DNA from: a virus
IMG/VR virus record: IMGVR_UViG_3300009154_004099
Coordinates: 1 to 32,201 of that record
Direction: 5' to 3' (one strand)
DNA length: 32,201 nucleotides
Part shown: in pieces, positions 1 through 32,201 of the stretch
Position numbering within the stretch: the first letter of the stretch is position 1
How the letters are laid out: every line of letters starts with the position of its first letter
Notes under the pieces: model-generated
The model's database searches: none
What the model was told of the DNA's origin: nothing
What the model saw: only the letters and a program-made list of their open reading frames with translations
Translations under genes and position numbers: made by a program

Positions 1-2
1 CT

Positions 3-3000
3 TGGTTTTATCTTGCCGGGAATAGTGCTGCACAGGGCAGTGGTTCTAAGGAAGCTGTATTATTTTCCAATGATGACGATATCAACAGCGGTGCGGTTGT
101 ATCAGGAAGTATCTGTTTGACTATTGCCGGTAACGCATCGACCACTGGCACTGGATTACTTTTTTATAGAAGACAAACATCTGGAGCATATGCTGAAGAA
201 TTTTATTATGGTACTACAATTGCTCAAAACACATGGAATCATGTTGCAGTAGTAAAATCAGGCACAAATATAAAAATATTTTTTAACGGATCAAGTGTTT
301 TATCGACAACTGCCGTAAATACCACATTTGGCACATCTGCAAAACCCGTTTCTATAGGCGGCAGATTTATAACTAACTATAGAAGCTATTTAAACGGTTA
401 CATCAGCAATTTGCGTATAGTAAAAGGCACAGCGGTCTACACAACTACTCCCTTTACACCAAGCACAATACCATTAACTGCCGTAACAAATACCAGTTTC
501 TTATTGTCAACACAAACTTTACAAAACAATACATTTATTGACAGCAGTAATAATGCATTGACTCTTACTAGAACTGGTTCAGTTACACAAGGTACATTCA
601 GCCCATATTCACCAAATGGTTGGAGTTTATATACCAATGGTACAAATAGCTATGCATATCTACCCCATAATGCATCTAGATCGATTGGCACTAGTGATTT
701 TTCAATTGAGTGCTGGGTATATATAGCAAAACAGCCAGCGAATTATACTAGAGTCTGGAGTGTTCAAAGCAACTATGGCTTGGCAAACAACACAGGAGTA
801 GAACTGTCATTTGGTATTGTGGATACACTGATACAAACACTAGTCGATGGTAATAGTTCGGTACAGGCCAGTGCAACATATGATACTACTAGCACCAGTG
901 GATCCGGACATGTTCGCAAATGGATACATGTGGTATCATCTAGACAAAATGGATACCTAAGGTTGTTTGTGAATGGAATTTTGCGTGAAGCACAAACCAA
1001 TTCAACAAATATTAATGGAACATCAAATACAAGTTTTGGAACAAACTCACAATTGGGCGTCGACTTAACTGAAATGTTCATCAGTAATTTTAGAATGTGT
1101 GTTGGATCTGTTCCCACAACATATTCTACCACCAGTACAGCCGGTGGTGTCACAATATTCACACCACCCACAAGTGCTTTGACTACCACAAGTCAAGGGG
1201 CCACTGCTGGTGATGTAAAATTGATGTTGTTCCAAAACAATAGAATTATTGATAATTCATCAAACAATTTTGCAGTAACCACAGTAAATAATCCTTCGAT
1301 TCAAAACTTTGGTCCATTTGCTAGTACAACTGCTTATACGCCAAGTCTACATGGTGGTAGTATGTACTTTAATGGCAGTAGTAGTTATCTGTCATCAACA
1401 ACGACCGCGTTCCAGCACACCGGAAATTTCACTTATGAATGTTGGGTCTATTGGAATGGTACAGTTCCTAGTGACTGGCCTATGATTTTTGATACAAGAC
1501 CATCAAATACTGCACAAAGTACTTCTATTGCTTGCAATTTAAATCCTACAACTTTTAGACTTAACTTCTATCTTGGGGGAACTGGTTATTACTGGGGATC
1601 GACCGCTCTACCGGCAAACATGTGGGTTCATGTAGCAGTGGTGCGTAGCAGCGGCACAGTAAAGATATATCAAAACGGTGTATTGGGCACAGATACAGCC
1701 TCAAATTCAAATACATTCTCAGGAGCCACTGGTATACGTATAGGAGCTAACATAGGTAATATGGGTTACTGGCCTGGATATATATCAAACTTTAGAGTAA
1801 CTAATGCAGCAGTATATACCGCCGCATTTCCACCACCAACAGCTCCAGTAACTGCCATCACTGATACAAGTTTGTTGTTAAATGGAACCAATTCTGGTAT
1901 TGTTGACAGCACTGGAATGAATGATTTGACAACTGTTGGGAACGCTATTATCAGCACAGCACAAAGCAAGTTTGGTGGTTCAAGCATGTATTTTGATGGA
2001 TCCACATATTTAACAGTGCCAACAAATCAAAATCTTGCATTTGGTTTGGGGAATTTTACAGTTGAGTTGTGGTATTATTCTACTAATCTCACATATGCTA
2101 AGGCTTTAGTTGATTTTAGACCATCTGGTGGTAATGGCGCATATTTTACTTTGTGGGTAACTACTTCTGGACAACCATTTTATTATGCAAATACGGCAAA
2201 TCAGATAATTGGGGCTGCACCATTATTAAATACTTGGAATCATGTTGCAGTAGTTCGTTTAGGAACAAGTACTAAGATGTATATAAATGGTGTTGTTCAA
2301 TCAACCATATATAATGATAGTACTACATATTTGTCACCAGCTGACAGGCCGTTTATTGGTAGTGATAGCAATAATTTGTCCAATCCCAATAGCAATTTTA
2401 TCGGTTATATTGATGACCTGCGTATCACCAAAGGTGTGGCTCGTTATACAAGTAGTTTTAGAAACTTTATCCCATCAACCGCAGTATTGACTCAAACAAG
2501 TCAAGGTGCCACAGAATCAACAACCAGCTTGTTGTTGACTGCACAAAATAGCAATTTAATTGACAGCACAAATAAAAATAACTTTACCATTGTTGGTAAT
2601 GTAACATCCAGCACATCAACAGTAAAAGCTGGTGCTACCAGTATGTATTTTGATGGTTCAAGCTATGCATTTGTAAATGGTCAACCAAATCACTTCTCAA
2701 GTGGTGATTTTACAGTTGAGTTGTGGGTTTATTTTACAACAGTAACGGCAAGTAGAATCATTATTGATTATAGACCAGCAGGAAGTCAAGGAGTATATTT
2801 TACATTGTGGATAAATGCGTCAAGCCAATTTACTTATCATGTAAGTTCAACAAATCAAATTATTGGTACAGTTGCACAAGCAAGTACATGGTATCATATT
2901 GCAGTAGTGCGTTTAGGAACTAGCACCAAGATGTATGTAAATGGTACACAAGCGGGTTCAACATATACCGATAGCAATGTATATTTAAGTGCAGTTAACA

Positions 3001-4358
3001 GACCAATGATTGGTGCTGATGGATACACACCGGGATTGGGTATTACTGGTTATATTGATGATTTCAGAGTCAGCAATGTGGCTAGATATACTGCCAATTT
3101 TTATACAGGACCATATACGGCATCCACAGCACAGTCAATAGTTAGTGTTGCTGCAAACACCAATTTGGTATATTTAAAAGTTGGTAGTACAGTGACATTT
3201 ACTATTACTGCAACAAATATGACAGATGGCACAATTTTAAATTGGACTAATACGGGCACTAGTTCCAGTAATTATTTTGCAGATGGCCTCAATACCAGTT
3301 CAGTAACAGTTGTTAACAATACAGCAACTGTTACCAGAACTGTATTAACTAGTGCTAGCGCCAGTGCATCGACGTTGATATTATCAATATCTAATTTATC
3401 AGGTACAATATTGGCTACATCAGAATCAGTTAGTTTGTCAAGTGATGTATTATCAACATCTTATACGGTACAATATTTAGTTGTTGCTGGTGGTGGTGCT
3501 GGTGGTGGACGACATGCTGGTGGTGGTGGCGGCGGCGGTTTGTTACAAGGAACAACTACTACTGGTGCTGTTGGAACTACTTTGACAGTGACAGTTGGTG
3601 CTGGCGCTCCCAGATCAACTGGCGGGGCACGTGGTGCTGTAGGAAGTAATTCAGTTCTTTCTGGTTCCACGCTATCAACACAAACTTCAATTGGCGGAGG
3701 AGGTGGTGGAGTTTATCCAGCAAGTACTGGGGTTGCCGGAACTAACGGCGGTTCTGGTGGTGGAGGTGGTTCAGATAGTGGAACATCTGCTGGTGGTTCT
3801 GGCACAACCGGTCAAGGTTATGCGGGAGGTACTGGTGTTGGCGGCCAACCAGGTGATGCTCGTATTTGCGGCGGCGGCGGCGGTGCAGGTGGCGCTGGTT
3901 CTAATGGTGTATACAGCCCTGCCTCATCAGGACATGGTGGAGTTGGTCTTCAATGGTTTGACGGCTTTTACTATTCTGGTGGCGGCGGTGGCGGCAATTG
4001 GTCCACATCCGTCAATGCTGGAAATGGCGGAATTGGTGGCGGCGGTGGCGGAGGCATGATGGTCGGAGCCGGTCTCGCTGGTGTTGGTGGAAGTTCTGGT
4101 AGAAATCTGGGCGGCAATGGTGCAGGTCCTTCTCTATTAGATTCAACAGGCGGGGATGGTGGTGCAAACACCGGCGGCGGTGGTGGCGGTGTTGGCCAAA
4201 GTCAATATCAAAGCTATACTGGAAATGGTGGAGCTGGTGGTTCTGGAATTGTTGTAATTCGTTACGCTGGAGCACAAAGAACTACAGGCGGAACGGTGAC
4301 AATGGATAAAGGATATACCTACCACGCATTTACAACTTCTGGTACATTTACTTACTAA
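3..4358 (+). CDS. Giant LamG-array / glycine-rich tail fibre-like adhesin 1 (5' partial)
   Basis: The frame is open from base 3 to the TAA at 4356-4358, so the gene begins left of the window; a TTG at 117 is only an internal codon. At least five concanavalin A-like LamG (Laminin_G_3 type) domains follow one another. Each carries the W-x-H-(V/I)-(A/V) strand hallmark, near nt 234, 921, 1620, 2235 and 2890, and most end in a G-Y-I-(S/D)-(N/D)-(F/L)-R strand. An Ig-like domain follows (about 3130-3460), then a glycine-rich domain (about 3469-4250) with runs of up to seven Gly, framed by YLVVAGGG and GGSGIVVIRY. It ends in a short aromatic strand (TSGTFTY). LamG folds bind carbohydrates, and polyglycine tips bind receptors in some T4-like adhesins such as phage S16 gp38. 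A receptor-binding fibre is therefore likely, although attachment to the baseplate cannot be seen because the N-terminus is missing. Confidence 0.8.
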   Translation, partial: WFYLAGNSAAQGSGSKEAVLFSNDDDINSGAVVSGSICLTIAGNASTTGTGLLFYRRQTSGAYAEEFYYGTTIAQNTWNHVAVVKSGTNIKIFFNGSSVLSTTAVNTTFGTSAKPVSIGGRFITNYRSYLNGYISNLRIVKGTAVYTTTPFTPSTIPLTAVTNTSFLLSTQTLQNNTFIDSSNNALTLTRTGSVTQGTFSPYSPNGWSLYTNGTNSYAYLPHNASRSIGTSDFSIECWVYIAKQPANYTRVWSVQSNYGLANNTGVELSFGIVDTLIQTLVDGNSSVQASATYDTTSTSGSGHVRKWIHVVSSRQNGYLRLFVNGILREAQTNSTNINGTSNTSFGTNSQLGVDLTEMFISNFRMCVGSVPTTYSTTSTAGGVTIFTPPTSALTTTSQGATAGDVKLMLFQNNRIIDNSSNNFAVTTVNNPSIQNFGPFASTTAYTPSLHGGSMYFNGSSSYLSSTTTAFQHTGNFTYECWVYWNGTVPSDWPMIFDTRPSNTAQSTSIACNLNPTTFRLNFYLGGTGYYWGSTALPANMWVHVAVVRSSGTVKIYQNGVLGTDTASNSNTFSGATGIRIGANIGNMGYWPGYISNFRVTNAAVYTAAFPPPTAPVTAITDTSLLLNGTNSGIVDSTGMNDLTTVGNAIISTAQSKFGGSSMYFDGSTYLTVPTNQNLAFGLGNFTVELWYYSTNLTYAKALVDFRPSGGNGAYFTLWVTTSGQPFYYANTANQIIGAAPLLNTWNHVAVVRLGTSTKMYINGVVQSTIYNDSTTYLSPADRPFIGSDSNNLSNPNSNFIGYIDDLRITKGVARYTSSFRNFIPSTAVLTQTSQGATESTTSLLLTAQNSNLIDSTNKNNFTIVGNVTSSTSTVKAGATSMYFDGSSYAFVNGQPNHFSSGDFTVELWVYFTTVTASRIIIDYRPAGSQGVYFTLWINASSQFTYHVSSTNQIIGTVAQASTWYHIAVVRLGTSTKMYVNGTQAGSTYTDSNVYLSAVNRPMIGADGYTPGLGITGYIDDFRVSNVARYTANFYTGPYTASTAQSIVSVAANTNLVYLKVGSTVTFTITATNMTDGTILNWTNTGTSSSNYFADGLNTSSVTVVNNTATVTRTVLTSASASASTLILSISNLSGTILATSESVSLSSDVLSTSYTVQYLVVAGGGAGGGRHAGGGGGGGLLQGTTTTGAVGTTLTVTVGAGAPRSTGGARGAVGSNSVLSGSTLSTQTSIGGGGGGVYPASTGVAGTNGGSGGGGGSDSGTSAGGSGTTGQGYAGGTGVGGQPGDARICGGGGGAGGAGSNGVYSPASSGHGGVGLQWFDGFYYSGGGGGGNWSTSVNAGNGGIGGGGGGGMMVGAGLAGVGGSSGRNLGGNGAGPSLLDSTGGDGGANTGGGGGGVGQSQYQSYTGNGGAGGSGIVVIRYAGAQRTTGGTVTMDKGYTYHAFTTSGTFTY

Positions 4359-4374
4359 TTTCAAGGAGCAATCA

Positions 4375-4758
4375 ATGAGTCATTTTGCAAAAGTAGAAAA
4401 CGGCACGGTAACACAAGTTATCGTTGCCGAACAAGATGTTATCGATACAGGTATGTTTGGATCTGGTTGGATCCAAACATCCTATAACACCAGAGGTGGT
4501 GTACATCATAATCCTGAAACTAACGAGCCATCCGAAGATCAATCACGTGCATTACGTAAAAACTATGCAGGTGTTGGTTATACCTATGACAGTGAGCGTG
4601 ATGCTTTTATCCCACCACAGCCATATGCCAGTTGGGTTTTAGATGATAGTTCATGTTTATGGGCCGCTCCAGTTGCAATGCCAAGTGATGACAAGCAATA
4701 TATTTGGGATGAAGCAACTCAATCCTGGGTTGAATTTCAAAATACTGAACAAGCTTAA
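4375..4758 (+). CDS. Conserved phage protein of unknown function (MSHFAKVENG family), between the two fibres
   Basis: A 127-residue soluble protein beginning MSHFAKVENG, with a good Shine-Dalgarno (AAGGAG, 4363-4368) 6 nt before the ATG and 16 nt after the fibre stop. I recognise the pattern (N-terminal FAKVENG..TQVIVAE, central LRKNYAGVGYTYD, then FIPPQPYASW) from small proteins recurrent in marine T4-like and other aquatic phages; none has a function I can name. It is rich in Trp, Tyr and Asp, with no signal peptide, membrane segment or catalytic motif. Its position, co-transcribed behind one fibre and before a terminator, suggests a fibre-associated role such as assembly factor or minor virion protein. 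That is inference from context only. Confidence 0.75.
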   Translation: MSHFAKVENGTVTQVIVAEQDVIDTGMFGSGWIQTSYNTRGGVHHNPETNEPSEDQSRALRKNYAGVGYTYDSERDAFIPPQPYASWVLDDSSCLWAAPVAMPSDDKQYIWDEATQSWVEFQNTEQA

Positions 4759-4770
4759 TTGTTTTTAATT

Positions 4771-4795
4771 GAAAACACCACTGAGTGGTGTTTTC
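4771..4795 (+). terminator. Intrinsic terminator after fibre 1 and the 127-aa gene
   Basis: A self-complementary 25-mer: GAAAACACCACT pairs with AGTGGTGTTTTC around a minimal central loop (TGA in practice), followed by TTTATTG. The stem's right arm supplies part of the U-tract. It lies 13 nt after the 127-aa gene and before the late promoter of fibre 2, so it separates the two fibre transcripts. Its symmetry means it could also work on the minus strand, but no minus-strand gene points at it. Confidence 0.85.
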
Positions 4796-4827
4796 TTTAT
4801 TGTGATTAATTTGATACAGTTCTGTGG

Positions 4828-4834
4828 CTAAATA
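4828..4834 (+). promoter_or_regulatory. Putative T4-type late promoter (CTAAATA) for fibre 2
   Basis: CTAAATA lies 30 nt upstream of the ATG at 4865, directly after the terminator. It matches the core of the T4 late promoter (TATAAATA), and no convincing -35 box pairs with it. The leader has no clear Shine-Dalgarno sequence. Confidence 0.55.
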
Positions 4835-4864
4835 CTAGTATATTTCTAGTTACTACTTGTCAAA

Positions 4865-7800
4865 ATGCTAATAGCCCAAACTCTTGCCACGTCTGTTGGA
4901 AGAAATCCACAGATTTCAACCACAATATCCTCTATTTTGGATATTTACAAATCTAATACAGCATTTGCATTGGACGGGCAAAGTATCGACGCCATTGATC
5001 TAATAACCAAAAACTCATTGGCTATAGTGGGCAATGCTGAAAATATGATCAGCACATTAAAATATAAGTATGATTCCAATAGTTTATATTTTGATGGTGA
5101 TACTTATATAACAGTAACAAACAACACTGGCTTGGCTCTTGGTATAGATGATTTTACTGTTGAGTTATGGATTTATCCCACATCGTTTAAAAATAGTCAA
5201 GCTCTAATTGATTTTAGACCACCTAACATCAATGGAGCATATTTTACTTTGTGGGTAAATACTTCCGGACAACCATATTACTATGTAGCTTCAGCAACTC
5301 GTATCACTGGTTCAGCAATGGTGTTGAATACTTGGAATCATATCTCAATATGTCGTAGCAGAACCAATACCCGGATGTTTCTCAATGGCGAACAAACAGG
5401 ATCAACTTTTGGTGATGGGACAACCTATCGCATATCAACCAATAGACCAATGATTGGTGCTGGGGGTTTTGAATCGGGGACTGCAGGAAAATTTACTGGC
5501 TATATAAATGAATTGCGTATAACCACTGGTGTAGCAAGATACACTAGTAGATTTATCCCAGCAAGTATAGTTGATGCAAGTGACCCATATTGGGACAGTA
5601 CATATATAAATTTAAAGGGCGGCTCTAATATACCCAATTCAAATAGTGTTACGGACTCTAGTGCAAAAGCAACACAAATAACTTCTAATACCCCACAGGG
5701 CACATTTACACCGTTTTTAGGATCGGGTCATTATAGTGTTTATTTTGATGGATCAGGCGATTATTTAACATCAACGAATTCAATAGCTTTTGGTACTGGT
5801 GATTTTACGATTGAGTTTTGGGTATATCCAACGAGATCTCCAGACGCTGATTGGACTACATTAGTCAGTATTGGTAACAATGTTGGCGGACAGGAAATTA
5901 GAATTTCACAAAATATCAACGGCGGCGGTTTTGGAATATTGATACCAGGTAACTATCATAAAGGATATGGCACTCTTGAGTTAAATCGATGGCATCATAT
6001 AGCCCTAATAAGAAATGGTGGCGTGGTTGTATTTTATCGAAACGGAATATTGGTTGATTCAACATTAAATGCAACATTTAATTTTAATCCCAGCATTAAT
6101 TCTACTAGAATTGGTATGTCACCGTATGGTGCTCAAGATGGATATTTTAAGGGTTATATTTCAAATTTAAGAATAACTAAATCAGTTGTTTATGATACTA
6201 GAGAGATCATTAATTTCCCAGTTCCTACAGACCCACTATCAATAGTACCTAATACTCAACTATTAACCTGTTATGATAATAATTTTATAAACAGCGCATT
6301 GGATTATTTGGAAAATCTAAATATCAGCGGTAATGTTAAGATTTCAACATGGACACCGTTTTCGCACCCATATTCTGTATCTAAGATGGCGGGCAGTTAT
6401 TATATAAATGGGTCGTCAATAGTTGCTACTCCACAAGCAGATTACCTAATAGGTCTACAGGATTTTACTTTTGAATGTTGGGTTTATCCTCTGGCAACTG
6501 GCACATTTAATTTAGTGGATAATAGACCGCTAAATACCAATGGTATTTATTTTGTTCTTACATATACAACTGGAACCAATATTTCTCTATATGTAGATTC
6601 TACAACTCAATTCAGTTCAGGGTCGGGACCAAAGTTAAACTCTTGGAATCATATTGCTTATGTTAAAAAATCTGGTCAGGCAACAATATTTTTAAACGGA
6701 AATGCAGTTGTGGTTGGCGAGGACAAATTCAATTACTTAGATTCTAATTGGTCCTTTGGATACGCAGCATTTAATTCTGACGCACTAAATGCTTATATAA
6801 CAGGCATTCGTGTAGTAAATGATGCAATTTATCAATTTGGATTACCAATTGATACACAATCTGAGCCAACATTGACCAATGATCCCAAATCCAATAGTGT
6901 TGTTTTATTATTAAATGGGAATAGTAGTCAACTGACCAATTCCTTTGTTGATAGCAGCCCAAACAATTTTTCCATATCCGTTGTTGGTGATCCAGTCCCG
7001 TCACCAGGAACTTTTTCGCCATTTGTTAATAACATTGGATATTACAGCGTTTATTTTGATGGATCTGGGGATTACTTATTTGCATCCCCAGATCCTGTAT
7101 TTTCATTTGAACTTGAGGATTTTACTGTTGAATGTTGGATTTATATACCACAAATACCAAACAATAATTACGGTAAAATGATTGTTGATGCTAGACCCTG
7201 GTCAACTAACGGTGCTTATTGGTTATTGGGCCTCACACCGTCTGGAATTGTAAGATTCAGTCAGGGATCGAACGCGGTAGGTTTAGATTCTTCATATGCT
7301 GTCCCAATAAGCCAATGGGTTCACATTGCTGTGACTAGATCAAGCACAAACATTTATATGTTTATAAATGGTGACGTTGTCAATTCGGCCACTGGTGCGG
7401 CTGCAAATATATTATCTAGTGGCCTACGTATTGGCGTTAATTCTTTCGTCGGTAATGCTCCAGATACGTATTTTAGTGGTTATATTTCTAACTTTAGAAT
7501 TATTAAAGGCACTGCGATCTATGTTTCAAAATTCACCCCATCAACTACTCCACTGCTGGACGTTTCTGGTACTAGTATATTGGCTTGCCAAAGCAACAAG
7601 TTTAAGGATTCCAGCATTAATCAGTTCCTAATAGATGTTAATGGTAATCCAAAGATTCTTACATTTTTCCCATTTTTGATTACTGAGGAATTGTATTCAA
7701 TATCTATTGTTGGGGGATCAACATATTTTACTAATAATAGTTATTTAACATTGTCGGCGAAAGATGCATTAAGTTTTGGTACTAGTGCGTTTACTATCGA

Positions 7801-10648
7801 ATGTTGGGTATACCCAATTGCATTGACAACATATGGGGCTGTGATCGAGGCAAGGAGTGGCCCAGTCGGGCAAGATTGGGCGTGTGGTTTGCGTAATTCG
7901 GGAGGATTTAAAGCTGAGCTTTATCTTGGTAGTCCATATACTGCAAAAAATGTAATAGCATTAGGCGCTTGGACTCATGTTGCCTGGGTTAGAAATAGTG
8001 ACGGCGTACTATCTATGTTTGTTGACGGGGTGTTGGATACTAGCTGGACTAGGATATCTCGAGCAATTAATGCCAATGGTTTAACGCAACGTATCGGTGC
8101 ACTTACTGATGGCGGTGGATATTATACAAATGGATACATATCCAATCTTCGAGTAGTCAACGGTTCTGCAATATATACAGCAAATTTTATTCCTGAAACC
8201 ACACCATTAGCAGCAATACCAAACACAAGTCTATTATTAAAAATGAATCCACAAAGTATTGTTGATAGCTCTTTGAAAAATAATATTGGTACAATTGGTA
8301 ATGTTGTTTTATCAACTAGCAAAACTAAGTTTGGTAATGAATCAATGTATTTTGATGGGGCTGGCGATTATTTATTAATTGCTAATAGTCCATTGTTACA
8401 GTTTAATGGTGAAAACTATACTGTTGATTTTTGGGCATATCCAACAAATATATCTGTGATATCTGGAGTCATTGGTAAAGGAACAACCAGCACAGGTTGG
8501 GAAATATTTATCAATGCCTCGGGCTATTGGTCGATAGTTGACGGGTCTACATCTGTTACAGGAATAATCCCCGCCGTTCTGAACGAATGGCAGTATATTT
8601 CTTATGTTAGATCAAATTCTTTCTCTAGACTTTTTATTAATGGAATAGAGTCTTTGGGCAGAACCAACTCCAGCAACTACAGTCAAACTGATCAAATAGT
8701 GATTGGTGCTCGAAGGGATAAGACAAATTCATATTCTGGATATATCGATTCTTTACGTATTACTAAGGGAATGGCAAGATATACATATCAAGAAAAGTCA
8801 ATAGCTTTAAACAATACGCCGCCAACAGTTTCTAGTCTAGGTGCCAAGTCCTCAACAACTAGTCTATTATTACTAGCATCAAATGCTACAGTGATTGATT
8901 CTACAAATAAAAACGCATTCACTGTTGTTGGTAATGTATCAATCAGTTCAGATACATATAAATTTCAAACCAATAGTTTGCGTTTTGAAGGTACTGGCTA
9001 TATGTTCAATTCAAACTCAATAGATTTTTTAACTAATAATTTTACAGTTGAATTATGGATCAACGCTGACTCTTTTACTGCTAATCCAGTATTGGTTGAT
9101 TACAGACCTACAAACACAAAAGGTGATTATTTTACGCTTTTTTTGAGCTCAACAGGCCAACCAATTTATTTTAAAAATAACACAAATAGAATAACTGGTC
9201 CTATCTTATTGATTAACACTTGGTATCATATTGCAATATGTCGCATAGATGGCATTATCAAAATGTTTGTTAATGGCACTCAAGTAACAGCAACATATAG
9301 TGACACAGATTCATATGGATCCAATTCGCTAGCCCCGATTATTGGTGGAAGTTCATACGCTCCTGGATCAAATTTATTTGTTGGATATATTGATGAGTTA
9401 AGGATCACAGGTGCTGCAAGATATCCAACTTCTTTTGATATTTCTCTCGTAGGTAAAGATAGTCCTGGCTGGAATGTTGATAGTCAATGTATTGTTGTGC
9501 CAAATAGTTTTTCTGTTTTAGAGGGAAATACTGTAACATTCACAATCAAAACATTTAATGTTTTAAATGGAACTGTGCTTTATTGGTCAAATTTGGGAAC
9601 AACTACTGCTGATAGATTTACTGATTTTGAAAATTCTGGCACAGTGACAATCGTTGACAATATTGGTATCATATCTAGAACAATATATTGGAATAATGTT
9701 GTTGATGGGATAACCACCCTGGGAATAAAAGTATCTGATGGTCTTGGCACAGTATTTGGTCAATCTGCATTGATAGAAGTCTCAGATAATACAACTAGTT
9801 TAGTTAAATTAGACTATTTGATTGTGGCAGGCGGTGGTGGTGGTGGTGTGGGTGGTGGAGGTGGTGCTGGTGGCCTGTTATACAGATCATCAGCAATTTT
9901 TACTTCAGCCACAACTTATACGGTGACTATTGGGGCAGGCGGCATAGGCACATTATATAGTACCAACGGTAAAAACTCTAGTATCATTGGAGGGGATAAA
10001 GAATTGATTGCTGTTGGTGGTGGTGCAGGAGCAACGAGAGATTTTACTCAGCCAGGTGCTGGTGCTAGTGGTACTGGTTATCGAGGCGCTACAGGTGGAA
10101 GTGGCGGTGGCGGTGGTGGTAACTATGCATCAAATGATGGTGGAAATGCTGGTGGTAAAGGCATTGCGTTTCAAGGGGGTGACGGTGGAACAGCGCCCGG
10201 GGCTAGCGGTACTCCGAGTTGTGGGGGCGGCGGCGCAGGTGCATCAGCAGCTAGTGGCGGGGTCTCGCAAGGTGGCATTGGATTATCAGATAGTCAAGTT
10301 GGTGGAATATTGTCAGATGCCAACATAGGTGTGATTGTTTCTGGAATAAGGTATATTGCAGGCGGCGGCGGTGGTGGTTCATATAATGTAGGTTATGCTG
10401 CCGGTGGTTCTGGTGGTGGCGGAATAGGTGCAGCCGCTGGTGGAACACCGACAGCCGGTCTAGCTAACACTGGTGGTGGGGGTGGTGGCAAAAGTGCAGA
10501 TAATGGGGGAGCAGCTGGCGGGTCAGGGATTGTAGTTATAAGATGTCCAATATCTACAATAATATCAGTAACTGGGGACCCACAAATAGTTAATGGTGAT
10601 GGTTATAAGACATATACTTGGACAAGCTCTGGGTCATTCACTCTTTAA
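4865..10648 (+). CDS. Giant LamG-array / glycine-rich tail fibre-like adhesin 2
   Basis: A complete 1927-residue protein. An in-frame TAG lies just upstream and the ATG at 4865 is the first start after it; no strong ribosome site is visible. Only about 35 residues precede the first domain. Seven LamG domains follow, with hallmark W-x-(H/Y)-I/V strands near residues 156, 375, 593, 818, 1036, 1242 and 1453. An Ig-like domain covers about 1543-1645 and a glycine-rich domain about 1650-1895 (YLIVAGGGGGG to GGSGIVVIR), with a terminal aromatic strand (SSGSFTL). The domain order and both ends of the Gly-rich domain match fibre 1, so the two are paralogues. LamG 1 and 7 are closest by eye to LamG 4 and 5 of fibre 1 (shared FTVELW, YFTLW, TW.H, G.Y.(D/N).(L/F)R). 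A carbohydrate- or receptor-binding fibre is most likely. I see no T4 long-tail-fibre N-terminal attachment sequence. Confidence 0.82.
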   Translation: MLIAQTLATSVGRNPQISTTISSILDIYKSNTAFALDGQSIDAIDLITKNSLAIVGNAENMISTLKYKYDSNSLYFDGDTYITVTNNTGLALGIDDFTVELWIYPTSFKNSQALIDFRPPNINGAYFTLWVNTSGQPYYYVASATRITGSAMVLNTWNHISICRSRTNTRMFLNGEQTGSTFGDGTTYRISTNRPMIGAGGFESGTAGKFTGYINELRITTGVARYTSRFIPASIVDASDPYWDSTYINLKGGSNIPNSNSVTDSSAKATQITSNTPQGTFTPFLGSGHYSVYFDGSGDYLTSTNSIAFGTGDFTIEFWVYPTRSPDADWTTLVSIGNNVGGQEIRISQNINGGGFGILIPGNYHKGYGTLELNRWHHIALIRNGGVVVFYRNGILVDSTLNATFNFNPSINSTRIGMSPYGAQDGYFKGYISNLRITKSVVYDTREIINFPVPTDPLSIVPNTQLLTCYDNNFINSALDYLENLNISGNVKISTWTPFSHPYSVSKMAGSYYINGSSIVATPQADYLIGLQDFTFECWVYPLATGTFNLVDNRPLNTNGIYFVLTYTTGTNISLYVDSTTQFSSGSGPKLNSWNHIAYVKKSGQATIFLNGNAVVVGEDKFNYLDSNWSFGYAAFNSDALNAYITGIRVVNDAIYQFGLPIDTQSEPTLTNDPKSNSVVLLLNGNSSQLTNSFVDSSPNNFSISVVGDPVPSPGTFSPFVNNIGYYSVYFDGSGDYLFASPDPVFSFELEDFTVECWIYIPQIPNNNYGKMIVDARPWSTNGAYWLLGLTPSGIVRFSQGSNAVGLDSSYAVPISQWVHIAVTRSSTNIYMFINGDVVNSATGAAANILSSGLRIGVNSFVGNAPDTYFSGYISNFRIIKGTAIYVSKFTPSTTPLLDVSGTSILACQSNKFKDSSINQFLIDVNGNPKILTFFPFLITEELYSISIVGGSTYFTNNSYLTLSAKDALSFGTSAFTIECWVYPIALTTYGAVIEARSGPVGQDWACGLRNSGGFKAELYLGSPYTAKNVIALGAWTHVAWVRNSDGVLSMFVDGVLDTSWTRISRAINANGLTQRIGALTDGGGYYTNGYISNLRVVNGSAIYTANFIPETTPLAAIPNTSLLLKMNPQSIVDSSLKNNIGTIGNVVLSTSKTKFGNESMYFDGAGDYLLIANSPLLQFNGENYTVDFWAYPTNISVISGVIGKGTTSTGWEIFINASGYWSIVDGSTSVTGIIPAVLNEWQYISYVRSNSFSRLFINGIESLGRTNSSNYSQTDQIVIGARRDKTNSYSGYIDSLRITKGMARYTYQEKSIALNNTPPTVSSLGAKSSTTSLLLLASNATVIDSTNKNAFTVVGNVSISSDTYKFQTNSLRFEGTGYMFNSNSIDFLTNNFTVELWINADSFTANPVLVDYRPTNTKGDYFTLFLSSTGQPIYFKNNTNRITGPILLINTWYHIAICRIDGIIKMFVNGTQVTATYSDTDSYGSNSLAPIIGGSSYAPGSNLFVGYIDELRITGAARYPTSFDISLVGKDSPGWNVDSQCIVVPNSFSVLEGNTVTFTIKTFNVLNGTVLYWSNLGTTTADRFTDFENSGTVTIVDNIGIISRTIYWNNVVDGITTLGIKVSDGLGTVFGQSALIEVSDNTTSLVKLDYLIVAGGGGGGVGGGGGAGGLLYRSSAIFTSATTYTVTIGAGGIGTLYSTNGKNSSIIGGDKELIAVGGGAGATRDFTQPGAGASGTGYRGATGGSGGGGGGNYASNDGGNAGGKGIAFQGGDGGTAPGASGTPSCGGGGAGASAASGGVSQGGIGLSDSQVGGILSDANIGVIVSGIRYIAGGGGGGSYNVGYAAGGSGGGGIGAAAGGTPTAGLANTGGGGGGKSADNGGAAGGSGIVVIRCPISTIISVTGDPQIVNGDGYKTYTWTSSGSFTL

Positions 10649-10656
10649 ATACTCAA

Positions 10657-10680
10657 TTTGGCAATTTATTTTGCGCCAAA
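10657..10680 (+). terminator. Possible weak stem-loop after fibre 2
   Basis: TTTGGC (10657-10662) can pair with GCCAAA (10675-10680) nine bases after the fibre 2 stop codon. The loop is 12 nt and no U-tract follows, so termination here would be weak. It is the only candidate before the next promoter. Confidence 0.25.
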
Positions 10681-10724
10681 ATATCTGCTTAATTAAATAA
10701 CTTTGATATTTGAAGTCAAATTAG

Positions 10725-10753
10725 TTGACAAAAATGCATCAAATTTGTTAATA
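10725..10753 (+). promoter_or_regulatory. Putative host sigma70-type promoter of the glycosyltransferase gene
   Basis: A perfect -35 (TTGACA, 10725-10730) is followed after 17 nt by TTAATA. An alternative reading is 18 nt followed by TAATAT with an upstream TG, resembling an extended -10. Transcription would start near 10760 and give a leader of about 20 nt before the ATG at 10780. The -35 is strong and the -10 is imperfect (4 of 6 for the second reading). Confidence 0.5.
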
Positions 10754-10764
10754 TTTGTGATATT

Positions 10765-10771
10765 CTAAATA
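10765..10771 (+). promoter_or_regulatory. Late-promoter-like CTAAATA abutting the glycosyltransferase start codon
   Basis: CTAAATA ends 8 nt before the ATG at 10780. If it works as a T4-type late promoter, initiation about 6 nt downstream of the element would leave a leader of only about 3 nt. No Shine-Dalgarno is present. It may instead be chance in AT-rich DNA, with the sigma70-like promoter upstream doing the work. Confidence 0.35.
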
Positions 10772-10779
10772 AATTCAAC

Positions 10780-13700
10780 ATGTTCAATAATTCTCTCAAC
10801 ATAGCTATTATCGATATAATTGGTATTCCTTATGACGGCACTACCGTTTTTAATCAAGGGTTAGGTGGCAGTGAAAGTGCAGTCACTCTAATGAGTCGCG
10901 AATTGGTAGCTTTAGGCCATTCCGTAACAGTTTTTAACAATTGCAATACAGACCATGCCCGTCCAGGAACTTATGAAAATGTTGTTTATAGATCCTTGGC
11001 TGATCTAGCATTGCCCGAAATTGATGCACAATTTAATGTTGTTATAAGTTCCAGGACAGTTATCCCTTTTGTTCATCCCAATGACTATGCTAGATTGGGT
11101 GACAATAGAGCATGGGCTTATCAAGCAATGAATTTGTATGATAGAATCTTAGCTCCGGCAAGTTTAAGAATATTGTGGATGCATGATACATTTTGTCTGG
11201 GCGATTTGTTAATTGAGGAATTGGCAGTGTCTAATAGGATCACCGATATCTTCACATTAACTGATTGGCATACTACATATATTACGAATTGTGATCACGG
11301 CCGCCGAAGAAATTTTGAAGTTCTAAAACGCAAAATTTTTATAACAAGAAACGGTGCTAACAGCTATATCCCAGAAGTTGATATTGCTGCTAAAGATCCT
11401 AATCTTTATGTTTATAATGCTAGTGTGACTAAAGGGATGATACCTTTGGTAAAACATATTTGGCCAAGAGTAAAACAGCAAATACCACAAGCACAATTAA
11501 AAATCATTGGCGGCTATTATAGATTTAGTCAAAATGAGGAACCAGATCAACAGGAAAAAGATTGGCGAATTATGGCCAATGACCCTGTCAACGCTCGATT
11601 GGGTATTGAGTTTACTGGTGTGATCCCTCAAAAAGATATCGCTGGTATTTTGGCAAAATCCAGTTTTATGATTTACCCGTGTTCTTTTCCTGAAACATTT
11701 GGTATCAGTACATTAGAAAGTCTACTTTATAATACACCTAGTATTACTTGTAGATTTGGTGGATTGGAAGAAGTTGCTTTAGAGGGCGCTTGTTATTTGA
11801 TAGATTACGCTGTTGAACCTAATAGCCTTTTTCCCAATATTGATACCCCAAGTCAAATTGACAGATTTGTTGATGTGGTAGTTGCTGCACATCATAATAG
11901 ATATCTACACCAACAAAAACAATATTATTGTAACATTGTAAAACCATATGCTGGTTGGAATACTGTTGCATTGCAATGGCATCAACATTTATTACATAAA
12001 ACTGAAAAATATTTGTCTGTGGATCAATATAGGCAAGTTGATAAAATCAACAAAGCCGTGCATAAAATTTGGAATAGAAGGACACATAACACTGTGGAAT
12101 TAGTTAACTATAAATCAAACGTTGAACAAGAAATTGTAATTGTAAGTCCATTTTATAATTGCGCACAATATATTAGTCGTTGCATTGAATCAGTAGCTGC
12201 TCAAGATTATTTTAATTATCATCATATTTTAATTGATGATTGTTCAACTGACGAAACTTATGAAACTGCAAAAGCGACAATAAATGCTTTGCCACAAAAT
12301 CTTATCAGTAAATTCACTCTTATTAAAAATGCAGAGAGAGTGGGTGCTGTGAAAAATCAAATCAGTACTATTAAAAAAATAATTAATCGAGACGCCATCA
12401 TAATGTTATTAGATGGAGATGATTCGTTAGTAAATGACAATACCATTTTTAATTATTATAATAATGTTTATGATGGTACTACGGAATTTGCATATGGTAG
12501 CTGCTGGAGTATGGTAGACAACATACCATTAATAAGCCAACCTTATCCAGAATCGGTTAAGAAAAACAAGTCTTATAGACAGCATCATTTTAACTGGATT
12601 TTGCCATATACCCATTTAAGGACATTTAAACGATTTTTATTGAATTCTATCGATGAAAGTCAATTTAAAGATGCAAACGGCGAATGGTATCGTGCTGGTG
12701 GTGATGGGGCTGTTTTTTATGCCTTTCTTGAGGAAGCCGATCCCAACAAAGTTAAATGTCTGCAACAAATAGTCTACAATTATAATGATATAAACCCATT
12801 AAATGATTACAAAGTCAATGGTGAAGAACAGAATAGAACAGCAAGAGCCATCATAGGAAAAAACATGTCAAAAACATTAGAAAAATATTCAGTCATCATC
12901 CCCACAATGTGGAGAGCCAATGAAGTGTTAATACCGTTTTTGTATAAATTATGTGCATGTGAGTCTGTTGGTGAAATCATTATTGTCAATAATGATGTGA
13001 GTAAGACCCCAAATCTCGAATATAATTCAAAGTTAAAGTTATTTAATTTTGACACAAATATATATGTAAATCCTGCTTGGAATTTTGGGGTCACTATTAG
13101 TCAATTTGATAGATTGTGTATAGCCAATGACGACATATCGTTTGATACGCAAGTATTTGATATATTACAAGATCAGTTGTCCGAATCAAATGGCGTATTT
13201 GGTCTTTGTCCTGGTGACCCTATTTTTAACCAACCTCCGGTGACCACAAAAACTATTGACATAATTCCATGGACTGGGCAAAACACTCATGGGTTTGGGT
13301 GTTTGATGTTTGTGCATAAAAAAAGTTGGTATAAAATACCTGTTGGCTTAGACATATATTATGGAGACAATTACATTTTTGACAAACAGTTAGCAAGTGG
13401 TAAAACCAACTATCTTATCACAAATATGGATTTTTATACTCCTTTTGCTTCCACAACCAAAGACCCATCTATTACAAAAAGTTTTTTAGAAAAAGAATCT
13501 TTGCTTTATCAAGAAATTAGAAATAATATGGAAAAGTTAGTAACGGATAATCCTATTAATAATCAACAGTTGACCACCATAGCTAATTTAGTTGATGATA
13601 AAAAACATATTGATGTTTTAGAAACTACTAAAGATACTACTGTCAAAAAAAGAATTTTAATTGCAATACCTACGGCAAGAAATATTGAACCAGAAACATT

Positions 13701-14952
13701 TAAAAGTATATATGATTTAAAAATACCTGATGGATATGATGTTAATTTTCAATACTTTTTTGGTTACAATATTGATCAAATTAGAAATCTAATTGCTGAC
13801 TGGGTGGTTAAGGGCTATGACTATTTGTTTAGTGTGGATAGTGATATTAGTTTTGACTCAGACACATTAGAAAAGTTATTAAACCATAACGTTGATGTGG
13901 TGTCTGGTCTATATATTCAAAGGAAGCCAGGGCAACATGTATTAGAAGTATATGAGCATAATGGATATGGTGGTGTGAGTAATATTCCCTATGGAAAAAT
14001 TAAAGATCGAGGATTAGTGGAAATTGCCAGTTGTGGTTTTGGGTGTGTTTTAGTAAAAGCGCAAGTGGTAAAATCTATTGGATATCCGCAGTTTGAATAT
14101 CATAGCGCAATCGATCATACAAATACAGTATCGGAGGATGTGGATTTTTGTAGGAAAGCTTTGGAAAAAGGTTTTAGGATTTGGGCAGACACCACCATAC
14201 AATGTAGACATACTGGTAGTTTTACTTTTAATATTGATAATACCATTCCGGCACTGGATGATTCAAAAAAAAAGGATAATGACTTTAGTGACAGATTGAG
14301 AGAATTGGGAAATCAAAGATTGCTGCCAAAGGCAACAGTTGATTATTTGACTTTATTACGTGATAATAATGTGTCGCCAAAAGTAATTTATGATATTGGG
14401 GCATGTGTATTGCATTGGACTAACGAAGCGGAGAAGATTTGGCCAAACGCGGAATATGTTATGTTCGAAGCAATGAAAGAAACAGAATTTCTATACAAAG
14501 AACGTGGCTTTAAATATAATGTTGGTCCACTAAGTGATGTTTCTGGAAAACTTATTGATTTTTATCAAAACACATATCATCCAGGTGGGAACAGCTATTA
14601 TATTGAAAATCCATTAGTCAATCCAGAAGCTCCGGAATATTTCAATGAAAGTCATAAAAGACAATTAGTAACTGTGGCATTAGATGATGTAGTAAAGGAT
14701 CGTGGGTTTCCATTGCCAGATTTTATTAAAATGGATGTTCAGGGTGCAGAGTTAGATATCTTAAAAGGCGCCACTGAAACATTAAAATCTGTAACGCATG
14801 TGATCTTAGAATTACAATGTGTTGAATATAATACAGGCGCACCGCAACGTGATGAAGTTATTGCTTATATGAGTGATTTAGGGTTTGAACTCATATGTCA
14901 ATTTACAAATGCAGGTCCTGACGGTGATTATCATTTCATGAGACGATTATGA
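10780..14952 (+). CDS. Five-domain glycosyltransferase (GT4-like, GT2, two further GT-A domains) fused to FkbM methyltransferase
   Basis: A 1390-residue cytoplasmic enzyme with five readable modules. Residues 1 to about 410 form a GT-B fold GT4-type transferase (N-terminal GGSESAV loop; E-x7-E at E305/E313 in PETFGISTLE). Residues about 450-690 form a GT2 domain with DDCSTD (486-491) and DGDDS (545-549). Residues about 700-900 form a divergent GT-A domain (VIIPT near 705, NDD at 783-785). Residues about 955-1150 form a second divergent GT-A domain with D1020-S-D1022, SEDVDF (1118-1123) and CRHTG (1142-1146). Residues about 1185-1390 form an FkbM-type SAM methyltransferase (YDIG at 1204-1207, E1230, KMDVQGAEL near 1317-1325). 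The motifs suggest all five may be active. It probably builds and methyl-caps a short glycan, but the acceptor (virion fibre, host surface or other) is unknown. It lies directly behind the fibre genes, and its stop abuts the convergent NUDIX stop. Confidence 0.85.
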   Translation: MFNNSLNIAIIDIIGIPYDGTTVFNQGLGGSESAVTLMSRELVALGHSVTVFNNCNTDHARPGTYENVVYRSLADLALPEIDAQFNVVISSRTVIPFVHPNDYARLGDNRAWAYQAMNLYDRILAPASLRILWMHDTFCLGDLLIEELAVSNRITDIFTLTDWHTTYITNCDHGRRRNFEVLKRKIFITRNGANSYIPEVDIAAKDPNLYVYNASVTKGMIPLVKHIWPRVKQQIPQAQLKIIGGYYRFSQNEEPDQQEKDWRIMANDPVNARLGIEFTGVIPQKDIAGILAKSSFMIYPCSFPETFGISTLESLLYNTPSITCRFGGLEEVALEGACYLIDYAVEPNSLFPNIDTPSQIDRFVDVVVAAHHNRYLHQQKQYYCNIVKPYAGWNTVALQWHQHLLHKTEKYLSVDQYRQVDKINKAVHKIWNRRTHNTVELVNYKSNVEQEIVIVSPFYNCAQYISRCIESVAAQDYFNYHHILIDDCSTDETYETAKATINALPQNLISKFTLIKNAERVGAVKNQISTIKKIINRDAIIMLLDGDDSLVNDNTIFNYYNNVYDGTTEFAYGSCWSMVDNIPLISQPYPESVKKNKSYRQHHFNWILPYTHLRTFKRFLLNSIDESQFKDANGEWYRAGGDGAVFYAFLEEADPNKVKCLQQIVYNYNDINPLNDYKVNGEEQNRTARAIIGKNMSKTLEKYSVIIPTMWRANEVLIPFLYKLCACESVGEIIIVNNDVSKTPNLEYNSKLKLFNFDTNIYVNPAWNFGVTISQFDRLCIANDDISFDTQVFDILQDQLSESNGVFGLCPGDPIFNQPPVTTKTIDIIPWTGQNTHGFGCLMFVHKKSWYKIPVGLDIYYGDNYIFDKQLASGKTNYLITNMDFYTPFASTTKDPSITKSFLEKESLLYQEIRNNMEKLVTDNPINNQQLTTIANLVDDKKHIDVLETTKDTTVKKRILIAIPTARNIEPETFKSIYDLKIPDGYDVNFQYFFGYNIDQIRNLIADWVVKGYDYLFSVDSDISFDSDTLEKLLNHNVDVVSGLYIQRKPGQHVLEVYEHNGYGGVSNIPYGKIKDRGLVEIASCGFGCVLVKAQVVKSIGYPQFEYHSAIDHTNTVSEDVDFCRKALEKGFRIWADTTIQCRHTGSFTFNIDNTIPALDDSKKKDNDFSDRLRELGNQRLLPKATVDYLTLLRDNNVSPKVIYDIGACVLHWTNEAEKIWPNAEYVMFEAMKETEFLYKERGFKYNVGPLSDVSGKLIDFYQNTYHPGGNSYYIENPLVNPEAPEYFNESHKRQLVTVALDDVVKDRGFPLPDFIKMDVQGAELDILKGATETLKSVTHVILELQCVEYNTGAPQRDEVIAYMSDLGFELICQFTNAGPDGDYHFMRRL

Positions 14953-15375
14953 TCACAAATTCAATGATGAAACGGTGGTTTTGAGTTTTTGAGTTAGTTC
15001 GGAAAACTTAATAGTTCTCCAAACACCTGGATGTAATGGTTTGGGATAGTCTTCAATCGGAAGCCAAGCATATCCTCTATGCTCGTTGTTGAGTTCTGGC
15101 ACAAATTCTTCTTCTACCACTATTAAGAATGTGTGATAGGTAAATTTTTTATTTGAACTCACAAATGTTTCTATGGGTATCAGTGTACAATTGTTAATAA
15201 CACCGCCTAGTTCTTCCTGTATTTCTCTGTGTAGAGCAACATCGACAGATTCTGCTATCTCTACTTTGCCGCCAACTAATCCCCAAGTTCCAGAATATTT
15301 TTGTCCATTCCTTAAAAGAAATAAAAATCTATGAGTTTTGGAACAATAAATCAATGCACCTGTTCCTAAGGTCAT
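14953..15375 (-). CDS. NUDIX hydrolase
   Basis: About 140 residues with a near-perfect Nudix box, G-x5-E-x7-R-E-x2-E-E-x-G, at residues 41-62 when counted from the upstream ATG at 15390 (GGKVEIAE...HREIQEELG). Only the final hydrophobic position is replaced by Gly. This Mg-dependent family cleaves nucleoside diphosphate-linked compounds such as (d)NTPs, ADP-ribose or dinucleoside polyphosphates; the substrate cannot be read here. I prefer the start at 15375: its ATG overlaps the gp15 stop (ATGA) and has GGAG 9 nt upstream, whereas the ATG at 15390 has no nearby Shine-Dalgarno and would overlap gp15 by 19 nt. It is the last gene of the minus-strand gp14-gp15 operon and is probably translationally coupled. 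The stop abuts that of the glycosyltransferase. Confidence 0.88.
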   Translation of the reverse strand: MTLGTGALIYCSKTHRFLFLLRNGQKYSGTWGLVGGKVEIAESVDVALHREIQEELGGVINNCTLIPIETFVSSNKKFTYHTFLIVVEEEFVPELNNEHRGYAWLPIEDYPKPLHPGVWRTIKFSELTQKLKTTVSSLNL

Positions 15376-16769
15376 AGTTTTAAACTCCATTCAGCAGCAT
15401 CATATTTTCCTTCTACACTTTTGCTCCAAGAGCCATCTTTCCATTTGTATTGTAAGTTTGTTTTCAGATTAGACACATATTCCACCGAATTATGGTTGCT
15501 GCTATCAAAAGCCACTTTCCATAATTCGCCATCAAATTCGATTATATCATTGGCATGTGCAATTAGTTGTTGATGCCCCGGTCTATTCCATATTGCAGCC
15601 CCCTCAACATCACCATCACTACCTATATCATGTAGGATCAAAAATCTAGAGCCAATTGTTGGATTAAGTAATTCACTATCAACTGCAACGTTTTGTGGAT
15701 TAATAATTGCTGTTATTGGTGATAGAGTATTGGCTGGTAGCGTGTCGGGGAATGGGCTATATATTAATAAAGTTTCATCAGTTGGATGATAAGCTACAGT
15801 GCCTATTATTTCACTTCCACTAGTTTGTAGTAGTCTAATTTGACTTATACCGTTCTCCAAATGCCCATATTGGTCAATCAACGCCAACCAAGGATGATGG
15901 GATTTTCCTTTATTGATGAATTCCAAATTGCCATCGACAACATCGCTTAATTTAATCAACCTTAAAAAGTTACTTTGATAAATTACCCCATAACTCATAA
16001 AAGTAAATATTTGTGCGCTTGTGGCTGGGTCTTTAACATTACCAAATAAATCATCTAATAGAGCACCTTCAGAATCAAATATTGATGCTGTGATTTTTTG
16101 TATAACTCCTAATTTTTTAACCTTAGCTGGGGGGCTTAGCCAAATTGGCAACTCAAAAGTCAAAGATGCAACATCTATATTTTCATCTGGCCCGGCAGGG
16201 ACCGATCTGTTGGTCCACCCTATGTCAGTCAATCTAATGTAGCTCAAGCTAGTCCAATCGATATAATTATCTGTACTTTGTATTTCGAGGGCTGGACTAA
16301 AAATGGTCCCTAATTGTTCTATCAGCATAAGTTTCTGTTCAGTATTTCCAGTCCAAATATCCACTTTTAAAGTCAAAGTATATGGGACTGGCATCAATCT
16401 TTCTACGGTATAGGCATCGCCCTGTTGACTTGTGTATTCACCAGAATCTGGGTCTACGGCTCTAGTCCTAATATTCATTTTGCTAACAAAATTGGGTTCC
16501 TGTATTCTATTAACATCGTATCTCATTGCAGCAATATATACTGCCATAGAAGGCAAACTGTTCAGTGCATTTTCGGAATTGCCTCTTAGTATTTGGCTAG
16601 CTTGTCTGCTGGAATCACCATAAAAAACAGGTACACGTTGTAAGACTACGTTGCCGTCGTCATCATTGCCCATTTGAACCTGAAAATTGCTTAAAATCCG
16701 TATAAATTGTTGTAAAAATCGACGAATTTGGCCCGAATAGAAAAAGTTGGAATATGTTGGCGTGCTCAT
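15372..16769 (-). CDS. 15: Tail sheath stabiliser / tail terminator protein (T4 gp15-like)
   Basis: A 465-residue protein whose first ~245 residues match the T4 gp15 family. The N-terminus has the F-Y-S/N..(I/F)RR...SN(F/I)Q(V/I) pattern of gp15 (here FFYSGQIRRF then SNFQV). Later come a Y-D-x-N-R-x-Q-(E)P segment, VPYTL..KVDIWTGN, an EQL..(I)FSPAL strand and ELPIWLSPPAKVKK. gp15 forms the hexameric ring that caps the finished tail and joins it to the neck. The family member in T4 has 272 residues, so about 220 extra C-terminal residues here form an additional, probably beta-rich domain that I do not recognise. The gene starts 3 nt after the gp14 stop without its own Shine-Dalgarno, implying translational coupling. 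Confidence 0.85.
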   Translation of the reverse strand: MSTPTYSNFFYSGQIRRFLQQFIRILSNFQVQMGNDDDGNVVLQRVPVFYGDSSRQASQILRGNSENALNSLPSMAVYIAAMRYDVNRIQEPNFVSKMNIRTRAVDPDSGEYTSQQGDAYTVERLMPVPYTLTLKVDIWTGNTEQKLMLIEQLGTIFSPALEIQSTDNYIDWTSLSYIRLTDIGWTNRSVPAGPDENIDVASLTFELPIWLSPPAKVKKLGVIQKITASIFDSEGALLDDLFGNVKDPATSAQIFTFMSYGVIYQSNFLRLIKLSDVVDGNLEFINKGKSHHPWLALIDQYGHLENGISQIRLLQTSGSEIIGTVAYHPTDETLLIYSPFPDTLPANTLSPITAIINPQNVAVDSELLNPTIGSRFLILHDIGSDGDVEGAAIWNRPGHQQLIAHANDIIEFDGELWKVAFDSSNHNSVEYVSNLKTNLQYKWKDGSWSKSVEGKYDAAEWSLKL

Positions 16770-16772
16770 ATA

Positions 16773-17954
16773 TTAGTTGTCGGGTTTAAGTTTAAAAATC
16801 TCATTGAGATTCTGAAGTTCGGGTTTTGTCTTGCCTTTTGGATCTTTGATTGTTTTTGTACTATTTCTGAAACTATTTTTCAGTGTAGTATTATCACTTG
16901 CTCCTGGAGTTAAATTGGAGCGTAATGCATCTTCAACCTTAATCCAACGACGGCCATCATATCTAAATAGTCTGTTTGGGCTATAATCTACACGCAAACA
17001 ATAATCTCCAGTTAATGCCTCAGTTGGAAAACTAATACCACTAGTGACTGGTAGTCCATTTGGGGTTTCTCCATCTTGTGTAAGATAACCTGTAACTTTT
17101 TTATCTGGAGTGACTATGGCTCTGTCAGATTTATTAATTATTGAACTAGCGTTTATGGCTCCCATATTACTGGCATCCAATCCTTTTGGATCACCAACCA
17201 TGCCTAAATCGTCTAATGGTTTGGTGTATATAAAGGAAGTATCATATCCAGATTTCGGAACTTCTATTTCGGCTTGTGAAATGATGGCATCATTGATAGA
17301 ATCGTATTTACTAAATGTGCTGACCAAATCGCCAAGTGAATACCCAGTATCGCCGTCAGTGTTTGTTTGGATTTTATTTATAATATCTTTATATTCTTGA
17401 CTATCAACCAATGGGTTGATTTTGCAACGCCAAAGATGTGGCCACCAACTTGGACTAAACCCTTCACTTGCTCGGCTACAATCCCCAACAATAAAAAATC
17501 TTTTGAGTGCCACTGGAACATCAGTCAATGCTTCATAATCAGTCAAATGGGTAAGTTCGAGGACATCGCCCGCCATAATTCTTCGACCCAACATTGCAAC
17601 CATGTCGTTAATATGAAAGGTCATAAATAGAGTTCCGGTCTGTAAAAACAGTCCAAATTGTTCTAGACTAAAATCGCTGTCAGTAACTTGATAAATTCCT
17701 CTGAGGGAATATACACTGCTGTCGTATTTTCTATCTCTGTTTTCCAAAAACAACAGATCTTGAATATTCTTTTCACTTTGATTGAGGTATTTTGGTTGTG
17801 TAGCATCGTCAACAGTTGAATTATCTTTTGGTCCTAGATATTTGTGTATCAAGATAGTAGTTCCGCCAACAGTGAATCTTTCTGACATGAGCCTGTCAAA
17901 AAGTTTATAATCGTTGCTATGTTTTCCTTCTTGCCACATTGAAAGACGAGGCAT
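16773..17954 (-). CDS. 14: Neck / head completion protein (T4 gp14-like)
   Basis: A 393-residue protein of the neck protein gp14 type found in marine T4-like phages. Recognisable parts are an N-terminal LSMW...NDYK.FDR..SE.FTVGG segment, Y-L-N-Q-S-E-K-N-I-Q-D-L-L-F-L-E-N-R-D-R-K-Y-D, GIYQV.DSDF, and WWPHLWR...PLVDSQEYKDI. gp14 works with gp13 and gp15 to close the DNA-filled head and dock the tail. T4 gp14 has 256 residues; the extra C-terminus includes a GDYCLRVDYSPNRLFRYDG module and a polar, Lys-rich tail. It is the first gene of the minus-strand operon. A CTAAATA element lies 21 nt upstream and GGAAC about 8 nt before the ATG. Gp13, its usual neighbour, is transcribed from the opposite strand. 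Confidence 0.82.
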   Translation of the reverse strand: MPRLSMWQEGKHSNDYKLFDRLMSERFTVGGTTILIHKYLGPKDNSTVDDATQPKYLNQSEKNIQDLLFLENRDRKYDSSVYSLRGIYQVTDSDFSLEQFGLFLQTGTLFMTFHINDMVAMLGRRIMAGDVLELTHLTDYEALTDVPVALKRFFIVGDCSRASEGFSPSWWPHLWRCKINPLVDSQEYKDIINKIQTNTDGDTGYSLGDLVSTFSKYDSINDAIISQAEIEVPKSGYDTSFIYTKPLDDLGMVGDPKGLDASNMGAINASSIINKSDRAIVTPDKKVTGYLTQDGETPNGLPVTSGISFPTEALTGDYCLRVDYSPNRLFRYDGRRWIKVEDALRSNLTPGASDNTTLKNSFRNSTKTIKDPKGKTKPELQNLNEIFKLKPDN

Positions 17955-17975
17955 AATTCTGTTCCTTTAGTTTAC

Positions 17976-17982
17976 TATTTAG
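17976..17982 (-). promoter_or_regulatory. Putative T4-type late promoter (CTAAATA) for gp14-gp15-NUDIX
   Basis: On the minus strand CTAAATA lies 21 nt before the gp14 ATG, with a Shine-Dalgarno (AAAGGAAC) between. It is back-to-back with the plus-strand promoters at 17998-18034, forming a compact divergent control region of 105 bp. Confidence 0.6.
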
Positions 17983-17997
17983 CTAATTTGGCCCCAC

Positions 17998-18026
17998 TTG
18001 ACAAAATGGTTTGTTGGTAATATAAT
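17998..18026 (+). promoter_or_regulatory. Perfect consensus sigma70 promoter (TTGACA-N17-TATAAT)
   Basis: TTGACA (17998-18003), exactly 17 nt, and TATAAT (18021-18026) form an ideal host housekeeping promoter facing the 388-aa gene. Expected start is near 18033, giving a leader of about 27 nt with a good ribosome site (TAGGAG, 18047-18052). Such promoters drive early genes in T4-like phages, so this gene is predicted to be transcribed immediately after infection despite lying among virion genes. Confidence 0.85.
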
Positions 18027-18027
18027 G

Positions 18028-18034
18028 TTAAATA
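18028..18034 (+). promoter_or_regulatory. Late-promoter-like TTAAATA overlapping the sigma70 start region
   Basis: TTAAATA begins 2 nt after the sigma70 -10 box and lies 25 nt before the ATG at 18060. It would give a tandem early/late promoter for the 388-aa gene. Its first base departs from the preferred C/A seen at most other sites here. Confidence 0.4.
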
Positions 18035-18059
18035 TTGTGTAAAACTTAGGAGTTGACGT

Positions 18060-19226
18060 ATGGCTACAGTTGCTGGTGTAAAAATCGCAAATAAAGTTAA
18101 AAAAACTAGAAACCCATTATTTTTTGATGAAAAATATACTGGTGGTGAACCAATTTGGGATACAGAACGTGCGCTCAAAATGGACGATGCAGAGTTTGAT
18201 CACCATCTTCGAAAAAGTTTTTACTATTATAACTATTATTACACTCAAAAAGAAACCAAAAAATATATCGTAGAGTGGGCAAAAACTACCAACAAATACA
18301 GTCATGAGCAGATCCGTGCTTATGAACGAAGTGGTGATAAATCTATACCAATGACGGCATGTAGTTTGATACATGCCAATCGAGCTGGCATGCCGTTTAA
18401 ACAGAGACATCTTGAGTTTTTACACAAATGCCTCTTAGAAGCCATTGAAACTTCTGAGCCTGAAATTATTAATATAGTCTCTCCCGAAGTTGTGGCTTAT
18501 CGTCCGACGATTCAAGACAGACTTAATGAAAAAACCAGTGAGCTGATTGGTACGATTGAGGGTCATTATGATGATGTTGTGAATAATGTCAAAGTCGATT
18601 TTAAACCATATGATTTTTTAGTAGCGAATACAGTACCTCAAGGGCAATTGTTTAAATATGAGAAAATTTATTCGCAGAGAAAAGATGAATTGGTAGCGGC
18701 ACAAGACAAACAAGACGATTTGTTGGTTGAGGGCTATAAGCACTATAAAACTGCTGATTTTAAAAGAGTTATAGCATTCATCGATGAATTGATGTCGGCA
18801 ATTGATCAATACCGCGGAGTTAAAAAGGCCACTAAAAAATTGCGAGTTAAGAAAGCGCCAAGTGCTGAAAAGTTGGTTGCTAGACTAAAATACACTAAAG
18901 AAGATAAAACACTCAAAGTAATAAGTATTAATCCTGCAGATATTATTGGTAGTCAAGAGCTTTGGTGTTTTGACACACGAACTCGTAAACTTTACAAATA
19001 TGTTGCGGCATCTTATCAAACTTTAACAATTAAAGGCACTAGTATTGTTAATTTTGATGTAGATAAGAGTGTTGGAAAAACTGTTAGGAAGCCTGAAGAA
19101 ACTTTAAAAGAGTTTTTCAAAGCCGGTAAAGTTCAATTGAGAAAGTTTCTAGACACCATTAAGGCAGTTGAAGTTAAAGCCAATGGTAGAATCAATGAAA
19201 ATCAGTTATTATTAAAAGTACAATAA
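18060..19226 (+). CDS. Conserved T4-like phage protein of unknown function, early-promoter driven
   Basis: A 388-residue basic, hydrophilic protein. The N-terminal half has an aromatic cluster (FYYYNYYYTQKETKKYI, residues about 54-70), then TACSLIHANRAGMPFKQRH.EFL, a helical-looking stretch. A Lys/Arg-rich linker sits near residues 253-275 (KKATKKLRVKKAP). The C-terminal part reads like beta strands (IIGSQELWCFDTRTRKLYKYV) followed by helix. No catalytic motif, signal peptide or membrane segment is visible. I associate this pattern with conserved unknown proteins near gp13 in aquatic T4-like phages. The gene has a perfect sigma70 promoter, a late-type element and a strong Shine-Dalgarno. Its basic composition would suit nucleic-acid contact or a head/DNA role, but that is speculation. 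Confidence 0.75.
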   Translation: MATVAGVKIANKVKKTRNPLFFDEKYTGGEPIWDTERALKMDDAEFDHHLRKSFYYYNYYYTQKETKKYIVEWAKTTNKYSHEQIRAYERSGDKSIPMTACSLIHANRAGMPFKQRHLEFLHKCLLEAIETSEPEIINIVSPEVVAYRPTIQDRLNEKTSELIGTIEGHYDDVVNNVKVDFKPYDFLVANTVPQGQLFKYEKIYSQRKDELVAAQDKQDDLLVEGYKHYKTADFKRVIAFIDELMSAIDQYRGVKKATKKLRVKKAPSAEKLVARLKYTKEDKTLKVISINPADIIGSQELWCFDTRTRKLYKYVAASYQTLTIKGTSIVNFDVDKSVGKTVRKPEETLKEFFKAGKVQLRKFLDTIKAVEVKANGRINENQLLLKVQ

Positions 19227-19234
19227 CCAGTCAC

Positions 19235-19280
19235 TATCTTCATCCTGTTTTTCGATAAATATTTAAACAGGATGAAGATA
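19235..19280 (+). promoter_or_regulatory. 16-bp perfect inverted repeat with late promoter in its loop and the gp13 ribosome site in its right arm
   Basis: TATCTTCATCCTGTTT (19235-19250) is the exact reverse complement of 19265-19280. The 14-nt loop (19251-19264) holds ATAAATA at 19255-19261, the gp13 late promoter. The right arm contains AGGA (19269-19272), the gp13 Shine-Dalgarno, 9 nt before the ATG at 19282. RNA reading through from the upstream gene would fold and hide the site. RNA started at the late promoter (about 19267) would lack the left arm. The same logic is established for early transcripts of T4 genes e, soc and I-TevI. No U-tract follows, so it is not a standard terminator. 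Confidence 0.8.
19255..19261 (+). promoter_or_regulatory. Putative T4-type late promoter (ATAAATA) for gp13
   Basis: ATAAATA (with G before it) lies 20 nt upstream of the gp13 ATG, inside the loop of the 16-bp inverted repeat. It is close to the T4 late consensus TATAAATA, with no -35 element. Confidence 0.65.
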
Positions 19281-19281
19281 T

Positions 19282-20412
19282 ATGGCCACACTCAAACCCG
19301 GACTCACTAGTACTCAAAGCATGCAAACCGACCACTTAGGTGGTCCTGGACCAATTGCTTTTGATGAAAGCCAATTAGATTCTTTAAATGAAAAACGTAA
19401 AGAAATAATTGATTATATAAGATTAAGACTTGCTGACCAAATTGTCGATGTAGAGTTAGACAAAGAACATTATGATTTAGCCATTAAGCAGGCATTGATC
19501 AAATATCGTCAGCGTAGTAGCAATAGTCAGGAAGATAGTTATGCGTTTTTGGATCTCATGCCAGAAGTTCAGGAATATATTCTTCCAAAAGAAATCATGA
19601 CGGTTAGATCTGTTTATAGACGTGGTATTGGTTCTGTAACAGGAACAACCGCCAGTCAATTTGAGCCATTTGCTAGCGGATATTTGAATACTTACATGCT
19701 AGTTGCTGGTCGTGTTGGTGGATTGGTTAACTATGAACTGTTTGTTGATTATCAGAAATTGTCAATGAAGATGTTTGGTGGTTTTATCGATTTTAATTGG
19801 AATTCTGTAACCAAAAAATTAACTTTGGTTAGAAAAATGCCATCATCTGGACATAATTATGTTAGAGTCGGGCAATTAACTGCTAATAGCACAGCTACTG
19901 GTAGTGATATTACTATCAAGACTGAAGATGTTTGGCACATTGCAGTTGGTGATTCTCTAACAATCGCTAATTGTAAAGTTGGTGGTTATAATAATAACTA
20001 TCGTGTAGCAACAGTTGACGATGAAAAAAAGACATTTACGGTAATTGCTAAGTCAGAATTACAGTCTACACAAGTAGTCACTCAGGATCTAAGAAGTACA
20101 CAAATCTGGAGTAATGTGACAGATGTCCCAGCAGAAACAGTATTGTTGAGACTCAACAACTACAAGCCAGATGTAATGCTACTCAATGACCATATGGTAT
20201 TTCCTTGGTTGCAAGAGTATGCATATAGTTTTGCTAAACGTATCGTGGGCGAAGCTCGTAGTAAATATGGGAGTGTTCCTGGACCACAGGGATCTACAAC
20301 TTTGAACGGAACTGCATTGTTGGCTGAAGCACAGGCAGAGATGGAAAAGTTGGAAGAAGAACTGAAAAATTTCATTGATGGTAGCGTTCCGATGTATTGG
20401 GTAATGGGTTGA
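19282..20412 (+). CDS. 13: Neck / head completion protein (T4 gp13-like)
   Basis: A 376-residue protein of the T4 gp13 family (309 residues in T4). Family features include the N-terminal helix K-R-K-E-I-I-D-Y-I-R-L-R-L-A with D..VD/NVEL...(Y/I)..AI..AL..Y (residues about 38-75), a central beta region (LMPEVQEYILPKEIMTVRSVYRRGIGS), and a C-terminal W.QEYA.S.AK.I.GE.RSKYGSVPGPQGSTTLNG segment with EAQAEMEKLEEEL and a final hydrophobic tail. gp13 joins the portal vertex with gp14 after packaging. It begins behind the inverted repeat at 19235-19280, which probably restricts translation to late mRNA. It is separated from its usual partner gp14, which is on the other strand. Confidence 0.88.
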   Translation: MATLKPGLTSTQSMQTDHLGGPGPIAFDESQLDSLNEKRKEIIDYIRLRLADQIVDVELDKEHYDLAIKQALIKYRQRSSNSQEDSYAFLDLMPEVQEYILPKEIMTVRSVYRRGIGSVTGTTASQFEPFASGYLNTYMLVAGRVGGLVNYELFVDYQKLSMKMFGGFIDFNWNSVTKKLTLVRKMPSSGHNYVRVGQLTANSTATGSDITIKTEDVWHIAVGDSLTIANCKVGGYNNNYRVATVDDEKKTFTVIAKSELQSTQVVTQDLRSTQIWSNVTDVPAETVLLRLNNYKPDVMLLNDHMVFPWLQEYAYSFAKRIVGEARSKYGSVPGPQGSTTLNGTALLAEAQAEMEKLEEELKNFIDGSVPMYWVMG

Positions 20413-20441
20413 TATTTCTAGCATAATTGTCGATAGTTTAA

Positions 20442-20447
20442 TATAAT
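20442..20447 (+). promoter_or_regulatory. Possible -10 element (TATAAT) for gp1
   Basis: TATAAT lies 18 nt before the gp1 ATG, but I see no matching -35 at 16-18 nt and no TAAATA element. The 8-mer ATAATTGT is repeated at 20423 and 20443. The gene may simply be co-transcribed with gp13. Confidence 0.25.
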
Positions 20448-20465
20448 TGTTGCTAAGGAATAAAA

Positions 20466-21098
20466 ATGTCAATAATTGCTATTTGTGGATTTATAGGTTC
20501 GGGTAAAAATACTGCTGCTGATTATTTGGTTAGTGATTGTAAATTTGTTAGAGCTAGTTTTGCATCATCTCTTAAAGATGCCGTATCTTCTGTTTTTGGG
20601 TGGGATAGAGAATTATTAGAAGGTATTACAGAAGAATCTAGACTTTGGCGAGAAACTGTGGACGTTTGGTGGAGCGACCGCCTAAACATACCCAACCTAA
20701 CTCCACGATGGGTTTTGCAACATTGGGGGACTGATTTAATTCGTAATAATTTTCATCAAGACATCTGGATCGCCAGTTTGGAGTATAAATTATCTCAATT
20801 AGGTGATCGAGTAGTGATCAGTGATTGTAGATTTGTCAATGAAGTCACTACTATTAAAAAGTTGGGCGGCAAAGTTATTTGGGTTCGCAGAGGGTCATTG
20901 CCAAATTGGCATGATTGCGCAATCAAAACTCTATCGGCAGAAAGAGAACAATTACAACTACCAGAAAAAAGCATGTATAGCAAATACCCCAAGATTCATA
21001 TTAGTGAATGGGCTTGGTTATCGACCGATTTTGATGCAGTGATCGATAATAATGCCACAATTTATGATTTATATCAACAGCTTGAAGATCTAATTTAA
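20466..21098 (+). CDS. 1: Deoxynucleoside monophosphate kinase (T4 gp1-like)
   Basis: A 210-residue P-loop kinase. Walker A is G8-F-I-G-S-G-K14-N-T16, matching the G-x-x-x-S-G-K-D/N-T of T4 gp1, followed by the family's A-D-Y/F-L. Further family-like parts are ASFASSLKDAVSSVFGWDRELLEG, R.VLQ.WGTDL.R, and VVISDCRFVNEV, a Walker B-like strand. In T4 the enzyme phosphorylates dGMP, dTMP and hydroxymethyl-dCMP for phage DNA synthesis; the substrate range here is unknown, and whether this phage has modified cytosine cannot be told. T4 gp1 is 241 residues. A good Shine-Dalgarno (AAGGAA, 20455-20460) precedes the ATG. Its 3' end overlaps the convergent HNH-like gene by 4 nt. It is the one metabolic gene in a morphogenesis cluster. 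Confidence 0.87.
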   Translation: MSIIAICGFIGSGKNTAADYLVSDCKFVRASFASSLKDAVSSVFGWDRELLEGITEESRLWRETVDVWWSDRLNIPNLTPRWVLQHWGTDLIRNNFHQDIWIASLEYKLSQLGDRVVISDCRFVNEVTTIKKLGGKVIWVRRGSLPNWHDCAIKTLSAEREQLQLPEKSMYSKYPKIHISEWAWLSTDFDAVIDNNATIYDLYQQLEDLI

Positions 21099-21445
21099 AA
21101 GTCAGGCACGATGTCCGCTGGGGCCCAAGATAGTTTGCCTTTAAAAACTTCTTGTTGACAGTTTAGGCAAATAGTTTTCAAGTTACTGGTGGAATTATTT
21201 TTTAGATTTCCGTCCAGATGAAAAACTCTTAATTGATCTTCCGGATATTTGGCTTTGAAGCCGCACTTTTCACAGCGTTCTTTTTTTCTATATCCATTCT
21301 TAAACCAAGACGGAGCTATTGGTTTAATTTTCTTTCCTTTTCTAATACATTGATCACATAGTTTTCTATAGTGAGTTTTGTTATTAGCATGATAGTTTAT
21401 GGCGGCTGGATTGGTTGAGCATACTGCGCATAGTGGACGGTCCAT
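21095..21445 (-). CDS. Small HNH-like / zinc-ribbon endonuclease
   Basis: A 116-residue protein with four CxxC knuckles: C6/C9, C30/C33, C58/C61 and C93/C96. Between the last two pairs lies VFHLDGN...NN...SNL..IC, which fits a beta-beta-alpha HNH core (H76, D78-G-N80, N88). Free-standing HNH nucleases of this kind are common mobile or accessory genes in T4-like phages. The usual D/E-H pair is F-H here, so activity is not assured and a pure zinc-binding role remains possible. The first Cys pair starts at residue 6, supporting the chosen start. There is no Shine-Dalgarno, and an ATAAATA element ends 5 nt before the ATG. It is inserted minus-strand between gp1 and gp18. Confidence 0.7.
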   Translation of the reverse strand: MDRPLCAVCSTNPAAINYHANNKTHYRKLCDQCIRKGKKIKPIAPSWFKNGYRKKERCEKCGFKAKYPEDQLRVFHLDGNLKNNSTSNLKTICLNCQQEVFKGKLSWAPADIVPDF

Positions 21446-21450
21446 ATTAA

Positions 21451-21457
21451 TATTTAT
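21451..21457 (-). promoter_or_regulatory. Late-promoter-like ATAAATA abutting the HNH-like gene start
   Basis: On the minus strand GATAAATA ends 5 nt before the ATG. With T4 spacing the transcript would start at or next to the A of the ATG, i.e. leaderless. Confidence 0.4.
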
Positions 21458-21506
21458 CTAAACCTTTGAAAAGGGCATGTTTCAATACTAAAAATCAAAT
21501 TAATTG

Positions 21507-21513
21507 CTAAATA
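21507..21513 (+). promoter_or_regulatory. Putative T4-type late promoter (CTAAATA) for gp18
   Basis: CTAAATA lies 30 nt upstream of the sheath ATG, followed by a strong Shine-Dalgarno (AAGGAA, 21533-21538). The spacing and sequence fit the other late elements in the window. Confidence 0.65.
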
Positions 21514-21543
21514 ACTACATAATTCTTATTAAAAGGAAATCAA

Positions 21544-24500
21544 ATGGCAGCATTATTATCACCAGGTCTCAGTATTACAGTTACTGATGAAAGCGCATAT
21601 CTACCAACAGCAGTTGGCACAATCCCATTTATTTTATTTGCTACTTCGGAAAATAAAATAATCAATAATTCACTAGCGTCAGGCACACGTAAAGTCAATG
21701 CTGGAAAAGTTTTTGGTGTAAGTAGCCAACGAGAGTTAGTCAATCTATTTGGCATGCCAACCTTTAGGCAAACGGCTGCCGGAACACCAATTCACGGAGA
21801 CGAACTAAATGAATATGGATTGATGACAGCTTATAGCGCATTGGGCTTGGGAAACCGTGTTTGGGCAATGAGAGCAGATATCGACTTAGATCAATTAGTT
21901 GGCACCACTGTCCGACCAAAAGGCGAAGTTCCGGATGGTACAAATTGGTTTGATATAGATGATACTGACTGGGGAATTTATGAATATGACCAAATTTTAG
22001 ATACCTTTGTAAATAAAAAACCAATATTGGTTACATCACAATCCGATATAACTTTACAAAGCAATGTTCCAGTGCCCAACAATAATATTGGTAATATTGG
22101 AAGTTATGCAGTAGTGGTATGGGATGCAAATAATCCAGTATTTTACAAAAATTTGAATAATATTTGGGTAGAAGTTGGATCCGCTGAATGGATGGTAAGC
22201 CACCCAACAGTTTTAGGTCAATCTGATTCTATCAGCACTACTATGGAAAGTAAATTTTCAATTAATGGTATTGAAATAGTAATACCTGACAATACAACTG
22301 ATATTAAGGATATTGTTAATTTAATTAACGCAAAAAATATTAGAGGCGTGACAGCAAAATTATTAAATAATAGATTGGCATTATACGCTAATAAAACAAG
22401 TCAAAGCGTTACTTCGGGCGGTGCTGGGTTTGGTCCAGCCATTGACGACGGCGCCATTCAATTAATTGATTTGAATGAAAGCCCATTGGAAACAATTTTA
22501 GGAATTGATCCTGGAAAATATTATTCGCCAACTTTATATTTTGGTAGTTACGTGCAAGCTCCTGCATGGAATGCAGCAGACTCTATACCAAGACCAACTG
22601 GTAGTATTTGGTTAAAAACTAGTGCATCAGGACAAGGCGCAAATTTTGTAATTAAACAATATAGCACAACAACAAAGATTTGGAGATCATTGGCTACCCC
22701 AGTCTATGCTGACGGATATAAAGCACTATTAGGTTTAGATCCTAATGGTGGCGGATTTGGTATAGCTGCGGGCACAATGTTTGTAAAATATGACATAAAC
22801 AATTCTGGGTTATTGAATTTTAGATTCTATCAGTTAAATTCGGCAGGTAAAACATTGGTTCTTGGAAGCAGCGTTCCTGGCACATTTATTACTGGAAGCA
22901 AATTTTCCATGTTGGTGTCTAAATTCGGAGTTGGTAGCCCAGAAATTTATGAAATCACTCTGAGTGGCACAACAGCAAAAGATTTTGTGTCATCTATTTT
23001 GGCTGCTAATATTGAAAACGTTGAAGCCAGAATAGAGTCTTCTGGGTTGATAGCTATTGGGCATAGATCAGGCGGGCTAATTACTTTGATCAACAAAACA
23101 GATGGAAGTAATCCAATAACTACCGCAGGATTTACTAATAGCACACCAGGAGTTGTGGCTAACATTGTTCCTGGATCTATTACATTAACTAATTGGACAA
23201 CAGTTCGTTATACTTACAGTAGACAAGAGCCATATACGGCACCAGATGATGGAACTCTTTGGTATTACAGTGACCCAACTCAAGTTGATATTATGATTTG
23301 TGATACTACTGGTTGGAAGGGTTATAAAAACGTAAGTCGCGATCCTCGTGGTTATAATTTACAATTAACAGACCCTAAAGGTGTTATAGTTAGCGCAAGT
23401 GAACCAGTATCCCAAAGTGACTTAACAGAATTAGTTCCTGGTGATTTGTGGTTAGATACTGGTGATTTGGAAAATTATCCTAGAATATATCGTTATGAGT
23501 CTTCAAATAAATGGATGTTGATTAATAATACTGATAGAATAAGCCAAAATGGTATTGCATTTGCTGACGTGCGATGGGACGGGTCTGGCACAGCTAACCC
23601 TATCACCGGTCAGTATCCAAATATTGCGGCGTTACAGACTAGTAACTATGTAGATTTGGATGCACCTGACTATAGATTATATCCTCGTGGCACATTGCTG
23701 TTTAATTTACGTCGTGGTGGTTATAATATTAAAAAGTTTGTTAATAACCACTTTAACGCACAAGCATATCCAAATCAGACGTTGCCAGCAATAACCGATG
23801 CTTGGGTTACTGACAGTGGTTTGAAGGGCGACGGCACACCATATGTTGGTCATCATGCTCAAAGAGCTTTGATTGTCAAAGCATTGCAAGGAGCACTTGA
23901 TGCCAGTAGCGATATAAGAGAGGAAACATATAATTTTAATTTATTGTTGGCTCCAGGATATCCTGAGTTAGTAGATAACTTGATTGGCTTAAATAATGAT
24001 CGTAGTAATACCGGCTTTATCATTGGCGATACACCAATGACGTTGTCGGCGGATATAAATTCAATAACTGCGTATAATAAAAATGAAGCAATTAATCATG
24101 ATCCTTATTTGGCATTATATTATCCGTCTGCATTGACTAATGATTTGTTGGGTAATGAGATTGCAGTCCCCCCAAGCCATGTTATGTTACGCACTTATAT
24201 CAGGAGTGACAATGTTAGTTACCAATGGTTCGCTCCCGCCGGAACACGTCGTGGGTTAGTTGATAATGCTAATGGAATTGGATATGTTGATGCTAATACC
24301 GGATTATTTGTGAAATCGGGCATTAATCAACAAATGCGGGACGCAATGTATGAATTAAACATCAACCCAATCACATCGTTGAATGGTGTTGGATTGGTTG
24401 TTTACGGACAAAAAACTCGAAACCCTATTGCAAGTAGTATGGATCGTGTTAATGTTGCTAGGTTGGTAAACTATGTGCGTGTGGTTTTACAGGCACTAAC

Positions 24501-24762
24501 AAATCAATTCTTGTTTGAACCTAATGACAAAACAACACGTGATCAAGTTAAACTGGTTGTTGAAAGCGCATTGAACGATTTGGTGGTTAAACGTGGCATA
24601 TACGATTATCTAGTAGTATGTGACTCGAGTAATAATACTTCGGACCGCATTGCTAGAAGTGAACTATATGTAGATATAGCCATTGAGCCTATGCGTGATG
24701 TTGAGTATATCTATGTTCCAATTCGTTTGAAGAATCCAGGAACTATCAAAGGTGTAAAATAA
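21544..24762 (+). CDS. 18: Tail sheath protein (T4 gp18-like), enlarged
   Basis: A 1072-residue contractile sheath subunit. The N-terminus (LLSPGLSITVTDESAYLPTA..TIPFILFATS, then GNRVWAMRAD) and the C-terminal domain from about residue 650 (FADVRWDGSG, YLRYPRGTL-like segment, TPYVGHHAQRALIVKALQGA, LLAPGYPELVDN, YYPSAL, NPITSLNGVGLVVYGQKT, RVNVARLVNYVR, ending RDVEYIYVPIRLKNPGTI) are those of the gp18 family. T4 gp18 has 659 residues; the surplus lies in the middle (about 120-650). Those insertions would decorate the outside of the sheath. Two stretches (about 237-300 and 452-525) look like copies of one small alpha/beta module. A CTAAATA late element and good ribosome site precede it, and a terminator follows. 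Confidence 0.93.
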   Translation: MAALLSPGLSITVTDESAYLPTAVGTIPFILFATSENKIINNSLASGTRKVNAGKVFGVSSQRELVNLFGMPTFRQTAAGTPIHGDELNEYGLMTAYSALGLGNRVWAMRADIDLDQLVGTTVRPKGEVPDGTNWFDIDDTDWGIYEYDQILDTFVNKKPILVTSQSDITLQSNVPVPNNNIGNIGSYAVVVWDANNPVFYKNLNNIWVEVGSAEWMVSHPTVLGQSDSISTTMESKFSINGIEIVIPDNTTDIKDIVNLINAKNIRGVTAKLLNNRLALYANKTSQSVTSGGAGFGPAIDDGAIQLIDLNESPLETILGIDPGKYYSPTLYFGSYVQAPAWNAADSIPRPTGSIWLKTSASGQGANFVIKQYSTTTKIWRSLATPVYADGYKALLGLDPNGGGFGIAAGTMFVKYDINNSGLLNFRFYQLNSAGKTLVLGSSVPGTFITGSKFSMLVSKFGVGSPEIYEITLSGTTAKDFVSSILAANIENVEARIESSGLIAIGHRSGGLITLINKTDGSNPITTAGFTNSTPGVVANIVPGSITLTNWTTVRYTYSRQEPYTAPDDGTLWYYSDPTQVDIMICDTTGWKGYKNVSRDPRGYNLQLTDPKGVIVSASEPVSQSDLTELVPGDLWLDTGDLENYPRIYRYESSNKWMLINNTDRISQNGIAFADVRWDGSGTANPITGQYPNIAALQTSNYVDLDAPDYRLYPRGTLLFNLRRGGYNIKKFVNNHFNAQAYPNQTLPAITDAWVTDSGLKGDGTPYVGHHAQRALIVKALQGALDASSDIREETYNFNLLLAPGYPELVDNLIGLNNDRSNTGFIIGDTPMTLSADINSITAYNKNEAINHDPYLALYYPSALTNDLLGNEIAVPPSHVMLRTYIRSDNVSYQWFAPAGTRRGLVDNANGIGYVDANTGLFVKSGINQQMRDAMYELNINPITSLNGVGLVVYGQKTRNPIASSMDRVNVARLVNYVRVVLQALTNQFLFEPNDKTTRDQVKLVVESALNDLVVKRGIYDYLVVCDSSNNTSDRIARSELYVDIAIEPMRDVEYIYVPIRLKNPGTIKGVK

Positions 24763-24783
24763 TTAGTTGAATCTGATTATTGT

Positions 24784-24810
24784 AAAATAGGAGCGCATTG
24801 CTCCTATTTT
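24784..24810. terminator. Bidirectional intrinsic terminator between gp18 and the homing endonuclease
   Basis: AAAATAGGAGC (24784-24794) pairs perfectly with GCTCCTATTTT (24800-24810) around a 5-nt loop (GCATT). U-tracts lie on both sides when read from either strand. It serves gp18 on the plus strand. On the minus strand it overlaps the first base of the endonuclease stop codon (24810-24812), so it can also end that transcript. Confidence 0.9.
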
Positions 24811-26465
24811 TATGACTGAGATATATTCAAAACCCACTTGCCACTACCGCAGTCCCAAATACGCCTGTACCCCTGACCGATTCTATTTTCGTACTCAGTT
24901 AATGATTGGTCATCTGAACTATTTTTTCTTAATTGATATCTATGAATTCTAATATCATCACCACTTTTAAAATACCAATAATTAACAGCAGTATTACCTT
25001 TAAACTCAAACCCTAAAGTTTTATATAAATTACCATCACTCCATCTACGATCACTAAATGACAATATTTCTACAGGATGATGATTTAAAATAAAATGTTT
25101 TAGTAATTTACCAGCAGCACCCACAATATGGGTGTTGAGCTTCCCACAAAATCTAGACAACTCCCAATGTTTTTCCTGTGATATATGGCCTTTGGCCTTT
25201 GTTAATTTAGAAAAAGTCATCAATGACAGCAATTCGTCCTCATAATATAATCCTAATTTAATAGAAGAGTTAGCGAATCCTTGTATATGATTTGCGTCTA
25301 AAAACTTTCTTGCATCGGATGAAGTTACTGATTTTACTTGACATTTTCTGGCATAATACGTTTTATTTGCGGCAACGTGCAGTATATGTCTTATACGGTC
25401 ACAAACAATATCCTTTTTATATTGCCATTCGTCCTCAAAAATTTGAATAAGACGTATGTTTTTTTCTTCGGCCAATTTCAATTTTTTTAAATGAAATGTT
25501 TTTGATACACGTTGATCGTTGTGCCAAAATAATCCATGGAATTCAAATCCTACTTTCTGGACTGAGCAATATATGTCTATTTCTTTTCTATCCAAAATTC
25601 TCACATTATTTTCAGTTTCTATACACAAAGATTGATTTATATATTTTCTTAATTCGTTTTCCTTGTTAGAACCTTTATTTAAGTGACCACATTCTGCACA
25701 AGCAGTGCCGGTGTGATTGATTCTCCATTTAAATGTTTCAGATGGTAATTCATCAACCTTGTTGCATACAATGCATGAAAATTCAATTCTATCGCAAGGC
25801 TGTGTATATTGTTGACTATCGTTGATGCTAGTGGATTTGATGACACTAATGCTGGGACACAATGATTTCCATTTTTCTAGAGATCTGTGCCCAACAAAAT
25901 CAATCCACTGTTGGGATTTTGAGTAGTGTTCAGATCCATAATTTTTAAGCATAGTAACTTTGCATTTCTCAGCATGATCGGGCAATTGGCCTGGATTGTT
26001 TACACCATATTTTTTTTTAATCGTTTCTCTTCCTTTTACATTTAAATTTTTTGATCCATCAATCATTCTTTGCCTTGATTTATCTGAAACAAGTGCCCCA
26101 TATTTTTCAACCATAGTGGCTTTTCTTTTTTCCTGAGTTTGAGTCAATTTAGCAATGTTCTCAACGCCATATTTTTCTAATAAAGTTTTTTTTTGTTTTT
26201 CTATCCTAAGAGCTTGTCGATCATCAGTAGTGGCCAAAACATTTCGGCATTTAGTAGAGCATGTAGTTTTACCTAAAGATTTAACAATGCCACTGCATAC
26301 ATAACAATAGGGGCTTCGGTCATTGACTAGCGCATCAATTTGCAAACTTAATTGTACATTTGGATATAAGGAATTTAATAGCTGAATCCATTCAGGATTT
26401 TTTAGTGCAACTCTTTGCCGCCACCTGGGGGCAATTTGTTTTAATGATTCTTTTAATGTTGGCAT
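24810..26465 (-). CDS. Free-standing homing endonuclease, Vsr-like (EDxHD-type) nuclease with NUMOD-like repeats
   Basis: A 551-residue protein. A zinc knuckle comes first (C54xxC57, C69xxxC73). Four repeats centred on K-(Y/N)-Y-G or E-K-Y-G follow (KYG near residues 98, 121 and 152; NYG near 175), with intervening EKRKATM/EKCKVTM helices that resemble DNA-reading NUMOD-type repeats. A second zinc ribbon is CIVC (231-234) with CAEC (256-259). The nuclease core has E295-I-D297, V-G-F-E308-F-H-G-L-F-W-H315 and IRLIQIFEDEW (337-347), the pattern of the Vsr-fold phage homing endonucleases (EDxHD group). A C-terminal domain (about 370-545) includes LDANHIQGF and HRYQLRK. It sits between gp18 and gp19 on the opposite strand, typical of a mobile gene at a conserved junction. 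No intron or intein is seen in either neighbour. Confidence 0.85.
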   Translation of the reverse strand: MPTLKESLKQIAPRWRQRVALKNPEWIQLLNSLYPNVQLSLQIDALVNDRSPYCYVCSGIVKSLGKTTCSTKCRNVLATTDDRQALRIEKQKKTLLEKYGVENIAKLTQTQEKRKATMVEKYGALVSDKSRQRMIDGSKNLNVKGRETIKKKYGVNNPGQLPDHAEKCKVTMLKNYGSEHYSKSQQWIDFVGHRSLEKWKSLCPSISVIKSTSINDSQQYTQPCDRIEFSCIVCNKVDELPSETFKWRINHTGTACAECGHLNKGSNKENELRKYINQSLCIETENNVRILDRKEIDIYCSVQKVGFEFHGLFWHNDQRVSKTFHLKKLKLAEEKNIRLIQIFEDEWQYKKDIVCDRIRHILHVAANKTYYARKCQVKSVTSSDARKFLDANHIQGFANSSIKLGLYYEDELLSLMTFSKLTKAKGHISQEKHWELSRFCGKLNTHIVGAAGKLLKHFILNHHPVEILSFSDRRWSDGNLYKTLGFEFKGNTAVNYWYFKSGDDIRIHRYQLRKNSSDDQSLTEYENRIGQGYRRIWDCGSGKWVLNISQS

Positions 26466-26472
26466 ATAATAT

Positions 26473-26479
26473 TATTTAG
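26473..26479 (-). promoter_or_regulatory. Late-promoter-like CTAAATA abutting the homing endonuclease start
   Basis: On the minus strand CTAAATA ends 7 nt before the ATG at 26465. Late initiation would leave a leader of about 2 nt. No Shine-Dalgarno is visible. Confidence 0.4.
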
Positions 26480-26488
26480 TTGTTTGTG

Positions 26489-26517
26489 ACTATATTTGTA
26501 CCTTTTTTTAATTTAAA
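26489..26517 (-). promoter_or_regulatory. Possible sigma70-type promoter of the homing endonuclease
   Basis: On the minus strand TTTAAA (26517-26512) is followed after 17 nt by TATAGT (26494-26489). The -10 matches 5 of 6 and the -35 matches 4 of 6. Start would be near 26482 with a leader of about 17 nt. Confidence 0.35.
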
Positions 26518-26524
26518 TTTGCCC

Positions 26525-26567
26525 ATAATGAAATCATTATCATAGTACATAATGATTTTTTATCATT
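26525..26567. repeat. Cluster of nested AT-rich palindromes upstream of gp19
   Basis: ATAATGA and its complement alternate: ATAATGA (26525), TCATTAT (26534), ATAATGA (26549), ATCATT (26562). The best stem pairs AAATCATTAT (26531-26540) with ATAATGATTT (26549-26558), 10 bp with an 8-nt loop, running into T residues. It could end plus-strand read-through before the gp19 late promoter, or be a scar of the neighbouring mobile gene. Confidence 0.4.
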
Positions 26568-26571
26568 TTTG

Positions 26572-26578
26572 GTAAATA
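26572..26578 (+). promoter_or_regulatory. Putative late promoter (GTAAATA) for gp19
   Basis: GTAAATA lies 44 nt before the gp19 ATG, the longest leader of the set and the weakest match at the first base. TAATATAAAC at 26602-26611 is an alternative but overlaps the ribosome site. Confidence 0.4.
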
Positions 26579-26622
26579 AAGTATAAGAGAAAATATCTCA
26601 TTAATATAAACAGGAGAAATAT

Positions 26623-27246
26623 ATGGCAGTAGCGTCATTAACAAAATTCACAGTTCCTTTAGCAGTAAACCAAAGTGCTAGTAGTCAAGGTCTATTAATG
26701 CCCAAATTGCCCTTTAGATTTAGGGGTAGTTTTCAGGGTTTTGGTGTATTAGGTTCTAATACTAATGAATTAACAAAGCAAATTGTTAGTTTTACTAGAC
26801 CAAGTCTGTCATTTGCTGACATTGATGTGCATGTTTATAATAGTACTCTCAAAATAGCTGGAAAGCCTTCTTGGGGAGATTGTACAATAGTGTTCCGTGA
26901 TGACGCTCCAAACAATGTATCTAAATTGATTGGTGAACAGATTCAGAAACAATTTGATTTTATGGAGCAAAGTAGTGCAGCTAATGGCAGGGATTATAAA
27001 TTTGTTAGCACTATTGAAATGTTGGATGGCGGCAACGGCATTAATGAACCAGTAGTATTAGAGGCTTGGGAGTTATATGGATGTTATATCCAACAAGCAC
27101 AATATGGGGATTTAAATTATAGTGGAACTGATCCGGTACAAATCACTTTGACTGTTAGATTTGATAATGCAGTACAGACTCCACGTGGTTCTGGTGTTGG
27201 TGCATATGTTGGGCGATCAAGTGGTGGTGGCGCAATAACATCATAA
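26623..27246 (+). CDS. 19: Tail tube protein (T4 gp19-like)
   Basis: A 207-residue protein of the gp19 tube family (163 residues in T4). Family-type parts are the N-terminal LPFRFRGSFQGFGV...NELTKQIVSFTRPSLSF, IDVHVYNSTLKIAGKPSWGDCTIVFRDD, the helix SKLIGEQIQKQFDFMEQS, and WELYGCYIQQAQYGDLNYSGTDPVQITLTVRFDNAVQ. Tube subunits stack as hexamers inside the sheath and carry DNA. The extra residues are partly a Gly/Ser-rich C-terminal tail. A strong Shine-Dalgarno (AGGAGAA, 26612-26618) precedes it, and it has its own terminator. In T4 gp19 directly follows gp18; here a homing endonuclease lies between. Confidence 0.93.
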   Translation: MAVASLTKFTVPLAVNQSASSQGLLMPKLPFRFRGSFQGFGVLGSNTNELTKQIVSFTRPSLSFADIDVHVYNSTLKIAGKPSWGDCTIVFRDDAPNNVSKLIGEQIQKQFDFMEQSSAANGRDYKFVSTIEMLDGGNGINEPVVLEAWELYGCYIQQAQYGDLNYSGTDPVQITLTVRFDNAVQTPRGSGVGAYVGRSSGGGAITS

Positions 27247-27251
27247 TTTTT

Positions 27252-27291
27252 AAAAATGCTTAAGACCTTGCCTATGGTTTTAAGCATTTTT
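27252..27291 (+). terminator. Intrinsic terminator after gp19
   Basis: A 16-bp stem (27252-27267 with 27276-27291, one G-U pair) and an 8-nt loop (TTGCCTAT). The arms are AAAAATGCTTAAGACC and GGTTTTAAGCATTTTT. The U-run is part of the right arm. It lies 5 nt after the gp19 stop and isolates this highly expressed gene. Confidence 0.88.
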
Positions 27292-27307
27292 GGTGCATAT
27301 TTTTGTC

Positions 27308-27314
27308 ATAAATA
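27308..27314 (+). promoter_or_regulatory. Putative T4-type late promoter (ATAAATA) for the LysM-tube operon
   Basis: ATAAATA (preceded by C) lies 20 nt upstream of the ATG at 27335, directly after the gp19 terminator. The leader lacks a recognisable Shine-Dalgarno. Confidence 0.6.
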
Positions 27315-27334
27315 TATTGTAATAATATAGTTCT

Positions 27335-29491
27335 ATGGCAACACAAGACTCAAATTTAGGTCCAAATTCTTCAGCTTCTACAACAGAAAATGCGTCTGTA
27401 GATTCTTCTGCTGGCTCCTACTTAATAAAAAAGGGCGACAATTTAACTAAAATCGCCAAAAATAATGGAACTAGTATAGATGCCATTCTCAAATTAAATC
27501 CACAAATTACCAATAGAGATTTGATATATGCTGGATCTAACTTAACGCTTCCAGCACCCCCCACATCAACAGTTACCGAAACACAAACAGATTTGAGTAA
27601 TGTAAAAACTGATGACGGGAATGGTCAAACAACAATGGCACCTGCGGCAGTGGATAATAACAAGGCACAGGAAGCGTCTCCCGATAACGAGGATATAGAA
27701 GGCTATGCAAATGGCGGCGCTGCTGGCGCAAGTCAGGCAGAGAATGATGCAATAAATAAGGCCTTGGGTGGTGGATTGGGATCAAAACCAATGAGCATAA
27801 CTGGTTCAAGTTCAGGATCACCAGCAACTCAAGTGTCTGGAAAAACTATTACCCCGTTTTTAAGAGACTATCAACACGCCAGTAAGTTATTCCGTGGTGG
27901 TCAGCTTCCTGATGGTCAGCAGGGCTTAATGCCTAAAAATGGTTTTTTATTCCATGTCGTATTTGATTTAGCCCCAAATATTACTAGAGCAGTTAGTTTG
28001 GTTGAACTAGGAATGTTAGTAAAAGCAATCACTCTCCCAAAATTTACTGTAGAAATGAAGCAACAAAATGCATATAATAGAGTGAATTACACTCAGACCA
28101 AAATTAAATATGATCCAGTGAGTATATCATTTCATGATGATAGTGCTAACGTTGTGAGAGATTTTTGGTTTAGTTATTTTAATTATTATTATAGAGATAG
28201 TGATTATTCAGAATCTCTGTATCAAATTAAACACAAATATAATGAGAGATCTGCCGTTGATTGGGGATATTCACCAAAAAACTCAACAAATTCAGAATTT
28301 TTAAATAGTATAAGAATTTTCAGCTTGCATCAGAAAAATTTTAGTGAGTATGTTTTAGTAAATCCTATTATAAAATCTTTTAAACACGGGGACCATAAGT
28401 ATGACGAATCAAATACATTAATGAGCCACGATATGGTTGTTGAGTATGAAACAGTCTTATATTATAGTGGAACTATTAGTGAGGATACTGTAAAAGGTTT
28501 TGGCACCATACGTTATGATAAGACCCCATCTCCTAATTTAGGAAAAGAAGAAAACTTGATGGGCCCTGGGTCAGCAACTGATAGAACAAATAAAGGGTCT
28601 AATAGACTATCATCAGACAAACCTGATGGGTCAAAACAGCCTTTAGAAAATCCAAAAAATAATCCCCCAGCTAAAGATTGGATTACTAGTGCTGGTGATA
28701 GCATATTTGGAAAAGATAGTTTTATAAGTAATAAAATTTTTGTACCGATAGCCAAATCAATTGCGCATAATGCAACCTCCAAAGTTACTACGGCAATTAA
28801 CAAAACAGTAGGACAATCAATAGCAAAAGTTCAGGGCGCTCTTGGCCCAACAATTGGTGGAATAGTTGTGCCAGCAGTTACTGAAGGATTTGGGGGAATA
28901 CCAAACATAGGATCTTATGTAGTTAATAAAGGATCAAATATTCTTTCAAATGCTTCAAATAAAACACCAATAGTTGATCAAAGTATCAATCAATCCAACA
29001 ATACTCCCAACCAAATAGCATTTTCGTCAACAGTGAGTGAGTTTTCCATAACTGATCAAAATGTGACTCAGATTATTCCGATGACTAATATGACTAATCT
29101 GACTAATATGGCGACTGCTCTTAACATTACTGACCAAGGCCTGCCAGGGGCAAATTTAACAGATACTGAAAATTTACAGGTGTCATCTATTGATAATCGA
29201 ATAAAAATGTTAACCAAGTCGATGTCTGATGCACAAACCCAACTAGATAAATATCAACCACAGTTGTCGATGGCATTGGAAAATATTAAATTTTTTAATA
29301 AAAAAATGAATGAAAAAATATCGAATGGCTCTTCTGCAAGTTCACCAGTTATAAAAAAACTTCAAAGCTATTTAGATCAGCAAATCGAAATTAAAGCATT
29401 TGCTGAACAACAAGTTTCCGAAGCAGATCAACAGTTGATTAGTTTAAAAAAATCAAAACAACTTTTAGTTAAGGAGCTTGTTAAAAAATGA
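27335..29491 (+). CDS. LysM-domain protein with tail-tube-like fold and C-terminal coiled coil (probable baseplate/tube protein)
   Basis: A 718-residue protein. A LysM domain is clear at about 28-72 (SYLIKKGDNLTKIAKNNGTSIDAILKLNP...L..AGSNLTLP). A low-complexity Ser/Thr/Pro linker follows. Residues about 195-400 (GFLFHVVFDL...LVKAITLPKFTVEMKQQNAYNRVNYTQTKIKYDPVSISFHDD...FWFSYFNYYY) resemble the tube-fold domains of gp19/gp54-type tail proteins. Residues about 615-718 are heptad-like helix (IDNRIKMLTKSM.DAQTQLD..., then QQIEIKAFAEQQVSEADQQL). LysM domains occur in contractile-tail baseplates, for example T4 gp53. A role as tube initiator or baseplate tube protein is likely, but I cannot assign a T4 gene number. 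The start ATG has no Shine-Dalgarno. It heads a plus-strand operon running to gp16, and its stop overlaps the next gene by 4 nt. Confidence 0.72.
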   Translation: MATQDSNLGPNSSASTTENASVDSSAGSYLIKKGDNLTKIAKNNGTSIDAILKLNPQITNRDLIYAGSNLTLPAPPTSTVTETQTDLSNVKTDDGNGQTTMAPAAVDNNKAQEASPDNEDIEGYANGGAAGASQAENDAINKALGGGLGSKPMSITGSSSGSPATQVSGKTITPFLRDYQHASKLFRGGQLPDGQQGLMPKNGFLFHVVFDLAPNITRAVSLVELGMLVKAITLPKFTVEMKQQNAYNRVNYTQTKIKYDPVSISFHDDSANVVRDFWFSYFNYYYRDSDYSESLYQIKHKYNERSAVDWGYSPKNSTNSEFLNSIRIFSLHQKNFSEYVLVNPIIKSFKHGDHKYDESNTLMSHDMVVEYETVLYYSGTISEDTVKGFGTIRYDKTPSPNLGKEENLMGPGSATDRTNKGSNRLSSDKPDGSKQPLENPKNNPPAKDWITSAGDSIFGKDSFISNKIFVPIAKSIAHNATSKVTTAINKTVGQSIAKVQGALGPTIGGIVVPAVTEGFGGIPNIGSYVVNKGSNILSNASNKTPIVDQSINQSNNTPNQIAFSSTVSEFSITDQNVTQIIPMTNMTNLTNMATALNITDQGLPGANLTDTENLQVSSIDNRIKMLTKSMSDAQTQLDKYQPQLSMALENIKFFNKKMNEKISNGSSASSPVIKKLQSYLDQQIEIKAFAEQQVSEADQQLISLKKSKQLLVKELVKK

Positions 29492-29862
29492 AATTATTTG
29501 ATACTAGTAGTTTGAATCAAATTTCAAATGTTACTCAAAATGCGCAGACCTATTTTAATAATTTGAGTTTATCAAATCTGACCGTAAGTCAGAATGTTGA
29601 TGACGCCGTTGTGGCATTTTTTGAAAATATAACAGAAACTAAAGAAGGTGCCAAAGCTATTGCTGGATTGGTTATTTTATCATCATTGAGCCAAGGGCTG
29701 GAGACTATGGACGTTATTAAAAAATTCTCAGACATGCCGCCCAGTGAACTCAGTGCATATACTGCTATGTTTTTAAATCTAAATAGAGTCGGTACCAGCT
29801 ATTTAGGTATAACAAATGCCCCATATACCAACAAATATGTAAAAAGATTGATTATAGCTTAG
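29488..29862 (+). CDS. Small protein of unknown function in the tail/head operon
   Basis: A 124-residue protein whose ATG overlaps the stop of the LysM-tube gene (ATGA) and has AAGGAG 11-16 nt upstream (29471-29476), so the start is firm. It looks mainly helical (AKAIAGLVILSSLSQGLETMDVIKKF, then PSELSAYTAMFLNLNR). The hydrophobic run at about 55-70 is short and more like a buried helix than a membrane segment. I recognise no family. Tight coupling to the preceding gene suggests a partner or chaperone of that tail protein. Confidence 0.7.
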   Translation: MKLFDTSSLNQISNVTQNAQTYFNNLSLSNLTVSQNVDDAVVAFFENITETKEGAKAIAGLVILSSLSQGLETMDVIKKFSDMPPSELSAYTAMFLNLNRVGTSYLGITNAPYTNKYVKRLIIA

Positions 29863-29866
29863 TATT

Positions 29867-30307
29867 ATGAGCAAATACGCCCAAGGAAAATATCAGGTCA
29901 AAAATCAAGACAAATATATTGGCAACGGTGTTCCAAATTATCGTAGCGGGTGGGAATTTGCAGTTATGACATTTTTTGACAATAACCCAGCAATTACACA
30001 ATGGGCCAGTGAACCATTTAAAATACCTTATAGAAATCCACTAACTGGTAAAAATACGATCTATGTACCTGATTTTATGATAATCTATCTAGACAAAAAT
30101 AATCAAAGGCATGCAGAAGTTATTGAAGTAAAACCAAAAAAAGAAACTAGCTTGCAGGAGGCTGGACGTAGTCCTAGAGCTCAAGCAGCGGCGATAGTTA
30201 ATATGGCTAAATGGGCTGCTGCTAGGGTATGGTGCCAACAAAATGGTATGGTATTTAGAGTTATTACAGAAGATCAAATTTTCCAAGGCACAAAAAAAGC
30301 TAAGTAA
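29867..30307 (+). CDS. 4: Head completion nuclease-like protein (T4 gp4-like)
   Basis: A 146-residue protein of the T4 gp4 (50/65) head-completion family (150 residues in T4). The PD-(D/E)xK-type core is visible: W29-E30 in the YRSGWE helix, V-P-D69-F on the first strand and E87-V-K89 on the next, followed by a conserved-looking RSPRAQ..A...NMAKWAAAR helix. T4 heads lacking gp4 cannot join tails although they are filled. It begins 4 nt after the previous stop without an obvious Shine-Dalgarno, implying coupling. In T4 gene 4 neighbours genes 2 and 53; here it lies between a LysM tail gene and gp16. Confidence 0.87.
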   Translation: MSKYAQGKYQVKNQDKYIGNGVPNYRSGWEFAVMTFFDNNPAITQWASEPFKIPYRNPLTGKNTIYVPDFMIIYLDKNNQRHAEVIEVKPKKETSLQEAGRSPRAQAAAIVNMAKWAAARVWCQQNGMVFRVITEDQIFQGTKKAK

Positions 30308-30313
30308 TATACT

Positions 30314-30820
30314 ATGAAGAAATTAGAAGAATTATTTGATCTACCCACGATTCCTGAAGATGCTGAAATCGAATCTACAGAAGTTTTCAATATTGATAAG
30401 CAGCAGGAAATGTTAACTCAAGCTGATGCCATAATTAATAAGATCGATCGAGCATTGCCACAAGTAAGTGATCTTGGCATTGATACCGATACTGAATTAG
30501 ATGAGCTTGCTGATCTAGCAAAAAATAAATTTCAGGATTTGATGGATCTTGGCCTTAATGTAGAAGCAAGATACAGTGGAACAATATTGCAAACAGCAGG
30601 TGTACTATTAGGTCATGCCATCACAGCCAAACAAGCCAAAATTGACAAAAAATTACGGGTAGTTGATTTGCAGTTAAAAAAGTTAAGATTAGATCAAACG
30701 GCAGCAAAAGCTGGCCAAAATAGCACATTGCCGCCCATAGATGGGCAAGCCATTGTGTTAGATCGTAACGAATTGTTAAAACAGATCCTAAATGAAAACA
30801 ATTCAAATAGTAAAGAATAA
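30314..30820 (+). CDS. 16: Small terminase subunit (T4 gp16-like)
   Basis: A 168-residue, mostly helical acidic protein, nearly the length of T4 gp16 (164). The N-terminal L-x-x-L-F-D-L-P-T-I segment is like gp16's LLDISDLPGI. A helical core (about 60-140) and a C-terminal I-V-L-D-R-N-E-L-L-K-Q-I-L segment resemble gp16's A-T-V-F-x-G-S-P-T-E-L-M-D-E-I. Small terminase recognises phage DNA and activates the large subunit gp17. It starts 6 nt after gp4. The expected partner gp17 does not follow directly; two other genes do. Confidence 0.7.
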   Translation: MKKLEELFDLPTIPEDAEIESTEVFNIDKQQEMLTQADAIINKIDRALPQVSDLGIDTDTELDELADLAKNKFQDLMDLGLNVEARYSGTILQTAGVLLGHAITAKQAKIDKKLRVVDLQLKKLRLDQTAAKAGQNSTLPPIDGQAIVLDRNELLKQILNENNSNSKE

Positions 30821-30824
30821 TAAT

Positions 30825-30840
30825 TTTGTATAAATACAAA
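30825..30840 (+). promoter_or_regulatory. Late promoter with exact TATAAATA, set in a 7-bp inverted repeat
   Basis: TATAAATA (30829-30836) matches the T4 late consensus exactly and lies 21 nt before the ATG at 30858. It is centred in TTTGTAT-AA-ATACAAA (30825-30840). A ribosome site (AGGGTG) follows at 30845-30850. Confidence 0.75.
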
Positions 30841-30857
30841 TATCAGGGTGCCAACAT

Positions 30858-31451
30858 ATGAAGAAATCATTTAATGAGTATTATACGGAGAGCAAAAAAG
30901 TATATGAATTTTGCCTCAAATTATCCAATATCGAACCAACTACAGAAGTAGTTGATCGTATTAAATCAGCATTGGATGCGTATTCTTTGGCAGATATCAG
31001 CAAGCCCAAAAGACTCCCTATACAGGAACATAGAGATTTTCCTGCCGAGGGCCCTTGCGAATGCCACATTATTGATTTCTCCGTTGAGTATCCTGCAATT
31101 ACAGAACAGTTAATTTCAAACATTGTTGTTCGAGCTGGTATTACTAGAAGTAATTTTAGTTTGAGAACACGTGCCGAATATGATCAAACTATGGCAGCAG
31201 AGTCTGCAGGTAAGGATCATGAGGGTGCATTGTTAACTGATCCAGAATTAAAAGATGTTGCTGGCGCACAGGAACAAGTTGGTCAAAAGAAAACCGACAG
31301 TATGCTTAAAGATTTTGTCACACGTAAATATGAGTTTGCGGCTAAGAGCCCAGCAGACGGTAAAACTCTAAGAGATATTCCAACACAGGATGTAAGTCCA
31401 GTTGGAAGCCGTCAAAATAATATACCAAGCCCCATAAAAGGAAAAAAATAA
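30858..31451 (+). CDS. Conserved aquatic-phage protein of unknown function
   Basis: A 197-residue protein starting MKKSFNEYYTES, with the best late promoter in the window and an AGGGTG ribosome site. The first ~115 residues form a compact domain (VYEFCLKLSNIEPTTEVVDRIKSALDAYSLADISKPKRLPIQEH, then DFPAEGPCECHIIDFSVEYP), which looks like a small alternating alpha/beta fold. The C-terminal part is polar and probably disordered. I recall similar KxFxEYYTE... K-R-x-P-I-Q-E proteins in marine phages, without known function. A strong late promoter argues for a virion component. It is followed, 1 nt after its stop, by the next ATG. Confidence 0.72.
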   Translation: MKKSFNEYYTESKKVYEFCLKLSNIEPTTEVVDRIKSALDAYSLADISKPKRLPIQEHRDFPAEGPCECHIIDFSVEYPAITEQLISNIVVRAGITRSNFSLRTRAEYDQTMAAESAGKDHEGALLTDPELKDVAGAQEQVGQKKTDSMLKDFVTRKYEFAAKSPADGKTLRDIPTQDVSPVGSRQNNIPSPIKGKK

Positions 31452-31452
31452 A

Positions 31453-32201
31453 ATGGACATGAAAAAATTATTAGACACATTTAGTCAAATTGAGGGTAAG
31501 CAAACTCTTACTGAATCAGAATCCACTAGCCCATTCCACTGGAAAACTACCCCTTCTCAATTGCGTAAAAAACCAGGAGAAACTGCTGGTTTTAATTCCA
31601 AGAAGATTTCTACTGGTACGGTCTATTCACGTAAACCAACTAAAGATAAAACTGATACTGTTAAGGAAAGTGCAAATTTTGACGAATCTAAATTAGAACA
31701 AATTTTGGCGAGATATAACGAATCTATGGAACGCATTGACCTCTATAGCAGTGGTGTTGATCATAGTCGTGTATTGGACTTATTGAAAAAAGGCGATGTT
31801 GAATCAGCTGCTGAGGAAATTGCTTATTCATTCTCTGATGAAGATGGCGGTGAGCCACGTGGTCGTGACGATGCGCAATACGAAAATTTGAAAAGCGAGC
31901 TTGAAAATCTAGTCAATCCTGCAGATTTTGACAATATCAGCCACGGTACTGATCCCGAGCAACGTGACCAGGACGAATTAAGCATGCTCAAGCATTTTAT
32001 GCAGTATGGCAAAGAGCCACAACCTGGTTCACAAATGGCCAGTATCAAAGATAGATTATCTGCAAAAGGTATGGCAGAAGGCGCTGGCCAACCCGAGAAA
32101 AAATCAGCTGCTGAGTGGTTGAGAGATCCACGACTGGAAACACAAGTCAATTCGTTGACCGTTGACGGTATTCGCATGGACAACCCAGCCAAGGGACTCA
32201 A
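31453..32201 (+). CDS. Unknown phage protein, 3' partial
   Basis: An open frame of 249 codons runs off the right edge from the ATG at 31453, 1 nt after the previous stop, with AAAGGAAAA (31437-31445) as ribosome site. It begins MDMKKLLDTFSQIEGKQ. It is strongly polar and acidic, with a Lys/Thr/Ser-rich segment (about 20-70), a short helix pair (SKLEQILARYNESMERIDLY, SRVLDLLKKGDVESAAEEIAYSF) and a Glu/Asp-rich stretch. The end (EWLRDPRLETQVNSLTVDGIRM) looks folded. I recognise no family. It pairs with the preceding gene in one transcript. Confidence 0.75.
   Translation, partial: MDMKKLLDTFSQIEGKQTLTESESTSPFHWKTTPSQLRKKPGETAGFNSKKISTGTVYSRKPTKDKTDTVKESANFDESKLEQILARYNESMERIDLYSSGVDHSRVLDLLKKGDVESAAEEIAYSFSDEDGGEPRGRDDAQYENLKSELENLVNPADFDNISHGTDPEQRDQDELSMLKHFMQYGKEPQPGSQMASIKDRLSAKGMAEGAGQPEKKSAAEWLRDPRLETQVNSLTVDGIRMDNPAKGL

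Follow-up and report, generated by a model that had tools for sequence, protein, structure and literature searches.

Glycosylation of the phage particle is known in a few cultured phages, and the gene examined here, from a large uncultivated aquatic phage, raises the question of whether a single protein could build a glycan stepwise and on which acceptor it would do so. The window analysed is a stretch of 32,201 nucleotides (IMG/VR record IMGVR_UViG_3300009154_004099), in which neither tRNA nor Rfam features were found. The gene is a single frame running from ATG to stop over 1390 codons with no internal stops, and its product carries five consecutive modules in the order GT-B/GT4, GT2, GT-A with a GalNAc-T2-like fold, GT-A with a STIV A197-like fold, and FkbM methyltransferase (Table 1), as stated in the original prediction of one polypeptide with four glycosyltransferase (GT) domains and an FkbM domain. 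Pfam matches above the curated cut-offs were obtained for Glyco_trans_1_4 (residues 217-340), Glycos_transf_2 (454-591) and Methyltransf_21/FkbM (1205-1371), and no clear transmembrane segment was found in the protein. Neither a frameshift nor a sequencing join was found, and because relatives are encoded on 394 IMG/VR stretches and 42 of the contigs examined carry the same five modules in the same order in one frame, an assembly artefact was ruled out.

Table 1. Coordinates of the gene, its modules and neighbouring features in the window
Feature	Position	Strand	Basis
Whole gene, 1390 aa, four GT modules and FkbM methyltransferase	10780..14952	+	Pfam, PHROG, relatives
Module 1, aa 1-410, GT-B fold, GT4-like	10780..12009	+	Pfam PF13692/PF00534, fold match, conserved residues
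Module 2, aa 448-700, GT2, GT-A	12121..12879	+	Pfam PF00535 (1.3e-20), PDB profile match, conservation
Module 3, aa 701-918, GT-A of GalNAc-T2-like fold, N783-D-D, D863; optional module	12880..13533	+	Fold
Module 4, aa 955-1160, GT-A	13642..14259	+	PHROG 1574 (2.8e-23), STIV A197 fold
Module 5, aa 1172-1390, FkbM SAM methyltransferase	14293..14949	+	Pfam PF05050 (1.3e-16), SAM methyltransferase folds
Second fibre gene, incomplete at the start of the window, with five Laminin_G_3 domains	3..4358	+	Pfam
Fibre gene directly upstream, 1927 aa, seven Laminin_G_3 domains and a glycine-rich domain	4865..10648	+	Pfam
Promoter-like site in the 131-base gap ahead of the gene (TTGACA, 18, TAATAT, with TG)	10725..10754	+	
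NUDIX hydrolase, convergent, abuts the gene's stop	14953..15390	-	Pfam
Tail sheath stabiliser (T4 gp15-like)	15372..16769	-	Pfam, PHROG
Deoxynucleoside monophosphate kinase gene, 5.5 kb away	20466-21098		PHROG

Module 1 scores above cut-off for both of its Pfam families and combines a GT-B fold with a glycine-rich loop (residues 27-30), K218 and the E305-x7-E313 motif of GT4 enzymes. Its best fold matches include MshA (Z 28.6; 2.9 A over 335 residues), TarM (Z 28.1) and WaaG, and by fold and motif it is a putative retaining GT4 enzyme acting on a nucleotide sugar. Module 2 has the GT-A fold, DxD metal site (D545-G-D-D) and catalytic aspartate (D642) of the GT2 family, and a PDB sequence profile matched it to TagF, chondroitin synthase and other GT2 chains. 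No Pfam match was found for residues 700-950; in the AlphaFold2 model (mean pLDDT 87.7), this region is predicted to fold as a GT-A enzyme and matches GalNAc-T2 with Z 15.5 (3.2 A over 218 residues). No described GT family gave a significant sequence match there and the likeness of module 3 to GalNAc-T2 is one of fold alone, and it is therefore not classed as GT27. The PHROG 1574 match of module 4 spans residues 956-1152, and its model resembles STIV A197 (Z 19.9; 2.1 A over 168 residues), with which it shares an E-D motif. Both modules thus have a GT-A fold with a conserved DxD-like metal site (N783-D-D and D1020-x-D1022). The modelled fold of module 5 is that of class I SAM methyltransferases (Z about 15); the module reaches 61.6 bits against PF05050 (cut-off 22.7) and carries a SAM-binding motif (D1205-I-G1207) along with K1317-x-D-x-Q-G-x-E1324, both conserved.

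Conservation was assessed across about 30 relatives with 48-72% identity. E305, E313, D487, D545-G-D-D548, D642, D1020, D1022, E1119-D1120 and H1144 are invariant, G27-G30 are nearly so, and N783-D-D, D1205 and G1207 are invariant or conserved in at least 90%. The claim that each module keeps its motif (E305/E313, D545-G-D-D, N783-D-D, D1020-S-D, D1205-I-G) was borne out, with no named residue lost, and the predicted structures agree with the proposed folds of modules 3, 4 and 5. In addition, dN/dS among close relatives, where dS is near saturation, was about 0.04-0.15 in every module, indicating purifying selection. Because the motif residues are conserved and dN/dS is low throughout, no module looks decayed. 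A value of 0.85 for module 4 in one contig (L029) is an artefact of a different methyltransferase inserted there.

No isolate relative of the whole protein was found among 50,697 phage records, in which the best matches cover 27%, and a DNA-level search for isolate relatives gave no match. Two unnamed UniProt proteins from uncultured Caudovirales, A0A6J5M7M7 and A0A6J5T3W3 (48% and 59% identical over the aligned portion), belong to the same family by structure and sequence, and they bear automatic domain names alone, with no function described. One bacterial genome contig was matched, a 12-kb contig of a metagenome-assembled gammaproteobacterium (L082) encoding a relative split into modules 1-2 and module 4; because the bacterial scan used two peptide patterns only, it is no proof that the family is absent from cells. 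In the relatives examined, the core of modules 1 and 2 is always present and the order of modules is kept in every fused variant, while single modules vary. Variants lack module 3 (11 contigs, with modules 1-2-4 and in some cases 5) or the FkbM module, encode FkbM as a separate gene with a stop-start overlap (L042 and L043), have a second methyltransferase inserted between modules 3 and 4, replace FkbM with another methyltransferase, or add a GT25 module, which is fused in L053 and separate in L052; in L061 the protein is split between modules 3 and 4. On a tree of modules 1-2, at least four changes of module 3 and at least nine of the fused methyltransferase were counted. This modularity of the protein family goes beyond what the single sequence could show.

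That modules occur fused in some relatives and as individual, overlapping genes elsewhere is what would be expected of enzymes of a single pathway. Alternatively, the modules could act in separate reactions on different acceptors, with the fusion serving co-expression or stoichiometry and not one sequential line. Such an arrangement would fit the dispensability of module 3 and of the FkbM module, without which the rest remains, and the lack of a fixed mutual arrangement of modules 3-5 in the model (pTM 0.40). However, the core of modules 1 and 2 is retained throughout and is predicted to pack tightly (pTM 0.85), the module order does not change among fused variants, and the domains of a similar fusion, A064R, act sequentially (PMC7826918), so that we consider separate reactions unlikely.

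A064R of the chlorovirus PBCV-1 (638 aa) combines two GT domains with a third, which adds an O-methyl group to the terminal sugar (PMC7826918). Like the phage protein, it joins at least two GT domains and a methyltransferase in one virus protein, and it elongates a glycan on a virion protein and methylates its end; in contrast, it belongs to a eukaryotic giant virus, has two GT domains where the phage protein has four, and acts on the capsid protein Vp54, the two being compared by their described domains. By analogy, we propose that the phage protein may likewise yield a glycan with a methylated last sugar on a virion protein. PBCV-1 A111/114R also places three GT domains serving one glycan in a single polypeptide (PMC7826918), but, as described, it has no methyltransferase and serves the N-glycan core. 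Among bacterial enzymes, WsaE of Geobacillus stearothermophilus (two GTs and a chain-capping methyltransferase), WbdA/WbdD, WbbB and Klebsiella O7 ORF6 unite GT modules with a terminator, either in one chain or as a complex (PMC2943079, PMC11231755). The methyltransferase of WsaE is N-terminal, however, and WsaE and the polymerase-terminator O-antigen enzymes synthesise repeats that are carried by a lipid and destined for an ABC exporter. WbdD-type proteins have a coiled-coil ruler and a membrane helix, neither of which was seen in the phage models; on inspection of the predicted structure, the linker between modules 4 and 5 is short and has no long helix. Mycobacteriophages use GTs of their own to glycosylate capsid and tail tube, and Che8 gp110, Corndog gp38 and the Myrna GTs accordingly provide a precedent for phage enzymes acting on the phage's own structural proteins (PMC12363180), but those targets are capsid and tail tube, and fusions of several GTs with a methyltransferase are not described there. 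In our literature search, we found no account of such a phage protein.

With regard to the acceptor, the gene lies directly behind two fibre genes, and in most main-clade loci the frame begins 4-50 bases past a same-strand frame that is often a fibre, while in divergent loci fibre genes lie beside the gene on the opposite strand. Of 53 loci with the gene, 21 have LamG fibres near it, compared to 4 of 75 gp15 loci that lack the gene, a comparison that is suggestive only because the two sets differ in contig size and kinship. In most gp15 relatives the slot behind gp15-NUDIX holds a 245-aa frame; it was considered as MptE/Maf-like, but profile comparison gave no support and Pfam gave no match. 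The fibres are the best-supported target that these sequences suggest, favoured because many loci have a same-strand fibre gene directly upstream and divergent loci have fibre genes beside the gene, and because no initiating lipid glycosyltransferase was found. Adjacency is not proof of the target, since the fibres vary widely and the divergent-clade gene is on the opposite strand. The position behind two fibre genes noted in the original prediction is confirmed, and its proposal that the phage glycosylates its own fibres is the favoured reading of the acceptor.

LPS and capsule pathways commonly contain GT4, GT2 and FkbM enzymes, and the protein might instead remodel a host surface glycan, such as an LPS or capsule side chain, in the manner of serotype-converting phage GTs, limiting superinfection or freeing progeny. 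The likeness of module 1 to TarM and WaaG, a weak PHROG match to GtrB-like O-antigen conversion, and the assembly of O-antigens by multi-GT proteins with a methyl terminator (PMC11231755) point in that direction. However, the protein has no clear membrane segment, and the undecaprenyl-phosphate initiating transferase (PF02397) was not found in 12 relative records, although these are mostly fragments and the host could supply one. In a search of 12 records of relatives for sugar activation, NTP_transferase (PF00483) was not found. Only one relative record, of 322 kb, seems close to complete, and what is missing from the others therefore carries little weight. Moreover, the gene is fixed among virion genes of large phages and is not a prophage moron, a context that would fit self-modification better than exclusion. 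We therefore regard host glycan remodelling as rather unlikely, and the suggestion that the protein alters the host surface to block re-adsorption found no specific support.

Glycosylation of a hypermodified base in phage DNA, a known activity of phage GTs (cited in PMC12619734), would have a possible companion in the nearby deoxynucleoside monophosphate kinase gene, but the 322-kb relative has a Thymidylat_synt gene that retains the asparagine of FNIASYALF, a residue that we take to mark a thymidylate synthase rather than a dCMP hydroxymethylase. A search for Tet/JBP gave no match, nor did it in the control genomes. The location among fibre and tail genes, the GalNAc-T2-like fold and the FkbM domain would suit a protein or glycan acceptor better, and we consider DNA glycosylation very improbable.

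Overall, we give even chances to the hypothesis that the phage gene encodes a soluble multi-enzyme whose modules assemble a short glycan step by step, with a virion protein, probably a fibre, as the acceptor and methyl capping as an option. Starting or extending the chain would fall to the invariant GT-B/GT4 and GT2 core and adding further sugars to the two GT-A modules, and the FkbM domain would O-methylate a sugar, most likely as a cap. The acceptor, most likely a virion protein and above all the adjoining fibres, would be glycosylated in the host cytosol ahead of assembly, and relatives would alter the product by gain, loss, split or swap of single modules. Since hundreds of relatives keep the protein while single modules vary, the particle probably carries a short sugar chain that is methylated in some cases. 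The assembly line capped by methylation that was originally envisaged is thus well supported as anatomy, with A064R as a proven working analogue (PMC7826918), but not as a fixed line, since relatives gain, lose, split and swap modules and can do without the methyl cap. The protein also suggests that phages and the giant viruses of eukaryotes reached the same design, and FkbM modules are shared across that divide at 40% identity: in the BFVD, module 5 matched a Moumouvirus FkbM protein (40% identity, TM 0.94). More tentatively, a widespread lineage of large aquatic phages may build its virion glycan by a single modular multi-enzyme and diversify it through addition, deletion, splitting and exchange of GT and methyltransferase modules, a mix-and-match coding analogous to that of chloroviruses. 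If so, the link from enzyme composition to virion glycan could be read straight from sequence, and the protein, which would hold a whole short pathway of interchangeable modules and is conserved on hundreds of contigs from uncultivated phages, would offer a ready supply of enzymes for multi-step glycosylation.

The host would supply the donor sugars, with sugar-nucleotide enzymes of the phage providing a part of them in some relatives; a single cluster on one relative contig encodes GDP-mannose 4,6-dehydratase (497 bits, cut-off 415), a sugar C-methyltransferase, two epimerase-type enzymes, GT34 and FkbM genes. The promoter-like site ahead of the gene, of a kind no more frequent across the region than in shuffles, would allow expression of the gene separately from the fibres.

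The gene for the GT polyprotein (modules 1 to 5: GT-B/GT4, GT2, GT-A, GT-A and FkbM methyltransferase) is uninterrupted from ATG to stop and encodes 1390 amino acids. Pfam searches gave three domains above the curated cut-offs and no match over residues 700-950. Two AlphaFold2 models, covering residues 1-700 (pTM 0.85, pLDDT 86.9) and 695-1390 (pTM 0.40, pLDDT 87.7), were built from alignments of relatives. Module 1 was modeled as GT-B, matching MshA (Z 28.6, 2.9 Å, 335 residues) and TarM (Z 28.1), and since the pTM of the first half is high, the model suggests that modules 1 and 2 are packed as one unit. Module 3 (about 697-925) showed the GT-A fold of GalNAc-T2 (Z 15.5, 3.2 Å, 218 residues), module 4 (957-1155) the fold of STIV protein A197 (Z 19.9, 2.1 Å, 168 residues; Mnn9, Z 16.4), and module 5 (1165-1390) a SAM methyltransferase fold (COMT, Z 15.5); these three are beads joined by short linkers. 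For the second half, Foldseek ranked synthases with tandem GT-A domains highest (heparosan synthase 2, chondroitin polymerase), a result of chaining modules that differ in their mutual arrangement. The open frame, Pfam domains and predicted folds (GT-B for module 1, GT-A for 3 and 4, SAM methyltransferase for 5) confirm the original prediction of one polypeptide with four glycosyltransferase modules and FkbM.

Features of the GT gene and its product
Feature	Position	Basis or remark
GT gene	10780-14952 (+)	open reading frame
Group-1 GT	aa 217-340	Pfam, above curated cut-off
GT2	aa 454-591	Pfam, above curated cut-off
PHROG family 1574 (unknown function)	aa 956-1152	PHROGs
FkbM methyltransferase	aa 1205-1371	Pfam, above curated cut-off
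Promoter-like site	10725-10754	perfect -35 and extended -10, just 5' of the GT gene

The active-site motifs, predicted to be intact in every module, proved so when 28-32 relatives of 48-72% identity were aligned. E305, E313, D545-G546-D547-D548 and D642 of modules 1-2 and D1020, D1022, E1119-D1120 (aligning with the E-D motif of A197) and H1144 of module 4 were invariant, while N783-D784-D785 and D863 of module 3 and D1205, G1207 and K-x-D-x-Q-G-x-E (1317-1324) of module 5 were invariant or at least 90% conserved. Comparison with relatives about 80% identical gave a dN/dS of about 0.04-0.15 in each module; dS is near saturation, which makes the values rough, but none of the five evolves like a released module.

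Relatives of the protein are encoded in 394 IMG/VR stretches (at least 586 by profile search), and none of 50,697 isolate phage records covers more than 27% of it. Module HMMs (n=5) run over the fetched contigs recovered the five-module order in 42 contigs, M1-M2-M3-M4 in 17, M1-M2-M4-M5 in nine and M1-M2-M4 in two; elsewhere the gene was cut, split or carried extra modules, and M1-M2 always led. A Methyltransf_24-type domain lies between modules 3 and 4 in L058, follows module 3 up to the contig end in L029 (81% identity to the window protein) and replaces FkbM at the C-terminus in L044. GT25 is fused behind FkbM in L053, whereas it forms its own overlapping frame in L052; FkbM is a separate frame in L042 and L043, with stop-start overlaps of differing sequence; L061 is broken into two frames between modules 3 and 4; and L008 and L010-L013 carry additional FkbM or module-3-like genes downstream. 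On a quick M1-M2 tree, which makes counts rough, module 3 gain or loss required at least four state changes and fused FkbM at least nine. This combinatorial make-up is the new result here. Five enzyme modules in one frame support the anatomy of the proposed assembly line, but its module set varies among relatives.

Judging from its genes, the source of the window is a large contractile-tailed phage, since it carries a T4-like sheath stabiliser (gp15) and a sheath gene, the latter closest to Sinorhizobium phage Phosso, Agrobacterium phage Atu_ph07 and Pseudomonas phages such as PA5oct. The L058 relative lies on a 322-kb contig. An HNH/homing endonuclease (24810-26465, -) adjoins the sheath gene, and L148 has a relative of it in the same position; 29867-30307, within the structural region, encodes a protein with a TnsA-like endonuclease N-terminal domain (PF08722).

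As predicted, two genes of fibre type lie upstream of the GT gene, one containing five Laminin_G_3 domains and the other seven. At most main-clade loci the GT frame starts 4-50 bases after a same-strand frame, which often belongs to this LamG type; divergent-clade copies are alone on their strand, with tail-fibre genes next to them. The promoter-like site may give the gene separate expression. A 127-aa protein (4375-4758, PHROG 7759) recurs next to fibre genes in GT-bearing relatives (51-61% identity). The GT gene is followed downstream by a NUDIX gene in convergent orientation and by that for the sheath stabiliser. In most sheath-stabiliser relatives the slot lacks the GT polyprotein and holds a 245-aa frame followed by large frames, some with tail-fibre matches. 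A conserved 245-aa protein (PHROG 30607, function unknown) lies directly behind NUDIX-gp15 in many gp15 relatives (L101:11757-12503, -), in the place taken by the GT gene in the window. Near the same slot, L128:5097-7208 (-) and L152:13183-15321 (-) encode another fusion, MptE-like (PF01973), Methyltransf_23 and FkbM, so unrelated fusions for glycan or methyl modification seem to be recruited to this slot beside the fibre genes. Relatives of PF01973 include the Maf proteins, which glycosylate flagellin.

In our working model, a soluble protein, with no clear membrane segments in its sequence, would be made in the host cytosol. Modules 1 and 2 would attach and extend the first sugars, and modules 3 and 4, from their folds, would add one each, module 3 being dispensable by its distribution. 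Regarding sugar supply, one relative's cluster (L167, G002:46000-60000) encodes GDP-mannose 4,6-dehydratase (Gmd), a sugar C-methyltransferase, epimerase-type enzymes, GT34, FkbM and a heptose-1-phosphate adenylyltransferase/mannose-phosphate isomerase-like fusion; GDP_Man_Dehyd had no match in 8 of 12 relative records and NTP_transferase none in all 12. A lipid-linked route is weakened because the initiating lipid glycosyltransferase PF02397 was not found in the 12 records, and DNA glucosylation because, in the 322-kb relative, a gene of thymidylate-synthase type retains the Asn typical of thymidylate synthase. In the preferred virion-glycan model, FkbM methylation would follow, probably as a cap, as in chlorovirus A064R and Geobacillus WsaE (PMC7826918, PMC2943079), and the acceptor would be a virion protein, most likely a fibre, given the gene's position and mycobacteriophage virion glycosylation (PMC12363180). 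The original interpretation is partly supported; we infer the fibre acceptor and the methyl cap. By analogy, the protein would work like A064R, a viral GT-GT-methyltransferase that acts on a glycan of the virion (PMC7826918); WsaE and O-antigen polymerase-terminators offer a looser likeness. As only single domains pass membership tests, the protein cannot be assigned to a named multi-domain family. Moraphages, another large aquatic lineage, have GTs in four core groups, whose target is unknown (PMC12619734). The FkbM module (14293-14949) shares 40% identity (TM 0.94) with an FkbM protein of Moumouvirus, an amoebal giant virus.

Follow-up and report, generated by a model that had tools for sequence, protein, structure and literature searches.

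The window, by which we mean the whole stretch of DNA analysed, is a 32,201-base virus record in IMG/VR, where it is classed as linear; the features considered here are listed in Table 1. The 376-aa product of the gene downstream of the hairpin matches PHROG 211, head-tail adaptor Ad2 of the T4 gp13 type (E = 8.6e-29), and this gene is adjoined by the dNMP kinase and tail sheath genes. Phage records yielded no hit at the nucleotide level, and the named relatives of the window's gp13, which include GAP32, PA5oct and Atu_ph07, were reached by protein. Two endonuclease genes lie antisense farther along the window, an HNH endonuclease (21095-21445, minus strand) between the dNMP kinase and tail sheath genes, and a 551-aa homing endonuclease (24810-26465, minus strand) between the tail sheath and tail tube genes. 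They are followed by a 718-aa ORF (27335-29491, plus strand) in which a transglycosylase/endolysin-like N-terminus is joined to a tail-tube-like region.

Table 1. Features of the gp13 leader and its surroundings, in window coordinates.
Feature	Coordinates	Strand	Remarks
Sigma70 promoter, TTGACA-17-TATAAT	17998..18026	+	12/12 match; presumed early promoter of the 388-aa gene
388-aa ORF, PHROG 11903	18060..19226	+	Presumed early gene reading into gp13
Left arm of hairpin	19235..19250	+	TATCTTCATCCTGTTT; present only in the read-through RNA
Loop between arms, 14 nt	19251..19264	+	
T4-type late promoter -10 element, ATAAATA	19255..19261	+	In hairpin loop; assigned from sequence
Right arm of hairpin	19265..19280	+	AAACAGGATGAAGATA
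Shine-Dalgarno of gp13, AGGA	19269..19272	+	Inside right arm, 9 nt 5' of the ATG at 19282
gp13-type neck / head-tail adaptor gene, 376 aa	19282..20412	+	PHROG 211 match; named neck proteins in phages

An earlier note on this DNA had described a perfect 16-bp inverted repeat with ATAAATA in its loop and the gp13 Shine-Dalgarno in its right arm, preceded by a perfect sigma70 promoter at 17998, and all of these elements were recovered at exactly those positions: the arms are complementary at 16 of 16 positions, and both hexamers of the promoter match the consensus in full, with a 17-nt spacer. No other inverted repeat of this kind occurs between 17500 and 20500. The RNA fold of the hairpin region has an energy of -24.7 kcal/mol (z = -7.3), equalled by none of 200 shuffled sequences, and a scan of the window against Rfam gave no match. 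TAAATA occurs about 55 times on the two strands of the window, and it is associated with a stem of more than 10 pairs only at the gp13 site and its mirror image. Of the window's 18 genes, 8 have the motif 10 to 60 nt before the start, where 2.3 would be expected, and this excess is consistent with the motif being a T4-type late promoter. With the spacing known from T4, late RNA is predicted to start at about 19267, which excludes the left arm.

The sigma70 promoter ahead of the 388-aa gene is widely kept. The 388-aa start could be located in 75 sequences (the window and relatives). In 59% of these, the highest-scoring sigma70 match ahead of it reached at least 9.7 of 12, compared with 4.5% of shuffled sequences, and in many relatives a perfect 12/12 match stands 53-62 nt before the 388-aa ATG. 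In phiM12, Cr30 and Moby, the 388-aa homologue is found among metabolic and replication genes, not virion genes. The conserved promoter and this neighbourhood together suggest that the 388-aa gene is an early gene. Between the sigma70 promoter and the hairpin, no terminator-like site was found on the plus strand. The 388-aa family is widespread in T4-like phages; the structural model of the window's protein is locally confident (mean pLDDT 86.6), and a fold search with it returned no PDB match, that is, no solved fold.

Based on this arrangement, we propose that early in infection host sigma70 RNA polymerase would transcribe the 388-aa gene and continue into gp13, giving a read-through RNA that contains both arms, so that the 16-bp hairpin would hide the Shine-Dalgarno and gp13 would go untranslated. 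Later, the T4-type late promoter, with its -10 element in the hairpin loop, would start RNA at about 19267, beyond the left arm, and this RNA, unable to form the hairpin, would be translated. The predicted cost of opening positions 19267-19296 (the predicted late start to codon 5) was 20.9 kcal/mol in the read-through RNA and 1.7 kcal/mol in the late RNA, and the predicted probability that the AGGA is unpaired was 0.00 and 0.66, respectively. When relatives with an adjacent 388-aa homologue were treated in the same way, the early RNA was costlier to open than the late RNA in 85 of 85 cases, with medians of 17.6 and 3.2 kcal/mol. Furthermore, 92 leaders have both the hairpin and a late element, and in every one of them the predicted late RNA would begin downstream of the 5' base of each enclosing pair. 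A late-transcription gene was sought in the window and none was identified there; with T4 gp55 as query, 7 of the 11 large relatives searched showed weak similarity, at 30-36% identity over ∼75-110 aa and with E values between 7e-7 and 1e-5.

Searches of viral contigs for gp13 produced ∼200 loci, with 129 distinct leaders that could be read, and these supply natural controls for dependence on the upstream gene. A leader was counted as carrying the hairpin when the stem had at least 8 pairs and an energy of -12 kcal/mol or lower. By this measure, of the 86 leaders in which the 388-aa homologue is the immediate upstream neighbour, 76 carry the hairpin. It is also present in all 11 leaders of GAP32-like jumbo phages, where another co-directional gene lies upstream, and in none of the 8 leaders with a divergently oriented neighbour, which come from Atu_ph07, Phosso, Vibrio phage 2.275 and five contigs. 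After clustering gp13 at 80% identity and applying a z-score criterion, the hairpin was counted in 27 of 36 clusters versus 0 of 6 (Fisher p = 0.001), and fold z-scores differed between the same cluster classes at p = 7e-5; these p-values are approximate, since the leader classes were defined with the data already in view, and clustering removes relatedness only in part.

Insertions between the two genes are informative as well. In one relative (L175), an antisense HNH endonuclease gene separates gp13 from the 388-aa gene, and there is no hairpin; a search on the far side of the inserted gene for the old left arm revealed no visible split hairpin. The hairpin is also absent in L068, where the same position is occupied by an antisense gene with a GIY-YIG-like start (recognised by reading, with no Pfam match). 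Three other relatives (L042, L232 and L233) have a wider gap between the 388-aa gene and gp13, with small co-directional ORFs inside it in L232 and L233, and here the hairpin remains at gp13. The coupling of the switch to an upstream early gene, as earlier claimed, is borne out by the sigma70 consensus in most relatives and by the absence of the hairpin where the upstream gene is not co-directional. When all late-promoter genes of seven large relatives were compared, hairpins showed no overall difference with neighbour orientation, and the dependence on orientation is, judged from these leaders, specific to gp13.

A requirement for a co-directional upstream gene is also what would be predicted if the hairpin were mainly an intrinsic terminator, or a 3'-end stabiliser, of the early 388-aa message, with the hiding of the gp13 start being incidental. 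Some of the hairpins may indeed also end transcription, as 34 of 91 are followed by at least 5 T in 8 nt, and those of the GAP32-like phages end in a long T run. However, the window has neither a T tract after the stem nor a terminator call at the hairpin, and across the leaders the stem holds a steady distance to the gp13 ATG (sd of the SD-to-ATG distance 2.4 nt) but a variable one to the upstream stop codon (sd 12.3 nt). A terminator of the 388-aa message would not be expected to stay with gp13 when other co-directional ORFs or genes come between or upstream, as it does in the three wide-gap relatives and the GAP32-like phages, nor to be missing after the 388-aa homologue in phiM12 and Cr30, and it would have no need to enclose the late -10 element or to cover the Shine-Dalgarno. 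Since there is no T tract in the window and the stem holds its position relative to the gp13 ATG, we conclude that termination, although possible as a role in the third of relatives with T tracts and perhaps in the GAP32-like group, is not the common function, and we regard this explanation of the hairpin as improbable.

If the hairpin acts as a switch on gp13 translation, pairing would be expected to outlast sequence. The arms differ greatly in sequence between phages, and their pairing is kept. Of the first 44 non-redundant leaders, nearly all have a hairpin that encloses TAAATA and extends over the Shine-Dalgarno, and in the leaders compared the Shine-Dalgarno is always covered by the right arm. 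Mean duplex energy was -18.7 kcal/mol for a phage's own arms and -7.1 kcal/mol for arms swapped between phages, and in 1830 of 1892 comparisons the own arms gave the stronger pairing. Counting from the Shine-Dalgarno, most registers contained five or six base-pair types; these counts take predicted pairs only and so give 100% pairing by construction, leaving the diversity of pair types as the informative quantity. An alignment of the leaders with MAFFT, followed by RNAalifold, had returned no consensus pairs, as the fast-changing arms were misaligned, and it was therefore replaced by the swapped-arm comparison and the counts anchored at the Shine-Dalgarno. Compensatory change, which the earlier note had proposed to look for in related phages, is abundant, and it includes the change of A19236-T19279 to G-C in the nearest relative (L003, 88% gp13 identity); the outermost pair did not hold there, since T19235-A19280 has become C-A and this terminal pairing is lost. 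In the relatives, it is structure rather than sequence that is conserved. Thus, the claim that the early RNA would hide the gp13 ribosome site finds support both in the compensatory arms and in the predicted opening costs.

A perfect palindrome surrounding a -10 element could instead act as DNA, either as an operator through which a dimeric regulator would control the late promoter, or as a cruciform. The free variation of the arms, with pairing kept, is difficult to reconcile with a bound sequence, and an operator would not depend on the direction of the upstream gene. The right arm, in addition, always lies over the Shine-Dalgarno. Moreover, G-U pairs favour the mRNA strand, numbering 57 there versus 28 on the complement, with the excess falling on the mRNA strand in 24 hairpins and on the complement in 6, a bias that points to selection at the RNA level. 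Given the freedom of arm sequence and this bias, a role as DNA operator is unlikely, and we give the DNA explanation as a whole very little weight. That the palindrome arose by chance or is neutral, which has nothing in its favour except the few relatives without a hairpin, can be dismissed in view of the z-score, the recurrence of the hairpin in leaders of differing sequence, and the compensatory changes that already contradict it.

We therefore return to the reading that the hairpin acts in cis, as an RNA switch that times the gp13 neck gene; on comparative and predicted-fold evidence, we assign this reading a probability of about 0.86. Since the arrangement is kept with matching arm changes in dozens of phages, the hairpin very likely represents a built-in timer for virus assembly.

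The leaders that depart from the common form were also considered. No strong hairpin was seen in ten of the leaders with an adjacent 388-aa gene; PA5oct is one of these, and several others belong to a single divergent group (L214-L222). Four further leaders outside the named groups are also without the hairpin. The layout can vary, with the -10 element lying in the left arm in the GAP32-like phages and in the loop in the window. PA5oct-like marine phages have instead a short hairpin, with the left arm placed downstream of the -10 element but ahead of the expected start (e.g., GATAAATACTCTACATCATAGTAGAGG). This hairpin would act in the same way, and we make no claim for it because it is too weak (z about -0.4 to -2.3). 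In the PA5oct-like phages L224, L230, L231, L238 and L240-L242, the short hairpin is directly 3' of TAAATA, and its left arm would be 5' of the late start. Tentatively, and at somewhat less than even odds, the switch may be kept, or rebuilt in other layouts, wherever gp13 follows an early co-directional gene, and dropped once read-through becomes impossible, in which case early silence of gp13 would be a general and strongly selected need of T4-like assembly in this phage group.

The logic of such a switch is already known, as the earlier note had stated for T4 e, soc and I-TevI, and is described in two reviews (PMC3014915, PMC2988022). In T4 gene e, which encodes lysozyme, a long early RNA hides the Shine-Dalgarno in a helix, and a late promoter (TATAAATA) in the 5' part of the helix allows the late RNA to escape (PMC3014915). 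The gp13 leader shows the same predicted traits, with its Shine-Dalgarno paired in the long RNA, a late RNA that, from its expected start, would lack the 5' strand of the helix, and an upstream sigma70 promoter at 17998 predicted to be able to read into the gene. Identical calculations on T4 e gave opening costs of 16.4 and 1.7 kcal/mol, comparable with those of the window, although e is a lysis gene whereas gp13 is a neck gene, and the T4 e leader has a weaker fold (-14.9 kcal/mol). Several T4 relatives that carry e have no apparent leader structure (PMC3014915). The start sites of T4 soc, 49, 25 and 26 also lie in RNA structure, and the T4 genes with hidden start sites are late genes on transcripts from early or middle promoters (PMC3014915, PMC2988022). 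In I-TevI, I-TevII, I-TevIII, segB and Aeh1 mobE, transcripts from an upstream promoter bury the ribosome binding site, and those from a late promoter next to the gene expose it (PMC2988022); these share the switch logic with gp13, but they are mobile endonuclease genes, whereas gp13 is a virion gene whose arrangement is conserved across many phage lineages. In phage CBB, a relative of GAP32, ATAAATA has been predicted as a late promoter (PMC5259590).

The novelty that the earlier note had seen in the use of this logic for a neck protein holds in part. No report of such a switch for gene 13 was found in the open literature searched, a scope that leaves out most subscription journals, and none of soc, 49, 25 and 26 is neck gene 13. 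The novelty is nevertheless modest, because control by RNA structure has already been listed (PMC2988022) for soc, 25 and 26, which are structural or assembly genes like gp13. In T4's own gene 13, no TAAATA is found within 60 nt of the ATG, and the GGGGCC hairpin present there does not include the Shine-Dalgarno; judged from this leader, the gene is without such a switch. The proposed gp13 switch is thus the known logic of T4 e, soc, 49 and I-TevI in a new gene, with conservation that is unusually broad and well controlled.

Few T4 cases are known, and gp13 offers a single gene that keeps its switch in many phages, with heavy compensatory change and natural on/off controls. Why early synthesis of a neck protein has to be avoided becomes a directly testable question, and the set of leaders provides ready comparative data for early/late switching by RNA structure. 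The signature, a late -10 element enclosed by a hairpin that covers the Shine-Dalgarno, can be searched for in uncultivated phages. Similar structures were seen at other genes of the relatives. In a 289-kb relative, a SprT-like 161-aa gene (L107:3286, plus strand) has a second strong hairpin (-25.8 kcal/mol) around TAAATA, covering the start region. A gene of ∼1100 aa near gp13, probably tail sheath (L140:13295, minus strand; L132:8830, plus strand), has a TAAATA hairpin that covers its GAGG Shine-Dalgarno and recurs with identical sequence in a second related phage.
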